This document shows positions 1 through 64,000 of a stretch of DNA of 64,000 nucleotides, one piece after another. A program made the translations under genes and the position numbers. The notes below the pieces were generated by a model, which saw nothing but the letters and a program-made list of their open reading frames with translations, searched no databases and was not told the origin of the DNA. Origin of the DNA: Halopenitus persicus (GTDB taxonomy: Archaea; Halobacteriota; Halobacteria; Halobacteriales; Haloferacaceae); contig NZ_AP017558.1 in the NCBI RefSeq assembly GCF_002355635.1, forward strand, positions 806,001 to 870,000, given 5' to 3'. Numbering within the stretch: position 1 is the first letter of the stretch; every line of letters begins with the position of its first letter.

Positions 1-34
1 CCATATCGAATCACCGACCGCCGGGAGTATGAGG

Positions 35-99
35 GTTGCGTCCCGCCAAGACGTTGCGTCCCGCCGAGACGTTGCGTCCCGCCGAGACGTCGCGTCCCG
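35..99. repeat. 18-bp tandem repeat, about 3.6 copies
   Basis: The unit GTTGCGTCCCGCCGAGAC starts at 35, 53 and 71 (the first copy has one substitution), with a partial copy from 89. It lies just beyond the stop of the leftward gene ending at 126. Open frames running through it are a by-product of the repeat. It belongs to a pattern of short arrays at gene 3' ends in this window. Confidence 0.9.
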
Positions 100-125
100 T
101 ACGGCCGCCGCGTCCCGCGACCGGA

Positions 126-1619
126 CTATTCGGGTCGCCGATCGCCGGGCGTCTCACCGTCGTCGGCAGCTTCGGTACCTCGGTCAGCGCCGTCGGAGCC
201 ACCGCCGTCGGAACCACCGTCGTCCTCCCCGACGTCGGTCTCGTCTCCCGAGCCGCCTGTCGTCCCCAGCGCGTCAGTTCCCGTGTCGAGCGCGTCAGTT
301 CCCGTGTCGAGCGCGTCCGTCCACGTCCCGGCCGCGTCCGTTTCCGGTCCGCTCTCGCCGGGCGCCGATTCGTCCGCGTCGGCGCGCACCGCCGGCGTGG
401 TGGCTGCCGTCTCGAACCGGCGGATCGCGTCGAGACGCCCGACGAGGTAGACGGCGTCGCCGGGGTCGAAGGCGTCGCTTCTGGGCGGGAGCGCCCGAAC
501 TGACCCCTCGGCGGGCCGGATCGCGGCGACGACGGCCGAGACGTCGGCGACGGCGGTGCCGACCAGCTCGCTGCCCTCGGCGACGGTGACGACGCTCATC
601 GTCTCGTCGGCGCTCCGCAGCAGGCTCGCGAACTCGCGGTCGGCCTGCGGCTGGGCGGGGAGGGTCACCAGGCGATACGTCGTCGCGTCGTCGAGCCGCT
701 CGGCGTCCGTGGCGTCGAGCGCGAGCGTCGCCACGTCGCCGGCCGTCGCGCGGAGCTCGGCCGTCGCGACTCGCTCGGGAGTCTCGCCGCCGCGCCACAC
801 CTGCACGACGTCGCCGGGCGTCGCGGTATGCGCCGGATCGGCGGTGATCGCCACCGCGGCGGTGCCCGGCGCGAGCGTCGGCCCGAGGCCGGCCGCCCGG
901 GTGCCGACGGCGAAGTACTCGATCTCGCCGCGCTCGTCGACGTCGACGTCGACGTACGTGATCCCGAAATCCTCCTTCACGCGGGCGACGAGCCGGGTCC
1001 GAAGCTCCTCGACGGTCAGCCGCCGGGGGAACAGCAGCGTCTTCTCCGCCATCTCGGCCTTCCGATCCGGCGAGACCGCCTCGTAGGACTCCATGTCCTC
1101 GATCTCCTCGACCGGCGGGAGCGTGACCGGCGTTACGCGACCGACCGTCCGCACGACGGCGCCGACTTCCCCCTCGAGCCGCTTGCCCCCCGCCATCGAG
1201 AAGACGTTCCGGGCGACGGTGTCGCCGACGCGGAGGCCCGCCGGAGAGACCGCCGCCGCGACGCCGACGGCGACGACGTTGAACAGGACGGCGTCGAGCC
1301 GCAGGAGTTCGAACTCCCCGCCGCCGATCACCCCGCCAAGCGAGGTCGTGTTGAGGTATAACACGACAACCGCGACGCCGAACAGGACCGCGACGCCCTC
1401 CGGAGCTCGCTGGCGGAAGTACCACCGGTAGAGGGCGGCGATCGACCCGGTTATCAGTAGCGCCAGCGACGCGAACAGCACGAGGGTCGCCGCCGCCCGC
1501 AGGGGCTCGCTGAAGGTGACCACCGTGGCGAGCGGGACGGCGTCGGTCGCGGCGGAGAGACCCGCCTCGAGGGCCGGGACGCCGGGTTCGCCGACTCCGA
1601 TCACGCCGGGTCCGGTCAC
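126..1619 (-). CDS. TrkA-C domain membrane protein (second of a pair)
   Basis: A 497-residue protein with about three hydrophobic segments in the first 130 residues. A long soluble part follows, ending around residues 330-420 in a TrkA-C (RCK_C)-like domain (FDPGDAVYLVGRLDAIRRFE), the ligand-sensing module of K+ channels and transporters. The last ~75 residues are a low-complexity D/E/G/T tail containing the duplicated segment DALDTGT. The start is GTG, overlapping the stop of the upstream gene (GTGA), so the two are translationally coupled. It has no TrkA-N nucleotide-binding domain and no pore-loop motif that I can see. A role in ion homeostasis is family-based inference. Confidence 0.75.
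   Translation of the reverse strand: MTGPGVIGVGEPGVPALEAGLSAATDAVPLATVVTFSEPLRAAATLVLFASLALLITGSIAALYRWYFRQRAPEGVAVLFGVAVVVLYLNTTSLGGVIGGGEFELLRLDAVLFNVVAVGVAAAVSPAGLRVGDTVARNVFSMAGGKRLEGEVGAVVRTVGRVTPVTLPPVEEIEDMESYEAVSPDRKAEMAEKTLLFPRRLTVEELRTRLVARVKEDFGITYVDVDVDERGEIEYFAVGTRAAGLGPTLAPGTAAVAITADPAHTATPGDVVQVWRGGETPERVATAELRATAGDVATLALDATDAERLDDATTYRLVTLPAQPQADREFASLLRSADETMSVVTVAEGSELVGTAVADVSAVVAAIRPAEGSVRALPPRSDAFDPGDAVYLVGRLDAIRRFETAATTPAVRADADESAPGESGPETDAAGTWTDALDTGTDALDTGTDALGTTGGSGDETDVGEDDGGSDGGGSDGADRGTEAADDGETPGDRRPE
268..309. repeat. 21-bp in-frame tandem duplication
   Basis: Two perfect 21-bp copies (268-288 and 289-309) encode the repeated DALDTGT of the acidic tail of the TrkA-C membrane protein. 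A third, degraded copy follows. The length is a multiple of three, so the frame is kept. Confidence 0.85.
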
Positions 1620-2869
1620 GCCGCCACCTCCCTGAACCGGTCGAGCGCGTCGCGGGTCCCGACGACGAACAGCTCGTCACCGGCCGACAGCTCCTGGTTC
1701 CCACGCGGGGCGATCACCCACGATCCGTGCTTCGCGGCCATGATCGCGACGTCGTACCGGGCGCGGACGTCGACGTCCCCGATCGTGGTCCCGTCGAGCG
1801 GACCGCCGGCGACGACCGAGACGCGCCGGAACCGCTTGCCGGCCCGCCGGATCAGGGCGGTCAGCTCGAACTCCCGCCGCGTCCCGCGCGAACGGACCAG
1901 GACGCTCCCGCGGTCGGCCTCGAGCAGCGGACGCGCGTCGGACCGCGTCACCGCGACGGTGAGCCGCCCCTCCCCGCCCGTGGTGACCGGAACCGAGGGG
2001 GACGGCGCGTCGACGTCGGTTTCGGAATCGGATCCTCCGTCGGTGGCGAGATCGTCCGCCGCGGGGTCGGGAGCAGCGGGATCGCCGCCCACGCGGTCGG
2101 CGTCCGGGCTCGACCGCGCCGAGACGACGGTGCCGTCGACGGTGCCGCCGGGCGTGAAGACGGTCACCTCGTCGCCGCGGGCGATGCCGGTCGGGATCAA
2201 CGCGGCGATCGAGACCGCCCGCTTGCCGTCCGGAACCCGACGCGAGAGGCCGCCAGTCGGGGGCGCGGCCTGGACGATCGCCCGCGCGTGTTCGTCGATG
2301 CTGACGGCGACGTCCGCGAGCTCGAACTCCGTCCGGAGCCGGTCCGCGAGGCGGGTCTCGAGCTCCGCGATCGGCACGTCCGCCGGGAACGTCCACTCCC
2401 CCTCGGCGATGGCTCCGCGGGTCTCGGCCGACAGCGGCGGGTACCCCTCCATATCGCCGACCTCGCCGACGATCTCGACGCGTGCCCGCCCGCGACCGCC
2501 GACGAGCTCCACGACGTCCGCCGAGAGGGTCCGGTTCCGAAGCGAGCGCAGCGAGAGGCGTTTCGGCGCGGTCGACCCGAGCTTATCGCCCTGCGCGTGT
2601 GCGTACAGCGCGAGCATCAGGACGACGATGATCGCCGTCAGGATCGCGGGCGCGCGTTCGGAGGCGCGAACCGAGGGATCGTTGAGCGCGAGCAGACCGC
2701 CGTTGACCCCGGCGATCGCGAGCGCCAGGACGACGACACCGAATCCCGGGATCGTCACCCCGGTGAAGTATTTGAACAGGAATCCGAGAACTCCCGAGAC
2801 GATGGCCGGAATGATCCCGGTGAGCAGTCCCAGGTAGATCCCGTAGAGTATCTCGACCGGTAGCTCCAT
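1616..2869 (-). CDS. TrkA-C domain membrane protein (first of a pair)
   Basis: A 417-residue protein. Residues 1-100 contain three hydrophobic segments (LPVEILYGIYLGLLTG, then two more). The rest is soluble, with a D/S/T-rich linker near residues 255-290 and a C-terminal TrkA-C-like module ending ELSAGDELFVVGTRDALDRF. It has the same architecture as the gene downstream, which it overlaps by four bases, and together they look like a two-subunit membrane complex. The TrkA-C assignment rests on the GDxLxVxGxxxxLxxF pattern. A K+ or other cation role is inferred. Confidence 0.78.
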   Translation of the reverse strand: MELPVEILYGIYLGLLTGIIPAIVSGVLGFLFKYFTGVTIPGFGVVVLALAIAGVNGGLLALNDPSVRASERAPAILTAIIVVLMLALYAHAQGDKLGSTAPKRLSLRSLRNRTLSADVVELVGGRGRARVEIVGEVGDMEGYPPLSAETRGAIAEGEWTFPADVPIAELETRLADRLRTEFELADVAVSIDEHARAIVQAAPPTGGLSRRVPDGKRAVSIAALIPTGIARGDEVTVFTPGGTVDGTVVSARSSPDADRVGGDPAAPDPAADDLATDGGSDSETDVDAPSPSVPVTTGGEGRLTVAVTRSDARPLLEADRGSVLVRSRGTRREFELTALIRRAGKRFRRVSVVAGGPLDGTTIGDVDVRARYDVAIMAAKHGSWVIAPRGNQELSAGDELFVVGTRDALDRFREVAA

Positions 2870-2968
2870 ATCCGCCGGTCACGCGGCGGACGGATATCGT
2901 TATCGGCAGGGGATAGCTCCCGCTCCTTTCGCCGTCGACGCCGGTCGCGTCTCGAGACCGAGGCCGAC

Positions 2969-5518
2969 TCACTCGGCCCCGGGATAGTCGCCGCCCACGA
3001 CCTCCCGGATCCGATCGGCGGTGACCGTCCCGACGCCCTCGACTTCCCGGAGGTCGTCCTCGCGGGCGGTCATCACGGCCTCGACGGTGCCGAAGTGCTC
3101 CAGCAGCGACCGTGCGGTGACCGGGCCGATGTCGGCGATCGCGGAGACGACGTACTCCTGCTGTTCGGCCAGCGTCTTCGTCGTCTTCTCGCCGTGGACG
3201 CTCACCTCGCGGTCGCGCGTCTCCTGTTCGCGGCGGGCGATCGTCTCGAAGAGCTCCGTCGTGTCCGCCTCGTCGTCCGTCCGCAGCACGCTCAGGCCGA
3301 AGTCGACGGCCAGCGAGGCGATCGCGCCCCGGATCGCGTTCGGATCCACGTTCCGTTGCGTGTAGAGGTCGCCGCCCTCGATCACGATGACCGGCCGGGA
3401 GTAGGCCCGCGAGAGCTCGCCGACCTGCTCGAAGACGGACCGGTCGCCGTCGAGGAGGGAGTCGACGAAGTCGGCAGCCGACTTCCGCTCGACGGCCACC
3501 CGGTCAGAGAGGACGTAGTCGCCGACCGCGAGCGTCTCCAGCCGGGTGCGGATCCCATCGCGCGTCGAGAGGTCCTTGGCGATCCCGGCGTCGAGCTCGC
3601 GCTGGTCGATCACGACCTCGACGTCGTCGGCGTCCGTGACGCCCGCGGTCGCGACGACGCCGTCGGCGTCATCGGCCGCACTGTCCTCCTCGACGGTGGC
3701 GGTCCCGCTGGCCTCGTTCCCGCCGGTTTCGTTCCCGTCGCCGCCGGAGTTCACCTCCGCGGCGAAGTCGGTCAAGCCGGGCTGTCCATCCCCGGTCTCG
3801 TCGTTCGCAGCACTCGTGTCGTTCTCGGCGTCCGTTTCGTCCTCGCCGCCGGTGTCGTCTCCGTCGTTCGCGATCCCCGCATCGTCCTCGCCGTCGGTGA
3901 CGGCAGCAGCATCGCTCGCCGACCCCTCGAACGCGTCGAGGTTCGCCTGGTCCTCGTCGGCGATCTCGGCCTCGATCTCACCGGTCGCCGCCTTGAGGTC
4001 GCGGAGCTGCTGGCGCATCTGTTTTTCCCGCCGCCGGGAGATCCAGAAGAACGCCTCGTCGCGGGTGTCCTCGGCCATCAGCACGACGACGCGTCCGCTG
4101 GCCTGCCGGCCGGTCCGGCCCTTTCGCTGGATGGACCGGATCGCGGTCGGGACCGGCTCGTAGAACAGCACGAGATCGACCTCGGGGACGTCGAGGCCCT
4201 CCTCGGCGACCGACGTCGAGACGAGCACCTCGAAGTCGCCGGCGCGGAAGGCGTCGAGCGTGTCCTGCTGTTGGGTCTGGCTCATCCCGTCCGAGCCCTC
4301 CTTGTCGCCCTGCCCGACGAACCGCTCGACGTCGAAGCTCGCGGCGAGGAACTCCACGAGCGCCTCGGCGGTGTCACGCGACTCGGTGAAGACGATCGCG
4401 CGATCGCCGCCGTTGACGCCGAGCGTCTCCGCCAGCAGGAGCCGCGTCTTCGAGAACTTCGGATGGAGGTCGTCGAACGCCTCCGCCTTGCGCATCGCCT
4501 CGCGGACCGTCGGCTCGGCGACGAGCCGCTGGCTCGCCTTCGAGGCGCCCGAGGAGCGGGCCGCGTTCCGCTGGCGTTCGAAGTACCGGCGCAGCGACTC
4601 CACCGACTGGGTCTCCACGAGCTCGACGGCGCGTCGGAGCTTCATCACCTCGGCGTGGGTCGACATCCCGGTGTAGCCGTCCGAGTTTCCGGCGTCCATC
4701 ATCCGCTTGAGCTCCCCCCGCATCGCGTTGAGCTGGCGCTGTGAGAGGTCGGGGTCGGTCGTGTCCGCGACGCCGATGGACTTGAGCTTCTCGAGCCGGT
4801 CGGCGATCACCTCGTTCAGCGCGTCGCGGATCGCCAGCAGCTCCTCGGGAAGCTCGACCTGCTCCCACCGGACGTCGGTGTCGTGAGTGTACTCGTCGAC
4901 GTCGGCGTCGTCCTCGGTCATCACCTCCACGTTCTCGATCCCGAGGTTGTCACAGACGATCTCGATCTCCTCGAGGTCGCCGCCGGGGGAGGCGGACATC
5001 CCGGTGACGAGCGGGTCAGCGGCGTCGGCGTGGTAGCGCTCGGCGATGTAGACGTACGAATAGTCGCCGGTCGCGCGGTGGCACTCGTCGAAGGTGAGAT
5101 GCGTGACGTTTCGCAGCGAGATCCGGTTGCCCACGAGGTCGTTCTCGATCACCTGCGGGGTCGCGATCACGACCCGCGCCGACCCCCACAGATCGCCGCG
5201 GTCGTCCGGGGAGACCTCGCCGGTAAACACCACGATCTCCTCGTCGGGGATCGCGAGCGCCTCCCGGTAGAAGTCGGCGTGCTGCTCGACGAGCGGCTTC
5301 GTCGGGGCCAACAGGAGGGCGGTCCCGCCCGCGTCCGCAAGCCGGGTGGCCGTCACGAGCAGACTCACTGCCGTCTTCCCGAGGCCCGTCGGGAGACACA
5401 CCAGAGTGTGTTCCCCACGCGCGGCGGTCGCGAGCCGGGTCTGGTAGCGACGCCGCTGGAGGACGCCCTCGACGAGCAGGGGATGATCGGTGCTCACCGC
5501 GTCGGCCTCGGTCGCCAT
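2969..5518 (-). CDS. hef: Hef helicase/nuclease (XPF/FANCM family)
   Basis: An 849-residue archaeal Hef, which remodels and cleaves stalled replication forks. An SF2 helicase comes first: Walker A PTGLGKT at residues 43-49 and the DEAH-box variant DECH at 144-147. The second RecA-like lobe contains STSVAEEGLDVPEVD and the QRKGRTGR arginine-finger motif. An acidic D/E/T/N linker follows, then an ERCC4-type nuclease (VERKSAADF) around residues 630-780 and C-terminal tandem helix-hairpin-helix motifs. The start at 5518 (MATEADAVS) is preferred over an upstream in-frame extension of 46 basic, P/R-rich residues that looks non-coding. Both helicase and nuclease motifs look intact. Confidence 0.93.
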   Translation of the reverse strand: MATEADAVSTDHPLLVEGVLQRRRYQTRLATAARGEHTLVCLPTGLGKTAVSLLVTATRLADAGGTALLLAPTKPLVEQHADFYREALAIPDEEIVVFTGEVSPDDRGDLWGSARVVIATPQVIENDLVGNRISLRNVTHLTFDECHRATGDYSYVYIAERYHADAADPLVTGMSASPGGDLEEIEIVCDNLGIENVEVMTEDDADVDEYTHDTDVRWEQVELPEELLAIRDALNEVIADRLEKLKSIGVADTTDPDLSQRQLNAMRGELKRMMDAGNSDGYTGMSTHAEVMKLRRAVELVETQSVESLRRYFERQRNAARSSGASKASQRLVAEPTVREAMRKAEAFDDLHPKFSKTRLLLAETLGVNGGDRAIVFTESRDTAEALVEFLAASFDVERFVGQGDKEGSDGMSQTQQQDTLDAFRAGDFEVLVSTSVAEEGLDVPEVDLVLFYEPVPTAIRSIQRKGRTGRQASGRVVVLMAEDTRDEAFFWISRRREKQMRQQLRDLKAATGEIEAEIADEDQANLDAFEGSASDAAAVTDGEDDAGIANDGDDTGGEDETDAENDTSAANDETGDGQPGLTDFAAEVNSGGDGNETGGNEASGTATVEEDSAADDADGVVATAGVTDADDVEVVIDQRELDAGIAKDLSTRDGIRTRLETLAVGDYVLSDRVAVERKSAADFVDSLLDGDRSVFEQVGELSRAYSRPVIVIEGGDLYTQRNVDPNAIRGAIASLAVDFGLSVLRTDDEADTTELFETIARREQETRDREVSVHGEKTTKTLAEQQEYVVSAIADIGPVTARSLLEHFGTVEAVMTAREDDLREVEGVGTVTADRIREVVGGDYPGAE

Positions 5519-5674
5519 CGGCGGGTCTTGGCCGGCATCGGCCAAAAGGGTTCGCGAAGCGAGGCGGAAGTGGTCGGACGGCGCAGGGTCGGATGGACGG
5601 CGCAGGGTCGGACGGCCGGCTCGGTCAGGACGGCTCGAGGCGAACCTCGTCGGCAATCGGTCCGGGTGGGTCGG

Positions 5675-5812
5675 CTACCGATCCCGGTCGTCCTCAGTGA
5701 CCCGGTCCTCGGACAGCCGGTCCTCCGGGACGTCCTCGCCAACGAGTGCGGCCCACTCCGCGACCCGCGAACTGCTCGTTCCCGTCGGGGTGTCAGGCGT
5801 GCGACCGTTCAT
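5675..5812 (-). CDS. Small acidic protein, 45 residues, unrecognised
   Basis: ATG at 5812, TAG at 5675. The product is acidic (VAEWAALVGEDVPEDRLSE near the middle, then a D/E/R tail), which is typical of haloarchaeal small proteins and not of GC-rich shadow frames here, which are mostly R/P-rich. It lies between hef and serB, transcribed in the same direction. I do not recognise a family. It could be a small regulatory or accessory protein. The main risk is that it is a chance frame. Confidence 0.45.
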   Translation of the reverse strand: MNGRTPDTPTGTSSSRVAEWAALVGEDVPEDRLSEDRVTEDDRDR

Positions 5813-5903
5813 CAGTAGTATCTGATCGAAGCCGTCGTCTTAACCGTTACCCCGGTTTCGGCGGATCGGGAACGGTCAGAACCGGGCGGACGACGGGGAC
5901 GGG

Positions 5904-6560
5904 TTACCGCGTCGAGTCGTCGGCCCGAAGCACCCGATACCCCTCGAGGACGCGGCCCAGCCGGGACATCGAGGCGACGACGGCGTCACAGGAGGACCGA
6001 ACCGCGGGCTTCGGAACGAAGCCGACGGAAAGCCCGGCGACCTCGAGCATCGGGAGGTCGTTTGCGCCGTCGCCGATCGCCACGGTGTCGGCCATCGGGA
6101 CGCCGACCTCGTCGGCCAGCGACTCGAGGGCGTCGTCCTTGGTTCCCTCGATGAGCGGCCCCTCGGCGTCGCCGGTCAGCCGGCCGCCGGACTGCGGCAG
6201 CCGGTTCGCGACGATCGTGTCGACCGAGACGCCCTCGCGTTCCAGGGCCGCCTCGACGCCACGTTCGAACCCGCCGGTGAGGATCGCGACGTGATGGCCG
6301 GCCGCCCGCAGTCGTTCGATGAGGGCCGCAGCGCCCGGGCGGATCCGGACCTCGTCGAAGGCGGCGTCGACGTCCGCCTCGGGAAGCCCCTCGAGGAGCG
6401 CGGCGCGCTGGTAGAGGCTCTCCGCGTAGCTGATCTCGTCGTTCATCGCCCGCTCGGTGATCTCGGCGACCTCGTCGGCGACGCCGGCGCGCTCGGCCAG
6501 CAACACCGTCATCTCGGAGTCGGAGAGCGTTCCGTCGAAGTCGAACGCGATGAGTCGCAT
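5904..6560 (-). CDS. serB: Phosphoserine phosphatase SerB
   Basis: A 218-residue HAD-superfamily phosphatase. Motif I is at the N-terminus (FDFDGTLSDSE, nucleophile Asp8), motif II is ILTGGF, and motif III/IV is GDGANDLPML, the typical SerB Mg-binding site. It dephosphorylates L-phosphoserine, the last step of serine synthesis. ATG at 6560. Length fits the family. Related HAD phosphatases cannot be excluded, but GDGANDLPML strongly favours SerB. Confidence 0.92.
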   Translation of the reverse strand: MRLIAFDFDGTLSDSEMTVLLAERAGVADEVAEITERAMNDEISYAESLYQRAALLEGLPEADVDAAFDEVRIRPGAAALIERLRAAGHHVAILTGGFERGVEAALEREGVSVDTIVANRLPQSGGRLTGDAEGPLIEGTKDDALESLADEVGVPMADTVAIGDGANDLPMLEVAGLSVGFVPKPAVRSSCDAVVASMSRLGRVLEGYRVLRADDSTR

Positions 6561-6684
6561 ACCCGCGGTTCGATTCGTGGTGGTTAAACGTCGATGATCC
6601 GCGTTCAGTGGCCCACAACCTGCTCGTGGAGCGTCCCGGTAGGGATCACCAAACCGTTATTCAGCTACCCAGAGAAGGACGCGT

Positions 6685-6897
6685 ATGACCTGTCCGTATC
6701 TGGAGTACCGACGCGAGTCGGACGGCGACCGGTTCGACCATCCGCGGGCATACTGCACCGCCGCGGACCGGTTCGTTCAGGCGATGCGAGCCGACATCTG
6801 CAACGACCGGTACGATCTCGATCACGCGGAGCACTGTGAGATCTACCGCGAGCACAGTGAGATCCACCGCGAGCGCACCGGAGCGACGGGGCCGTGA
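6685..6897 (+). CDS. Small conserved haloarchaeal Cys/His protein
   Basis: A 70-residue protein starting MTCPYLEYR, with cysteines at residues 3, 24, 39 and 50 and several histidines. A metal- or disulfide-stabilised small domain is plausible. A TATA-like GTTATTC lies about 27 nt before the ATG, consistent with a leaderless transcript. The stop overlaps the GTG start of the next gene (GTGA), so the two are coupled. Near the C-terminus a 21-bp segment is duplicated, giving EIYREHSEIHRE. Function unknown; I recall similar short proteins in other haloarchaea but cannot verify this here. Confidence 0.7.
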   Translation: MTCPYLEYRRESDGDRFDHPRAYCTAADRFVQAMRADICNDRYDLDHAEHCEIYREHSEIHRERTGATGP

Positions 6898-7736
6898 GTT
6901 ACGAGGACTACCTCGCCGGCGATCCGCTGATCATCACGGCGGCGCTGACCGGCGGCGTACACGGCAAGGAAGCGAATCCGAACCTTCCGGAAACCCCCGA
7001 CGAGATCGGCCGAGCAGCCGCGGCGGCCGAGGAGGCGGGCGCCGCAGTGGTCCACCTTCACGCCAGGCAGCCGAACGGCGAGCGGTCGTTCGCCACCGAA
7101 CGGTTCCAGGCCATCGACGACGCGGTCCGAACGCACGCCGACGACGTCGTCATCCAGCACTCCACCGGCGGGACCGGCGCGCCCGCCGAGGACCGCCACC
7201 GCCCGCTTCGAACGGATCCGCCGCCGGAGATGGCGTCGCTGGACATAGGCCCGCTCAACCGATACGACCACTTGACAAGCGAGAACACGCGCGGTATGGT
7301 CGATGCGCTCCACCGGGAGATGCGCGACAGAGGGATAAAACCGGAGCTGGAGGTGTTCAACGACGGCCACCTCAACGAGGTCCACGGCCTGCTTGAGCGC
7401 CGCAAGCTTGCCGACCCGACGTACGCAACGCTCATCTTCGGCGGCGGCACGCTCACGCGACCCCGCCCGCGAAACCTGCTGAACGCGATCTCGAACCTTC
7501 CCGACGGCGCGCTCTTCAACACCCTCGCGTTCGGCCGGCATCAGCTGCCGTTCACGACGCTGGGGATCGTGCTCGGCGGACACGTTCGCGTCGGCTTGGA
7601 GGACAACGTCTACTACCGCAACGGGGAGCTCGCGACGAGCAACGCGCAATTAGTCGAGCGGGTCGTTCGCATCGCGGACGAGCTCGGGCGGGAGATCGCG
7701 AGCCCGGATCAGGCGCGTGACGTTCTCGACCTCTAG
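6894..7736 (+). CDS. Beta-keto acid cleavage enzyme (BKACE, DUF849)
   Basis: A 280-residue TIM-barrel enzyme of the BKACE family, which condenses a beta-keto acid with acetyl-CoA to give acetoacetate and a new CoA thioester. The N-terminus (PLIITAALTGGVHGKEANP) and the zinc motif VHLHAR (His54 and His56) are diagnostic. Downstream, LGGHVRVGLEDN contains the glutamate that completes the zinc site in the family. It starts at a GTG overlapping the preceding small gene. The substrate is not predictable from sequence. The last codons (Leu-Asp-Leu-stop) are re-duplicated in a downstream tandem repeat. Confidence 0.88.
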   Translation: MSYEDYLAGDPLIITAALTGGVHGKEANPNLPETPDEIGRAAAAAEEAGAAVVHLHARQPNGERSFATERFQAIDDAVRTHADDVVIQHSTGGTGAPAEDRHRPLRTDPPPEMASLDIGPLNRYDHLTSENTRGMVDALHREMRDRGIKPELEVFNDGHLNEVHGLLERRKLADPTYATLIFGGGTLTRPRPRNLLNAISNLPDGALFNTLAFGRHQLPFTTLGIVLGGHVRVGLEDNVYYRNGELATSNAQLVERVVRIADELGREIASPDQARDVLDL

Positions 7737-7824
7737 CCCTCGACCGCTACCCTCGACCTCTAGCCCTCGACCGCTACCCTCGACCTCTAGCCCTCGACCG
7801 CTACCCTCGACCTCTAGCCCTCGA
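7725..7824. repeat. 27-bp tandem repeat carrying the gene's stop codon
   Basis: Units start at 7725, 7752 and 7779, with a partial copy from 7806. Each begins CTCGACCTCTAG, the last three sense codons and stop of the BKACE gene. Because the period is a multiple of three, four TAG stops lie in the same reading frame. The array begins inside the coding sequence and runs into the spacer before pspA. Confidence 0.92.
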
Positions 7825-7913
7825 GCCGGAGTTGGTGACTAGCCGCGATATCGTGGCGGCGGCGTGAGCGAACAGCACACGACTTTTTACCGGATAGCCC
7901 GTCAATGACGCAT

Positions 7914-8792
7914 ATGGGGATCCTCTCACGCGCCTCGTACGTCATCCGCTCGAAGGTGAACTCCCTCCTCAACCGGGCGGAGGACCCGACCGAGACGCTC
8001 GACTACTCCTACGAACAGATGCGCGACGAGCTCCAGGACGTCAAACAGGGGATCGCCGACCTGACCACCCAGAAGAAACGGCTGGAGATCCAGAAACGCC
8101 GCCTCGAGGAGAACGTCGAGAAGCACAACCGCCAGGCCCGCGAGGCCGTCCAACAGGACCGCGACGACCTGGCGCGACAGGCCCTCGAGAAGAAGAACTC
8201 CAAGATGCAACAGATCGAGGAGATCGAGGGCCAGATCGCCGAGCTCCAGTCCACCCAGGACTCGCTCGTCGAGAAGAAAAACGAGCTCCAGAGCCGGATC
8301 GAGGAGTTCCGGACGAAAAAGGAGACGATGAAGGCGCGCTACGAGGCGGCGGAGGCGTCCACGCGCGTCTCCGAGGCGATGACCGGCGTCGGCGACGAGA
8401 TGGAGGACGTCGGACGGGCGATCGAGCGCGCCGAGGACCGGACCGACGAGATGGAGGCGCGGTCGCAGGCGATGGACGAGCTGCAGGACACCGGCGCCTT
8501 CGACGACGCCCTGTCCGACAAGGACAGCATCGACCGGGAGCTCGAGGAGGTCTCCTCGGACCGGGAGGTCGAGGCCGAGCTGGAAACGCTGAAATCGGAG
8601 GCGGGGGCCGTCGGAAACGGCGACGGCTCCGGATCGACGGAGGACGTCGAGGCCGAGCTCTCCGACCTCGAGGCGGAGGTCGAGGGGTCGGACTCCGGAG
8701 CGGCAGACACGGACACGGAAGTCGACGTGGAGACGGAGGACGTGGAGACGGAGGACGTCGAGGCGGAGAACGTCGACGCCGAAAACAGGTGA
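7914..8792 (+). CDS. pspA: PspA/IM30 (ESCRT-III-like) membrane stress protein
   Basis: A 292-residue PspA/IM30-type protein. An N-terminal amphipathic segment (MGILSRASYVIRSKVNSLLN) is followed by the long charged coiled coil of the family (roughly residues 20-210, rich in E/K/R/Q) and then a halophile-style acidic tail with repeated VETEDVE. PspA proteins polymerise on damaged membranes. The ATG at 7914 is chosen over the one at 7905 because the TATA-like tract CTTTTTAC centred near 7886 sits about 27 nt upstream and because family members start MGI. The acidic repeated tail comes from 15-bp duplications. Confidence 0.9.
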   Translation: MGILSRASYVIRSKVNSLLNRAEDPTETLDYSYEQMRDELQDVKQGIADLTTQKKRLEIQKRRLEENVEKHNRQAREAVQQDRDDLARQALEKKNSKMQQIEEIEGQIAELQSTQDSLVEKKNELQSRIEEFRTKKETMKARYEAAEASTRVSEAMTGVGDEMEDVGRAIERAEDRTDEMEARSQAMDELQDTGAFDDALSDKDSIDRELEEVSSDREVEAELETLKSEAGAVGNGDGSGSTEDVEAELSDLEAEVEGSDSGAADTDTEVDVETEDVETEDVEAENVDAENR

Positions 8793-8793
8793 G

Positions 8794-9864
8794 CTACTCC
8801 CGGACGCCGGTCGCTCGTCCCGAATCGTCCGACTCTCGAACGCCGGTCCCGTTCGCGTCCGCATCGAGTCGAATCCGCCCGCCGGTCAGGTCGGGTCCGG
8901 TGATGGGGTCCGACGCGAGCAGCAGGGACCCGTCCAGGTCGGCGTAGTCGACGAGGGGCGCGAGCTGTGCCGCCGCGGCGATCGACGCGTTCGTCTCGAT
9001 CATACAGCCCAACATCACCTCGAGCCCGTGCGCACGGGCCGCGGCGATCATCCGCCGCGCCTCCCGGATGCCGCCGGTCTTCATCAGCTTCAGGTTCGCG
9101 ACGTCACAGCGGTCGGCGATCCGCGGGATGTCCGACAGCGTGACGCAGGACTCGTCGGCGGCGATCGGCAGCGCGGAGCGCTCGTAGGCGACGCGCAACC
9201 CCTCGGCGTTCTCGGCCGGAACCGGCTGTTCGATGAACTCGACGCCGTATTCGGCGAGCCACTCGCTTTTCCGCACGGTCTCGGAGGGCGACCACGCCTC
9301 GTTGGCGTCGACGCGGATCGTCGCCTCGGGCGCCGCGGAGCGGACGGCCTCGATCAGCTCGCGGTCGCGGTCGGTGCCGAGCTTGATCTTCAGGATCGGA
9401 TAGCCCGCCTCGACGGCGGCTTCGGTCTTCTCGTGGACGCGCTCGGTCGTGTCGAGGCCGATCGTGTAGGAGGTCTGCGGCGTCGCTTCGGGGTCGAGGC
9501 CCCACAGCCGGTGGAGCGGCACGCCGAGCCGGCGGGCCGCGAGGTCGTGGAGCGCGATCGAGACGGCGGTTCGTGCGGCGGGGTTGCCCCGGACGGTCTC
9601 CGCCATCCGCGTTTCGATCTCGGCGAGCGCGTGCGGGTCGCCGACCTCCTCGACGACCGCGAGCAGGTCCGGCAGCACGGCTTCGACGGTCTCGGGCGTA
9701 TCGCCGTAGTGAGGTGCGGGCGCGGCGCCGCCGATGCCGGTCATCCCGCCGTCGTCGGTGATCCTGACGATCACGTTCTCGGCGTGGGTCTGCGTGTCAC
9801 GGGAGATCGTGAAGGCGTCCTCGAGTGCGACCGAGACGCGCTCGAAGCCGGTCGACAGCGTCAT
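8794..9864 (-). CDS. dgcA: N-acetyl-D-glutamate racemase / dipeptide epimerase (DgcA-like)
   Basis: A 356-residue enolase-superfamily enzyme of the muconate-lactonising/dipeptide-epimerase group. The KxK catalytic lysine pair (ILKIKLG), metal ligands in RVDANEAW, EQPV and AADESC, and the second lysine motif NLKLMKTGG are all visible. The ATG at 9864 overlaps the stop of the upstream DUF1611 gene, so the two are coupled. By sequence alone it could be an L-Ala-D/L-Glu epimerase. The pairing with DgcN favours DgcA, which racemises N-acetyl-D-glutamate. The longer upstream open frame is R/G-rich shadow sequence and was excluded. Confidence 0.82.
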   Translation of the reverse strand: MTLSTGFERVSVALEDAFTISRDTQTHAENVIVRITDDGGMTGIGGAAPAPHYGDTPETVEAVLPDLLAVVEEVGDPHALAEIETRMAETVRGNPAARTAVSIALHDLAARRLGVPLHRLWGLDPEATPQTSYTIGLDTTERVHEKTEAAVEAGYPILKIKLGTDRDRELIEAVRSAAPEATIRVDANEAWSPSETVRKSEWLAEYGVEFIEQPVPAENAEGLRVAYERSALPIAADESCVTLSDIPRIADRCDVANLKLMKTGGIREARRMIAAARAHGLEVMLGCMIETNASIAAAAQLAPLVDYADLDGSLLLASDPITGPDLTGGRIRLDADANGTGVRESDDSGRATGVRE

Positions 9865-10943
9865 CCCTCGAGGACCTCCGACTCGATCGCGTCGACGATC
9901 GCCTCGGCGCCGAAGCGAACCGGGTCGGTCGCGGGGGCCTGGATGCCGTCCGAAAGCTCGGTGACCGCCGCCCGGGCAGCCTCGTCGTCCGCCACGTCCT
10001 TCGTGTTGAGCGCGCCGGCGACCACGTCCGCGTCCGCGACCGGGGCCGAGAGGTTCTCGTAGAGGTCGACGTACTCGGGGATCGCGGGCAGGTCGAACGA
10101 CTCGTAGCCGTGGACCGCCTCCCGGCCGGCTGCGTGACACAACACGAGCGCGTCGGGCATCGACCCGTGGAGGATCCCGCAGGTGACCGCCGAGTAGGCG
10201 GGGTGGACGATGCTGCCCTGTCCCTCCACGACGAGCAGGTCGTGTTCGTCGCCCGTCTCGAGGATCATCTCCTCGACCGCGCCGGCGGTGAAATCGGAGA
10301 TCACGCGGTCGATCGGGTTCCCCCACCCCTCGATCAGGATCCCCGTCTGGCCGGTCGGGATCACGGCGGCGTCGATCCCCCGGTCGCGGGCGGCCGCGAC
10401 GATCTCCATCGTGGCCGTCATCTTGCCGACCGAACAGTCGGTCCCGACGGTACAGACCACGTCCGCGTCCACCTCGCCGGCGCGCCCTTCGGCGACGCCG
10501 ATACCCTCGTGGGGGTCGCGCACGTCGACCAGGTCGACGCCGTGTTCGGCCGCCAGCGCGGCGAACTCCTCGTCCTCGTTCAAAAAGTAGTGCAGCCCGG
10601 CGATCACGTCACAGCCCGCCTCGATCGCCGCACGGATGTCCGCGCGCCAGGTGTCGTCCAGGCCGCCGCCGATCGGCGCGATCCCGATGAGGAGGGCGTC
10701 GATGCCGTCGCCGTCAGCGTCGCCGGTTTGCGCCAGGGCGTCCTCGAAGGACGCCGCGATCGGCGCGTCGTCGATCGTGGCCGCGTCGCTGTCCACGAGG
10801 TGGTCGTGGACGCGGGTGCCGGCGGTCTCGCGGTCGAGCACCGCGGCGACCTCCTGGTCCCCGTACCGCATCACGCCGAGGGCGGTCTTCGCGCGGTCCG
10901 GAAACATCTCGTGGGCCAGGATCGCGATTCGCTGATGGTCCAT
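9861..10943 (-). CDS. dgcN: D-glutamate N-acetyltransferase (DgcN, DUF1611)
   Basis: A 360-residue DUF1611 protein starting MDHQRIAILAHEMFPD. A P-loop-like motif GTDCSVGKMT is central, followed by the PTGQTGILIEGWG stretch and VEGQGSIVHPAYSA, all characteristic of the family. DgcN acetylates D-glutamate before racemisation by DgcA. The start is at 10943, because a strong TATA element (10965-10973 on the opposite strand) lies about 26 nt upstream, indicating a leaderless mRNA. It forms a two-gene operon with dgcA. The older annotation 'NAD-dependent epimerase family' is a misnomer. Confidence 0.83.
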   Translation of the reverse strand: MDHQRIAILAHEMFPDRAKTALGVMRYGDQEVAAVLDRETAGTRVHDHLVDSDAATIDDAPIAASFEDALAQTGDADGDGIDALLIGIAPIGGGLDDTWRADIRAAIEAGCDVIAGLHYFLNEDEEFAALAAEHGVDLVDVRDPHEGIGVAEGRAGEVDADVVCTVGTDCSVGKMTATMEIVAAARDRGIDAAVIPTGQTGILIEGWGNPIDRVISDFTAGAVEEMILETGDEHDLLVVEGQGSIVHPAYSAVTCGILHGSMPDALVLCHAAGREAVHGYESFDLPAIPEYVDLYENLSAPVADADVVAGALNTKDVADDEAARAAVTELSDGIQAPATDPVRFGAEAIVDAIESEVLEG

Positions 10944-10964
10944 ACCGGACACAGATCCGGAGGG

Positions 10965-10973
10965 ATATAAAAA
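10965..10973 (-). promoter_or_regulatory. TATA box of the dgcNA operon
   Basis: On the minus strand the sequence TTTTTATATC is centred about 26 nt before the dgcN ATG at 10943. This spacing is that of a haloarchaeal TATA box with transcription starting at or next to the start codon. Confidence 0.7.
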
Positions 10974-11070
10974 CGAACGGCCGACGGCCGGCGCGGCGAG
11001 CGGGCAGGACGCCGACCGAAGAGGCAGCACACCGGACGGGCAGGGCGGGCGCCAGGCGATGGTGAACGCG

Positions 11071-11153
11071 TCGGTCAGTACAGCAGGACCCGTCGGTCAG
11101 TACAGCAGGACCCGTCGGTCAGTACAGCAGGACCCGTCGGTCAGTACAGCAGG
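11071..11153. repeat. 22-bp tandem repeat re-duplicating the phoU 3' end
   Basis: The unit TCGGTCAGTACAGCAGGACC plus CG starts at 11071, 11093 and 11115, with a fourth, partial copy at 11137-11153 inside phoU. Read on the minus strand, each unit contains CTGCTGTACTGA, the final Leu-Leu-Tyr codons and stop of phoU. The 22-bp period shifts frame with every copy. Confidence 0.92.
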
Positions 11154-11815
11154 TCGTCGTCGTTCTCGATCATGTACAGCGACCGGGCGGCGATGTTGAC
11201 GGCGTGGTCGCCGACGCGCTCGAGGTCGCGGATCGTGAGCAACAGCCGCGAGACGTCACGCATCGTCGCCTCGATGTCGTCGTCGCTCTCGAGCTGCTCG
11301 CGCTGGATGAGGTCACGAACCACGAGTTCGCTCGCGGCCTCACACAGCTCGTCCACCTCGTCGTCCATCGCCGAGACGTCATAACACGCCTCGGCCGTCT
11401 CCTCGCGATAGGCGTTCATCGCGGCCTCGATCATCTCGAGGGTCTCGTCGCCGATCCGCTGGATGTCGACGTCAGGGTAGACCTCCTGCTGGGCGTCGCC
11501 GGCGTAGTCGCCGAGGTTAGTCGCGAGGTCGGCGATGCGCTCGAGGTCGGTGATGATCTTGAACGATGCGGCGATGAATCGGAGATCGCCGGCCACCGGC
11601 TGCTGGAGCGCGATGAGGTCGATGCAGTCCCGCTCGAGCTCGAGATAGAGCTCGTTGACCTCCGTGTCGCCGGTGATCACCTCCTCGCCGAGGTCGCCGT
11701 CCTGCTGTTCGAGTGCGTCGAGCGCCAGTCGCAGGCGCTCCGCGACGACCTCGCTCATATAGAGCACGTCGTCGCGCAGTTCGTCGAGTTTGGTCTGGTA
11801 TTCCTTGCGAACCAT
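11141..11815 (-). CDS. phoU: Phosphate-signalling protein PhoU
   Basis: A 224-residue all-helical PhoU with two tandem three-helix PhoU repeats (roughly residues 10-100 and 115-210). The metal-binding patterns D-L-E-R-I-A-D-L and D-L-E-R-V-G-D-H-A-V are visible. PhoU restrains the Pst phosphate transporter and signals phosphate sufficiency. It lies downstream of pstB in the same direction with a ~190-nt gap, so it may have its own promoter. The C-terminal codons are copied in a downstream tandem array. Confidence 0.92.
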   Translation of the reverse strand: MVRKEYQTKLDELRDDVLYMSEVVAERLRLALDALEQQDGDLGEEVITGDTEVNELYLELERDCIDLIALQQPVAGDLRFIAASFKIITDLERIADLATNLGDYAGDAQQEVYPDVDIQRIGDETLEMIEAAMNAYREETAEACYDVSAMDDEVDELCEAASELVVRDLIQREQLESDDDIEATMRDVSRLLLTIRDLERVGDHAVNIAARSLYMIENDDDLLY

Positions 11816-12002
11816 CGGTGAACCCGTGTCGTCGTTCCTCGCGGGGCGAACGCCCCGGCGCCGTGCGTCGATCCGCTTGCTTCCAGTCGAACGGCGGTGA
11901 TACTTAAATATACCTCCCGACGACGGGCGTCGGGACGGACCGGGCCGGTCCGTCCGGTTCGGTGCCCACTGCCCACTGCTGACCGTTCGGGGCGGGTACC
12001 GG

Positions 12003-12914
12003 CTATCCGAACTTGCCGGTGATGTAGTCCTCCACGCGCTGGTTCTCGGGATTCTCGAAGATCTGATCCGTGTTGCCGAACTCGACGAGCTGGCCGCCGG
12101 TGAGAAACACCGCGGTCTTATCGGATATCCGTGCCGCCTGCTGCATGTTGTGGGTCACGATGATCACGGTGTACTGCTCGGAGAGGTCCGCGATCAGGTC
12201 CTCCACCTTCGCGGTCGCGACGGGGTCGAGCGCGGAGGCCGGCTCGTCCATCAGGACGACCTCCGGGTCCGGCGCGATCGCGCGGGCGATGCAGAGCCGC
12301 TGTTGCTGGCCGCCCGAGAGGTCGAGTCCGGAGCTGTCGAGCTGGTCTTTCACCTCGCCCCAGAGCGCGGCGTCCTTGAGCGCCTGCTCGACGCGGGCAT
12401 CCATGTCGCCCTCGAATCCCTGGATCTTCAGTCCGTAGGCGACGTTGTCGTAGATCGACTTCGGGAACGGATTGGGCTTCTGGAACACCATCCCGATCTT
12501 CCGGCGGAGCGCGACGGGATCGACGTCCTCGGCGTAGACGTCGGCCCCGCGGAACTTGACGGTCCCGGAGATCCTCGCGGCGTCGATCATGTCGTTCATC
12601 CGGTTGAGACACCGGAGATACGTCGACTTTCCGCAACCCGAGGGACCGATGATCGCCGTCACTTCCCGCTCGGGGATCCCGACCGTGACCGGCTGGAGCG
12701 CCTGTTCATCGCCGTAATGAACGGTCAACTCCTCCGATCGGATCACCGACTGCGATTCGGGGATCTCCTCGATCGTCGGGGTGAGTTCCTCGGTCTCGCC
12801 CGGTCGAACGGTCTCGTCAGCGGGCGAATCGCTCGGGGACGAATCGTTCAGGGACGAACCGGCCGAGGCTGATGCGTCGGCGTCGGTCTCCTGGATGTGG
12901 TAACTGTCGCTCAT
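12003..12914 (-). CDS. pstB: Phosphate ABC transporter ATP-binding protein PstB
   Basis: A 303-residue ABC ATPase. After an acidic S/D/E-rich haloarchaeal N-terminus of about 60 residues come Walker [10 protein letters not shown], the PstB-typical LRCLNRMND, the Q-loop [10 protein letters not shown], the signature LSGGQQQRL, Walker [13 protein letters not shown] and the H-loop VTHNM. It powers high-affinity phosphate uptake. The ATG at 12914 (MSDSYHIQE) is preferred; an in-frame GTG at 13043 would add 43 basic, P/R-rich residues. No pstS, pstC or pstA is adjacent, which is unusual. Confidence 0.93.
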
Positions 12915-13246
12915 AGGTTGGTCGGTCGCGATGGAAATCCGCGGGGACCACGCGGCGGGACGGACGAAACCCGTCGAGGGACGCCGTCGACCGGGAGCTT
13001 CTCGCGGCGGTCCTTCATCACCTGGTGAACAGACCTCGAACACGTAAATAACCTACTATAAGAACTATATAGAGATATATTCAGATACCGAATATCTCGA
13101 TTGAACCGCTCTTCGGAGATCCGAAATAGACCAGTTATCCCGGCCTTTCCCCGCCGAAATGACCCGATTATTCGATCACAGTCGATCGGAAATACGGGAG
13201 TATATATACAGTTAGATTTATAAATAGCCTACGGAGAGATCAACGT
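12915..13246. other. Divergent control region between pstB and the AbrB-PhoU regulator
   Basis: This is 332 bp without a gene. The central part (13040-13230) is AT-rich inside GC-rich core DNA. It holds TATA-like elements for both directions: TATATAG and TTATAG on the minus strand near 13056-13072, and TTTATAAATA on the plus strand at 13217-13226. The pstB mRNA would then carry a leader of over 100 nt. This is a plausible phosphate-responsive control region; I did not recognise a specific operator. Confidence 0.6.
13217..13226 (+). promoter_or_regulatory. TATA box for the AbrB-PhoU regulator gene
   Basis: TTTATAAATA is centred about 26 nt before the ATG at 13247, the spacing expected for a leaderless haloarchaeal transcript. 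A second AT-rich stretch TATATATA lies just upstream at 13200-13208. Confidence 0.7.
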
Positions 13247-14245
13247 ATGGAAACGCGGAAGGTCCAGGTGACGGGCGGGTCGACGTATACGGTGTCGATC
13301 CCCAAGACGTGGGCGAACCGAAACGACGTCGAGGCCGGAAGCGAGGTCGAGTTCTACCCCGACGGGGACTCGCTGCTGCTCAGCCCGCGGTCGGACGAGG
13401 AGCGGACGACCGGCACCCTCGACATCAGCGACCTCGCCGACCGGGAGCTCACGCGGGCGGTGATGACGATGTACGTGAGCGGCTTCGACGTCATCGCGCT
13501 GGAGGGGTCGGAGATCACCACCGAACAGCGGTCGACCATCAGGGAGGCGACCCAGAGCCTCGTCGGCCTCGAGGTGCTCGAGGAGACCCGCGATCGGGTC
13601 GTCGTCCGGGACCTGCTCGACTCCTCGGAGCTGTCGATCCACAACGCGGTCACCCGGATGCGGCTGATCTCCACCTCGATGCTTGCGGACGCGCTCGCGG
13701 CGCTGCGGGATCTCGACGACGATCTCGCACGCGACGTGACCCGGCGTGACGACGACCTCGATCGGCTGTGGATGGTGGTTTCGCGCATCTTCCGGTCGAC
13801 CCTGCGTACGCCGAAGGCGGCCGAGGAGCTCGGGTTGCCCCGCGAGGCGTGTTTCGATTACCACTCCAGCGCCCGCCAGCTCGAGCGGATCGGCGACCAC
13901 GCGACGAAGATCGCCCATCTGACGCTCAACATCGACGAGCCGCTTCCCGAGGACGTCCTCTCGGCGATCGACGACCTCCACGAGGACGCCGTCGAGGTGA
14001 TAGACACCGCAATGGACGCCCTCTTCGAGGACGACACCGAGGAGGCCACGGCGATGGCGAACGACGCGCGCGAACACGTTCGCGACATCGACGACCGGGT
14101 TCGGCAGATCGACGAGCTGCTCCGCGACCTCGACCCGGCGCGGGCACAGCTGCTCGGGCTCGTCGTCGACTCGGTCCTCCGGAGCGCCGATTACGGCGGC
14201 AACATCGCCGAGACGGCGCTGCAGAAGGCGGCGCCGACGCCATAG
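13247..14245 (+). CDS. Phosphate uptake regulator, AbrB N-domain fused to PhoU
   Basis: A 332-residue protein. Residues 1-45 form a SpoVT/AbrB-type DNA-binding domain (RKVQVTGGSTYTVSIPKTWA). The rest is helical, with PhoU repeats (QLERIGDHATKIAHL and a final DYGGNIAETALQKAA). This combination is common in haloarchaea and reads as a DNA-binding phosphate sensor. It is transcribed divergently from pstB-phoU across a 332-bp AT-rich region, so it is the natural candidate regulator of that pair. Confidence 0.87.
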   Translation: METRKVQVTGGSTYTVSIPKTWANRNDVEAGSEVEFYPDGDSLLLSPRSDEERTTGTLDISDLADRELTRAVMTMYVSGFDVIALEGSEITTEQRSTIREATQSLVGLEVLEETRDRVVVRDLLDSSELSIHNAVTRMRLISTSMLADALAALRDLDDDLARDVTRRDDDLDRLWMVVSRIFRSTLRTPKAAEELGLPREACFDYHSSARQLERIGDHATKIAHLTLNIDEPLPEDVLSAIDDLHEDAVEVIDTAMDALFEDDTEEATAMANDAREHVRDIDDRVRQIDELLRDLDPARAQLLGLVVDSVLRSADYGGNIAETALQKAAPTP

Positions 14246-14285
14246 TTCACCGTAGTTATATCGTCGTACGGGCCCACGGATCCGT

Positions 14286-15404
14286 ATGCAGATCGCCGAG
14301 TTCGGCCTCGAGCGGTGGTTCGACGAGCACGAACACGACGCGGACATCATGCTCGCCGAAAGCGGGATCCGGTCGCTTGACGCCTCCCGGTTCGATCTCG
14401 ATCCCGGGCGGCTGGGGTACGTCATCCCGACGGACGGCGACCCGGCCTTTCGGGCCACGATCGCCGAGAGATACGGTCGGGACGCCGACGAGGTGGCGTT
14501 TACCTGCGGCACCCAGGAGGCCAACTTCCTGACGTTTCTCGGGTTGCTGGCGTCGACCGACGGTCCGGACCCGGACCGCGACCGGGGCCGGGGCTCACAC
14601 GCCGTCGTCGTGACGCCGACCTACCAGGCCCTGTCGGCGGTGCCCGAGGCGTTCGGCGAGGTAACGCGGGTGGAACTCGAGCCGCCGCGGTGGACCCTCG
14701 ATCCCGACGCCATCCGCGAGGCTATTCGATCCGACACCGCCGTCGTCGTGATCAACAACCCGAACAACCCGACCGGCCGGTACCACGGCGAGACGACGAT
14801 GCGGGAGGCGTACGCGATCGCCGCCGCCCACGACGCCTACCTGCTGTGCGACGAGGTCTACCGCCTGCTCGCCGACGATCCGATCCCGCCGGTGGCACGC
14901 TTCGGACCCCACGGGATCTCGACGACGAGCCTCACGAAGGCCTACGGACTGGCCGGGCTTCGGTTCGGCTGGATCGCGGGCCCGCGGGAGGTGATCGAGG
15001 CGGCCCTCCGGTGGAAGGACTACACGACCATCTCGCCGAGCCCGTTCGGACAGCACGTCGCCCGGCAGGCACTGGGCCGCCGCGAGGACCACATTCTGAC
15101 CGAGAACCGCCGTCTCGCGCGAACCAACCGGGAGATCACGGCCGAGTGGGTCGACCGCCACGGCCTGGACTGGCTGCCGCCGGTCGGCGTCAACGGGTTC
15201 GTGACGGTGCCGGACGGCTTCGGCGACGCGATGGCGTTCTGTCGGACGGTCGTGTCGGAGGCGAGCGTCGTGTTGGCGCCCGGAACGCTGTTCGGCCACC
15301 CGGACCGGTTCCGGATCGGTGTCGGGCTCCCGACCGACGACCTCGAGGAGGGGCTGGCCCGCGTCGGCCGGGTGATCCGTGACCGGAACGCGGGACGGAT
15401 ATGA
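14286..15404 (+). CDS. Class I/II PLP-dependent aminotransferase
   Basis: A 372-residue fold-type I aminotransferase. It has VVINNPNNPTGRYH (the PLP-contacting Asn-Pro segment), LLCDEVYRLL, the Schiff-base lysine in STTSLTKAYGLAGLRFGW and a C-terminal FRIGVGLP arginine motif. Substrate is not clear; aspartate/aromatic or a broad-range aminotransferase is most likely. A TATA-like TTATAT lies about 27 nt upstream of the ATG at 14286. Confidence 0.85.
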   Translation: MQIAEFGLERWFDEHEHDADIMLAESGIRSLDASRFDLDPGRLGYVIPTDGDPAFRATIAERYGRDADEVAFTCGTQEANFLTFLGLLASTDGPDPDRDRGRGSHAVVVTPTYQALSAVPEAFGEVTRVELEPPRWTLDPDAIREAIRSDTAVVVINNPNNPTGRYHGETTMREAYAIAAAHDAYLLCDEVYRLLADDPIPPVARFGPHGISTTSLTKAYGLAGLRFGWIAGPREVIEAALRWKDYTTISPSPFGQHVARQALGRREDHILTENRRLARTNREITAEWVDRHGLDWLPPVGVNGFVTVPDGFGDAMAFCRTVVSEASVVLAPGTLFGHPDRFRIGVGLPTDDLEEGLARVGRVIRDRNAGRI

Positions 15405-15503
15405 CCCCGCCGAGCGCGGTCGTGTCCCGATCGGTTCCCCGCGGATCCGGGGAAGCCGGCCGGTCCCGCAACCTCTTTCCGCGCGCTCCGCGAACCGCGA
15501 GGT

Positions 15504-16409
15504 ATGAGCGACGAGCCGTTCGATCCGGACGCGATCGAGAGCTACCGCGAGGCGGGAGCGATCCTCGCCGAGGCGATGAACGAGGCGCGGGGGATGGTCG
15601 AGCCCGGCACGACCCACCTCGAGATCGCCGAGTGGACCGAGGACTACGTCCGGGACCGGGGCGCCGGACTGGCGTTCCCCGTCAACATCAGCGTCGACGA
15701 GGAGGCCTCCCACGCGACGCCCGCCGCCGAGGACGAGACGACGATCGGCGAGGAGATGGTGTGTCTGGACGTCGGCGTCCACGTCGACGGCTACATCGCC
15801 GACGCCGCGGTGACGGTCGACCACACCGGCTCGACGGAGCTCGTCGAGGCGTCGGAGATGGCCCTCGAGGCCGCGATCGACGAGGCGGGCCCGGGCGTCC
15901 CGGTCGGCGAGATCGGCCAGGCGGTCGAGGACGTCATCCGCGGGTACGGCTACACGCCGGTCCTGAACCTCTCGGGCCACGGCGTCGAGCGGTACGACGC
16001 CCACACCGGCCCGAACGTCCCGAACCGCGGCGTCGACCGGTCGGTCACGCTCGAACCGGGTCAGGCGGTGGCGATCGAGCCCTTCGCGACGGACGGCCGC
16101 GGCAAGGTCGGCGAGGGGACGACCGAGGAGATCTTCGAGCTCGAGCGCGACCGAAGCGTCCGTGACCGCCGTTCCCGGCAGGCGCTGGAGGCGATCCGGG
16201 AGTTCGACGGACTCCCGTTCGCCGCCAGATGGCTCGACGTCGACGGCGTCGAGATGGCGCTGCGCCGGCTCAAACAGCGGGACGTGATCACGGGCTATCC
16301 CGTTCTCAAGGAGTCCGACGGGCAGCTCGTGAGCCAGGCCGAACACACGATCCTGGTCACCGACGACGGCGTCGAGGTCACGACCGCCGGCATCCACGGG
16401 TTCGATTGA
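15504..16409 (+). CDS. map: Methionine aminopeptidase, type II
   Basis: A 301-residue pita-bread metalloprotease that removes N-terminal methionine from nascent proteins. Metal ligands appear in order: DVGVHVDGYIADAAVTV (two aspartates), NLSGHGVERYDAH (histidine), the glutamate region EPGQAVAIEPFA, and the C-terminal SQAEHTILV. The archaeal type II insert (roughly residues 195-260) is present. Its length and motifs match archaeal Map. Confidence 0.95.
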   Translation: MSDEPFDPDAIESYREAGAILAEAMNEARGMVEPGTTHLEIAEWTEDYVRDRGAGLAFPVNISVDEEASHATPAAEDETTIGEEMVCLDVGVHVDGYIADAAVTVDHTGSTELVEASEMALEAAIDEAGPGVPVGEIGQAVEDVIRGYGYTPVLNLSGHGVERYDAHTGPNVPNRGVDRSVTLEPGQAVAIEPFATDGRGKVGEGTTEEIFELERDRSVRDRRSRQALEAIREFDGLPFAARWLDVDGVEMALRRLKQRDVITGYPVLKESDGQLVSQAEHTILVTDDGVEVTTAGIHGFD

Positions 16410-16454
16410 GGCTGCCGCAGGTCGAACGACGTCCCGGGTGGACCCGTCGCCGCG

Positions 16455-16655
16455 TCAGACGTCGTTCATCCGGGTTGCGGTCTCTCGACCACAGCGCGTA
16501 CAGACCGCAACGCGGTACGGCTCCCGGGAGAAGGCGGCGTTCTCAGGGTCCTCGCTTTCGGTTCGGATCTCGACGCGGACGCGGTGGTGGGTCTCCTCGC
16601 GACAATCGGCGCAGCGCTCGCGGTCGGCATCCGGATCGGCGGCGGGATTCGCCAT
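16455..16655 (-). CDS. Small zinc-ribbon protein, 66 residues
   Basis: Two CxxC pairs (CADC at residues 15-18 and CTRC at 52-55), separated by a beta-strand-like stretch, give a typical zinc beta-ribbon. It is convergent with map and divergent from gatD. The start at 16655 (MANPAADPD) precedes an acidic segment. The much longer open frame continuing upstream is a shadow of gatD. Function unknown; a nucleic-acid- or protein-binding accessory role is plausible. Confidence 0.75.
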   Translation of the reverse strand: MANPAADPDADRERCADCREETHHRVRVEIRTESEDPENAAFSREPYRVAVCTRCGRETATRMNDV

Positions 16656-16802
16656 ACGGCTCCGCCTACTCGGGAGCTCCGCAAAAAGCCTCGCCTCCCG
16701 GCGGATTTCGATCGATCCCGACGGCGAGCGACGCGTCGATCGGCGCGACTCCGAGCGACGCGAACGGTTGGATTCAAGTCCGCGCCCTCGCAACCGGTGG
16801 GT

Positions 16803-18089
16803 ATGAACCCAGGGGATCGCGTCCGCGTCGAACGGGCGGGCGTCACGAACGAGGGCGTGTTGATGCCCTCCACCACGGCCGAACACCTCGTGGTCAAGCT
16901 CGAGGGCGGGTACAACGTCGGCGTCGACCGCGAGTCGGCGTCGGTCGACGTCCTCGAGTCGGACGTCCACGCCGTCGACGACGAACCGGATCCCGAGGCC
17001 GGCGACGTCTCGGAGATCACCTTCGACGACGACCTGCCGACCATCTCGCTCATCTCGACCGGCGGGACGATCGCCTCGACGGTTGATTACCGGACCGGCG
17101 CGGTGACCGCCCGGTTCGACGCCGAGGACGTCCTCCGGGCCGTCCCCGATCTGGCCGGCCGGGCGAACTACCGCGGACGGGTGGTCGCCAACATCCTCTC
17201 GGAGAACATGGACCCCGACATCTGGCAGGAGCTCGCGTACGCCGTCCACGAGGAGATCGCGGCCGGGGCCGACGGCGTCGTCGTGATGCACGGCACCGAC
17301 ACGATGCAGTACTCCGCGGCCGCGCTGGCGTTCACCCTCGAGACGCCGGTCCCGGTCGTGTTCACCGGCAGCCAGCGCTCGGCGGACCGACCCTCCTCCG
17401 ACAACGTGATGAACGCGGTCTGTGCGGTGGAAGCAGCCAAATCGGACTGCGCGGAGGTGCTCGTCTGCATGCACGCCGACGAGTCCGACGACGCGTGTGC
17501 GCTCCACCGCGGAACGCGCGTGCGCAAGAACCACACCTCCCGGCGGGACGCCTTCGAGACGGTCGGCGCGAAACCGCTCGGGGAGATCGACTACGAGGCC
17601 GCCACCGAGGCCGGGGCGGACGGCGCGGTCGCCGACGAGGCGATCACGGTCCGGCGCGAGCACGCGAGCCGCGGGGAGACGGCGCTCGACATCGCGCCCG
17701 ACCTCGCGGACGGCGTCGAACTCGCCACCTTCGCCCCGGGAATGAGCCCGGCCGCCTGGGAGCACCTGGACGACGCGGCGGGAGTCGTGGTCGCGGGCAC
17801 GGGACTGGGCCACGTTCATACCGACCTCATCCCCCGGATCGAGGCGCTCGTGGACGACGGAACGCCGGTCGTGATGACGAGCCAGTGTCTCGAGGGGCGC
17901 GTCTGCGACCGCGTCTACGACACCGGCCGTGACCTGATCGATGCGGGGATCATCGAGGGCGGCGATATGCTCCCCGAGACGGCGCTGGTGAAGCTGATGT
18001 GGGCGATCGCCAACACGGACGACGTTGCCGACACGATGCGAACGCCGCTGGCGGGCGAGCTCACCGCGGAGTCGCGGCCCTGGCGATGA
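16803..18089 (+). CDS. gatD: Glu-tRNA(Gln) amidotransferase subunit D (GatD)
   Basis: A 428-residue archaeal GatD, the asparaginase-like subunit that supplies ammonia to GatE to convert Glu-tRNA(Gln) to Gln-tRNA(Gln). An N-terminal SH3-like domain (MNPGDRVRVERAG, residues 1-80) precedes the asparaginase domain. That domain has SLISTGGTIAS (catalytic Thr), VVMHGTDTMQYSA (second Thr-Asp pair) and TGSQRSADRPSSDN. The start at 16803 follows a weak TATA-like TTCAAG about 26 nt upstream. gatE is not in the window. Confidence 0.95.
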   Translation: MNPGDRVRVERAGVTNEGVLMPSTTAEHLVVKLEGGYNVGVDRESASVDVLESDVHAVDDEPDPEAGDVSEITFDDDLPTISLISTGGTIASTVDYRTGAVTARFDAEDVLRAVPDLAGRANYRGRVVANILSENMDPDIWQELAYAVHEEIAAGADGVVVMHGTDTMQYSAAALAFTLETPVPVVFTGSQRSADRPSSDNVMNAVCAVEAAKSDCAEVLVCMHADESDDACALHRGTRVRKNHTSRRDAFETVGAKPLGEIDYEAATEAGADGAVADEAITVRREHASRGETALDIAPDLADGVELATFAPGMSPAAWEHLDDAAGVVVAGTGLGHVHTDLIPRIEALVDDGTPVVMTSQCLEGRVCDRVYDTGRDLIDAGIIEGGDMLPETALVKLMWAIANTDDVADTMRTPLAGELTAESRPWR

Positions 18090-18126
18090 CCCGGTCCGAA
18101 TGCGGTCGAGTTCGCGGGGAGCGCTG

Positions 18127-18390
18127 ATGGATCCCATCGTCGCGATGGATCCCCTCGTCGTCGACCTCGCGACCGCCAGGTCGCTGCTGTATTACGGCGC
18201 CATCTACGGCGTCGTCCTCGCGGTCGCGGTCTGGATCTACCGGGACGCCCGCGAGCACGGAATCGGCTACCCGGCAGTCTGGGCGGTCGCGACGCTCGTC
18301 TTGACGATCGTGCCCGTGCTCGCGTACCTCTACGTCCGCAGTCGACAGCCCCTGGATCGGACGGCGGAACCGGTCGATCGGGACCCGTAG
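18127..18390 (+). CDS. Small two-helix membrane protein, 87 residues
   Basis: The protein has two clear hydrophobic segments (YYGAIYGVVLAVAVWIY and WAVATLVLTIVPVLAYLYV) with the charged loop RDAREHGIGYP between them and a polar C-terminal tail. It lies 37 nt after gatD on the same strand and may be cotranscribed. ATG at 18127; an internal ATG eight codons in is an alternative. Family not recognised. Confidence 0.65.
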   Translation: MDPIVAMDPLVVDLATARSLLYYGAIYGVVLAVAVWIYRDAREHGIGYPAVWAVATLVLTIVPVLAYLYVRSRQPLDRTAEPVDRDP

Positions 18391-18429
18391 GGCGGCCCCA
18401 GCAGCAATCGACTCAGCCGTCCGTCGTCG

Positions 18430-18879
18430 TTACTCCTCCTCGGCGTCGGTCTCGACCCCGTTTCGCGGCAGCACGATGAGGGGGCGGTCGCTATCGGTTA
18501 CGAGCTTCGTGCGGACGCTCCCCGAGAGGAAATCGAGGATCCGACCGCCCCCGCGCGATCGGAAGGCGATCGCGGTCGCGTCGTGCTCCGCGGCGGCGTC
18601 GTTGATCGTCTCCGCGACGTCGGTCCCGTAGTGGATCTCGGTCTCAAACGGGACGTCGTCGCCCTCTGCGAGGCCGCGCATCGCCTCGAAGGACTGCTCG
18701 GCGATCTCGCGTCGCTGCTCGACGCCGGCCTTGTCGATGCCGCCGCCGGCCTTCTCGATCACGTGGATCACGACGATCTCGGTGTCCGCGTCGAGGTACG
18801 CCGAGAGGGCGTCGTAGGTGCTGACGGCGTCGGCCTCGTTCGCGATCGGGACGAGAATGCGGTCCGTGAGGTCGGTCAT
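18430..18879 (-). CDS. Universal stress protein (UspA family)
   Basis: A 149-residue single-domain USP. The N-terminus DRILVPIANEADAVSTYD is the first strand and loop. The nucleotide-binding glycine pattern near the C-terminus is present in divergent form (SRGGGRILDFLSGSVRTKL), ending in the strand DRPLIVLP. A stress-response role is assumed from the family. It is one of several USP-domain genes in the window. Confidence 0.87.
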   Translation of the reverse strand: MTDLTDRILVPIANEADAVSTYDALSAYLDADTEIVVIHVIEKAGGGIDKAGVEQRREIAEQSFEAMRGLAEGDDVPFETEIHYGTDVAETINDAAAEHDATAIAFRSRGGGRILDFLSGSVRTKLVTDSDRPLIVLPRNGVETDAEEE

Positions 18880-18931
18880 ACCGGTCCCTTCGACCGCGGG
18901 TGGTTTAAGCGTTGTATGGTCCGGCGGGGCG

Positions 18932-19333
18932 TCACACCTCGCTGACCCACACCCGGTAGTCGGCCTCGAGCTCGAAGACGGTCCGGAAGGCGCGCTCGAG
19001 GAAGCCCGCGATGCGGTTGGCGTCCGATCGCGCGGTGATCACGACGTTGGTCCCCTCGACCGACTCGGGGCTCTGCAGCTCGTCGATCCGGAACTCGGGA
19101 TACTCTCCGATCAGGCCCTTCAGCCGCTCGAGCTCGGCGTCCGTGACGTCGAGGACGACCTCGGTTCCCGCCACCTGGATCCACGGCGGGACGTCGTCCT
19201 CGACGGTCGTAGTGTCGCTGTCGGGGTCGACGTCGAAGGTCGCCACCGGGCTCGACCGGTTGCGGTGGGCGGTCACCGCGTCGGCGAACAGCGTGCGCCG
19301 CTCCGTCTCCTCGGCGGCGTCGAATCGGGTCAT
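18932..19333 (-). CDS. Conserved hypothetical protein, 133 residues
   Basis: Start at 19333 (MTRFDAAEETERR). It is a compact acidic alpha/beta protein with the segment WIQVAGTEVVLDVTDAELER and a C-terminal AGFLERAFRTVFELEADYRV. I do not recognise the family. The coding character is convincing: acidic bias, and the sequence composition changes abruptly upstream. It is the last GC-rich gene before the AT-rich island. Confidence 0.7.
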   Translation of the reverse strand: MTRFDAAEETERRTLFADAVTAHRNRSSPVATFDVDPDSDTTTVEDDVPPWIQVAGTEVVLDVTDAELERLKGLIGEYPEFRIDELQSPESVEGTNVVITARSDANRIAGFLERAFRTVFELEADYRVWVSEV

Positions 19334-19925
19334 ACGAAACGGTTTCGCGGCGGGCCTAATAAGGCGGACGGTGAAAGCGAGTGGTATACCGAAAGACAGG
19401 CCCATAATAGAGATATAAAATAAACTATATGAATTCGATAATGGTATGAAAATTATATTTATTAGGAATAATCACAAATGAGTAGTTTTGTGACTTAAAT
19501 CCGCCCGAGCTATCAATCGAATTCGTCGAGATCCAGGCCGGTTCATACAATGGAAATATGTTATGTATTCGTAGTATTGCGGTTAAAACATATGATCACG
19601 TGAATTAAAGAGGTATTAACCCCGATCTTCAGCCAGTTTTTTATATTAAATCCTCAAGCGATATGATGTCGATCCGAATTCAAGTTACACGAAAACACTG
19701 ATGTGGGAAGAGATTCATATATTAAAACATAAAGTATCGAATAAACAATATAAAATGATAATTATCAGATTAAAAATCACAGCACGTTACTGCTCATTGA
19801 CCCGCCTGTCAGTCAGAGGACCCAACCAACGTATACCAAAGATCTCGGCTGAATTCGTTCGCCAATGAATAAGCAATATTGTGCGCATAATAAAAGAATA
19901 AGTAGTCATAAGATCTCCTTGAGAT
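19334..19925. other. AT-rich left edge of the accessory island
   Basis: This is 592 bp with no credible gene. From about 19390 the sequence switches sharply from GC-rich core DNA to AT-rich DNA with many ATAT/TTAT tracts. No tRNA, integrase or clear direct repeat is visible. AT-rich stretches near 19880-19905 could serve the aldehyde dehydrogenase gene that follows. The small inverted repeat ATCTC-CTT-GAGAT directly before its ATG may be chance. Confidence 0.6.
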
Positions 19926-21287
19926 ATGGAAGCGGTTAACCCAGCGACTGGTGAGGTCATCGATTCGTATCAGGAAGGAATGGAGAGCGATATCGAGGCA
20001 GCCATTTCAGCATCCACTCACGCTTTCGACGAGTGGCGAAACACCTCGCTCCGTGAACGGCAGAAACTCCTCGCCAATGCGGCTGACGTACTTCGTGATC
20101 GCCAACGGGAGTTAGCGGAGCTGATGACGCGCGAAATGGGCAAACCGATCACGCAAGCGATGGGTGAGATCGAAAAGTGTGCGTGGGTGTGTGATCATTA
20201 CGCCGAGTTCTCCAGTGCGTATTTGTCGGCGGATAGTCACCCGAGTCCACCCGGTACGACGGTGAAAACGCGATACGATCCGCTTGGGGTTGTATTGGCC
20301 GTAATGCCGTGGAACTACCCGTTTTGGCAGGTCTTTCGTTTCGCTGCACCGAGTCTGACCGCGGGAAACGTTGCACTCCTCAAACATGCCTCCAACGTTC
20401 CTGGATGTGCCCTCGCGATCGCGGACGTATTTCGTGAGGCGGGCTATCCGGAGGACGTCTTCCAAACGCTGCTCATCCCATCGGACCGCGTAGAGACCGT
20501 GCTGAAGGACGATCGTGTTCGTGCCGCAACGCTTACTGGAAGTGGACCGGCAGGTCGAGCGGTCGCATCTACCGCTGGCGAGTCCTTGAAAAAAACCGTG
20601 CTTGAGCTCGGAGGAAGCGATCCGTTCATCGTGCTCGACGATGCTGATCTCGATGACGCAGCAGAAACCGGGGCCTGGGCTCGGAATATGAACGGTGGCC
20701 AGTCCTGTATCGCGGCAAAGCGATTCATCGTTCACGAAGCCGTTTACGATGCGTTCCTTGAAAAGCTCGAATCCCGTATTGAATCACTCGTGATTGGGGA
20801 CCCGATGGATGAGGAGACCGAAATCGGCCCGCAGGCAAGTCAGCATTTGATGGAGGATCTCCATCAGCAAGTCGAGGAGAGCGTGTCTGCAGGTGCAAAT
20901 CTACTCACGGGAGGCCAACCCCTTGATCGGGATGGCGCGTTCTATCCACCCACGATCCTAACCGATATTCCTGCCGAGTGTCCCGCGGATTCAGAGGAGC
21001 TATTCGGGCCGGTCGCATCCGTATTTAAAGTCACGAACGAGCAGGAAGCCGTCGCGAAGGCAAACGAAACTCGATTCGGCCTCGGTGCGTCGATATGGAC
21101 CGAGGATCGTGGCCGAGGTGAACGGATAGCCGCCGAAGTAGATGCCGGCTGTACCTACATCAATCAACTCACCAAATCCGATCCACGTGTTCCCTTTGGC
21201 GGGGTGAAGGACTCGGGGTATGGTCGTGAGCTTTCCGAGGCGGGTATCAAGGAATTCGTCAACCGCAAGACGGTGTGGGTAGAATAG
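19926..21287 (+). CDS. Aldehyde dehydrogenase, succinate-semialdehyde type
   Basis: A 453-residue NAD(P)-dependent aldehyde dehydrogenase of the short form (Sad/GabD-like). It has [22 protein letters not shown], the [13 protein letters not shown] Rossmann motif, the general base in LELGGSDPF and catalytic Cys in [12 protein letters not shown]. It ends [20 protein letters not shown], typical of Sad enzymes. Codon use is less GC-rich than in the core genes. It is oriented away from the other catabolic genes on its right. Substrate is inferred only to subfamily level. Confidence 0.87.
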
Positions 21288-21387
21288 ACGCCGCCGGCGG
21301 AAATCGGCGGTGGCGTAATTCGCCTAGTATGACTTTACTGAATCAGCTACAGTCGTATGTAACAGTCGAAGCTCCAGGATAACGACT

Positions 21388-22521
21388 TCATTCGGGATCG
21401 GCGAAAGTTAACATTCGTTTTGGGTTCTCGACGAGAATTCGTTCGACAGCACTTTCCGAAATTCCGAATTCTCTGCCCGGTTCATCGATCAACAACAACG
21501 GAACCACGTCATTAACGATGTGGAAGTATCCTCGTCCACCGTATTTGGCCAGCTGTGACTTTCGGTGCCGATCGTGTGAAAAGAGGATATGTGATGCATA
21601 GCCTTCAGCAACGAGTTCGGAGATCCATTCCGCTCGATGGAGGTTGGACGGACGCGCATAGTCGCGTTCGATCCAGTCTACGGTGAAGTTCCGTTCTGCT
21701 CCCCATTCGTCATACGCGATGAACCCACCTCGATCGGCTATCTTCTTTTGATACTCGAGTCCGGTCCCCTCAAAAAATGCACGGTCCATATGATCGATCA
21801 CGACACGCTCAGCCGGCAACCCTTCGTCTTCGAGAATGTCGAGTATCTTCAGGCCCCACCTCGAAGAAGGATACGTACCATCACGCCGATGGCTCTTCCC
21901 GTTCGGATGTACCGTCACGGGGGCACCAGTATCGAGGGCTGCGCGCGCGCCGGCTCGTAGTACTTTTTCTTCATCCTCGTGGATCTCACCGGAGACGCCG
22001 AGCTCCCCGATGATTCCAGCACGCACGTCCGTTGAGCCGATTCCGGAGCGAACATCGCTAACGAATTCTTCCCTGATTTCGTCAATGGTTTTCGTAGATA
22101 GCTCCGGCGGATGGCTCGCTTGCGTATAGTATGCCGTCCCATGGATGAGGTTCACTCCAGTTTCCCGCATCACTGCGCGTACCGCCTCGGGATCGCGTCC
22201 GAAATGTTTCGGCGTGACGTCGACTATGGAGTCTCCGCCGTGCCGATAGTACTTTGAGATCTCCTCGATGGCATCATCGAGCGAATCCAGAAATAGTTGT
22301 TCAGGTGCCATATGGAATCCGCCGCCTTGTTGTACAAACCATCGATTCTCAAGGGCTAGCGGCTCCCTCGAGCGCCGCTGATCGATCGGCGATTCGAACT
22401 CGACCTTGTCGGATGTAACCGAAAGGTCGGTAAACAGGTGTTCGTGTGCCATCGTTATCCCGAGTGAATCGGGATCGATCCGACCGTCTACAGTGACGAT
22501 GCTACCAGCATCCTGCCTCAT
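21388..22521 (-). CDS. Phosphotriesterase-family hydrolase (lactonase-like)
   Basis: A 377-residue amidohydrolase-superfamily protein of the phosphotriesterase branch. The N-terminal metal motif is GITMAHEHLFTDL (HxH); VDVTPKHFGRDP, PVTVHPNG, VVIDHMD and LFSHDRHRKS supply the remaining ligand regions. Members act as lactonases or aryl-phosphotriesterases. The ATG at 22521 is chosen over a TTG ten codons upstream because a TATA-like GATATG lies about 25 nt before it. It is probably cotranscribed with the dapA-like and ALDH genes upstream. Confidence 0.83.
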   Translation of the reverse strand: MRQDAGSIVTVDGRIDPDSLGITMAHEHLFTDLSVTSDKVEFESPIDQRRSREPLALENRWFVQQGGGFHMAPEQLFLDSLDDAIEEISKYYRHGGDSIVDVTPKHFGRDPEAVRAVMRETGVNLIHGTAYYTQASHPPELSTKTIDEIREEFVSDVRSGIGSTDVRAGIIGELGVSGEIHEDEEKVLRAGARAALDTGAPVTVHPNGKSHRRDGTYPSSRWGLKILDILEDEGLPAERVVIDHMDRAFFEGTGLEYQKKIADRGGFIAYDEWGAERNFTVDWIERDYARPSNLHRAEWISELVAEGYASHILFSHDRHRKSQLAKYGGRGYFHIVNDVVPLLLIDEPGREFGISESAVERILVENPKRMLTFADPE

Positions 22522-22616
22522 ACTAGCGAGATTAGTGACATCACATATCAACCTATTGGTAGCGGAAGATCTGTGCAGAATCGAGTTTCGATATGTAGTC
22601 GAACTGGATCAACCGA

Positions 22617-23513
22617 TTAGGAAGTGATCCCCTCCAGTGAGGGAATCTTCTCTCGCGCGAGCCACCGTTCGATCGCGGCACATCCCTCGTCACTAACCGG
22701 CGAATATGGAGGTCGAGGAGTACCGATCGGAACGCCGGAAAGGTTCGTTGCAGCTTTGACTGCAGACATCAGCCCGACGTCCACCTCTGCCGGCGGGAAA
22801 TCGACGAAGGATCGCTGTGCTTCGGTTGCAGCTTCTAGCTCCTCGTTTTTGAACGCTTCGTACACCCTCATTGCCGGACTACTGGCCGGAGCGGGAATTA
22901 CCGCACCCTGACCTCCAGCAGCCAATACGGGCAACAGGACATCCATCGTTCCGAATACTGACGCCAATCCTGCGTTATCGATGTTCTCAATGAGCCACGC
23001 GATCTTCTTCCAGTTGCGGGACGTTTCTTTGATATACTCGACGTTCTCATACCGAGCAATCCGTCGCATCGTCTCGGTGGAGAGATCGACGGTGACCGAT
23101 GGGTTGTTGTACAACAAGATCGGTAGATCCGTTGCTTCCGAAATGGATTCGTAGTACCGTTCTATGGCGGCATCACTCGGGGGGAGTCCCCACGGCGGCA
23201 TCGCGAGGATACCGTCAGCACCAATCGATTCCGCGTGTGCCGTGAGCTCGATAGCGACGCTCGTTGAGGGATGGGAGACGCCGGCCAGAACCGGACGCTC
23301 ATCGGACGCGTCGATCGTAGCTTCGATCAGGTCCTTCCGCTCGGACACCGTCAACGCAACCGTTTCTTGTACACCGGTTCCCGCGGCGATGAGGCCGTGG
23401 CACCCACATAATTGCGTGAATGCAACCGACTTCGGAACCAGATCCGTCTTGACGACACCATCCTCGATCGGAGTTAACACTGGCGAGAGGATCCCACTGA
23501 TCGTGTCTTCCAT
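22617..23513 (-). CDS. DapA/NAL-family aldolase or lyase
   Basis: A 298-residue class I TIM-barrel lyase of the dihydrodipicolinate synthase / N-acetylneuraminate lyase family. It begins SGILSPVLTPIEDGVV and has the GTGVQETVALTVSERKDLIEA loop, the LPILLYNNPS tyrosine strand and the Schiff-base lysine in YIKETSRNW. The ATG at 23513 is favoured by a TATA element (ATTATATAT) about 30 nt upstream. Its pairing with an aldehyde dehydrogenase suggests retro-aldol cleavage of a keto acid followed by aldehyde oxidation, rather than lysine synthesis. Confidence 0.85.
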   Translation of the reverse strand: MEDTISGILSPVLTPIEDGVVKTDLVPKSVAFTQLCGCHGLIAAGTGVQETVALTVSERKDLIEATIDASDERPVLAGVSHPSTSVAIELTAHAESIGADGILAMPPWGLPPSDAAIERYYESISEATDLPILLYNNPSVTVDLSTETMRRIARYENVEYIKETSRNWKKIAWLIENIDNAGLASVFGTMDVLLPVLAAGGQGAVIPAPASSPAMRVYEAFKNEELEAATEAQRSFVDFPPAEVDVGLMSAVKAATNLSGVPIGTPRPPYSPVSDEGCAAIERWLAREKIPSLEGITS

Positions 23514-23630
23514 TACGATCCCACATTTAGAGGAATGATATATAATATTATCGGATACCACGATAACGAACACGAGACGAACCACCCGAGCCGTCGATTT
23601 CACCAATCAATTCGATCCGATCACAACAGC

Positions 23631-25139
23631 TTACGTGTCCATATTGAAGGGATCGGAAACCTCCCCAGCGAGATCAATCCAGACGCTCTTCGTCTGAAGG
23701 TATTCATCGAGACCCTGTTGACCTTGTTCCCTTCCAAGGCCGCTGTCTTTGTATCCACCCAACGGAGAGCGGTAAGACATCACGCGGTATTCGTTAATGC
23801 AGACGGTGCCAGCATCGATCGCGTCGGCCAACCGGTGGGCTCGACGAATGTCTTCCGTCCACACGCCAGCGGCGAGGCCGTAATCAGTGTCGTTCGCTAA
23901 CTGGACGGCTTCCTCCTCATCCGAGAATCGGATAACGGATGCCACGGGTCCGAAGATCTCCTCCTGAGCAACCCTCATTTCGCTGTCGACATCCGTAAGA
24001 ATGGTCGGTTCAATGAAGAGGTCGCCGGCGAGTCTCTGCGGTTGGCTGCCACCGAACGCGATCTCTGCCCCCTCCGAACGGCCGAGATCGATATATTCCT
24101 TGACCTTCTTCCATTGGTCCGAGAATGCGATCGGGCCCATCTCCGTTTCAGGATCCAAGGGGTCACCGAGTTTGATCTCGCTCGTCCGTGAAACGAACCG
24201 TTCGATGAACTCATCATAAATCTCCTCGGAGACAAGGACGCGCGAGCCGGCAACACACGTCTGTCCACTTGCTGCAAATATCCCTTTGATAACCCCGTTC
24301 ACAGCGTTATCCAGGTTTGCGTCAGCGAAGACGATGTTGGGACTTTTTCCACCGAGCTCAAGCGAAACCGGAACGAGCCGATCACCAGCCGTTTGGCCGA
24401 TCTGTCGCCCGACTGCGGTACTCCCGGTAAACGAGAGTTTGTTGACGCTGTCGTGTTCGGTCAACGCTTTCCCCGTGCTTGCGGCGCCCGTAATAACGTT
24501 GTACGCACCCTTTGGCAGGTCCGTCTCCTCATAGATGAGTTCGGCAAACCGAAGGGCGCTTACGGGAGTCTGTTCGCTAGGTTTGTGAACGAACGTGTTA
24601 CCTGCCGCGAGTGCCGGAGCCAGTTTGAGACTTAGTAACAGCAACGGGGAGTTCCAAGGGGTGATCGCTCCAACGACACCGTAGGGTTCCCGTTTGGTAT
24701 AATTGAACATCTGGCCGTTTTTGTTCTCCACTGGAATCGTTTTGCCCTCAAGCGTATCACAGAGACTCCCATAGTACCGGTACCACTCACCGAGTCCTTC
24801 GATCTGTGCCTCCATCTCGCGAATGAGTTTTCCGTTCTGGAGGGTCTCGAGACGTCCGAGCTCTTCGTAGTGTTGATCGAGGACGTCCGCAATTTGGTGG
24901 AGAATATCCCGTCGGGTGCTCGGAAGCGTATCCTTCCACGTATTCTCAAACGTATTTCGTGCCGTCTTGACTGCGGCATCAACGTCCTCGGCATCGGCTT
25001 GTGGAACCGTTGCCCACCGTTCACCAGTATATGGAAACGTGACGGATATTCGGTCCTCGGAGACGGCTTCGCGGTACTCACCATCGATGAGTACGTCGTA
25101 CTCATTCACACTATCAACAACAGCGTTGGAATCTGGCAT
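23631..25139 (-). CDS. Aldehyde dehydrogenase, betaine-aldehyde-like
   Basis: A 502-residue NAD(P)-dependent aldehyde dehydrogenase with ITPWNSPLLLLSLKLAPALAAG, FTGSTAVGRQIGQ, LELGGKSPNIVF, catalytic Cys in FAASGQTCVAGSRV and a final SPLGGYKDSGLGREQGQQG. ATG at 25139 (MPDSNAVVDS); a TATA-like AATATTAATAA about 30 nt upstream supports it, and the earlier in-frame start is not needed. It is first in the leftward group with the dapA-like and phosphotriesterase-like genes. The aldehyde substrate is unknown. Confidence 0.87.
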   Translation of the reverse strand: MPDSNAVVDSVNEYDVLIDGEYREAVSEDRISVTFPYTGERWATVPQADAEDVDAAVKTARNTFENTWKDTLPSTRRDILHQIADVLDQHYEELGRLETLQNGKLIREMEAQIEGLGEWYRYYGSLCDTLEGKTIPVENKNGQMFNYTKREPYGVVGAITPWNSPLLLLSLKLAPALAAGNTFVHKPSEQTPVSALRFAELIYEETDLPKGAYNVITGAASTGKALTEHDSVNKLSFTGSTAVGRQIGQTAGDRLVPVSLELGGKSPNIVFADANLDNAVNGVIKGIFAASGQTCVAGSRVLVSEEIYDEFIERFVSRTSEIKLGDPLDPETEMGPIAFSDQWKKVKEYIDLGRSEGAEIAFGGSQPQRLAGDLFIEPTILTDVDSEMRVAQEEIFGPVASVIRFSDEEEAVQLANDTDYGLAAGVWTEDIRRAHRLADAIDAGTVCINEYRVMSYRSPLGGYKDSGLGREQGQQGLDEYLQTKSVWIDLAGEVSDPFNMDT

Positions 25140-25636
25140 ACGAACGAATCTTTCTTGTATGGGCTTATTAATATTGGCACTTTTCAATTCATAGACTAAA
25201 ATCGGTTCGTAAACACACCCGGATACCCGATATGCAGATCACGGAAACGGTTCTCCATAGGATGGCGACTCCCAGAGTAGTTCGGTGTCAACGAACAGAG
25301 ATCACGGAGAAACAAAATTACAGAAGTAACCTTGTAATGGATAGTGAGAGCATACGGAAGAAGAGGGCTATGCGGATTCGAGCGTAGGACAGAATGGCCG
25401 ATGACAGCGAAACCCGCAGATGCAACAGCGTTCGTCAACACCGAACAAATGGGCGTCGACGATTGCCATCGATAAGTTGCAAGATAATTCGAGACCGTTT
25501 TTACGCGAATGAGGCAAAACGTTCGGTAACAACGAACTAGATCAGCTATGTGTTTCGTCATAAGGATCGGAGCCAACCCACAGCCCGGAGCACATCTGGG
25601 AAAGATATATATAATGAGATGAAGAAACGTCGATCG
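25140..25636. other. Divergent spacer between the leftward and rightward island groups
   Basis: This is 497 bp without a convincing gene. Promoter-like AT-rich elements sit at both ends: AATATTAATAA (minus strand) near 25165-25175 and GATATATATAATG at 25605-25617 (plus strand). The middle is of intermediate GC. A leftward open frame across it lacks any family features and the halophile acidic bias, so it is not called. A diverged non-coding remnant is possible. Confidence 0.5.
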
Positions 25637-27343
25637 ATGGTTCGAGACGAGCAACCCTACCGAATGGATTCATTACGGGATCCGTCAGAACTGATGCAGC
25701 CGGAGCGTCTGGGTGCCCTTCAGCAAACGCCCCTGAGCTTTACCCGCATTCTGATCAAACGAATGGTCGAAGAGGAATGGAACATCGAACTTCAGGAGAT
25801 CTCAGTCGACGAAAACGGAAACGGACGGGCTAGATACAGCATTACGACACCAACTCACGAGTTCGCATTCCCGATCTATTCTCAAAAGATCAGTGAGGAG
25901 AAGAAGACGGATCGAATCACCGCGGACACCTGGGATATGTGGGGATTCCTTTGTGAAGGTGATCCGGATCCGGAATTCGTGGACTGGCAGTTTGAGGAGC
26001 TACCGAACGTCCGAACGGGACGAGCGACTCCTGACGATGTACTAATTTGGACACGGGCGAACCGGAGTTCCAGGTTCTTCGGTCACATCGTTGAATCACT
26101 GGAGGAAGGCCACCAACCCGACATCGACTTCCTAGCAAAAGGCGGCTACCTGATCCGCTCCTCCGGATACTATGGGAACGGATTGAATGGAACGAGGGCT
26201 TTCGCAGCGTTAGGGGATGATCATCCGCTCAATGAGCCGTATTTGGCTCAAATGCTCGCCGCCTATATGTGGCGGATCTTCGGCTACGACCTTGCGGATG
26301 CCATTGCAAAGGAGCGAAGCGACGATGCTGCTGACCTAGATTACGAAATTCGAAAGTATCTCGGAACAGGCAACTCATCCGGAATGGGAGTCGCGATTTT
26401 TGCGGTTAATCACCCCAAACTGATCCACACGTGGATGCGCACGAGGGAGATCGCGGTCGCACGCGTGAAGACCATTACGCCAACCAACGACGAGATTCGG
26501 AAGTTGGTCGATGTGCTGCACAGAGCAGAAGTGTGGTTCGCTGAGGACGAGAGCGACTCAAAGGAGTTTTTCTTGGCGAAATCAAGGATATCCGACGGCC
26601 TAAACAGCATCAGAAAAAAGGTGGAGCGTACCAGTCACGTCGACTCCTGGAAGGAACTCACTCGGTGGGCGGATCAGACGTTCGAACCGGAAACCAACGA
26701 AGTACTCTATTCTCTGCTGTTGGACGTCCATCCAACCGTGTGTGAGGGGCTTCAGGACGCACTCATCACATCGGAGAAATGTGATATTCAACCTGAGATG
26801 ACCGTCGAACGCCTTCGGAACATCATCAATACGGACTATGCCTGGGCGCTCGATATCGACATGTCCGCACCGGGAGCCAACGATATCTTCTGGTACCGTT
26901 CGGTCAAGGGTGAGGAGCCCCGGTTAGGAAGAAAGGGCGAAAGTACTGCCGAAGAGTACGCTCTTCCCGTAGATATCGCGCTTCAAGTACAACAGCTCGT
27001 CGAGGCTTTACAAACGTTTGATGCGTCGACGACCGTCGCTGAGGTGCTTCTCGACCATCCCGAACACAGGTATATCATCGAACGTATTCAGTCGGTGCAC
27101 GGACTGGCATACGCCGAAATCCGGGGCAATGTACTGGATTCCGACTTCATCCCGCTCCACTTGGTTGCTCTCGTCAAGTCGTTTTGGGGAATTCAGAAGG
27201 CACATCCGGCTAACAAAGGATGGGTTAAAGGGACCTTCTTTCAGGGGGCACCACTACCAGAGGACATCCGAAACGGACAGCACTCCTACTGGCTCTATCC
27301 GCCAAGACCAAGCCAAAAGACGAGTTCCGAGGTGACACAATGA
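25637..27343 (+). CDS. Unrecognised 568-residue protein, partner of an LDH2-like protein
   Basis: I do not recognise this family. It is soluble, mostly helical, with no signal peptide. Conspicuous motifs are RANRSSRFF (residues 140-148), GNGLNGTRAF (180-189), KYLGTGNSSGMG (240-251) and NHPKLIHTWMR (258-268). Their Gly/Asn/Arg/Ser density suggests an active or ligand-binding site. The ATG at 25637 (MVRDEQPYRM) is chosen because the TATA element at 25606-25613 is about 27 nt upstream. Its stop overlaps the ATG of the next gene (ATGA), so the two proteins are coupled and probably act together. Confidence 0.8.
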   Translation: MVRDEQPYRMDSLRDPSELMQPERLGALQQTPLSFTRILIKRMVEEEWNIELQEISVDENGNGRARYSITTPTHEFAFPIYSQKISEEKKTDRITADTWDMWGFLCEGDPDPEFVDWQFEELPNVRTGRATPDDVLIWTRANRSSRFFGHIVESLEEGHQPDIDFLAKGGYLIRSSGYYGNGLNGTRAFAALGDDHPLNEPYLAQMLAAYMWRIFGYDLADAIAKERSDDAADLDYEIRKYLGTGNSSGMGVAIFAVNHPKLIHTWMRTREIAVARVKTITPTNDEIRKLVDVLHRAEVWFAEDESDSKEFFLAKSRISDGLNSIRKKVERTSHVDSWKELTRWADQTFEPETNEVLYSLLLDVHPTVCEGLQDALITSEKCDIQPEMTVERLRNIINTDYAWALDIDMSAPGANDIFWYRSVKGEEPRLGRKGESTAEEYALPVDIALQVQQLVEALQTFDASTTVAEVLLDHPEHRYIIERIQSVHGLAYAEIRGNVLDSDFIPLHLVALVKSFWGIQKAHPANKGWVKGTFFQGAPLPEDIRNGQHSYWLYPPRPSQKTSSEVTQ

Positions 27344-28293
27344 GATTGAGTTCACGAGAGGTGTTCCAGCTTGCGGACCGCTGTCTCGCCTCGGCTGGCC
27401 TTTCGAGAGGCGTCTCGAAGACGAACGCGGAATCAGTTTGGTGGACAGAACTGTACAAAGAACGTGGGCTCACCTCGCTTCACAAGATCATCAACGAAAC
27501 AGCCGAGTTAGATCAAGGGCGTATTTCGATCGAACGGCAAAGCTCGAACTTCGCCATACTCAATGAAGGCGGTCAGCCGTGTATCGTGTCAAGCACGCCG
27601 GCGCTAGATCTCAGCTGTTCGAAAGCGAAGGAATCGGGACTGGGGATTACGTACATTCCGTTCACGGAGCAGGACAGTAGCTTTGCCACGATCGGACATA
27701 CTGCGTATAACGCCGCAAGTCGCGGGCTCATCTCCATCGTGCTGACGAACTCCCCGGACGGATCGAGAAGCTTCCTCGCAGTCCCTGGTGAAGAGCAGCC
27801 GATAGTTGCAGAGACGAAACTGCAAGGGCCGTCCGAAAGCTATCGAAAACTCCGGAGCATCATCACGAACGGGATATATGATCGACGTCATAGCCCATTA
27901 GTGCAGGCCTTTTTCGATCAGAGCCAACACACCGACCCGACAACAACGGACGCGGATACGCTTCAGCGACTGTTGGCGGGTGCAATACGGCCAGCTTCGG
28001 GAAATAATGATGACTCCGAATCAGGGTTCGTCACGATCTGTTATAGCCCGACGCACCCGCAAAACGCCACGGGAATGCAGCGAGTGGCACACGAGTTCGT
28101 GAGGGAAAATACGGATCAATTGACGACCGTATATGAGCCCCCAACGATCAACGAAAAGAGGCGGAAATTGATTAACGAGGGAGTTGTGATTGAGAGGGAC
28201 GTCTGGGAGGACCTATTCGAATGGAGCAATGGTATATTTTCGCCGGACTCCGTCGGTTCGGAAACCGGTGCTGGTCCCGGTTTGGAACGGTGA
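27340..28293 (+). CDS. Divergent LDH2-family (malate/lactate dehydrogenase-like) protein
   Basis: A 317-residue protein whose pattern follows the LDH2/malate-L-sulfolactate dehydrogenase family: an N-terminal helical pair, then LGITYIPFTE...TAYNAASRGLISIVLTNSP (residues 101-139). At the places where active members carry DSHG and NHFG, I see GLTSLHK (43-49) and EQDSSFATIGH (110-120), so the usual catalytic His positions look replaced. It may be a non-oxidoreductase derivative or a regulatory subunit. It is translationally coupled to the unknown 568-residue protein. The family call is by eye and moderate. Confidence 0.6.
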   Translation: MRLSSREVFQLADRCLASAGLSRGVSKTNAESVWWTELYKERGLTSLHKIINETAELDQGRISIERQSSNFAILNEGGQPCIVSSTPALDLSCSKAKESGLGITYIPFTEQDSSFATIGHTAYNAASRGLISIVLTNSPDGSRSFLAVPGEEQPIVAETKLQGPSESYRKLRSIITNGIYDRRHSPLVQAFFDQSQHTDPTTTDADTLQRLLAGAIRPASGNNDDSESGFVTICYSPTHPQNATGMQRVAHEFVRENTDQLTTVYEPPTINEKRRKLINEGVVIERDVWEDLFEWSNGIFSPDSVGSETGAGPGLER

Positions 28294-28678
28294 GAATCGT
28301 TGTGTCGTAGTGAATAGTGATGCGACCTGCCGATCTCACGGGGGTGGGAGAATTAGCTCGAACCACCGATCTTACAGTGTGGATCAACGCCAGTGATGCT
28401 CAAACATAACGCGCCCGTCCGGATAAAAGACTAATCTGCAGTACTGGCAAATTTCGTGCGCAGTAATGAAGCGATAGTTGGGAGATGCCGTACGAGTGCT
28501 GAAGTGGTACTAACATGTCTCTGAGATTATTTCAATGGTCACCCCCCAATACTATCGAACCGATGTGTGATTCCGTGTAGTCGTAACTCAACATCGATTC
28601 ACCACGGTATAATGTGGTGAGCTACCCTTGGATTCTGGGATAATTATTTATACCTCCACTATATATGTGGAGGTGCGG
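28294..28678. other. AT-rich spacer with the BCCT promoter
   Basis: This is 385 bp without a gene. The left part is of mixed composition with no recognisable remnant. The right end contains the BCCT promoter: TTATTTATAC at 28643-28652 forms the TATA region, followed immediately by a perfect palindrome at 28652-28674. Confidence 0.55.
28652..28674. promoter_or_regulatory. Palindromic operator candidate at the BCCT gene start
   Basis: Perfect 8-bp arms ACCTCCAC (28652-28659) and GTGGAGGT (28667-28674) are separated by TATATAT. The element lies between the TATA region and the ATG at 28679, so a bound protein would block initiation. An identical half-site ACCTCCAC recurs at 30678-30685 upstream of the cysteine hydrolase gene. 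The neighbouring IclR regulator is the obvious candidate ligand; a stem-loop at the mRNA start is the alternative. Confidence 0.6.
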
Positions 28679-30316
28679 ATGGTTAGCACAACATACGCAC
28701 TTGGGTTAGAGAATAGCACTAGATCAGAGAAAGTGGTGTTTATATTATCTGCTAGCTTTTCACTTGCACTGGCGATAGGAGGCATCCTTTATCCGGAGAT
28801 CGTTAGACAAACGTTGTCAGATCTGTTCAATTATGTCGTGACGTATTTCAATTGGTGGTTTATAGCTCTGAGCCTCATTCTCGTTATATTTTTTGTGGGG
28901 CTGATGATTTCGAAATATGGCCGTCTCCGGTTGGGTGGGGAAGAAGCGGACGTTGAGTTCGGTTGGTTCTCTTGGCTTTCGATGATCTTCACAGTCGGTT
29001 ATTCGAGTTCGGTGTTATTCTATGGTGTTGCAGAACCGATTGCTATTGTTAACAACCCACCAGATACACTACCAACCTATGGAGAACCAATTGAGGTCGT
29101 TGCCCTATCATATATGTTCATACATGATATTATGCCTGGCCTCATTGCCTGGTATCTTCCGTTTGGAATCGCATTTGGGCTGATCGCCTGGGGTAAGGGA
29201 ACTTGGAAGATCAGTACGTTACTCGAACCAATTCTCGATCGAGATCGATATAGCACCGTCTTCTCTATTGTGGATCTACTCACACTTATTGCGATCGTTG
29301 GTGGAGTTGCTACTGGACTAGGATTCATAAGTAGCCAGATATCGTCCATCATAGGGATGGTGTATGGGATTCATTCGCAACTTCTAATAACATTAGTTTT
29401 CATTGCTATCGCTCTGATATTCTTACTAGATGTGATGGCTGGCCTGGAAAACGGCATTCGAAACGCCGCTCGACTGGCCGTCATTATGAACACGTTGCTA
29501 ATTGGTATTCTGGTCGTCGTTGGACCGAAATTATTCATCGCCGAGCTAGGGCTCGATGCAACGGGTTTTTGGCTGAATAATATGCCGCGTCTGATGACAT
29601 ACACCGGGTCGACAAGCACGAGTCTCTGGTCAAACTATTGGACTGGCTTCTGGTGGGCTTGGTGGGCCGCTTGGGGGATCTTCGTGGGTAGCTTCGTTGC
29701 ACGAGTTTCAAAAGGTAGAACGATCCGCGAAGTCTTCCTGGGGTTAGGCATTGCACCGACCGTATTCTTACTGATCCAGCACTCCGTCCTTGCGGGATGG
29801 GCGTTGCATCCGAACTACATTAATGAAATCACAGCAGCGTATCTAGAACAGGGGCAAGCTGCAGCACTAAGTACCCTCATTACAGTCGCACCCTATTCTA
29901 ATCTCATCGGTGTCTTAGTCTTAATCGCGTTTGTGAGTTATATACTTACGTCTCTTGATTCAGCCGTCTATATGCTTGCAGCAATTAACACGGGTGAGCA
30001 AGAACCAAATCAACGGAACCGTGCCGTCTGGGGAGTCCTCCTGATCAGTATTGGAATTATGACGACCTATCTCGGAGGTGGAGCAGGTGTCTTACAGTCC
30101 TTGTCTACATCACTTGCACTACCATTCACGGTGCTATACCTAGTCGTGTTGGTTAGCATCTATGTGGTAGTGAAAAATAGATACCATAATAATTATGTTA
30201 CTATTAGTGATTTGCTCGATCAAAGAAAGGCTACCGTCGAACCAGTACAGTCTGAAGGAGGGCGGAAGGATCAACCGAAACCAGTTGCTGATGGTGAAGG
30301 TGGAGAATCAAAATAG
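28679..30316 (+). CDS. BCCT-family transporter (betaine/choline/carnitine type)
   Basis: A 545-residue membrane protein with about 12 transmembrane segments. The BCCT signature is clear (FWWAWWAAWGIFVGSFVARV followed by SKGRTIREVF), as is the conserved GYSSSVLFYGVAEP region. The tail is hydrophilic and charged. These carriers import quaternary amines such as glycine betaine, choline or carnitine with Na+ or H+. Start at 28679 (MVSTTYALG); the in-frame extension upstream would cross the promoter palindrome. In this setting it more likely imports the pathway substrate than a compatible solute. Confidence 0.88.
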   Translation: MVSTTYALGLENSTRSEKVVFILSASFSLALAIGGILYPEIVRQTLSDLFNYVVTYFNWWFIALSLILVIFFVGLMISKYGRLRLGGEEADVEFGWFSWLSMIFTVGYSSSVLFYGVAEPIAIVNNPPDTLPTYGEPIEVVALSYMFIHDIMPGLIAWYLPFGIAFGLIAWGKGTWKISTLLEPILDRDRYSTVFSIVDLLTLIAIVGGVATGLGFISSQISSIIGMVYGIHSQLLITLVFIAIALIFLLDVMAGLENGIRNAARLAVIMNTLLIGILVVVGPKLFIAELGLDATGFWLNNMPRLMTYTGSTSTSLWSNYWTGFWWAWWAAWGIFVGSFVARVSKGRTIREVFLGLGIAPTVFLLIQHSVLAGWALHPNYINEITAAYLEQGQAAALSTLITVAPYSNLIGVLVLIAFVSYILTSLDSAVYMLAAINTGEQEPNQRNRAVWGVLLISIGIMTTYLGGGAGVLQSLSTSLALPFTVLYLVVLVSIYVVVKNRYHNNYVTISDLLDQRKATVEPVQSEGGRKDQPKPVADGEGGESK

Positions 30317-30375
30317 CGCTCCGAAATTTCACTAGACGGAACAACTACCACTCCGTTATTTCGTAGAAAAAGACG

Positions 30376-30384
30376 AGTTTTTTA
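30376..30384 (+). terminator. T-tract terminator after the BCCT gene
   Basis: GAGTTTTTTA lies about 60 nt past the BCCT stop codon in an AT-rich context. Archaeal intrinsic termination needs only such a U-tract; no strong stem precedes it. Confidence 0.4.
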
Positions 30385-30736
30385 TATCTTCACAATTACG
30401 TATCATTACTCCTTTCACCGTCGCGAAGACTCGCTACCGCGTCGAGGCTAAAACCACTTCCTCGAAAGGATAAAGTACGATATTTCCGGCGGCTACTTGA
30501 CCAACTCAAAGAAATGGAACATACGGATGACCTCTAGGTTACCAGGAAAGCGTCGTCAGTCTAGAGGTTCTTGCGGTGGCCGCGGTCACGATACCAAGCC
30601 TTCCACGATGCACTCCGCGAATACGGTATCTAATCGAGGATCAAACCCGTAAATCGTTCCGGATATGCACGTAAGCACCTCCACAATATTCTTATACTTC
30701 CAATAGCCTTATCAGATACTAATTTAATTATGTGAT
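30385..30736. other. Spacer with possible decayed coding remnant
   Basis: This is about 350 bp with no intact gene. One frame from about 30421 reads SRRLATASRLKPLPRKDKVR and continues with a KE-rich helix to a stop near 30538. Further short open stretches follow, broken by stops. It resembles a degraded gene fragment, but I cannot assign it. The right end carries the half-site ACCTCCAC (30678-30685) and a TATA-like TTCTTATAC. Confidence 0.35.
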
Positions 30737-31315
30737 ATGCGCTTTGACCCGACAAAGACTGCCCTTGTGGTAGTGGATATGCAGAATGGATTCGCCAAAC
30801 CAGATGGGTGTCTGTATGATGCTTCAAGCAACAACGCGATCGATAACATATCTGAATTAATAGAACTAATGCGGGAGGCCAATGCCGAAATCATCTTTAC
30901 TCGAGACATCCATCCACCAGAACAGTTCAAGCAATCATATTCCTATGATGAATCCACCCGTTGGGGAGACTATATTGTAGAGAACAGTTGGGACGCAAAC
31001 ATAGTCGATGAATTCGAGATACACGACGACGATCATATCGTCGATAAATACACGTATGATGCTTTCAACGAGACTGGATTGGAGGCCTTCCTATCAACAC
31101 ACGGTCTTACTGACTTAATTTTCTGTGGTACTCAAGCAAGTATTTGCGTACTCCATACCGCAAGAAGCGCCGCGCTTCTTGATTTCCGATCCGTTATCGT
31201 ATCCGATGCAGTCGGCTACAGATCGACGAAATGGCGGGATTTTGCATTAGAACATTTTAGCCTCGCATTCGGGGAAACAATCACTCGTGAGAGTGTTGCA
31301 TTCACTCAACAATAA
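30737..31315 (+). CDS. Isochorismatase-fold cysteine hydrolase (island copy)
   Basis: A 192-residue cysteine hydrolase with the catalytic triad Asp14 (VVVDMQNGF), Lys104 (DKYTYDAF) and Cys137 (GTQASICVLH). The FTRDIHPPEQF loop resembles the metal-binding region of nicotinamidases but without the full DxHxxH. It aligns without gaps over at least the first 140 residues with the core paralogue at 59476-60048, though its codon use is AT-rich. In this island it may hydrolyse an amide or carbamoyl intermediate rather than nicotinamide (inference). Confidence 0.83.
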   Translation: MRFDPTKTALVVVDMQNGFAKPDGCLYDASSNNAIDNISELIELMREANAEIIFTRDIHPPEQFKQSYSYDESTRWGDYIVENSWDANIVDEFEIHDDDHIVDKYTYDAFNETGLEAFLSTHGLTDLIFCGTQASICVLHTARSAALLDFRSVIVSDAVGYRSTKWRDFALEHFSLAFGETITRESVAFTQQ

Positions 31316-31447
31316 CTTAATTACGTCGTGAAAATCCGATCTAATGATGATTTGATGTTTTCGGCGTCTTAATCGTGTATTCAATAATATGATTGAGTGA
31401 CATTAATTATAAATAATTCACACAAATTGTATTGCTGAGTCAAGGAT

Positions 31448-32212
31448 CTAATAAACCAAATTTAATCCGATGTCATCGGCAGCTGCACGCAACCGATCCA
31501 ATAACTCCCCCTCACAGCGCTCCTTATCGACCCGATAAGCCGGACCGGCAACTGCGAGTGCCCCCCGAACCGTGTCTTGAGAAATGAGAGGCACAGCGAC
31601 GGCGTTCATTTCTCGAATGCCTTCCCCGAGGTTCAATGCGTATCCCTGGTCGCGAGCTTGGTTCAGCTCCTCCGTGAGTTCTTCAGGGTCGGTGATCGAG
31701 TTTTCCGTTTGTTTTGGTAGACCAGATTCCTCAATGATTTCAGTCGTCTTCTCATCCGGAAGGTGAGCAAGAATAACCTTCCCGCCGGAGTTCACGTGCA
31801 TATGCTCCCATGATCCAATAAGCGCATTCACGTTGATTTCGTCATTGGGATCGCGACCGTCCAAGTACATCAATCGACCATTTTCGTGGGTCATTAACCA
31901 AGAGGATTCACCGGTGTCCGCCGCAATTTGGTTGAGGACGGGAAAGGCAGCCGAATAAACATCTCGTTCGATACGTGTGTATTGACCATACCTAAACAGT
32001 TCTAAGCCGAGGTGGTATTTTCCGTTGCGTTTTACAATAAAGCCGTGAGACTGCATTGTTTTTAGATGGCTATGAACCGAACTCTTTGCTAAATTCAATT
32101 TGTTTGCTAGTGTAGTAACGCCGATACCGTTTGCGTCACGTACCTCCTCGATGATCGCTAAGAGCGTCTCATCGGACTTCACCAGACGATCGGTAGTTGA
32201 ATCCGAATTCAT
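31448..32212 (-). CDS. IclR-family transcriptional regulator (island)
   Basis: A 254-residue regulator. An N-terminal winged helix (residues 10-75: GVTTLANKLNLAKSSVHSHL) is followed by the IclR effector domain with GGKVILAHLPDEKTTEI and a C-terminal GALAVAGPAYR strand. IclR proteins sense small catabolites. It is convergent with the cysteine hydrolase and is the natural regulator of the AT-rich island genes. Its leader is AT-rich with a TATA-like TTTATTA about 50 nt upstream of the ATG. It has a paralogue next door at 32697. Confidence 0.9.
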   Translation of the reverse strand: MNSDSTTDRLVKSDETLLAIIEEVRDANGIGVTTLANKLNLAKSSVHSHLKTMQSHGFIVKRNGKYHLGLELFRYGQYTRIERDVYSAAFPVLNQIAADTGESSWLMTHENGRLMYLDGRDPNDEINVNALIGSWEHMHVNSGGKVILAHLPDEKTTEIIEESGLPKQTENSITDPEELTEELNQARDQGYALNLGEGIREMNAVAVPLISQDTVRGALAVAGPAYRVDKERCEGELLDRLRAAADDIGLNLVY

Positions 32213-32696
32213 ATATTATTCATGACTATGGAACGTACTAACAGTTACGAGAATCCCCCTAATAAATATATGAAATAATATATTTTACGTATCAAACAGG
32301 AATAGTATATGAATATAGGTCGTTTCGTTGGATCTCCCCACGATCCGTAGTAGCATTCATCGCGGGGAATAGGACTCGAATCCGAACTAGTGATGGTGAC
32401 TATTCTCAGATCACCTATATAAACATCATAATTATAAACTGTGTATTGATATTATATGACAACGAACTTATGAGACAAAGTCGTTTAGAACTGCTGCGGA
32501 GATCACGCGAGATCCGAACAAAAACGCGGATGATCGAACACCAACTGATCCGATCCAAGTTCTCCAAGTTTCACAACGCATATTTATGTCAGATGGATTT
32601 GGAGAACGGCGGTAGCAGGTATGTTTCGGCGATCGCTCCGAACTATGAATATTTGGTAATGACAAAGACTAAGCGTCTCGAGAGAGATGCGGTACC
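32213..32696. other. Divergent spacer between the two IclR genes; right edge of the AT-rich island
   Basis: This is 484 bp without a convincing gene. Composition is AT-rich to about 32460, intermediate to 32640, then GC-rich. A short open frame from 32446 has no recognisable features. The right end carries the 15-bp motif TTTGGTAATGACAAA (32652-32666) and ACTAAG as a weak TATA element for the gene at 32697. Confidence 0.55.
32652..32666. promoter_or_regulatory. Candidate IclR operator, copy 1
   Basis: TTTGGTAATGACAAA has TTTG/CAAA arms and sits 31-45 nt before the ATG of the IclR gene, next to the expected TATA position. It matches the copy upstream of the carboxylase operon (33654-33668) at 14 of 15 positions. 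Autoregulation is inferred. Confidence 0.6.
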
Positions 32697-33491
32697 ATGG
32701 CACGGGACGCCGGAAAACGAACCATCCAATCGGTCGATCGGGGATGTGAGCTCCTGGAGGCCCTCCGCCGGAACGGGCCGTCGACGATCTCGGAGCTGGC
32801 GTCCGACTCGGAGCTGTCGGCGGGCAGCGTCCACACGTACCTCTCGACGCTGCGGGACCACGGTTTCGTGGACAAGGACGGAACGGAGTACCGGCTCGGC
32901 TCGATGTTCATTCCCTTCGGCATTCGAGCCCGGAACCGATCGACGCTGTACGCGGCCTCGAGGACGATCATCCAGGAACTCGCGCTCGAAACGGGCGGTT
33001 GCGTTCACCTGCAGACCGAGTACGATAACCGGCTCCTCATCCTGGAGGAGGTATACGGGGAGAACGCCATCGGCAAGGACTTCCACATCGAGAAACGTGG
33101 CCGGCTCCAGCGACACGTCAACTGTACTGCGGGCGGAAAGTCCATACTCGCGTATCTGCCCGAGTCGCGGGTCCACGAGATCCTCGACGATCATGGGCTC
33201 CCCTCGCGGACCTCCCGGACGATCACGGACCGGGAGCGGCTGCTGGAGGAGCTGGAGACGGTTCGGGACCGCGGCTACGCGCTCAACGACCAGGAACACA
33301 TGCCGGGCATCCGAGCGGTGGGCGCCCCCATCCTGCACGACGAGGACGGGACAGTGCTCGGGGCCGTCAGCGTCTCGGGGTCGGCCGCGAGCTGGACCGG
33401 CGACCGGTTCGAGCGGACGCTCCCCGCGGCGGTCACGGAGGCGGCCAACGACATCGAGATACGGATCCATTCACGGGAGCGCGAGGTGTGA
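32697..33491 (+). CDS. IclR-family regulator of the carboxylase operon
   Basis: A 264-residue IclR regulator. The winged helix occupies residues 8-70 (GPSTISELASDSELSAGSVH) and the effector domain follows (CTAGGKSILAYLPESRVHEI, then GAPILHDEDGTVLGAVSVSG). It is GC-rich, unlike the IclR gene to its left. It lies directly upstream of the hyuA/hyuB-type operon on the same strand and shares a 15-bp motif with that operon's promoter region. It probably activates or represses in response to a ketone-derived effector. Confidence 0.92.
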   Translation: MARDAGKRTIQSVDRGCELLEALRRNGPSTISELASDSELSAGSVHTYLSTLRDHGFVDKDGTEYRLGSMFIPFGIRARNRSTLYAASRTIIQELALETGGCVHLQTEYDNRLLILEEVYGENAIGKDFHIEKRGRLQRHVNCTAGGKSILAYLPESRVHEILDDHGLPSRTSRTITDRERLLEELETVRDRGYALNDQEHMPGIRAVGAPILHDEDGTVLGAVSVSGSAASWTGDRFERTLPAAVTEAANDIEIRIHSREREV

Positions 33492-33790
33492 ACTCACCGC
33501 CTGCCCGATCGGTTTCGGATTCGTCAATGTGAAATCCGGAGACGCTGTCGCGACCACTCGGCCGTGACGACGTCAAACTGACACGTATATAGCTGTAATA
33601 TCCCTGCCGATCGGAACCAAAGAAGCGGCGACGTGCCGCCCTCGTCGAGGTCGTTTGGCAATGACAAACTCCGGGGCGCCGTCGAAACGCCGTCCGGACT
33701 CCACGAGCCGGTGGTCGGGGGCGGCGATCGAGTGTTCAGTGTTGACTCCCCCAAAATATTTATATAGATAGTGTACAATGGGTCGGTCGC
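33492..33790. other. Control region of the carboxylase operon
   Basis: This is 299 bp without a gene. It contains the second TTTGGYAATGACAAA motif (33654-33668) and a strong TATA element TTTATATA at 33759-33766, about 27 nt before the ATG at 33791, so the operon mRNA is probably leaderless. The motif lies about 90 bp upstream of the TATA element, a position more typical of activation. Confidence 0.65.
33654..33668. promoter_or_regulatory. Candidate IclR operator, copy 2
   Basis: TTTGGCAATGACAAA, flanked by G and C to give GTTTG...CAAAC arms. It differs from the copy at 32652-32666 only at one position (C for T). It is located about 120 nt upstream of the first carboxylase gene. Confidence 0.6.
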
Positions 33791-35809
33791 ATGGTAGAGG
33801 ATGACTATTACGTGAGCATCGATACCGGCGGGACCTTCACCGACGGCTACGTGTCGTCTCCGGACGGATCGACGACGGTCAAGGTCCCGACGACGGACCA
33901 CGACCTCACGGTGTGTTTCCGCAACTGCATCGACAAGGCGGCGGCCAAGCTCGACAAGCCGACCGAGGAGTTCCTCGTCGACACGGACGTCATCCGGTTC
34001 TCGACGACGATCGGGACGAACACGATCATCGAACGGTCGGGCCCGAAGATCGGGCTCATCGCGACCGCCGGCGAGGAGGACGACCTGTTCAGCGCCGAGG
34101 ACGCGGACGAGGGACTGATCGCGGGCGATGACCTCGTGATCGGCGTCGAGGAGCGGACCGACGCGGACGGCGAGGTGGTCGACCCCGTCGACGCCGACGA
34201 GGTACAGGCGGCCGCCAAGACCCTGATGAACAGGGGCGCGAAGCTCCTGCTCATCAGCTTCGCCAACTCGTTTCACGACGAGACGAACGAGGAGCGGGCG
34301 CGCACGGTCATCGAGACCGAGTATCCGCCCCACTACCTCGGTCCCAACCAGGTGCTGACCGCCAACGAGGTCAGCAGCCGGCCGGGATATCGAACGCGAA
34401 CGTACACGGCCCTGGTCAACGCGTACGTGCACCGGCCGATGGCCCGGTCGCTTTATAAGGCGGAGGACGACGCCCGAAACAGCGGCTACTCGAACCCGCT
34501 GCTCATCGGCCAGTCCACCGGCGGCGTCGCCGGCGTCTCCAAGACCGTCGCGTTACACACCTACAACTCCGGCCCGGTCGCGGGGGTGCTCGGGGCCGAC
34601 GCGTTCCGGGAGCTGTACGACCTGGACTCGGTGATGAGCGCCGACATGGGCGGCACGAGCATCGACCTGGGAACGATCGTCGACGGCGAGCTCGAGCGAA
34701 ACCTTCTGCCGGAGGTCGCGGACATGCCGGTCCACGTCCCGATGATCGACGTCCACACGGCGGGCGCCGGCGGCGGAAGCGTCGCCTCGGTGAGCGACGG
34801 GGAGCTCTCGGTCGGCCCCGAAAGCGCCGGCGCGGAGCCGGGCCCGGCGTGTTACGACCTCGGCGGATTCCAGCCGACGACGACGGACGCGGACGTCGCG
34901 CTGGGCTACATCGACCCGGACTACTTCCTCGGCGGGGACCAGCAGCTCAACGCGGACCGGGCCGAGGAGGCGCTCGAACGGCAGGTCGCCGACCCGCTCG
35001 GCGTCTCGGTCGCGGAGGCCGCGCTCCAGGTCAGACGGCGCGTCGATCGGAACATCGCCGACAGCATCGAATCGCAGCTGGCCGAGCGCGGCGAGGACCC
35101 GGCGGACGTCACCCTGATCGCCTACGGGGGCGCGGGGCCGACCCACTGCTGTACCTTCGCCGAGGCGGCCGGCATCAACCGCGTCATCACCGCCCCCGCG
35201 GCGGCCGAGTTCAGCGCCTTCGGCGGAGCGACCCTGGACGTCGAACACCGCTACTCGGAGGCGCTCGGCGAAACCGTCGTGGGCGACGTCCCCTCCGTCG
35301 ACGAGAAGGCGTTCGATCGAACCGTCGAGCGGCTGGAGGCGGAGGCGATCCAGGACATGGCCGGGGAGGGGTTCGACGCGGACGACGTCGCGCTCCAAAC
35401 GTCGATCCTGGCGCGTCTCGGCGACGAGACCCGCGAGGTCGACGTGCCGTCCCGGCTCGCGGGACCGGACGATCTGGCCCCCGTGATCGACGCGTTCGAC
35501 GCGGACCCGGAGGACGAGATCGACCTCGACACGCTGGTGTTGACCGCCGTCGGGCCCGTCGCCACCGAGGACCTGGACCGCCACGATCTCGGGGACGCCG
35601 ACCCCGGCGACGCCCGAAAGGGGTCCCGCGAGGCGTACTGGCCCGTCGACGGCTGGGTCGAAACCGACGTCTACCAGCGTGAGGACCTCGCGCCCGGCAA
35701 CGTCGTCGAGGGACGAGCACTGATCGAGGCGACCGACACGACCTACGTCGTCCCGGACGGCTGGACGTACACGATCGACGAATACGCAAACGGGATCATC
35801 GAACGATGA
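33791..35809 (+). CDS. HyuA-type subunit 1 of an acetophenone-carboxylase-like complex
   Basis: A 672-residue hydantoinase A/oxoprolinase-family protein. The N-terminal ASKHA ATP-binding motif is SIDTGGTFTDGYV (Asp11). Further motifs are FSTTIGTNTIIER, GQSTGGVAG, DMGGTSIDLG and HTAGAGGGSVASV, and the C-terminal half is the all-beta HyuA domain. In acetone and acetophenone carboxylases this subunit phosphorylates the ketone enolate or bicarbonate using ATP. It is the first gene of a tightly packed operon and overlaps the next gene (ATGA). A hydantoinase role is the alternative, but the gamma subunit in the operon favours a carboxylase. Confidence 0.85.
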   Translation: MVEDDYYVSIDTGGTFTDGYVSSPDGSTTVKVPTTDHDLTVCFRNCIDKAAAKLDKPTEEFLVDTDVIRFSTTIGTNTIIERSGPKIGLIATAGEEDDLFSAEDADEGLIAGDDLVIGVEERTDADGEVVDPVDADEVQAAAKTLMNRGAKLLLISFANSFHDETNEERARTVIETEYPPHYLGPNQVLTANEVSSRPGYRTRTYTALVNAYVHRPMARSLYKAEDDARNSGYSNPLLIGQSTGGVAGVSKTVALHTYNSGPVAGVLGADAFRELYDLDSVMSADMGGTSIDLGTIVDGELERNLLPEVADMPVHVPMIDVHTAGAGGGSVASVSDGELSVGPESAGAEPGPACYDLGGFQPTTTDADVALGYIDPDYFLGGDQQLNADRAEEALERQVADPLGVSVAEAALQVRRRVDRNIADSIESQLAERGEDPADVTLIAYGGAGPTHCCTFAEAAGINRVITAPAAAEFSAFGGATLDVEHRYSEALGETVVGDVPSVDEKAFDRTVERLEAEAIQDMAGEGFDADDVALQTSILARLGDETREVDVPSRLAGPDDLAPVIDAFDADPEDEIDLDTLVLTAVGPVATEDLDRHDLGDADPGDARKGSREAYWPVDGWVETDVYQREDLAPGNVVEGRALIEATDTTYVVPDGWTYTIDEYANGIIER

Positions 35810-36765
35810 GCTTCGGATCGCCGCCGGCCGTCGACTACCTGGACGGGCTCTCGACGGAGCAGCCGTTCGTGCCCCTCGTCGACACGCTGGCGGCGGAGAT
35901 CAACCAGGTTCCCCACGAGGTGTACCACCGGGACGCGACGCAGTCGGCGAACGGCCGGCAGCGCGCACAGCGGCTGTTCGAACACGACGCGGTGGCGACC
36001 ACCCTCGACCGGACGCTGCTGTGTGACGTCCTCGACGCCGCCGTCGAGTGGAGCGACGAGGCCGACCGGTTCGTCGTCGAATCGGTCTCCGGGAGCGGCG
36101 AGCTGAGCGCGCCGACCGACGTGGCTGCCGCAGGACGCGTTCCCACGGTCCTCGACGTAACGGAGCGGCTCGCCGCGACCCTCGACGACGTCGCGGTCGT
36201 CGGCGGGCTCCCCGGCCCGGTGGCGACGTTCAACGAGCTGCTGGCGGACGCACGCCTCGACGCGAACCCGGAGACGACCGCGCTGATCCGCGAGGTCTTC
36301 GGCGACGTGGCGCGGGCGTACGGCCGAGCTGGCGTCGACGCGTTCCTCGTGACCGAGTTCGCCACGGGGGCCCAGTCGCCGGCCGCCGTCGTCGAGACGG
36401 ACGTCGGGGCGCTGGAGATGCTCGGAAACATCGCCGAGTTCTTCGGCGTTCCCGTGGCGTTCGTGCCGGAGGGATACGACGTTGACGTCGCGGCCGAGAT
36501 CGCCGAGCGGACGCCGATCGACGGCGTCCTGCTGGACAGCAGCGATCCCGCGACGCTGGCCGACCGGTTCCCCGACCTTCGCGTCGGCGGCGGGATCACC
36601 CCCGAGCTGCTCGCGGAGTCGACCGACGAGATCGAGTCCACGATCGAGGCCCGCTTCGAGGCCGCGCCGAGCGCGGTGTTCCCCGCCAGCGGAACCGAGA
36701 TCCTGCCGGAAACGCACCCGAGCAAGCTCAAGGCCGTCTCACGGGCCGTGGGGGCGACGACGTGA
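35806..36765 (+). CDS. UroD-like TIM-barrel protein, ~34 kDa (possible epsilon-type subunit)
   Basis: A 319-residue protein with the general plan of the uroporphyrinogen decarboxylase/MtaA superfamily: GGLPGPVATFNEL (133-145), YGRAGVDAFLVTEFATG (172-188), then DGVLLDSSDP, LRVGGGITPELLA (258-270) and FPASGTEILPETHPSKLKA (292-310), which matches the UroD C-terminal pattern. The His/Cys zinc ligands of MtaA-type methyltransferases are not visible. Size and position fit the fifth (epsilon, 34 kDa) component needed by acetophenone carboxylase; whether it is homologous to that subunit I cannot check. It overlaps the upstream HyuA gene by four bases. Confidence 0.6.
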   Translation: MSFGSPPAVDYLDGLSTEQPFVPLVDTLAAEINQVPHEVYHRDATQSANGRQRAQRLFEHDAVATTLDRTLLCDVLDAAVEWSDEADRFVVESVSGSGELSAPTDVAAAGRVPTVLDVTERLAATLDDVAVVGGLPGPVATFNELLADARLDANPETTALIREVFGDVARAYGRAGVDAFLVTEFATGAQSPAAVVETDVGALEMLGNIAEFFGVPVAFVPEGYDVDVAAEIAERTPIDGVLLDSSDPATLADRFPDLRVGGGITPELLAESTDEIESTIEARFEAAPSAVFPASGTEILPETHPSKLKAVSRAVGATT

Positions 36766-36782
36766 GAGACGCAAGAGAAACG

Positions 36783-36902
36783 ATGACAGGACACACCCAC
36801 ACACCGAACGCGACCGACGGAACCGCATCGATCGGCCGAACCGAACGGCCACCCGAACCGACCGACGCAGTCGAGCACGACCGACGGAGTGAGACCAGAT
36901 GA
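36783..36902 (+). CDS. Possible 39-residue small protein within the operon
   Basis: ATG at 36783, 17 nt after the preceding stop. It ends in a TGA that overlaps the ATG of the gamma-subunit gene (ATGA), exactly the coupling used elsewhere in this operon. The product is hydrophilic, rich in T/P/R/E/H (starts MTGHTHTPNATDGTAS). It may be a real small subunit or a translational bridge keeping ribosomes on the message. No family is recognised, and it could be chance. Confidence 0.35.
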   Translation: MTGHTHTPNATDGTASIGRTERPPEPTDAVEHDRRSETR

Positions 36903-37240
36903 GCACGACGAAACGGATCACGGAATATCTGGAGATCGACCTCGAGGACCGGACGTGGACCTGCACCGAGTGTGCCGAGACCATCGCGCCGGCCGACGAG
37001 AACTACAAACGCGGCTGCCTGGTGCGCGAACGCCATCCGCACGAGGTCCACCGACCACTGATCGAGGACGCGGACTACTCGTTCGCGCCGGACCCCGACT
37101 GGGTGCGGATCGTGGAGTTCTATTGCCCGGGCTGCGGGACGATGGTCGAAAACGAGTACCTCCCGCCGGGACACCCGATCACCCACGACACCGAGCTGGA
37201 CGTGGACGCGCTGGCGGAAGAGCACGGAGGGTCGCAATGA
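36899..37240 (+). CDS. Acetone/acetophenone carboxylase gamma subunit
   Basis: A 113-residue zinc-binding protein of the acetone carboxylase gamma family. It has CxxC pairs Cys22/Cys25 and Cys76/Cys79 (FYCPGCGTMVENEY), an extra Cys40, and the family ending LPPGHPITHDTELD. In known carboxylases the gamma subunit bridges the HyuA- and HyuB-type subunits. Its presence is the strongest argument that this operon encodes a ketone carboxylase rather than a hydantoinase. Start and stop both overlap neighbours by four bases. Confidence 0.85.
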   Translation: MSTTKRITEYLEIDLEDRTWTCTECAETIAPADENYKRGCLVRERHPHEVHRPLIEDADYSFAPDPDWVRIVEFYCPGCGTMVENEYLPPGHPITHDTELDVDALAEEHGGSQ

Positions 37241-39384
37241 CGACGCGGATCAACATCGACGCGGGCGGGACGTTCACCGACTGCTTCACCCTCCACGACG
37301 GCGAGGCGGTCTCGGCGAAGACGCCGACGACCGAACACGACATGTCGGAGTGTTTCTTCCAGGGGATCCGCAAGTGTGCGTCCCAGCTCGACGTCGGCCT
37401 CGACGACCTCATCGCCGACGTGGACTCGATCCGGTACTCCACGACGACCGCGATGAACCGGCTGATCGAGCGGAAGGGCCCAAAGCTCGGGCTGCTCACC
37501 ACGGCCGGCGTGCAGGACTACCCGCAGATCGGTCGCGGCCCGCGCTGGGCGGACGGGCTCACCGACAGCGAGCAGCGGAACATCTCCGACGCGAAGAAGC
37601 CGGAGTACCTCGTCCCCGACTCCCGAACCAAGGGGATCCGCGAGCGCGTCGACAGCGAGGGGGCCGTGCTTCGACCGCTCGACGAGGAGCATGCCCGCGA
37701 GCAGATCCGCGACCTCGTCGACCGGGGCGCGCGGGCGATCGTCGTCAACCTGCTGTGGTCCTACGAGTACCCCGAACACGAACAGCGGATCCGGGAGCTC
37801 GTCCGCGAGGAGTATCCGCCCTCGTACCTCGGGAGCATCCCCGTGTTCCTCTCCTCGGAGGTGATGCCGACCAAACAGGAGTACGAGCGGACCAACACGA
37901 CGCTGCTCGACGCCTACCTCTCGGAGCTGATGCAGGAGCACATCGCCGACATCAAGGAGCGGCTGGAGGCGTACGGCTACGAGGGGGACGTCCAGATGCT
38001 GCACAACACCGGCGGCATGGCCGAGTCCTACAAGACGACCGCCGTCGAGACATTCAACGGCGGCCCCGTCGCCGGGCTGAAGGGCGGCGAGTACCTCTGT
38101 GACGTGCTCGGCTACGACAAGGCGGTCGTGACCGACATGGGCGGCACGAGCTTCGACATCGGCATCCTCACCCAGGGCGGCGTTCAGTCCTACGAGTTCG
38201 AGCCCATCATCGACCGCTGGCGCGTCTCGGGGACGATGATCGAGTCGAAGTCGATCGGCGCGGGCGGCGGGTCGATCGCCTCCGTCAACGACGAGCTCGG
38301 CGGCCGGCTGGAGGTCGGTCCCGAGAGCGCCGGCGCGGACCCCGGTCCGGCCTGTTACAACCGGGGCGGCACGAAGCCGACCGTCACCGACGCGGACGTG
38401 GTGCTCGGGTTCATCGACCCCGAGAAGTTCTACGCCGGCAACCAGCGGCTGGCAGTGGACCGCGCCGAGGAGGCGATCGAGACCCACGTCGCCGACCCGG
38501 CGGGGATGTCTGTCTCCGAGGCCGCACGCAACATCCGCCGGATCGCCGACGGCAACATGGGCAACACGGTCCGCAAGGAGACGATGCTTCGGGGCCACGA
38601 CCCGCGGGAGTTCATCCTCTACAGCTTCGGCGGGGCCGGTCCCCTCCACGCCGCCTCCTACTCGTCGTACCTCGACATCGACACCGTCGTGACGACGCCG
38701 TACTCGCCGGTCTTCTGCGCGATGGGGTCGGCGACGATGGACACGCTGCACATCTACGAGCAGTCCAACTCGATGTACCTGCGCGAGTCGGGCGAGGAGG
38801 CCACGTACGCGACCGACTACGAGTCGTTCAACGAGACCGTCGCGGACCTGCAGGCGAAGGGCCGACGCGACATCGAGAGCGAGGGCTACGACCCCGACGA
38901 CATCACCTACGAGCTCGAGCTCGACATGCGGTTCGGCGGACAGATCCACGTCGCCCGCGTTCGCTCGCCCCGGATCGAGATCCACGACGAGGCCGACGTC
39001 GAGGCGATCTGTGACCACTTCATCGACCAGTACACGGACCGGTTCTCCTCGTACTCGGTGACGCCGAGCCACGGCATCACCGTCGAGAACTTCGCGCTGA
39101 AGTCCCGCGTCGAGAGCTCGGACATCGACCTGCCGACCACGGCGGTCGGCGAACACGATCCGGCGGAGGCCCGGGCAGGCACTCGGGACGTCCACTGGGA
39201 GTCGAGCGACGGGACCGTCTCGACCCCGGTCTTCGAATACGGCGACGTCCGTCCGGGAATGGAGATCCGGGGCCCGGCGGTCGTCGACGCGGACTACACG
39301 ACGACCGCGGTCCCCGACGGCTGGACGTACCGAATGGACGACTACCGAAACGGAATCCTGGAAACGAACGGAGCAACCCAATGA
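37237..39384 (+). CDS. HyuA-type subunit 2 of an acetophenone-carboxylase-like complex
   Basis: A 715-residue HyuA-family protein, paralogous to the first gene of the operon. The ASKHA motif is RINIDAGGTFTDCF; others are STTTAMNRLIERKGPK, NTGGMAESYKTTAVETFNGG, TDMGGTSFDIG and GAGGGSIASVND. ATG at 37237 overlaps the gamma-subunit stop; longer upstream frames are shadows. Two non-identical HyuA subunits in one operon is the arrangement of acetophenone carboxylase (alpha and alpha'), unlike acetone carboxylase, which has one. Confidence 0.87.
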   Translation: MTTRINIDAGGTFTDCFTLHDGEAVSAKTPTTEHDMSECFFQGIRKCASQLDVGLDDLIADVDSIRYSTTTAMNRLIERKGPKLGLLTTAGVQDYPQIGRGPRWADGLTDSEQRNISDAKKPEYLVPDSRTKGIRERVDSEGAVLRPLDEEHAREQIRDLVDRGARAIVVNLLWSYEYPEHEQRIRELVREEYPPSYLGSIPVFLSSEVMPTKQEYERTNTTLLDAYLSELMQEHIADIKERLEAYGYEGDVQMLHNTGGMAESYKTTAVETFNGGPVAGLKGGEYLCDVLGYDKAVVTDMGGTSFDIGILTQGGVQSYEFEPIIDRWRVSGTMIESKSIGAGGGSIASVNDELGGRLEVGPESAGADPGPACYNRGGTKPTVTDADVVLGFIDPEKFYAGNQRLAVDRAEEAIETHVADPAGMSVSEAARNIRRIADGNMGNTVRKETMLRGHDPREFILYSFGGAGPLHAASYSSYLDIDTVVTTPYSPVFCAMGSATMDTLHIYEQSNSMYLRESGEEATYATDYESFNETVADLQAKGRRDIESEGYDPDDITYELELDMRFGGQIHVARVRSPRIEIHDEADVEAICDHFIDQYTDRFSSYSVTPSHGITVENFALKSRVESSDIDLPTTAVGEHDPAEARAGTRDVHWESSDGTVSTPVFEYGDVRPGMEIRGPAVVDADYTTTAVPDGWTYRMDDYRNGILETNGATQ

Positions 39385-41441
39385 CTGTCAACCGCGACCA
39401 ACTGATCGACTGGCTCGACCTGGAGGAACCGACCGACGAGGAGCTGGCCTGCATGGACGACCTCGGCCACGGCGACTACGAGATCTACTCGGAGCGTCTC
39501 CGGCTCATCCTCGACGAGGGCGTCGACGTCTTCGTGCGGTCTGGCGTCTCCCAGTTCATCGCCGCCCGCGACCTGGCGGTGGCGATCTACACGCCACAGG
39601 GGGATCTCATCGATTCGGCGGCGGGTGCGTACCTGCACGTCGTCACGGGGATCCCGCCGCTGAAGTACGTCATTAACAACTTCGCCGACGACGAGACCGT
39701 CGGCGTCGAGCCGGGCGACGTCTTCTACGCGAACGACGCGCTCTACGGCGGCATCCACAACCCGGACCAGATCGCCTTCATGCCGATCTTCCACGAGGGG
39801 GAGATCATGGCGTGGGTCTCCGCGGCGGTGCACACGACCGAGACCGGCGCGATCGAGCCCGGCGGGATGCCCATCTCGGCACGAACGCGCCACGACGAGG
39901 GGATGAAGCTCTCGCCGATCAAGATCGGGGAGGACTACCAGCTCAAGACCGACATGCTCGAGATGCAGAAGAACTTCATCTCGCGGGCGCCCCGGATGCA
40001 CGAGATCGACCTCCGGGCGCGGCTGACGACCTGCGACCGGGTCAGACGCCGGGTGAAGGACCTCATCATCGAGAAGCAGGGGCCCGATTTCTTCAAGGGG
40101 CTCATTCGCCGGAACATCGAGGAGTCCCGGCAGGGCGCAAAGGAGCGGGTCGACTCCTGGAACGACGGGACCTTCCGGACGGTCCACTTCGCCGACTCCG
40201 TGGGATACGAGGACGGCCTCTGGCGTCTCAACGCGACGATGGAGAAGGAGGGACCGGAGATATCCATCGACTACACCGGGACCTCACCGGAGAACGACGG
40301 CGCGTTCAACTCCCAGCCGGTCGCCTCGATCGCCCACACGGCGAACTACCTGTTCAGCGTTCCCTTCCACGACCTGCCGAAGAGCAACGGGACCTACGAC
40401 CTGATCGACTTCGAGATCCCGAAGGGGTCGGTCCTGTATCCGGACGCCGAGGCGTCGACCGTCCAGGCCGTGATGGTCAACCAGGTGGTGATGGACTCGA
40501 CCACGACGCTGTTCTCGCGGTCGATGTACGACGACGAGACCGAGAACGAACACGTCACGGCACCGATGGCAAACACCGGCGCCGGATACGCCTTCGGGGC
40601 GGTGAGCCAGCACGGGGAGCCGGTCGCCGACCTGATGTCGCACGCGCTGAACACCGACGGCACGGGCGGACAGGCCCGGCGGGACGGCGAGGACGAGGCG
40701 ATCTTCCCGTGGTGTCCGTTCGGGCACGCCTCGAACATGGAGTTCGTCGAGAACGAGTATCCGTTCACCCACCAGTACTTCCGGCACGGAACCGACTCGT
40801 GTGGGCACGGAAAACACCGCGGCGGGATCGGGATGCAGCTGGCGTACATGCAACACCACGTGCCCGCGGTCGAGTGGCTCTCGATCTGTCACAACTCGAA
40901 GCTCGTGACCGGCCAGGGGCTGTTCGGCGGGTATCCGCCCCGCACCATCCCCGGCCTCACCGTCACCGACTCGGACCTGAAGGAGCGGATGGCGAACGGG
41001 GAGTACGTCCCGGACGACATGATCGAACTCCTCCAGGAGCAGCCGCTCGACGCCGACTACAACGTTACCAGCCACGTCCGGGAGTCCCAGCCCTACGAGA
41101 ACGGCGACCTGTTCATCGGCCACTCCGGCGGCGGCTGCGGCTACGGTGACGCGCTCGAGCGCGATCCGGAGGCCGTGATGGACGACATCGAGGCCGACCG
41201 CGTCTCCCACTGGGCCGCCGAGAACATCTACGAGATCGAATACGACGAGGAGTCGCTGACCGTCGACGAGGAGGCGACCGAGAAGCGCCGCGAGCGCTAC
41301 CGGGAGCAGCGCCTCGAGGAGGCGGTCCCGTTCGAGGAGTTCGAGGACGAGTGGTCCGAGAAACGCCCGCCGGCGGAGATCCTCGAGCACTACGGCAGCT
41401 GGCCCGAGGCGGAGAAGGAAGGCCCCGTGCTCCGGATGTGA
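39381..41441 (+). CDS. HyuB-type subunit of an acetophenone-carboxylase-like complex
   Basis: A 686-residue hydantoinase B-family protein. It has the hallmark DVFYANDALYGGIHNPDQIAFMPIF region split by family-typical spacing, WVSAAVHTTETGAIEPGG, ISIDYTGTSPENDGAFNS, HGKHRGGIGMQLAYM and GHSGGGCGYGDALERDPE near the C-terminus. In carboxylases this subunit houses the metal site where CO2 is attached to the enol-phosphate. Overlaps the HyuA-2 gene by four bases. Confidence 0.88.
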   Translation: MTVNRDQLIDWLDLEEPTDEELACMDDLGHGDYEIYSERLRLILDEGVDVFVRSGVSQFIAARDLAVAIYTPQGDLIDSAAGAYLHVVTGIPPLKYVINNFADDETVGVEPGDVFYANDALYGGIHNPDQIAFMPIFHEGEIMAWVSAAVHTTETGAIEPGGMPISARTRHDEGMKLSPIKIGEDYQLKTDMLEMQKNFISRAPRMHEIDLRARLTTCDRVRRRVKDLIIEKQGPDFFKGLIRRNIEESRQGAKERVDSWNDGTFRTVHFADSVGYEDGLWRLNATMEKEGPEISIDYTGTSPENDGAFNSQPVASIAHTANYLFSVPFHDLPKSNGTYDLIDFEIPKGSVLYPDAEASTVQAVMVNQVVMDSTTTLFSRSMYDDETENEHVTAPMANTGAGYAFGAVSQHGEPVADLMSHALNTDGTGGQARRDGEDEAIFPWCPFGHASNMEFVENEYPFTHQYFRHGTDSCGHGKHRGGIGMQLAYMQHHVPAVEWLSICHNSKLVTGQGLFGGYPPRTIPGLTVTDSDLKERMANGEYVPDDMIELLQEQPLDADYNVTSHVRESQPYENGDLFIGHSGGGCGYGDALERDPEAVMDDIEADRVSHWAAENIYEIEYDEESLTVDEEATEKRRERYREQRLEEAVPFEEFEDEWSEKRPPAEILEHYGSWPEAEKEGPVLRM

Positions 41442-41523
41442 CGACCGGAGGCTGGTACGCCAACCAACAGACCATATTTCACACGTATTCAGACAAGATG
41501 ACAGACCGACACATTCGGACGCC

Positions 41524-42894
41524 ATGACCGACTCGTACGACCCGATCGAGACGGAACCGTACGACCCGATCGAGACGGAACCGTGGGACGACGTGGTGGC
41601 TCGCCACGAGTCGCTGCTGCCGGAGCAGATCGAATATCTCGCCGAGCACTCCGACTACTACCGTCGGAAGTTCCGGGAGTGGGACGTCGACCCGGCGTCG
41701 ATCACGACCCTCGAGGCGTTCCGGGAGATCCCGTTCACGACGAAGGAGGACGAGCGACGCAACCAGGCCGACCCGGACCCCGACCGCCCGCTCGGCACGC
41801 ACCAGGCGGTCCCGACCGCGGACCTGAACCGGACCATCTCCTCGTCGGGCACGACCGGCAAGCCGACCTACTTCGGGCTGACCGAGGCGGACCGCGAGCA
41901 CTGGAACGCGGTCATCAAGCGCTGCTTCCACGCCACCGGGATCCGCCCCGAGGAGACGGTGATATTCGGCGTCGGCCAGACGATGGTGCCGGGCGGCACG
42001 CCCTACTTCGAGGCGATGACCGAGCTCGGCGCCAACGTCGTCCCGGCGGGCGGCGGAAGCACCGAACGGCTGCTGGACGCCCTGCGGGACCTGCACGCGC
42101 CGGTGCTTTTCACGACGACCTCGCACCTGCGATACCTCACCGAGCGGGCGCCGGAGATCATCGACCAGGGCGTCGACGAGCTGCCGGCCGTCAAGCTGAT
42201 CGGCGGCGGCGGACCGGGAATCGCCTCCCCCGAGATCCGTGAGGCGCTCTACGAGGAATGGGACGCCGACCTGGTCCGCGAGCTGATGGGCCTCGGCGAC
42301 GTCATCGGCTGTCTGTGGGCCGAGTGCGTCGCGGAGGACGGAATGCACTACTGCGGACAGGGGCACGCCCACGTCGAGCTGATCGACCCCGACACGGAGG
42401 AGGCCATCCCGTTCGAGGCGGGCGCGGAGGGCGAGCTCGTGTACACCCCGCTGGGCCGCGAGGCCACGCCGCTGCTCCGGTACCGGTCGGGTGATTACGT
42501 CCGGATCACGGGCACCGACTGCGAGTGCGGGCGTACGTCGCCGCGGATGCAGTGTATCGGCCGCGTCGACGAGATGCTCATTTATAAGGGAATGAACGTG
42601 TTCCCGTCCGCGATCCGCGACGTCGTCGCCGAGGTCGAGGGCGCGCTCCCGTACGCCCGGGTCACGGTCCCCGACCCCGACGCCGTCCGCTTCGAGTCGC
42701 CGATCCCGGTGACCGTCGTGTTGGACCCGGACTCGGACCGGGACTCGAGCGCCGTCGTCGAGGACGCGATCGACCGCGTCCGGTCGCGGCTCAAGGTCCG
42801 TATCGACCCGCAGCCGGTCGCGCGCTCCGCGATCGAGCTCTCCGAGTACAAGACGAACCTCGTGGAGGTCGAGCCGCCGTCGACGGACGCGTAG
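41524..42894 (+). CDS. PaaK-like acyl-CoA ligase
   Basis: A 456-residue adenylate-forming enzyme of the phenylacetate-CoA ligase type. The AMP-binding P-loop SSGTTGKPTYFGL (107-119), the LRYRSGDYVRITG hinge region and a C-terminal lid (YKGMNVFPSAIRDV) are present. It is separated from hyuB by 82 nt on the same strand. It probably activates the beta-keto acid made by the carboxylase (as benzoylacetate-CoA ligase does in acetophenone degradation). The C-terminal half carries a cysteine cluster (CECGRTSPRMQC). The N-terminus contains a 24-bp duplication. Confidence 0.87.
   Translation: MTDSYDPIETEPYDPIETEPWDDVVARHESLLPEQIEYLAEHSDYYRRKFREWDVDPASITTLEAFREIPFTTKEDERRNQADPDPDRPLGTHQAVPTADLNRTISSSGTTGKPTYFGLTEADREHWNAVIKRCFHATGIRPEETVIFGVGQTMVPGGTPYFEAMTELGANVVPAGGGSTERLLDALRDLHAPVLFTTTSHLRYLTERAPEIIDQGVDELPAVKLIGGGGPGIASPEIREALYEEWDADLVRELMGLGDVIGCLWAECVAEDGMHYCGQGHAHVELIDPDTEEAIPFEAGAEGELVYTPLGREATPLLRYRSGDYVRITGTDCECGRTSPRMQCIGRVDEMLIYKGMNVFPSAIRDVVAEVEGALPYARVTVPDPDAVRFESPIPVTVVLDPDSDRDSSAVVEDAIDRVRSRLKVRIDPQPVARSAIELSEYKTNLVEVEPPSTDA
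41536..41583 (+). repeat. 24-bp perfect tandem duplication in the ligase N-terminus
   Basis: The two copies (41536-41559 and 41560-41583) are identical at every base and encode YDPIETEP twice. Absence of any divergence indicates a very recent duplication. Confidence 0.93.
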
Positions 42895-43030
42895 GCCGCC
42901 ACGAAACCAGTTGGGATTTATAAGTGCTCTACTGGTAATTTATAATATTGGAGGGTAAAAAGGACATACTTCTTAAATTAACGATCGTCGGATCGACACC
43001 GTACGGTGATGATCTCGACGGGGAGAATCG

Positions 43031-43246
43031 TCACGGTCGAACGCGTTTGAACACACAGCACATCGATCCAAGGTCGGGAACACAAGCCCAAAACGGGGCG
43101 TGAAATTCACCGTATTCGGATCGAACGGTCGTATTTATGAGCGATTCGTGATCAGATACGGAATCGGGCCCCATCACGGCGAGCGCCGATCGTACCGCTC
43201 CAGAATCGGACTCGGCGGCGGATCCGTACCAGCCGTTCCGAACCAT
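43031..43246 (-). CDS. Doubtful 71-residue frame in the AT-rich spacer
   Basis: ATG at 43246 with a TATA-like GTATATAC about 22 nt upstream, so transcription is possible. The product (starts MVRNGWYGSAAESDSGAV, contains three cysteines) matches no family I know and is less acidic than neighbours. It may be a regulator remnant or chance. Confidence 0.25.
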   Translation of the reverse strand: MVRNGWYGSAAESDSGAVRSALAVMGPDSVSDHESLINTTVRSEYGEFHAPFWACVPDLGSMCCVFKRVRP

Positions 43247-43357
43247 AACAATCGGATGGTAAGTATATACTAATATTTGGTATTAATCACGCACCATAGC
43301 AGTATCGTTCATAAATGGCCGGGAGGAAGACGGAATCGGTGCTCGCGGCCGGAGACC

Positions 43358-43413
43358 GACCCACAGGTCTTTCCCCACGTGTGGTGACCCACAGGTCTTT
43401 CCCCACGTGTGGT
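43358..43413. repeat. Two 28-bp perfect direct repeats before deoC
   Basis: The copies at 43358-43385 and 43386-43413 both start GACCCACAGGTC, and each contains the palindrome CACGTG inside CCCCACGTGTGG. A degenerate third start (GACCCTCAGGT) ends directly at the deoC ATG (43425). No separate TATA element was found between array and gene, so the array occupies the promoter position. Confidence 0.9.
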
Positions 43414-43424
43414 GACCCTCAGGT

Positions 43425-44144
43425 ATGAACCGACGGGAACTCGCCCCGCTGATCGACCACACCGTACTCGGCCCGGAGACGACCTGGACCGACGTGCGAA
43501 CGGTCCTCGAGGCGGCGGGCGAACACGGAATGAACGCGTGCGTGCCGCCGTGTTACCTCGAGGAGGCAGCCGCGTTTCTCGAGATGCAGGCGGCGAACGA
43601 AGCAGGGACGGCGGCCGAGGTGAAGACGACGGACGATCCGGCGGCAACGGACGAGACGGAGGCAGCGGAGCCGCTGCTCGCGACCGTGATCGACTTCCCC
43701 CACGGACAGGGGTCGACGACCGCGACGCGCGAGGCGGCCGTCACCGCCTGGAACGAGGGCGCCGACGAGCTGGACGTCGTGATCAACGTCGGGCGGCTGA
43801 AAGCCGGCGAGGACGACGCGGTCGCGGCCGACCTGGCGGGAGTGGTCGCCGCCGTGCCGATCCCGGTGAAGGTCATCATCGAGACGGCCCTGTTGACCGA
43901 CGCGGAGAAACGGCGCGCCTGCGAGGCGGCGGTCGCCGCCGACGCGGACATGGTCAAGACCTCGACCGGCTTCGCCGACGGCGGGGCGCGGGTCGCCGAC
44001 GTCGAACTGATGAGCGAGTACCTCCCGGTGAAGGCCTCCGGCGGGATCGGCAGCTACGAGGCGGCGATGGCGATGATCGAGGCGGGCGCGGATCGGATCG
44101 GCGCGTCATCCGGCGTGGCGATCCTCGAAGGCGCGCCCGAGTGA
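43425..44144 (+). CDS. deoC: Deoxyribose-phosphate aldolase DeoC
   Basis: A 239-residue class I aldolase that cleaves 2-deoxyribose-5-phosphate to glyceraldehyde-3-phosphate and acetaldehyde. It begins [12 protein letters not shown] and has [14 protein letters not shown], the active-site lysine regions [10 protein letters not shown] and MVKTSTGF, and ends [27 protein letters not shown]. An insertion of about 30 acidic residues (47-80: [19 protein letters not shown]) relative to typical DeoC is a halophile-type extension. Likely part of deoxynucleoside salvage. Confidence 0.93.
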
Positions 44145-44162
44145 CGGTGACTCTCGGCTATC

Positions 44163-44213
44163 GATGACGCTGGAGTGACGATGACGCTGGAGTGACGATG
44201 ACGCTGGAGTGAC
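44163..44213. repeat. 17-bp tandem repeat after deoC, 3 copies
   Basis: The unit GATGACGCTGGAGTGAC is at 44163, 44180 and 44197. It contains GAGTGACG, the same string as the deoC terminal Glu codon plus stop, so it appears to have grown from a copy of the gene end. A stop occurs in every frame across the array. Confidence 0.88.
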
Positions 44214-44236
44214 GATGGATCCCGGGGACCGATCGA

Positions 44237-46534
44237 TCAGTCGTCGGATCGGTCGTCGGGGGACGTTCGTGACCGGGCGCCCGATCCGAACAGTCGCGAC
44301 CGGATGCCGCGATCGTGTTTCTTCTCGGCGATCAGGACCGAACAGTCGACGTCATAGAGGACGTCGAGCACGAGCGAGCCGCGCACGAGCCGCGAGAGCA
44401 GCCCCTTCTCGGTGGCGCCGATCACGAGCATCGTCGCGTCGGACGCCGCCTCGGCGATCCGTTCCTGGACGTCGCCCGATTCGATCCGCAGCGTCGCGTC
44501 CGCGAGGTCGTTGTCGGCCGCCCACTCCTCGAGGAAGCGTCGGCCGTCGGCGACGTCGTCGGAGACGTGCAACAGCGTGATCTCGGAGTCGTACTCGGCA
44601 CGCAGCATCCGGGCGATCGCGGCCGACAGCTCCGAGTCGGGGCCGCCGGCGGTCGGAACGAGGACCTGCGAAGCGTCGTACCCGCGGTCCTTGAACACGA
44701 GGATGTCGCTGGGCAGCGAATGGGCGATCTCGTCGATCGCCGACTCGGCCCGACCGGGCGAGCCGTGGGCGTCCTCGCCCCAACCCATCACGGTCAGGTC
44801 GGCGCCGAAGGTTCGGGCCGCGTCGAAGACCTCCTCGAAGGTCCGGTGTGAGAGGATCACGTGAGTCTCGACGTCGACGCCGAACGTCTCGGCGTCCTCC
44901 TTGGCGCGGTCCAGCAGGTCGTAGGCCGCGTCGTGGGCGCCCCGGTCGCGGGCCGCGGTGAGGGAGGTCTGGTCGGGGACGTTGGCGACGTTGACCGCCA
45001 CGACGGTCCCGTCACGCTGCTTTGCGATGGCGGCCGCCAGCGAGATGAGGTGGCCCTCGGTCGCGGGGTTCGACAACGGAACCATCACGCGGTAGTCCGC
45101 TGCCTCGGGCTGAACGGAGGTGGCGGCGGAGACGGCCGCGTCCGGCATCTCCTCGGCGCGGTCGAGGACCCACGACCCGAGCACGCCGGAGCTTTCAACC
45201 CGGCTTCGGGCGTAGCCGAAGTACCAGAGGGTCGCGAAGGCGACCAGCCCGGCCGAGAGCGCGATGACCCGGGGCTCGATGTAGGCGATGAGCGCGAAGG
45301 AGGTGATCGCCCCGACGATCGGGACGACCGGATACAGCGGGACCGTGAAGTCGGGGTCGTAGCCCTCGGGCTCGGCCTCCCGCATCACGATCAGCGCGAG
45401 GTTCAACAGGCCGTAGACGATGAGATGGAGCACCGATCCCGCGGTCGCGAGCAGCTCGAGGTCTCCAACCACGAGAAAGACGACGATGAGCGCGCCGGTC
45501 ACCGCGATCGATTTATACGGCGTGCCGAATCGACCGTGGATCTCGTTGAGCTTCGGGGTGACGATCTTCTCTCTGCCCATCGCGAAGTTGATCCGTGACG
45601 ACGAGAGTATCGAGGCGTTCGCGGAGGAGGCCGTCGCCAGCAGGCCGCCGAACAGCAACGCCCCCCAGCCGAGGATCCCGAGGCCGTATCCAAGGATCGA
45701 GTAGCGGTCGAACAGCAGCTGTGCCGCCTCGACGACCGCGGTATCGTTGTTCGCGACCATCTCCGTCGGGACGGCCGCCAGCAGGACGACGAGGAACAGC
45801 GCGTAGATCGTCGTGACGATCACGACCGAACCGATGACGGCGAGCGGAAGGTTCCGTCCCGGATCCTTGATCTCCTCGGCGACGGAGGTGATCTGCACGA
45901 ACCCGAGGTAGGAGACGAAGACGACCGCCGTCACGGGCAACACCTCGCCGGCGGCGCCGGGCGGCGCGATCGGGCGCAGCGACGACAGCTCGGCGTTGAA
46001 CAGTCCGACGATCGTGAACAGCCCGAGGATCGCAAGCAGCGTCAGGACGATGGCGTTCTGGAGGCCGCCGGTCTCCTTGGCGCCGACGTAGTTGACCGCC
46101 ACGAACAGCACCGCCCCGACCAGGCCGATGGTCTGAGCCGCGGACAGCGAGAACGGACCGAGCGCGAGCGCCGGCGCGCCGACGAGCGTGTTGACGTACT
46201 CGCCGAAGCCGTACATATAAAACGAGGACGCGAACGCGAGACCGAGCCAGTTCGCCCACCCGGATATCGACCCGAACAGGGGTCCGAGCGCACGGTTGAT
46301 GTAGAAGTAGGCGCCGCCCGATTTCGGCATCGCCGTCCCCAACTCGGAGGCCGACAACGCCGTGAACAGCGCGACGACGCCGCCGATCACGAACGTGGCC
46401 GCCGACAGCGGCCCGGCCCGCGCCACGGCGGTCCCGGGCAGCACGAAGATGCCGGCGCCGATCATCGTCCCGATCCCGATCGTCAACGCCGCGAGCAACC
46501 CGAGGTCCTTCGCGAGCTCCTCGTCGCCGCTCAC
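44237..46534 (-). CDS. Amino-acid permease (APC family) fused to two USP domains
   Basis: A 765-residue fusion. Residues 5-440 are an APC-superfamily permease with about 12 transmembrane segments, beginning [20 protein letters not shown] with the AGIFVLPG motif. Two universal stress domains follow ([15 protein letters not shown]..., then [15 protein letters not shown]... with [15 protein letters not shown]). Such fusions are common in haloarchaea. The GTG at 46534 is chosen because family members start [12 protein letters not shown]. An in-frame ATG at 46657 would add 41 unconvincing residues. Substrate unknown. Confidence 0.85.
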
Positions 46535-46718
46535 GTTCGACTCCCCCTGGACTCGATCGGACGCCCACGGCTCACCCGTGGGATCGATCCACGAGGGTCG
46601 GTGGAGCCGCGTCGCTCGCGATCGGACGCCGGGATACGGCGGACGTGCGGGAACATACATCCGGCGTTCGACGTCAAGCCGCTTAGTTCGTTCCTTCTCG
46701 AACAGGCCGCCGCGGCCG

Positions 46719-47741
46719 TCACCGACGTCCGAGGAGTCGGTCGAGAAGCCCGGTCGTCCGGGACCGTTCCGCCAACAGCACCGAGCAGTCGACGTCCTCG
46801 ACGACGTCGGCCACCACGCTGCCACGAATCAGCCGGGTGAGGAGCCCCCGCTCCGTCGCCCCGATGGCTAGCAGCGTCGCATCGTCGGCGGCTCGAGCGA
46901 TGGCGGTCCCCACGTCGCCGGTGTCGACCCGCCGGGCGGCGTCCTCCAAGCCGTGCGCGAGGGCCCACTCCTCGAGGAACGCCTCGCCGGCGGCACGCTC
47001 CCCGTCCTCCGCCACGTGTAACAGCGTGATCTCGCTGCCGTACCGTGCTTTGAGGATCCGCGCGATCTCGGCGGCGAGATCGGAGTCGGGGCCGCCGGCG
47101 GTGGGAAGCAGCACCCGCGAGGGGTCGAACCCTCGATCCCGGTAGATGAGGACGTCACAGGGGACGTCGCCGACCACCTCGTCGACGGTGCGCTCGATCC
47201 GGCCAGGGTCGCCGCGCGAGTCGGGGCTCCATCCCATCACGACGAGGTCGGCATCGTGGGTCCGTGCGGCGTCGAAGACCTCCTCGAAGCCGCGGTGGGA
47301 GACGATGGTGTGCGTCTCGACGGGCACGCCGACGGTTTCGGCGTCGCGGCGGGCCGCGTCGAGGATCTCGTGGTAGTTCTCCTCGTGGTCCTCGAGGTGG
47401 TCGGCGGCGTGCTCCAGGGACGTCTGGTCGGGAACCGTGACGATGTGGACCGCGTCGACCACGCCGTCGTACCGTTTCGCCACGGCGCAGGCGAGCGTGA
47501 CGAGCGCAGTCTCGTGGTGCGGGTCAGCGAGCGGCACCAGCACGCGGAACCGGCCGCCGTCGGGCCGAACGGCCGCCGCCGGAAAGACGACGCCGTCCGG
47601 TGACGAGTCCGACCGGGCGTCCGGTGACGAGTCCGAGTGAGCGTCCGGTGACGAGTCCGAGTGAGCGTCCGGTGACGAGTCCGAGTGAGCGTCCGGTGAC
47701 GAGTCCGACCGCAACCGGACGTCGGGCTCGAGGAGTGCCAT
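46719..47741 (-). CDS. Tandem universal stress protein with repeated N-terminal tail
   Basis: A 340-residue protein of two USP domains ([16 protein letters not shown]... and [15 protein letters not shown]... with [15 protein letters not shown]). It closely resembles the C-terminal half of the APC-USP fusion encoded just downstream. The N-terminus is an acidic low-complexity tail with SDSSPDAH repeated. The ATG at 47741 lies about 27 nt after a minus-strand TATA element (TTTATAC near 47762-47769). It may regulate or evolve with the permease next to it. Confidence 0.87.
47595..47714. repeat. 24-bp in-frame minisatellite, 5 copies
   Basis: The unit GTCCGGTGACGAGTCCGAGT plus GAGC starts at 47595 and recurs at 47619, 47643, 47667 and 47691. 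The three central copies are identical and the outer two differ at a few bases. It encodes SDSSPDAH/R repeats in the USP protein. Copy number is likely to vary between strains. Confidence 0.93.
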
Positions 47742-47860
47742 CTCGTCCGTGAGTGGTCGTCTCCACGTATAAATGTTCGACTGGATCGCCCTCATACGGT
47801 CCGAGAGGGCCTAGAGAACCACGTTCGTATGCCTCATCCCGGTCGTCTCGACCGTTCGTC

Positions 47861-48046
47861 CTATTCGCCTTCGTCGTCCTTCATCTCGTCGAGCCGTCCG
47901 ACCAGGTCGTCGGTCGAGGCGTCGCTCTCGAAGGACATCGAGCCGTCGTGGTCGTTCTCGTGGACGTTGACCGCCTCGGAACCGTCGTCCTCGTCGTCCC
48001 GGTTCGCGTTCTCCTGTTCGGATTCATCGTAGCTGCCGAAGCCCAT
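47861..48046 (-). CDS. Small acidic haloarchaeal protein (DUF5786-like)
   Basis: A 61-residue, extremely acidic protein starting MGFGSYDESEQENANRDDED and ending LVGRLDEMKDDEGE. The MGFGSYDESEQ start is one I associate with the haloarchaeal family DUF5786. It is probably disordered with a short C-terminal helix. Function unknown. The longer frame upstream is a shadow of the opposite-strand methylthiotransferase gene. Confidence 0.78.
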   Translation of the reverse strand: MGFGSYDESEQENANRDDEDDGSEAVNVHENDHDGSMSFESDASTDDLVGRLDEMKDDEGE

Positions 48047-48211
48047 ACCGTCCCTTGCGGCGGGGGCGTGATAACCCGTCCGCCATCGGACGGCACCGTG
48101 AATCGGTACCTCGATCCACGGCAGTCGGCAAACGTGCCAGCCGCGGCGGGCGGCTGCCGTCCCGTCGATCCGTCGTCCTTTTGCCCGCCGGGCCGTTAGC
48201 GTGACCAACCG

Positions 48212-49462
48212 ATGGCGACGTATCACATCGAGACGTACGGCTGTACGTCCAACCGGGGTGAGAGCCGCGAGATCGAGCGGGCGCTGCGCGACGGCGGCCA
48301 CCGCCCCGCCGACGGGCCCACGGAGGCCGACGTCGCCATCCTCAACACCTGCACCGTCGTCGAGAAGACGGAGCGGAACATGCTGCGCCGCGCCGAGGAG
48401 CTGGCCGAGGAGACCGCCGACCTGATCGTCACGGGCTGCATGGCGCTCGCACAGGGCGAGCAGTTCCGCGAGGCCGGCATCGACGCCGAGGTGCTCCACT
48501 GGGACGACGTCCCGACCCACGTGCGCAACGGCGAGTGTCCGACCCCGGCGTCCGACACGGAGCCGATCCTCGACGGCGTGGTGGGGATCCTCCCGATCGC
48601 CCGGGGCTGTATGAGCAACTGCTCGTACTGCATCACCAAGTTCGCGACCGGCCGCGTCGACTCGCCGTCGGTCGAGGAGAACGTCGAGAAGGCCCGCGCA
48701 CTCGTCCACGCCGGCGCCAAGGAGATCCGGGTGACGGGACAGGACACCGGCGTCTACGGCTGGGACGACGGCGACCGGAAGCTCCCGGAGCTGCTCGACC
48801 GGATCTGTGCCATCGACGGCGAGTTCCGGGTCCGGCTGGGGATGGCCAACCCCGGCGGCATCCACGGGATCCACGAGGAGCTGGCCGACGTCTTCGCGCG
48901 CAACGAGAAGCTCTACGACTTCATCCACGCGCCGGTCCAGTCGGGCAGCGACGAGGTGCTCGAGTCGATGCGCCGCCAACACCGCGTCGACAAGTTCCGC
49001 GAGGTCGTGGAGACGTTCGACGACCGGCTCGACCACTGGACGCTCTCGACCGACTTCATCGTCGGGTTCCCGACGGAGACCAGCGCCGACCACGAGCGGT
49101 CGATGGACCTCCTGCGGGAGGTCCGTCCCGAGAAGATCAACGTCACCCGCTTCTCGAAGCGCCCCGGCACCGACGCCGCCGAGATGAAGGGCCTCGGCGG
49201 CACCGTCAAGAAGGAGCGCTCGAAGGCGATGTCCGAGCTGAAGATGGACGTCGTCGGCGAGGCCTACGAGTCGCTGGTCGGGACCGTTCGCGAGGTGCTC
49301 GTCGTCGAGGAGGGGACCGGCGACTCGGTGAAGTGTCGCGACTCCGCGTATCGACAGGTTATCGTACAGAACGCCACCGACCACGGGCTCGCGCCCGGCG
49401 ACTTCGCGACCGTCGAGGTCACCGGCCACAACACCGTCTACGCGTTCGGCGAGCCGGTATAG
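48212..49462 (+). CDS. tRNA t6A37 methylthiotransferase (archaeal e-MtaB)
   Basis: A 416-residue radical-SAM methylthiotransferase that adds a methylthio group to t6A37 of tRNA. The N-terminal [4Fe-4S] cysteines are Cys11, Cys47 and Cys76; the radical-SAM cluster is Cys133, Cys137 and Cys140 (ARGCMSNCSYC). Further family motifs are GQDTGVYGWD, HAPVQSGSDEVLESM and TDFIVGFPTET, and a C-terminal TRAM domain is present. Length fits the archaeal/eukaryotic e-MtaB group. Confidence 0.93.
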   Translation: MATYHIETYGCTSNRGESREIERALRDGGHRPADGPTEADVAILNTCTVVEKTERNMLRRAEELAEETADLIVTGCMALAQGEQFREAGIDAEVLHWDDVPTHVRNGECPTPASDTEPILDGVVGILPIARGCMSNCSYCITKFATGRVDSPSVEENVEKARALVHAGAKEIRVTGQDTGVYGWDDGDRKLPELLDRICAIDGEFRVRLGMANPGGIHGIHEELADVFARNEKLYDFIHAPVQSGSDEVLESMRRQHRVDKFREVVETFDDRLDHWTLSTDFIVGFPTETSADHERSMDLLREVRPEKINVTRFSKRPGTDAAEMKGLGGTVKKERSKAMSELKMDVVGEAYESLVGTVREVLVVEEGTGDSVKCRDSAYRQVIVQNATDHGLAPGDFATVEVTGHNTVYAFGEPV

Positions 49463-49540
49463 TCCCGACGCGATCTCCGCGCCGCGACCGGGGTAAGGTC
49501 AGCCGCCACCGGGGCGAGTCCGCTATCGCGGTGAGAACCG

Positions 49541-50833
49541 CTACCGCGGCGTCTCCGTCCCCCACTTCTCGATGGCCGTCGCGAGCGCCGGCTCCCGCTC
49601 GGCCGCGGTCTCGATGTCCTCGCCGGCGGCCGCCGCGTCGACGGCGGCCCGGAGAGCCTTCGCGCCGGCGTGGGTGCCGTCGGGATGGCCGTGGATCCCG
49701 CCGCCGGCCTGGATGCACAGCCGCGTGCCGAGGCGGTCGACGAGTTCGGGCACCAGCCCCGGATGGAGCCCGCCCGAGGCCGTGGGCAGCACGTCCGAGA
49801 GACCGTACAGATCCGAGCCGAGCCACTCGTTGATGCCGGCGGTGTCCTCGTTGGCGAGCTTGCCCAGATCCGCGGTCCCCGTGTGGATCTGGTCGACGCC
49901 GCACAGTCGGGCGATCTGGGCGATGACGCGCATCGAGACGCCGTGGTCGGGGAGGCGGTCGAAGCCCGCGTGCATCGCCCGGTGGGCGTGGATCGCGAGT
50001 CCGTGACGGTCACAGCGCTCGCGAACCTGCTGGACCGACGCCCAGCCGCAGGTGACGACGTCGACCATCACGTACTCGCCGCCCGCCGCGGCGACCGCGT
50101 CCACGCGGTCGAGCATCTCCCCGCCGGGCGCGGTGACGTTGACCAGATACGACTTGCGCTCCCCGGTCTCCTCCTCGGCGCGGTCACGTGCGTCGAGGCT
50201 CTCGGTGAGCCGGTCGTGGAACGGGTTGAACGCCTGGTCGGTGAGGTTCTCGTCGTCCTTCAACAGGTCGATCCCGCCGGTCCAGGCCTGATAGCCGACC
50301 TCGACGTGCTGGTCGGTCGAGAGGCCGACCTTCGGCTTCGGGACCGTCGCGGTGATCGGCCGGTCGCCGGCGTCGAAGATCCGGTCGCGCACGGCGGCGC
50401 CGTACGCCGGGCCGGGAAACGACGTCGCCAGCGGTTCGGGCCACTCGCAGTCGCGCAGGCGGATCCGGTCGACCGCCTTCATCCCGAGGATGTTGCCGGC
50501 GATGCACGACAGCACCTGCGGCATGCTCCCCGGCTCGAACAGCGCCATCGGGTAGGCGACGGCGACGTCGTAGCCCTCGCGCCGGTCCGTTCCCGGCGTG
50601 TCGCCGCCGACGCTCGTCGGCTCGATGTCGAAGGCGGTCGCCGAGAGGTCGGTCACCGACCCCTCGACCTGCAAAGCCGCCCACGTCCCGTTGGAGGACT
50701 CCGAGGCGACCCGCGACGCGGCCGCCTCGGCGTCCATGTCCGCCGCCGGCTCGACGTAGAACCGGCAGACGAGGTCGTCATCAGTCGGCTCGTAGGAGCG
50801 GTCCAGGAAATCCTCGTAGGTGATTCCGACCAT
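49541..50833 (-). CDS. rbcL: Form III RuBisCO large subunit
   Basis: A 430-residue archaeal form III RuBisCO. Active-site elements: TVPKPKVGLS (Lys166/Lys168), the carbamylated lysine and metal ligands in LLKDDENL (Lys192, Asp194, Glu195), HAHRAMHAGF, and the C-terminal phosphate-binding SGGLHPG and AGGGIHGHPDG. In archaea it works in the AMP/pentose-bisphosphate pathway of nucleoside breakdown, carboxylating ribulose-1,5-bisphosphate to 3-phosphoglycerate. The AMP phosphorylase and R15P isomerase genes are not in the window. Confidence 0.94.
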   Translation of the reverse strand: MVGITYEDFLDRSYEPTDDDLVCRFYVEPAADMDAEAAASRVASESSNGTWAALQVEGSVTDLSATAFDIEPTSVGGDTPGTDRREGYDVAVAYPMALFEPGSMPQVLSCIAGNILGMKAVDRIRLRDCEWPEPLATSFPGPAYGAAVRDRIFDAGDRPITATVPKPKVGLSTDQHVEVGYQAWTGGIDLLKDDENLTDQAFNPFHDRLTESLDARDRAEEETGERKSYLVNVTAPGGEMLDRVDAVAAAGGEYVMVDVVTCGWASVQQVRERCDRHGLAIHAHRAMHAGFDRLPDHGVSMRVIAQIARLCGVDQIHTGTADLGKLANEDTAGINEWLGSDLYGLSDVLPTASGGLHPGLVPELVDRLGTRLCIQAGGGIHGHPDGTHAGAKALRAAVDAAAAGEDIETAAEREPALATAIEKWGTETPR

Positions 50834-50943
50834 ACCCGGCGATTCGGCCGGCGAGGGGATAAAGCCTCAGGCAGCGGGGCCCCTCACGGTGGCGGGGGTC
50901 GTCGAACCGGAACTCCGCGAGGAAAAGCGATCGCGTCGGGCGG

Positions 50944-51420
50944 TTACTCGACGTCCTCGTAGACCCACGTCGTCCCCGAGCGGGTCCAGTCGACGAGCTC
51001 GTCCTCCTCGAAGAAGAGGTCGATCTCGCGTTCGTTGGCGCCCTCGTCCTCGTGGTCGGAGGCGTGGATGACGTTGTGGCCCAGATCGAGCCCGAAGTCG
51101 CCGCGGATCGTGCCCGGGTCGGACTCGGCGGGGTCGGTCTCGCCGACCATCGCGCGGACCTGGCGGGTCGCGTCGGCGCCCTCCCAGACCATCGCGAAGA
51201 CCGGGTCGGACGTGATGAACTCGACGAGCCCGTCGAAGAACGGCTTGTCCGCGTGCTCGCCGTAGTGTTCGTGGGCGAGCTCCTCGTCGATCCGCATGAA
51301 CTTCGCGCCGACGAGCTGGAGCCCGCGGTCCTCGAACCGGGAGACGATCTCGCCGATCAGCCCGCGGTTGACGCCGTCGGGCTTGACCATCACGAAGGTG
51401 CGCTCGTCGTGGTGGCTCAT
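50944..51420 (-). CDS. ndk: Nucleoside diphosphate kinase
   Basis: A 158-residue NDK. It has the N-terminal [22 protein letters not shown]-type [23 protein letters not shown] substrate region and catalytic histidine in [16 protein letters not shown]. It equilibrates NTP pools. The ATG at 51420 overlaps the rpl24e stop. It is the last gene of the rpl7ae-rps28e-rpl24e-ndk operon, an arrangement conserved in haloarchaea. Confidence 0.96.
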
Positions 51421-51611
51421 TCGTCCTCGCCCTTGGCGGCCTGCCCGGCCTCGGTCCACTCGAGGTCGCGGGCTTCACGGCCCATGAAGTAGTTCTTCTC
51501 CGCCTTCGAGTCGACGAAGTGGAGGATCGTTCCGTCCGTCTTCACGAACATCGTGCCCGTGCCGGGCTCGATCTCCTCGCCGGTGTAATCACAGGTTCGC
51601 GTCTCGACCAT
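51417..51611 (-). CDS. rpl24e: 50S ribosomal protein L24e
   Basis: A 64-residue ribosomal protein with [18 protein letters not shown] and [19 protein letters not shown]. The single visible Cys is in TRTCDYTG; the full CxxC zinc set of some archaea is reduced. The ATG at 51611 (MVETRTC) matches the usual family start; one two codons upstream is possible. The stop overlaps ndk. Confidence 0.94.
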
Positions 51612-51613
51612 CG

Positions 51614-51838
51614 TCATTGCCCTCCGATCGAGTCGGCGTCACGCTGGGTCTCCCGCAGCTGGAGCACGTCGCCCACGCGGACGGGGCCCAGGACGTTTCG
51701 CGTGATGATGCGGCCCTGATTCGACCCTTCCTGGATGCGGCATTTGACCTGCATGGCCTCGCCGTGCATCCCGGTTTTGCCGACGACTTCGATGACCTCC
51801 GCGGCCGTCGAGTCGCCGGTTCCCTCTTCTGCGCTCAT
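51614..51838 (-). CDS. rps28e: 30S ribosomal protein S28e
   Basis: A 74-residue S28e: [20 protein letters not shown], then the invariant [20 protein letters not shown] and final ETQRDAD. It is six nt downstream of rpl7ae and abuts rpl24e, consistent with one transcript. Confidence 0.96.
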
Positions 51839-51844
51839 AACCGC

Positions 51845-52207
51845 TTATCGGAGTTCCTCGACCTTTCCGGCGATGTCCTCGACGTCGTCGGACGCCTCGC
51901 CGGCGTCGACGATCGCGGCCGCCGCGGAGCCGACCTCGAGGCCGGCCGCGTGGCCGACGTCGTCCTGGGTCTCGACGAAGACGACCGGGATGCCCTTCTC
52001 CTCGGCGAGTTCGGGAAGGTGCATCACGATCTCCTCCGGCGAGACGTCCTCGGCGACGAAGGCGAGCTTCGCGTTGCCGCGTTCGACGGACTTGGTCGTT
52101 TCGTTCGTGCCTTTCTTTACCGTACCGGTGTCTCGGGCGACCTCGAGCGCGTCGAGCGCGCGGTCCGCGAGGTCGGCTGGGGTGTCGTAGTCTACGTAAA
52201 CTGCCAT
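51845..52207 (-). CDS. rpl7ae: 50S ribosomal protein L7Ae
   Basis: A 120-residue L7Ae with [40 protein letters not shown] and the C-terminal AAAIVDAG. It binds kink-turns in rRNA, box C/D and H/ACA RNAs and RNase P. ATG at 52207, first gene of the operon. The TATA element near 52322-52330 leaves a leader of roughly 90 nt, unusual here where most genes look leaderless. Confidence 0.96.
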
Positions 52208-52273
52208 GGTTGGTCACCGTTCCCCCTCGTGGGCTCGCGTGGACGCACCGGCGGTCGGTCCCTATCGGCGCGC

Positions 52274-52300
52274 CACATCATCAACCCCGAAGAGGCTGTG
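52274..52300 (-). promoter_or_regulatory. Possible L7Ae-binding leader element (weak)
   Basis: Near the predicted 5' end of the rpl7ae mRNA, CACA pairs with UGUG. It encloses a small UUCG-capped CUC/GGG helix and an asymmetric loop containing UUGAUGA, a box C-like string (UGAUGA at 52278-52283). L7Ae autoregulation through leader kink-turns is known in other archaea. The opposing GA of a standard kink-turn is missing, so this is only a candidate. Confidence 0.3.
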
Positions 52301-52452
52301 CCCCGTGATACTGCGGGATGGCATAAAAGGGCTTTCAAACCGCCCGGAGCGTGCGAGGCGGCTGCATAGCACGACCGCGGCCGACCGCGATCGGGGACCC
52401 GGGGCGCGACCCGATCCCCGTCGCGGGTCGGCGATGGTCGCGGGTCGGACCG

Positions 52453-53250
52453 CTAGAGCCCGAGGTACAGCTCCATCAGCTCGTCCTCCTCCGAGAGGTC
52501 CTCGGGGGGACCGTGGAACTGCACCTCGCCCTCCGCGAGGATGTAGACGTAGTCGGCGAGCCGGAGCGCGGCCCGGACGTTCTGCTCGATCAGGATGACC
52601 TGCGCGCCCCGGTCGACGAGCCGCTCGATGAGTCCGAACGCGTCGTCGACCAGCCGGGGCGCGAGCCCGGCCGAGGGCTCGTCGAGCAGGAAGGTGTCGG
52701 CCCCGGTCATCATCGCCCGGCCGAGGCTCACCATCATCTGCTGGCCGCCCGAGAGCTCGCGCGCCTTCTGGTCGAGCTTGTCCTCCAGCGCCGGGAACAC
52801 CTCGAGCACCTCGGCCTTCCGCTCGGCGATCGCGTCCGCGTCGTCGACGGTGAACGCGCCGACGTTGAGGTTCTCCTCGACGGAGAGGCTGGCGAAGATG
52901 CCGCCGCCCTGCGGCAGCGTCGCGATGCCGTGGGTGACGATGTCCTCCGGCTTCTCCTCGGTGAGGTCGACGTCGCCGTAGGTGATCGTGCCGTCCCAGA
53001 CGGGGACGATCCCGTTCATGGTCTTGAGGAACGTCGACTTGCCGGACCCGTTCGGCCCGAAGATGCAGGTCACGCCGTCGCGGCTCTCGAAGGTGATCCC
53101 GTGGAGCACCTGATGCTGGTCGTAGCCGGCCTCGACGTCGGTGGCCGAGAGCGTCGGGACGGCGTCCGCCGTCCGATCGGCATCGGCTCCCGATCCTCCC
53201 GATCCTCTCGATCCTCCCGATCCTCTCGATTCGTCGGTGGCGTCGCTCAT
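52453..53250 (-). CDS. livF: ABC transporter ATP-binding protein LivF
   Basis: A 265-residue ATPase of the branched-chain amino acid (HAAT) type. After a repeat-rich acidic/serine leader of about 30 residues come Walker A GPNGSGKST, the Q-loop LPQGGGIFASLSV, the signature LSGGQQMMVSLGRAMM and Walker B FLLDEPSAGL. It is the last gene of livKHMGF. ATG at 53250 overlaps the livG stop. Confidence 0.93.
   Translation of the reverse strand: MSDATDESRGSGGSRGSGGSGADADRTADAVPTLSATDVEAGYDQHQVLHGITFESRDGVTCIFGPNGSGKSTFLKTMNGIVPVWDGTITYGDVDLTEEKPEDIVTHGIATLPQGGGIFASLSVEENLNVGAFTVDDADAIAERKAEVLEVFPALEDKLDQKARELSGGQQMMVSLGRAMMTGADTFLLDEPSAGLAPRLVDDAFGLIERLVDRGAQVILIEQNVRAALRLADYVYILAEGEVQFHGPPEDLSEEDELMELYLGL
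53191..53226. repeat. 9-bp tandem repeat in the livF N-terminus
   Basis: Four copies of CGATCCTCC/CGATCCTCT encode the alternating GGSRGSGGSRGSGG leader of LivF. Nine bases keep the frame. The segment lies outside the ABC fold. Confidence 0.8.
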
Positions 53251-53999
53251 ACCGGCACCTCGTCGTCCTCCGCGGTCGTTCCGCCGAGGTAGGCCTTTCG
53301 AACGTCCTCGTTCTGTGAGACCTCCTCGAAGTCGCCCTGTGCGATGTGGCTCCCGGAGTCGAAGACTGACACCGTGTCGGCGAGCGTCTTCATCACGTGC
53401 ATGTCGTGTTCGATGACGACGAAGGTCGTCCCCTCGTCGTTGAGATCGTGGATGTGGTCCATGATCCGCTCCTCGAGGGCCGGGTTGACGCCGGCCGCGG
53501 GCTCGTCGAGCATCACGAGCTCGGGATCGAGCATCAGCACGCGGCCGAGCTCGAGCAGCTTCTGCTGGCCGCCGGACATCCCGCGAGCCTCGTTGTCCGC
53601 GATGTGGTCGATCTCGAGGAACTCGAGGATCTCCCCGACGCGATCGCGTTTCTCCTCGCGGGACCGGCCGTCGTCGGTCTGGACCGCGAGCATATTCTGC
53701 CGGACGGTCATATTCTTAAACGGGGAGACGATCTGGAACGTTCGCCCGAGCCCGCGCCGCGCGAGCCGGTGGGGCTCCCAGCCGGTCACCTCCTCGCCGT
53801 CGAAGTGGACGGTCCCGCCGTCCGGCTCGTAGAAGCCGGTGACGGTGTTGAAGAAGGTCGTCTTCCCGGACCCGTTCGGCCCGATGATCCCGCGGATCTC
53901 GCCGCGCTCGACCGCCAGCGAGATCCGGTCGTTGGCGGTCAGCGCACCGAATCGCTTCGTCAGGTCGGTCGTCTTGAGGATGGTGTCGCGGTCGCTCAT
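53247..53999 (-). CDS. livG: ABC transporter ATP-binding protein LivG
   Basis: A 250-residue ATPase with Walker A GPNGSGKTT, the LivG-specific LARRGLGRTFQIVSPFKNM segment, signature MSGGQQKLLELGRVLM, Walker B LVMLDEPAAGVNP and VIEHDMHVM. Overlaps livM and livF by four bases each, so the operon is translationally coupled. Confidence 0.94.
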   Translation of the reverse strand: MSDRDTILKTTDLTKRFGALTANDRISLAVERGEIRGIIGPNGSGKTTFFNTVTGFYEPDGGTVHFDGEEVTGWEPHRLARRGLGRTFQIVSPFKNMTVRQNMLAVQTDDGRSREEKRDRVGEILEFLEIDHIADNEARGMSGGQQKLLELGRVLMLDPELVMLDEPAAGVNPALEERIMDHIHDLNDEGTTFVVIEHDMHVMKTLADTVSVFDSGSHIAQGDFEEVSQNEDVRKAYLGGTTAEDDEVPV

Positions 54000-55027
54000 A
54001 GTAGATCGAACTTCTCCCCGAGCTCCTTGAGGTTCTTTCGCACGTCGTCACGTCCGACCTCGCCGCGGAGGATCCCGATGATCCCGCTTGGCGCGAACAG
54101 CACCGTGACCATAATGAGCACCCCGATCAGCGGGAGGTAGAACGTGCTCGATCCGAGGAACACCGACGAGAGGCGCTGGAGCAGGAACACCAACAGCCCG
54201 CCGAAGATCGGCCCTGTCAGCGTTCCGAGTCCGCCCAGCAGCGCCATGATCACCATCCGGTCGGTGACGATGGGTGCCAGGACGTCGTTCGGATGGATGA
54301 AGACGATGTACCACGCGTACACCGACCCGAACACCGCGGCAACGACGCAGGAGAGCACGTACACCTGTCGCTTGACGCGAGTCGTGTCGATGCCGAGCGA
54401 CTCGGCCGCGTCCTGGTCGTCACGCAGCGCCTTCACCCGGTAGCCGAACTCGTGCCGCTCGAACAGGTAGTACGTGACGAGCATCGTCGCCGTGCACAGG
54501 AGCAACATCGCGTAGTAAAAGAACGTCTCCGAGATCGCGAACGGGACCGCGATCCCGATGAACGTGTCCGGCGACCGCGGCAGGCTCAACCCGAACGTCC
54601 CGCCGGTGATCTCGAGGATCAGCGCCGCCTGCTTGATCGATTCGGCCAGCGCCCACGTCGCGATCGCGAAGTACGCGCCCGTGAGCCGAAGCGTCGGCAC
54701 CGCCACCAGATACGCCAGGACGGCGGCGACGACGATCGCGAGGACGAACCCGACGACGAACGGGTAGCCGAACTGCACCATCGCGATCCCGGCCGCGAAC
54801 CCGCCGATGCCGAAGTAGGCGCCGTGGCCGAAGTCCAGGTAGCCGGCGTAGCCGCCGATCATGTTCCACGACTGGGCCAGTCCGATCCACATCAGCGCGC
54901 CGAGGCCGATCCGCGCCCAGAAGGACCCGAACAGGAACGGCCAGGCGAGCAGCAGGACGCCGAGGGCGAGGAACCAATATCGTCGGTCGCCCGGCAATCG
55001 GTCGATCACGGGGGCGGTTCCGGTCAT
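53996..55027 (-). CDS. livM: ABC transporter permease LivM
   Basis: A 343-residue permease with about nine transmembrane segments and the LivM hallmark GGYAGYLDFGHGAYFGIGGF; later YRVKALRDDQDAAESLGID gives the cytoplasmic coupling loop and MALLGGLGTLTGPIFG the conserved C-terminal loop. ATG at 55027 overlaps the livH stop. Confidence 0.93.
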   Translation of the reverse strand: MTGTAPVIDRLPGDRRYWFLALGVLLLAWPFLFGSFWARIGLGALMWIGLAQSWNMIGGYAGYLDFGHGAYFGIGGFAAGIAMVQFGYPFVVGFVLAIVVAAVLAYLVAVPTLRLTGAYFAIATWALAESIKQAALILEITGGTFGLSLPRSPDTFIGIAVPFAISETFFYYAMLLLCTATMLVTYYLFERHEFGYRVKALRDDQDAAESLGIDTTRVKRQVYVLSCVVAAVFGSVYAWYIVFIHPNDVLAPIVTDRMVIMALLGGLGTLTGPIFGGLLVFLLQRLSSVFLGSSTFYLPLIGVLIMVTVLFAPSGIIGILRGEVGRDDVRKNLKELGEKFDLL

Positions 55028-55917
55028 GTGGCCCACTCCCCCTTCCCGAGGATGCCGGCCGGCGAGACGAGCAACACGACGTAGATGATCGCGAACAGGA
55101 CGAGCAGCACCGCGTTCCCGCTGATGTACACTGCGGTGAACGACTGGGTGAGCCCGAGCACGATCCCCGCAATGATGACGCCGGGAAGGTATCCCATTCC
55201 GGCGAGCACGACCATGAAGAACGCGAACGCCGTGTACTGCAGGCCCATTCCCGGGCTCGCGTTGAACGTCATTCCGATGAAGACGCCGGCGCTCCCGGTC
55301 AACGCTGCGTAGGCGCCGTAGGCGATCGACTGGTAGCGGTTGATGTTGATCCCCATCAGCCTGGCGTTCGTCCGGTCCTCGGCGATCGCACGGATGGCCA
55401 TCCCGCCGCGCGTTCGGTACAGGTAGTACATGAACACGACCAGGCCGCTCACGCCGAAGACGGCGGTCACCGTCCGGACCACGGGGAACGTTCCGAGCCC
55501 CGGGACGGCGATGCCGCCGGTCAACAGGGACGAGGGGACGTCCTGGCTGTTCGGACCGAAGACCGTGAGCACGCCCCCGCGAAGGAACGTCGCCAGCCCG
55601 AACGTGAAGACGAGTCCCATCAACAGCGGGTGGGGCCTATCGCCGGTCGTCACGTGGTGGATCAGCGGCTGGATGAGCGCGCCGACCGCGAAGAAGACGA
55701 CGAGCACGATCGGGATCACGAAGACCCCCTCGGCGCCGAACAGGGGCGCGAGCACCGCCCCCATGAACGCGCCGACCATCACGTACTCGCCGACCGCGAA
55801 GTCGACGACCTCGAGCACGCCGAACGCCAGCGAGAAGCCGACGCCGATCGTGACGTAGATCCCCCCGAGCAGGAGGCCGTTGATCACGATCTGCGTGAAG
55901 AGTCCAATATCGACCAT
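55024..55917 (-). CDS. livH: ABC transporter permease LivH
   Basis: A 297-residue permease with about eight transmembrane segments. It has GVGFSLAFGVLEVVDFAVGE (substrate-path loop), MAIRAIAEDRTNARLMGIN (coupling loop) and MVVLAGMGYLPGVIIAGI. It lies 20 nt after livK. Together with livM it forms the membrane channel. Confidence 0.93.
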   Translation of the reverse strand: MVDIGLFTQIVINGLLLGGIYVTIGVGFSLAFGVLEVVDFAVGEYVMVGAFMGAVLAPLFGAEGVFVIPIVLVVFFAVGALIQPLIHHVTTGDRPHPLLMGLVFTFGLATFLRGGVLTVFGPNSQDVPSSLLTGGIAVPGLGTFPVVRTVTAVFGVSGLVVFMYYLYRTRGGMAIRAIAEDRTNARLMGININRYQSIAYGAYAALTGSAGVFIGMTFNASPGMGLQYTAFAFFMVVLAGMGYLPGVIIAGIVLGLTQSFTAVYISGNAVLLVLFAIIYVVLLVSPAGILGKGEWAT

Positions 55918-55937
55918 TTAAAATACTGGCGAGGGAG

Positions 55938-57212
55938 TTACCGCTCGTCCCAGGCGGGGACGGGGTAGTTGGGCTCGCCGGTCGCGGCGTCCTCGGGACC
56001 GACGATCGTGGGCGACCCGTCCTCGCCGAGCTGGATGAGGAGGGTCTGCGTGTTGATGTTGTTGTGGTGGTACTCGCCGCCGACCTCGAAGGTGACGTCG
56101 CCGTAGAAGGTGTTGACCTCGATCTCCTCGAGGATGCCGATGAGCTCGTCCTTGTCGTCCTGGGAGAGCGGCGGTGCCGCGTTGAGCTCCTTGAGCGCCT
56201 CCTGGTAGACGATCCCGGCCGCGGTCGAGCCGGCCTGCGTGTAGTCGGGCGCGGAGCCGTACGCGGCCTCGGCCGCGTCGGCGTACGCCTGCGGGGAGTC
56301 GAAGAGCACGCCGCCGGACCGGTCGACGCTCGGGATCCACACGGTCGCACCGAAGGTGTAGGGCGCCTGGGCGCCGGCCCCGTCCTTGTACGAGCCCGTG
56401 TTGACGCCGTAGTGCATCAGGAACCCGTCCGGGGAGTATCCGAGCTGCGAGGCCGCGCTGACGAGGTCGACGTGGCTGCCGATGTGTCCGCCGTGGAGGT
56501 GCAGGTCCGGATCGGCGTTCTGCGCCGCGCTCACGACGTTCGTGTAGTCCGTATCGCGCGGGAACAGCTCGTAGTTCTCGACGGTGACCCCGGCGTCCTC
56601 GGCCGCGGTTCGCATCGAGACGGCGGTCGCCTCCGAGAACGGCTCGTTCACGCCCGTGACGTAGACCGACTCGGGCTGGGGCTCGAGGTTCAACAGCGCG
56701 GACGTCGCCTCGTTGCCGATGATGCTCACCGTCGGAATCGTCCCGAAGCTGTACTGATAGCCCTCCTGCCAGATCTGCGGCGACTCGGCGCTGCCGGTGA
56801 TGTGCGGCATCGAGTTCTGCTCCGCGATCGGACAGACGGAGAGGGTCACGTTGCTCGAGTACGGCCCGAGGAGCGCGTCGGCGCCGGCGTTGATCATCTG
56901 CGAGGCGGCGTCGGCGCCGGCCGAGGGGTTCGACTGCGCGTCGGCGTACTCGACCTCGACTTCGTAGGTGTCGCCGCCGATCTCGATTCCGCCCTGCTCG
57001 CGGTTGATCGTGTCCGCCCACATGTCGTAGCCGCGCTGGGTGACCCCGCCGCCGAAGCGGAGGTCGCCCGACAGCGACGTGACCGCGCCCAGGAGGAAGG
57101 TATCCCGTTCGGGACCGCCACCGAGTCCGGCACAGCCCGCAAGCCCCACGGTGGTTGCCGCGGCCCCGACGCTTTTCAGGAACGTTCGACGATCGTCGTG
57201 CTTTCGTGGCAT
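55938..57212 (-). CDS. livK: Substrate-binding lipoprotein LivK-like
   Basis: A 424-residue periplasmic-binding-fold protein. The N-terminus carries a Tat-type twin arginine (DDRRTFLKSVGAAATT, Arg8-Arg9) and a lipobox LAGC with Cys27, so it is exported folded and lipid-anchored. The mature part matches family 4 binding proteins (FLLGAVTSLSGDLRFGGGV, LLGPYSSNVTLSVCPIAEQ). First gene of livKHMGF, with an AT-rich promoter just upstream. Ligand may be branched-chain amino acids, amides or urea; sequence does not decide. Confidence 0.9.
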   Translation of the reverse strand: MPRKHDDRRTFLKSVGAAATTVGLAGCAGLGGGPERDTFLLGAVTSLSGDLRFGGGVTQRGYDMWADTINREQGGIEIGGDTYEVEVEYADAQSNPSAGADAASQMINAGADALLGPYSSNVTLSVCPIAEQNSMPHITGSAESPQIWQEGYQYSFGTIPTVSIIGNEATSALLNLEPQPESVYVTGVNEPFSEATAVSMRTAAEDAGVTVENYELFPRDTDYTNVVSAAQNADPDLHLHGGHIGSHVDLVSAASQLGYSPDGFLMHYGVNTGSYKDGAGAQAPYTFGATVWIPSVDRSGGVLFDSPQAYADAAEAAYGSAPDYTQAGSTAAGIVYQEALKELNAAPPLSQDDKDELIGILEEIEVNTFYGDVTFEVGGEYHHNNINTQTLLIQLGEDGSPTIVGPEDAATGEPNYPVPAWDER

Positions 57213-57501
57213 AGGTACACTTTCGCATATGGGTCATAGTACATAAGCGTTTATGCTGTAAACGGCTTTTGTGTGGGAATCATCGGAAAACGTCAAACCG
57301 CGTGTCAATATCCGGGTAAAGATGGGACAGAGTCCACGGGCCGGAGCGGAGGCCGACCGGCTCCGTGTCCGCAACCCGCATACGCATTGAGATCCCCAAC
57401 CCGCCTGCGCTTGGAGGTCGATCCGCCTGCGCTCGCCGGCAACGGACCGACCGGGCACGCCGATCCCTTTTATTCGATCCCCGACGTACGATCGGCATCC
57501 G

Positions 57502-58896
57502 ATGCCGCGTCTTCTTCACCACTCCGACGTCGAGAACGTCTTCGATACGCCCGAGCGGGCGGCCGCGCTCGCCGGACGACTCCGGGCGCTCGACGGCCCG
57601 GACGCGATCGTCGTCGGCACCGGCGACACGGTCGCGCCGGGCGTGTGCTCGCTGGTCGCGCGCGGCCGACAGGCGGTCGACTTCTACGCCGCCGCCGGCA
57701 CGCGGCTGGAGACGTTCGGGAACCACGAGTTCGATTACGGGCCCGACGCGCTCCGCGGGATCGTCGCCGCGTCCGACCCGACGTTCGTCTCCGCGAACGT
57801 CCGCGACGCCGACGGCGAACCGTTCGGCCGTGCCGAGGGCGTCGTCCCGGCCACGGTCCGAACGATCGACGGCGACCGGGTCGGGTTCGTCGGCGTCACG
57901 GACCCTGCGACCGACTCGCTGAACCCTCACGCCGCCGAACTCTCCTTCGAGGATCCCGTCGATGCGGTCCGGGCCGCGGTCGGGACGATGCGCGACCGTG
58001 AGGCCCCCGATCACGTCGTCGTCCTCTCGCATCTCGGGGGCGGGGACGAGGAGCTGGCCCGGTCGACCGACGTCGATGCGATCCTCGGCGGCCACGTCCA
58101 CGACCGTCTGGTCGACGTCATCGACGGAACCCTCCTCGTCCGGCCGGGGGTCAATGGGCGGGCCGTCACGGAGGTCGAGCTGTCCGGGTCCGGGACGCCG
58201 ACGGGACGCCTCCACGAGCGCGACGGCGCCGATCCGGTCCCGGGGCTCCGGGCGACCCTGACCGACCGGCTGGAGCGGGCGACCCTCGACGAGGTCGTCG
58301 CCACGGTCACGGAGCCGATCGAGCGCGGCGACGCGGTGGTCCACGGCGGGGAGTGCCGCGTCGGAAACTTCGTCGCCGACGCCTTCCGGTGGGCGGTCGA
58401 TGCGGACGTCGGGCTCTCGAACGCCGGCGGGATCCGGTCCGGGGATCCGATCGACGGCGCGGTCACCAAGGCGACGTGCATCGGGCTCGTCCCCTTCGAG
58501 GAGCCGGTCGTCCGCGCCGCGGTGACCGGGACCGAGCTGCGGTCGATCCTCCGCGAGATGGCCGCCCCGGACGTCGACTTCGGCGCGGACGACTGGTGGC
58601 ACGGCCACGTCTCGAACGCCCGGATCGTCTGGGACGCGGACGCGGAACGGATCCGCGAGGCGACCGTCGGCGGTGATCCGATCGATCCCGACGCGACGTA
58701 CACGATCGCGACCTCGGAGTACCTGCTGCACTCCGACCACGAGTTCCCGACGCTCGAGGAACGACACCGGGTCGGCGAAGGGGGGATCCAGTACGAGGAG
58801 CTGTATCGATACGCGGCCGAACGCGGGGTCGACCCCGCGATCGAGGGGCGGATCCGGATCGTTGGCGGGGTCGATCCAGCGCGGGCAAACCGGTAG
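57502..58896 (+). CDS. 5'-nucleotidase-family metallophosphatase
   Basis: A 464-residue two-domain enzyme. The N-terminal metallophosphatase has LLHHSDVEN, VVGTGDTVAPG, TFGNHEFDYG, VVVLSHLGGGDEEL and GGHVHD (all metal-ligand motifs). The C-terminal 5'-nucleotidase domain (from about residue 280) has GNFVADAFRWA, SNAGGIRSGDP and FEEPVVRAAVTG. No signal peptide, so it is cytosolic. A TATA-like TTTTATTC about 27 nt upstream suggests a leaderless mRNA. It probably hydrolyses nucleoside monophosphates or UDP-sugars. Confidence 0.88.
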   Translation: MPRLLHHSDVENVFDTPERAAALAGRLRALDGPDAIVVGTGDTVAPGVCSLVARGRQAVDFYAAAGTRLETFGNHEFDYGPDALRGIVAASDPTFVSANVRDADGEPFGRAEGVVPATVRTIDGDRVGFVGVTDPATDSLNPHAAELSFEDPVDAVRAAVGTMRDREAPDHVVVLSHLGGGDEELARSTDVDAILGGHVHDRLVDVIDGTLLVRPGVNGRAVTEVELSGSGTPTGRLHERDGADPVPGLRATLTDRLERATLDEVVATVTEPIERGDAVVHGGECRVGNFVADAFRWAVDADVGLSNAGGIRSGDPIDGAVTKATCIGLVPFEEPVVRAAVTGTELRSILREMAAPDVDFGADDWWHGHVSNARIVWDADAERIREATVGGDPIDPDATYTIATSEYLLHSDHEFPTLEERHRVGEGGIQYEELYRYAAERGVDPAIEGRIRIVGGVDPARANR

Positions 58897-58993
58897 GAGG
58901 CAACCGGGAGCGGCACGGCGGAGGTGACTCCGGAAGCGGCACGCCGCGTCGGGGAACGGCAGGGTCTTGTAACGGGCGGTCGAGGGATCGGAC

Positions 58994-59398
58994 ATGACCC
59001 TGGTCGTGGTCCCCGTCCGGTACCCGCTGACGAGCAACTCCGCGGCCACGCTCCGGGAGGCGGCCCGGATCGCCGCGGACCGGGACGCCTCCCTCACGGT
59101 CCTCCACGTCGACCTGTATCAGGACAGCCACAACGTCACCCGCGTCGACCTGAAGCGGGCGGTCGAACGTGAGCTCGGGGCGATCGACCGGGCACGCTAC
59201 GTCGTTCGCAAGGGGTTCCTCGTCGAGGAGTCGATCCTCGAGGAGGTCGCCGCGGAGGACGCCGACGTCGTCGTGATCGGCTCCCGGCAGGCGAGCCGCT
59301 GGCGACGAACGCTCCGAAAGGTGTTCTCCGACCCGGACATCGACGAGTTCCTGCGCGAGAAGCTCGACTGTGAGGTCGTGACGGTCGACGACTCCTGA
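58994..59398 (+). CDS. Short universal stress-family protein
   Basis: A 134-residue USP-fold protein (MTLVVVPVRYPLTSNSAAT, LTVLHVDLYQDSH, then DADVVVIGSRQASRWRRTLR). The usual GxxG(x9)GS motif is replaced by SRQASRWRRTLRKV, so ATP binding is doubtful. It lies about 100 nt after the 5'-nucleotidase on the same strand. Confidence 0.8.
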   Translation: MTLVVVPVRYPLTSNSAATLREAARIAADRDASLTVLHVDLYQDSHNVTRVDLKRAVERELGAIDRARYVVRKGFLVEESILEEVAAEDADVVVIGSRQASRWRRTLRKVFSDPDIDEFLREKLDCEVVTVDDS

Positions 59399-59475
59399 GT
59401 GAGGCTTCGGTGCTCCCGCCGAACTCCCGCACTCCTGTCCGAATGTCCACACTCCCGCCCGAGCTCGCCCTCTCG

Positions 59476-60048
59476 TCACTCGAACTCGACGTCGGACAAC
59501 GTCGTCGTCTCTCCGAAGAGCCAGTCTGCGTGATCGACCGCGTACTCGCGGTGATCGGGCTCGATGTAGCCGAGCGCGTCCTCGACGACGACGGGCTTGA
59601 AGTCACGAAGCCCGGCGCTGCCGGCGGTGTGGAGGACGCAGACGTTCGCGAGCGTCCCGCAGATCGCCAGATCGCGGATCCCGCGGGCGTTCAGCCAGCC
59701 CTCCAGCTCGGTCCGGTGGAAGGCGTCGTAGGTGTGTTTCTCGACGACGTGGTCGTCGTCCTGCACCGACAGATCGTCGACGATGTCGGCCTCCCAGGAG
59801 CCTTCGGGAACGTGTTCGCCCCACCGGTCGAACTCGTCGTAGTAGTGGGTGTCCTCGAACTGCTCGGGCGGATGGACGTCACGCGTGAAGACGATCCGGG
59901 CGCCCGCCTCGCGCCCGCGCTCGACGAGCTCGGCAACCGGGTCGATCGCCGCCCCGCTCGGCGGCGCATACAGACTCCCGTCCGGGTGACAGAAGCCGTT
60001 CTGCATGTCGACGACGACCACGGCGGTCTCGGTCGGATCGAAGCGCAT
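59476..60048 (-). CDS. Isochorismatase-fold cysteine hydrolase, probable nicotinamidase (core copy)
   Basis: A 190-residue hydrolase with catalytic Asp14 (VVVDMQNGF), Lys104 (EKHTYDAF) and Cys137 (GTLANVCVLH). The TRDVHPPEQF loop resembles the nicotinamidase metal site. ATG at 60048 (MRFDPTETA), identical in frame to the start of the island paralogue at 30737. Nicotinate phosphoribosyltransferase is encoded 2 kb away, so conversion of nicotinamide to nicotinate for NAD salvage is a good guess. Confidence 0.85.
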   Translation of the reverse strand: MRFDPTETAVVVVDMQNGFCHPDGSLYAPPSGAAIDPVAELVERGREAGARIVFTRDVHPPEQFEDTHYYDEFDRWGEHVPEGSWEADIVDDLSVQDDDHVVEKHTYDAFHRTELEGWLNARGIRDLAICGTLANVCVLHTAGSAGLRDFKPVVVEDALGYIEPDHREYAVDHADWLFGETTTLSDVEFE

Positions 60049-60251
60049 ATCGATCGATCGACGGCGGGGTGGCAAAAACGGATCCCCATCAAGCCCCTCC
60101 GTCGAGTCTCCCTCGAATCCCCACCGAACGAGTTCTCCCCCGAATCTCCTCGAGCGAGTTCATCCCGGAGGGGACCGATCCGGTTCCCGTCGTCCGACGG
60201 AACCGACTTTCGTCGGGTAAGGTACTTACGCCCCTACGTTCATACCCCGGT

Positions 60252-61973
60252 ATGCGACGGGTTCTCGGTCTCCTCGCCGCCGCGTTGGTGGTCTCCGCGA
60301 TGGTCGGGCCGGCCGCGGTGGCCGCCACGCCCGTCACGGCGTCCGGGTCGGCCCCCGGCATCGATGAGCCGGATACGGTCCCGCAGTTCCGGCCGCCCGG
60401 TCCCACCCAAACGACGGAACCGTGTAACGCGACGTCGAACGACGCGATCGGTTACTGGGAGGGCGTCTGCCATAACGCCGAGCTCGACGTCGACCCCAGC
60501 GACGGCCTGAGCGACGAGGAGCTCACCAGGGTCGTCCACCGCGGAATGGCGCGGGTCGAGTACGTCCGCAACCGGAGCTTCAACCGGACGGTTCCCGTCG
60601 AGACGATGACGCGTGAGGAGTACACGGCGATGGTTTCCGGGAACGACTCGGCGTCAGGAAACGACTCGGCGTCCGGAAACGACTCCGTGGACGGAGCCCG
60701 AAACGAGTTCAATCGGTGGAACGACCAGGTCTGGAAGGCGCTGTTCATCGTCGGCGAGGACGGCTCCTCCGAGGAGGCGATCCAGGGGACGCTGTCGGGG
60801 TCGGTCGCCGGGTTCTACTCCCCCGGCCAGGACCGGATCGTGATCGTCGTTCCCGAGGGCGAGGCGATCCGGATCAGCGAGGCCACGCTGGTGCACGAGC
60901 TGACCCACGCGATGCAGGACCAGTACCACGACCTCTCGCGCCCGCGGTACGCCGGGGCAACGCAGGACTCCGACCTCGCCATCGACGGGATCGTCGAGGG
61001 GGAGGCGGGCTACGTCGAGAACCGGTACGATGAACGCTGTGAGACCGGCGAGTGGGACTGCCTGCCGGACCCGAGCCAGGACGGCGGTGGGGGGAGCAGC
61101 GGACCCGAAAACTGGGGCGTCTTCCTGACGGTGTTCCAGCCGTACTCCGACGGCCCCGCCTACGTCGCCGATATCGTCGAGGAGGAGGGCTGGAGCGGCG
61201 TCGACGAGCGAATGGAGCGCCCGCCGAACGCGACCGCCGAAATAATCCACCGCGAGCAACGACGGACCGCGAACATCACGTTCACCGACACCGCCCGGAA
61301 CGGCTGGACGACCTACCCCGACCAGGGCGTGAACGGGTCGGACACGGCCGGCGAGGCGTCGATGTTCACGATGTTCTGGTACCAGAGTCGGGAGTACGAC
61401 GCGAACACGTTCGACTGGCGATCGGTGTTGTTCGAGACGTCACATCCCGAGTCCGTCTACAACTACGACCACCCCTCGACGGCCGGCTGGGCCGGCGACC
61501 GGCTGTTCCCCTACCGGAACGACCGGGGAGCGACCGAGCGAAACGGCTACGTCTGGGTGACCGAATGGCGGACGGCGCTCGACGCCGCGCAGTTCCACGC
61601 GACCTACCGACAGGTGCTCGCCGCACACGACGCGGTCCACCGCGAGGACGGCACGCGGTACGTCGCCGACGGCGGCTTCAGCGGCGCCTACGCGATCGAA
61701 CGGAACGGAACCCGGGTGACGATCGTCCACGCGCCGGATTCCGACGCCGTCTTCGACCTCCGTCCCGCGATCGATCCGGTAAAGCCGGTCGATGGAGGCG
61801 AGACCGTCACGCCGCCGTCGCCGACGATCCCGGACGACGGGACACCGACGGTCGAGACCGCCACGGCCGGGAAGACCGACTCGACGGCGGAGGGAACGCC
61901 GGGATTCGGAATCGTGGCCGCGATCGCCGCGATCGCAGCCGGGGCGCTCCTCGCGAGACGCCGCCGCGAGTGA
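60252..61973 (+). CDS. Hvo_1808-type surface protein with HExxH and PGF-CTERM anchor
   Basis: A 573-residue exported protein. A Sec signal peptide is clear (MRRVLGLLAAALVVSAMVGP...VAA). A gluzincin-like HELTH (His215 to His219) lies in LVHELTHAMQDQYHDL, so it may be a metalloprotease. A threonine/proline-rich stalk near residues 515-550 precedes PGFGIVAAIAAIAAG and a basic RRRRE end, the PGF-CTERM signal processed by archaeosortase. I associate this architecture with the Hvo_1808 family. The start at 60252 is leaderless (TATA-like ACTTAC 25 nt upstream). Contains a short SASGND repeat. Confidence 0.85.
   Translation: MRRVLGLLAAALVVSAMVGPAAVAATPVTASGSAPGIDEPDTVPQFRPPGPTQTTEPCNATSNDAIGYWEGVCHNAELDVDPSDGLSDEELTRVVHRGMARVEYVRNRSFNRTVPVETMTREEYTAMVSGNDSASGNDSASGNDSVDGARNEFNRWNDQVWKALFIVGEDGSSEEAIQGTLSGSVAGFYSPGQDRIVIVVPEGEAIRISEATLVHELTHAMQDQYHDLSRPRYAGATQDSDLAIDGIVEGEAGYVENRYDERCETGEWDCLPDPSQDGGGGSSGPENWGVFLTVFQPYSDGPAYVADIVEEEGWSGVDERMERPPNATAEIIHREQRRTANITFTDTARNGWTTYPDQGVNGSDTAGEASMFTMFWYQSREYDANTFDWRSVLFETSHPESVYNYDHPSTAGWAGDRLFPYRNDRGATERNGYVWVTEWRTALDAAQFHATYRQVLAAHDAVHREDGTRYVADGGFSGAYAIERNGTRVTIVHAPDSDAVFDLRPAIDPVKPVDGGETVTPPSPTIPDDGTPTVETATAGKTDSTAEGTPGFGIVAAIAAIAAGALLARRRRE
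60637..60690 (+). repeat. 18-bp in-frame repeat, 3 copies
   Basis: Units at 60637, 60655 and 60673 encode SGNDSA three times (with slight variation) in the surface protein. The segment is a likely N-glycosylation-rich loop (N-D-S sequons). Confidence 0.85.
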
Positions 61974-62004
61974 CGGTCGACCGCCGAGCCACCCACGACC
62001 AGCA

Positions 62005-62060
62005 AACCGCGACCGCCGAACCGCGACCGCCGAACCGCGACCGTCGAACCGCGACCGGCG
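62005..62060. repeat. 14-bp tandem repeat, 4 copies
   Basis: The unit AACCGCGACCGCCG starts at 62005, 62019, 62033 and 62047; the last two copies each differ at one base. It lies in the 140-nt gap between the surface protein gene and the nicotinate phosphoribosyltransferase gene, about 30 nt after the stop. Confidence 0.9.
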
Positions 62061-62113
62061 GGTGGCGACGAGCGAGCCGAGTGGCTTTTTCCGACTGCAG
62101 GCGAAGGGCGGGT

Positions 62114-63274
62114 ATGAGCGAGTTCGACATCGTCGGGGCCGACGCGATCCGGGCGGGCCGGGCGACGGACGCGTACTTCGACCGGACCGAACGGGTGCTC
62201 GAGGCGTCCGACCGGAACCCCACCGTGGTCGCCGAGGTGACCGCCGACCAGTTCCCGGACGGGGACTTCGAGCTGTTCGCGGGCCTTGAGAACGCGGCCG
62301 AGCTCCTCGCCGGACTCGACGTCGACGTCGACGCGATCCCCGAGGGGCGGCTGTTCGACGGCGGCCCCGTGATGCGGATCGAGGGACCATACCTCGCGTT
62401 CGCGCGCTTCGAGACGTCGCTGCTTGGGTTTCTGTCACACGCCTCGGGGATCGCGACCGCGGCGCTGGACTGCCGAGCCGCGGCGCCGAACTCGACGGTG
62501 CTCTCCTTCGGCGCGCGCCACGTTCATCCCGCGATGACCGCGACGGTCGAGCGGTCGGCGCTCGTGGCCGGGTTCGACGGGTTCTCCCACGTCGCGGCCG
62601 GGGACGTGATCGGTCGCGAGGCCTCGGGGACGATGCCGCACGCGCTGGTGATCTGTTTCGGGAACGGAAACCAGGAGGCGGCCTGGCGGGCCTTCGAGGA
62701 GGAGGTCGATCCCGACGTCCCGCGGATCGCGCTCTGTGACACGTACTCCGACGAGAAGGACGAGGTCATCCGGGCCGCCCGCGAGCTGGGCGACGATCTC
62801 GACGGCGTCCGCCTCGACACGACCGGGTCACGGCGCGGCGACTTCCGACACATCGTCCGCGAGGTGCGGTGGGAGCTCGACGCGCGCGGCCACGAGAACG
62901 TCGACGTGTACGTCTCGGGCGGTCTCACCCCCACCGATCTGCGGTCGCTGCGTGAGGTGGCGGACGGGTTCGGCGTCGGCGGCTACGTCTCGAACGCCGA
63001 TCCGGTCGATTTCGCGCTCGACATCGTGAGCGTGGACGGCGAGCCGGCCGCGAAGCGCGGCAAGCTCTCGGGGCGCAAGCAGGTCTACCGGACGCCCGAT
63101 GGGGGTCACCACGTCGGGCTCGCCGACCGCGAGGGCCCCGCGGACGGCGAGCCGCTGTTGGCGCCGCTGATCAGGGACGGGGAGATCGTCGAGGAACGGA
63201 CGTTCGACGTCGACGCGGCCGCCGAGCGGGCGCTCGCGGACGCCGATCGGGTCGGATACGGGTCCGAGGAGTAG
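62114..63274 (+). CDS. pncB: Nicotinate phosphoribosyltransferase
   Basis: A 386-residue enzyme that makes nicotinate mononucleotide from nicotinate and PRPP in NAD salvage. It has ARFETSLLGFLSHASGIATAAL-type N-terminal region, SFGARHVHPAMT with the catalytic histidine, GTMPHALVICFG, RLDTTGSRRGDFRHI and VSGGLTPTDLRSL as the phosphate-binding loop. ATG at 62114 with a TATA-like CTTTTT about 27 nt upstream. Longer upstream frame is shadow. Confidence 0.92.
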   Translation: MSEFDIVGADAIRAGRATDAYFDRTERVLEASDRNPTVVAEVTADQFPDGDFELFAGLENAAELLAGLDVDVDAIPEGRLFDGGPVMRIEGPYLAFARFETSLLGFLSHASGIATAALDCRAAAPNSTVLSFGARHVHPAMTATVERSALVAGFDGFSHVAAGDVIGREASGTMPHALVICFGNGNQEAAWRAFEEEVDPDVPRIALCDTYSDEKDEVIRAARELGDDLDGVRLDTTGSRRGDFRHIVREVRWELDARGHENVDVYVSGGLTPTDLRSLREVADGFGVGGYVSNADPVDFALDIVSVDGEPAAKRGKLSGRKQVYRTPDGGHHVGLADREGPADGEPLLAPLIRDGEIVEERTFDVDAAAERALADADRVGYGSEE

Positions 63275-63295
63275 TCGATCGAGCCGGGCCGTCGA

Positions 63296-63907
63296 TCACT
63301 CGGTCGAGAACGCCTCGACCGCGCCGCCGTCCTCGCGCTCGCGGAAGACCTGCCCCTCGATGAGCGTCACCATCGTCTCATCATCCTGCCAGGCCGTCGG
63401 CGGCAGCTGCGCCTTCCGACAGGCACGCGAGAGGAACTCGGCTTCCGACCAGTCGTTCTCGACGGGCAACATCGGATACATCCAGCCGTGGTTCCCGCCG
63501 GCGTCGATCGCCACGCCGTGAACGCCGAGCTCGAGGTCGGCGATCGGGTCGTCAGTGAGCGTGGTGCGTGAGACGACGCACACCGAGATCTGTAACGAGT
63601 CGAGTTCCTTGGGACCGACCTCGGAGCCACAGGAGTCGTCGGAGGCGGCAGTGATCGCCGCGTCGACGATCGCGTGGCCGAGCTGGTCGCCCTCGCTGTA
63701 GGTACCCGCACAGCCGCGGAGCCGGCCCCGGCCGCGCGTCGACTGGAGGCGAACGAACGCGCCGGTCCGGTTGTAGAAGGCGTCGCGCATACTGCCCGGC
63801 TGTTCGCGCTGGCCGTGTCGTACGAACGATTCGACCGATTCGCGCGCCAGTTCGACCGCTCGAGCGCCGTCCTCGTAGGAGAGCCGAACGGCCTGGGCCT
63901 CGGACAT
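63296..63907 (-). CDS. AMMECR1 / TIGR00296-family protein
   Basis: A 203-residue AMMECR1-domain protein. The hallmark LRGCAGT (LRGCxG) is at about residues 63-69, followed by DAAITAASDD, LQISVCVVSRTTL and GVHGVAIDAGGNHGWMYPMLP. The molecular function is not established; in archaea it is often near MEMO-like or radical-SAM genes. ATG at 63907. Convergent with the nicotinate phosphoribosyltransferase gene. Confidence 0.9.
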   Translation of the reverse strand: MSEAQAVRLSYEDGARAVELARESVESFVRHGQREQPGSMRDAFYNRTGAFVRLQSTRGRGRLRGCAGTYSEGDQLGHAIVDAAITAASDDSCGSEVGPKELDSLQISVCVVSRTTLTDDPIADLELGVHGVAIDAGGNHGWMYPMLPVENDWSEAEFLSRACRKAQLPPTAWQDDETMVTLIEGQVFREREDGGAVEAFSTE

Positions 63908-64000
63908 ATGAGGGTACAGGCGGGCTGGCGACTTGAACGTGTTCCTTCCGAGTGGATGATGATGAAGGATCCGATTACCGCAGCCGGCGCCGGCGGTCAG

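Follow-up and report, generated by a model that had tools for sequence, protein, structure and literature searches.

An unassigned 568-residue protein and its LDH2-derived partner in catabolic gene clusters of haloarchaea and proteobacteria

Closest described systems and the Halopenitus persicus locus

The LDH2/MDH2 oxidoreductases (Pfam PF02615), among them YiaK, AllD, HcxB and sulfolactate dehydrogenase, and the family DUF3726 (PF12525) are the described proteins closest to one product of the gene pair considered here. Searching the literature for DUF3726, for PF12525 and for the locus tags expected for the pair in S. meliloti, which we take to be SMb20379-20387, returned nothing on function. 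On the pathway side, sarcosine-oxidase-type four-subunit enzymes are of the same kind as N-methylglutamate dehydrogenase (Mgd), and a marine-bacterial operon for homarine (N-methylpicolinate), homABCDER, with five structural genes and a regulator, was reportedly described by Ferrer-Gonzalez and colleagues in 2026. Participation of Mgd in homarine catabolism is stated in a passage of PMC13390433 (ref. 55 there, Ferrer-Gonzalez et al. 2026, doi 10.1038/s41564-026-02313-7), and homarine is rapidly drawn down by R. pomeroyi (PMC12817926).

The window, the whole stretch of 64,000 nucleotides of Halopenitus persicus DNA that was analysed, holds two reading frames joined by a stop/start overlap, which an earlier note on this DNA had described and which the sequence bears out, together with the flanking aldehyde dehydrogenases, DHDPS-type aldolase and BCCT transporter (Table 1). 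We call the first product X568 and the second the partner. The whole catabolic cluster lies inside a low-G+C stretch (46-59%; about 18-34 kb of the window, 18000-34000) between flanks of 63-74%, and no tRNA marking an insertion site was found in the window. This island, taken with the patchy distribution given below, fits a recent acquisition of the cluster. The low sequence identity between the BCCT transporter and that of the otherwise orthologous Natrinema cluster suggests that the transporter may have been swapped. IS6-family transposases flank the Natrinema plasmid cluster (L015:3029-3664 and 24244-24921), consistent with mobility. Just outside the island stand hydantoinase/oxoprolinase-type genes (HyuA- and HyuB-like, 33791-41441), and genes similar to them are also neighbours of X568 in Natrinema and Sinorhizobium RAC02; the downstream hydantoinase genes were dropped as members of the system on account of their position outside the low-G+C stretch.

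Table 1. Features of the gene cluster, with positions counted from the first letter of the window
Feature	Position	Strand	Basis
Second aldehyde dehydrogenase (SSADH-like)	19926..21287	+	conserved in the window's clade
Phosphotriesterase-family metal hydrolase	21388..22551	-	in the cluster where the M19 dipeptidase is missing
DHDPS-family lyase/aldolase	22617..23606	-	in 4/4 loci of the window's clade
Cluster aldehyde dehydrogenase	23631..25187	-	79% identity to the Natrinema copy
X568, 568 aa, putative catalytic subunit, no known family	25637..27343	+	ORF call; Pfam, NCBIfam and PDB searches; 26-sequence alignment
ATGA stop/start overlap joining X568 and partner	27340..27343	+	overlapping or abutting junction in 25/26 loci
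Pseudo-LDH2 partner, 317 aa, archaeal form of DUF3726, putative non-catalytic subunit	27340..28293	+	LDH2 profile homology, motif loss, GAG tail
BCCT betaine/carnitine/choline-type transporter	28628..30316	+	29% identity to the Natrinema BCCT
Isochorismatase-family hydrolase, possible cluster member	30737..31315	+	family assignment
IclR regulator	31448..32212	-	73% identity to the Natrinema cluster's IclR

Distribution, pairing and gene neighbourhoods

X568 is present in 10 of 391 sampled Halobacteria species, or 11 of 392 in an overlapping order-level sample, and is missing from the two other species of the window's genus examined. A plasmid collection yielded 168 records at about 30-78% identity, mainly from Sinorhizobium and Phaeobacter and also from Aminobacter, Ensifer, Neorhizobium, Shinella, Mesorhizobium, Vibrio, Pseudomonas and Natrinema; viral contigs scanned with the X568 profile gave no relative. 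The X568 tree resolves three main groups that match three operon types, namely a marine/Shinella/Pseudomonas/Vibrio group (class A), a rhizobial group (class B) and a haloarchaeal group (class C). A 98/98 branch sets the archaea apart; placement of the root and of the long Mesorhizobium branch is unsure. One copy in Phaeobacter inhibens, whose plasmid has two X568 places, stands beside DMSP demethylation genes (L016:17864-23304). DMSP catabolism was dropped as the pathway, since dmd genes adjoin this copy only.

A survey of neighbourhoods, as the earlier note had proposed, finds the pair recurring in roughly a dozen sampled haloarchaeal species and in rhizobia, roseobacters, Pseudomonas and Vibrio. 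At the 26 loci examined (11 in haloarchaea, 15 in proteobacteria) both genes are always present, and the junction is of the overlapping or abutting ATGA/TGATG type everywhere except in Neorhizobium. In that locus (Neorhizobium galegae, L036:12001-14428) the C-terminus of X568 is altered and overlaps the partner by ~60 bases, possibly through a frameshift. The distance matrices of the two proteins correlate at r=0.954 over the 26 loci, a value reached by 0 of 2000 permutations, and at 0.91 within archaea and 0.93 within bacteria. Direct support for the pairing is therefore at hand, and the two genes very probably form a coupled unit. The earlier note had read the ATGA overlap as implying a complex; of this the coupling stands, and the complex itself is something we infer, as suggested by a junction and synteny kept from archaea to proteobacteria and by co-divergence (r=0.95).

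The operon partners are likewise directly supported. Within 12 kb of X568, most of the 26 loci carry an aldehyde dehydrogenase and a transporter, the latter of BCCT, glycine-betaine ABC or spermidine/putrescine-type ABC kind, and 21 carry a hydrolase of the M19 dipeptidase family. The class A order is LysR, ALDH, M19, (BCCT), X568, DUF3726, plus a true Ldh in most; the class B order is IclR, X568, partner, M19, ABC transporter, to which several loci add an aminotransferase, an SSADH and RidA. In P. porticola and Shinella the operon has four-subunit genes of the sarcosine-oxidase type next to it; NCBIfam places these only in the soxA/soxB subfamily and does not tell Mgd from sarcosine oxidase. 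A formyltetrahydrofolate deformylase gene stands beside some class A operons. Genome-wide searches found no genuine LDH2 in 5 of the 11 X568-bearing haloarchaea, and their pathway therefore does not depend on one.

The hydrolase varies within the haloarchaea. M19 is single-copy and always beside X568 in 7/7 genomes (L023-L029), where it may act as the hydrolase of the X568 pathway rather than as a peptidase. Genome-wide searches of the window's clade found M19 in none of four genomes, and all four have genes of the phosphotriesterase and DHDPS families near X568, the Natrinema phosphotriesterase gene being partial as it runs off the end of the stretch analysed. Because the M19 and phosphotriesterase-family hydrolases are both metal-dependent TIM-barrel enzymes of the amidohydrolase type, a replacement of one by the other is plausible, and, judging from this one clade of four genomes, the phosphotriesterase-family gene probably took the place of M19.

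The two proteins

First, X568 falls into no recognised family, as the earlier note had supposed. The single sequence matches no Pfam family at E<=10, no NCBIfam family above noise and nothing in the PDB, and the 26-sequence family profile likewise finds nothing in the PDB. Scanned one by one, the 26 members give isolated chance Pfam matches, with no Pfam family in more than one member, and no NCBIfam family at E<=0.01. The family itself is directly supported by an alignment of 26 archaeal and bacterial sequences in which 37 of 657 columns are invariant, many of them Arg or Gly. The three motifs singled out earlier prove conserved, each holding residues invariant in 26/26 sequences: N142 and S144 in RANRSSRFF, G182 and G185 in GNGLNGTRAF, and G243, G245, N246 and G251 in KYLGTGNSSGMG. 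The AlphaFold model of X568 is poor (pLDDT 43 with 3 input sequences), and a structural search with it gave no match. A fumarase/aspartase-like lyase, an idea taken from the GNSSGMG loop, was dropped, as profile and structure gave it no support.

Second, the partner is a genuine LDH2 relative by fold and descent. Its match to Pfam Ldh_2 is confined to residues 6-143 at 33.3 bits, below the gathering cut-off of 38.8. Profile-profile alignment (hhalign) joins the archaeal partner (A5) to LDH2 at E=1.5e-9 over 283 columns, which is nearly end to end, and to DUF3726 at E=1.5e-13 and 98% probability, and joins DUF3726 to LDH2 at E=6.3e-7; among the controls the best permuted E was ~0.02, and reversed or unrelated-family profiles gave 0.1 or worse. 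AlphaFold models built from three sequences were poor, and the partner's was the only one with usable fold signal: searched with Foldseek at low confidence, it returned LDH2 enzymes as all of its top 12 matches. For the bacterial partner, hhalign gives a match to the N-terminal half of LDH2, and hmmsearch with the joint profile adds a C-terminal match to YiaK that is weaker; this form is shortened to about 190-250 aa. It is annotated or scored as DUF3726 in most bacteria; 15 of the 26 partners match PF12525 at E<=5, and the window's partner has no match to that HMM at E<=10. The archaeal form shares with DUF3726 the overlap with the 3′ end of X568 and the C-terminal GAG tail, and differs from it in being longer and in keeping more LDH2 sequence. 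DUF3726 thus looks like an LDH2 that has been pared down, a reduction that has gone less far in the archaeal form.

The structural glycines of YiaK (G20, G45, G105, G131, G318) are largely kept in the archaeal partners of the joint alignment, whereas the residues of catalysis are not. The columns of His44 (SHG) and His116 (NHxG) hold R/S/C/T and S/T/G in all 11 archaeal partners, so that the missing DSHG and NHFG histidines of the earlier note are borne out. Asp172 (YiaK numbering) is absent from the same 11, and no partner, archaeal or bacterial, retains the NAD(P)H-binding Gly155-Thr-Asn-Pro (GTNP) or K225-G226, which are substituted or deleted. Over all 26 partners the LDH2 catalytic residues are gone, apart from a single isolated His44 in one bacterial sequence. 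This loss is directly supported, and on these alignments every sampled member of the DUF3726 family is without an LDH2 active site; the partner, taken earlier for an unusual LDH2, is better described as the archaeal form of DUF3726. A tail of the form S-x-x-S-x-x-GAG, with invariant Ala-Gly, lies past the end of YiaK and sets the partner further apart from the LDH2/MDH2 enzymes.

Proposed subunit roles and a possible route

We lean slightly towards the reading that X568 and the pseudo-LDH2 together form one heteromeric enzyme catalysing the first step in the catabolism of an imported betaine-like nitrogen compound. X568 would hold the active site; the partner, a former LDH2 reductase whose redox site is lost, would now serve as a structural or substrate-binding subunit. 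Two other divisions of labour have to be weighed. It is possible, if unlikely, that the pair is an enzyme in which the partner, as a neofunctionalised LDH2 fold, has itself become catalytic in a new way and X568 is the scaffold: the partner is kept everywhere and carries the conserved tail, but it is far less conserved, with 2 of its 378 alignment columns invariant beside 37 of 657 for X568, its bacterial forms are cut short, and the catalytic burden seems to sit on X568. We also give little credence to the pair being an accessory of the pathway rather than an enzyme, serving the transporter or hydrolase as, for instance, a chaperone, maturation factor or solute sensor. Inspection of the invariant X568 columns found no recognisable cofactor or metal motif, which, like the lack of a family match, would suit such a role; yet most archaeal loci have no other evident enzyme of first attack among the families tested (hydrolase, ALDH, transporter), and the invariant charged and aromatic residues of X568 (R93, D100, R129, R174, R213, R270, E271, W403, W419, Y420, E427, R429) look, from their conservation, like an active site more than a scaffold. 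A partner that still works as a normal LDH2 dehydrogenase, with motifs that have diverged, is highly improbable and was dropped, given that its LDH2 fold and weak Ldh_2 match are set against the alignment, in which both histidines, GTNP, D172 and KG are missing in 11/11 archaeal partners, and against the separate genuine LDH2 gene of most class A bacterial operons.

With X568 as the catalytic subunit, a quaternary or N-methylated betaine-like compound would be imported and attacked first by X568. Hydrolysis of a cyclic or N-acyl intermediate by a metal hydrolase would follow; this enzyme would be M19 in most loci and, in the window's clade, probably the phosphotriesterase-family one. The semialdehyde so formed would be oxidised by an aldehyde dehydrogenase. 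The transporter type, the sox-type genes and the formyltetrahydrofolate deformylase suggest two products, one bearing an N-methyl group and the other a one-carbon compound such as formate. A scheme in which the marine bacterial class converts homarine to N-methylglutamate, losing carbon 6 of the ring, would fit; the sox-type genes next to class A operons could equally be read as ordinary sarcosine oxidase. In the window, homarine or a compound related to it may be the substrate. It is unlikely that one substrate serves all three operon classes, as transporter and accessory genes differ between them.

The class A (marine) operon and the homarine operon reported in 2026 may be one and the same. 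Set against the five structural genes and regulator reported for the latter, class A likewise has five, ALDH, M19, X568, DUF3726 and Ldh, with a LysR regulator, and sox/mgd-like genes adjoin two of its loci; the archaeal clusters are unlike it in having no adjacent Ldh and in their IclR regulators, as is the window's clade in having no M19. The earlier note's suggestion of a new catabolic enzyme therefore holds insofar as a conserved, uncharacterised pair stands in a catabolic setting, and its word "undescribed" may be too strong, considering that the marine class may be the homarine operon.

A wider proposal is tentative and rather doubtful: that X568 founds a new enzyme superfamily, has no classical cofactor motif, acts by activating or opening an N-methylated (pyridinium-type) carboxylate, needs a defunct-LDH2 subunit, and has spread to the haloarchaea, where one clade changed the metal hydrolase of the second step. 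If the reading of the pair as one heteromeric enzyme is right, it would give the Pfam family DUF3726 a function-bearing context and would provide a case of a dehydrogenase fold recycled as the non-redox subunit of another enzyme. Betaine-type (possibly homarine) degradation would then be a route that hypersaline archaea share with marine bacteria and rhizobia, and, with X568 and DUF3726 genes named in tractable organisms (S. meliloti pSymB, Phaeobacter), the function would be directly testable.
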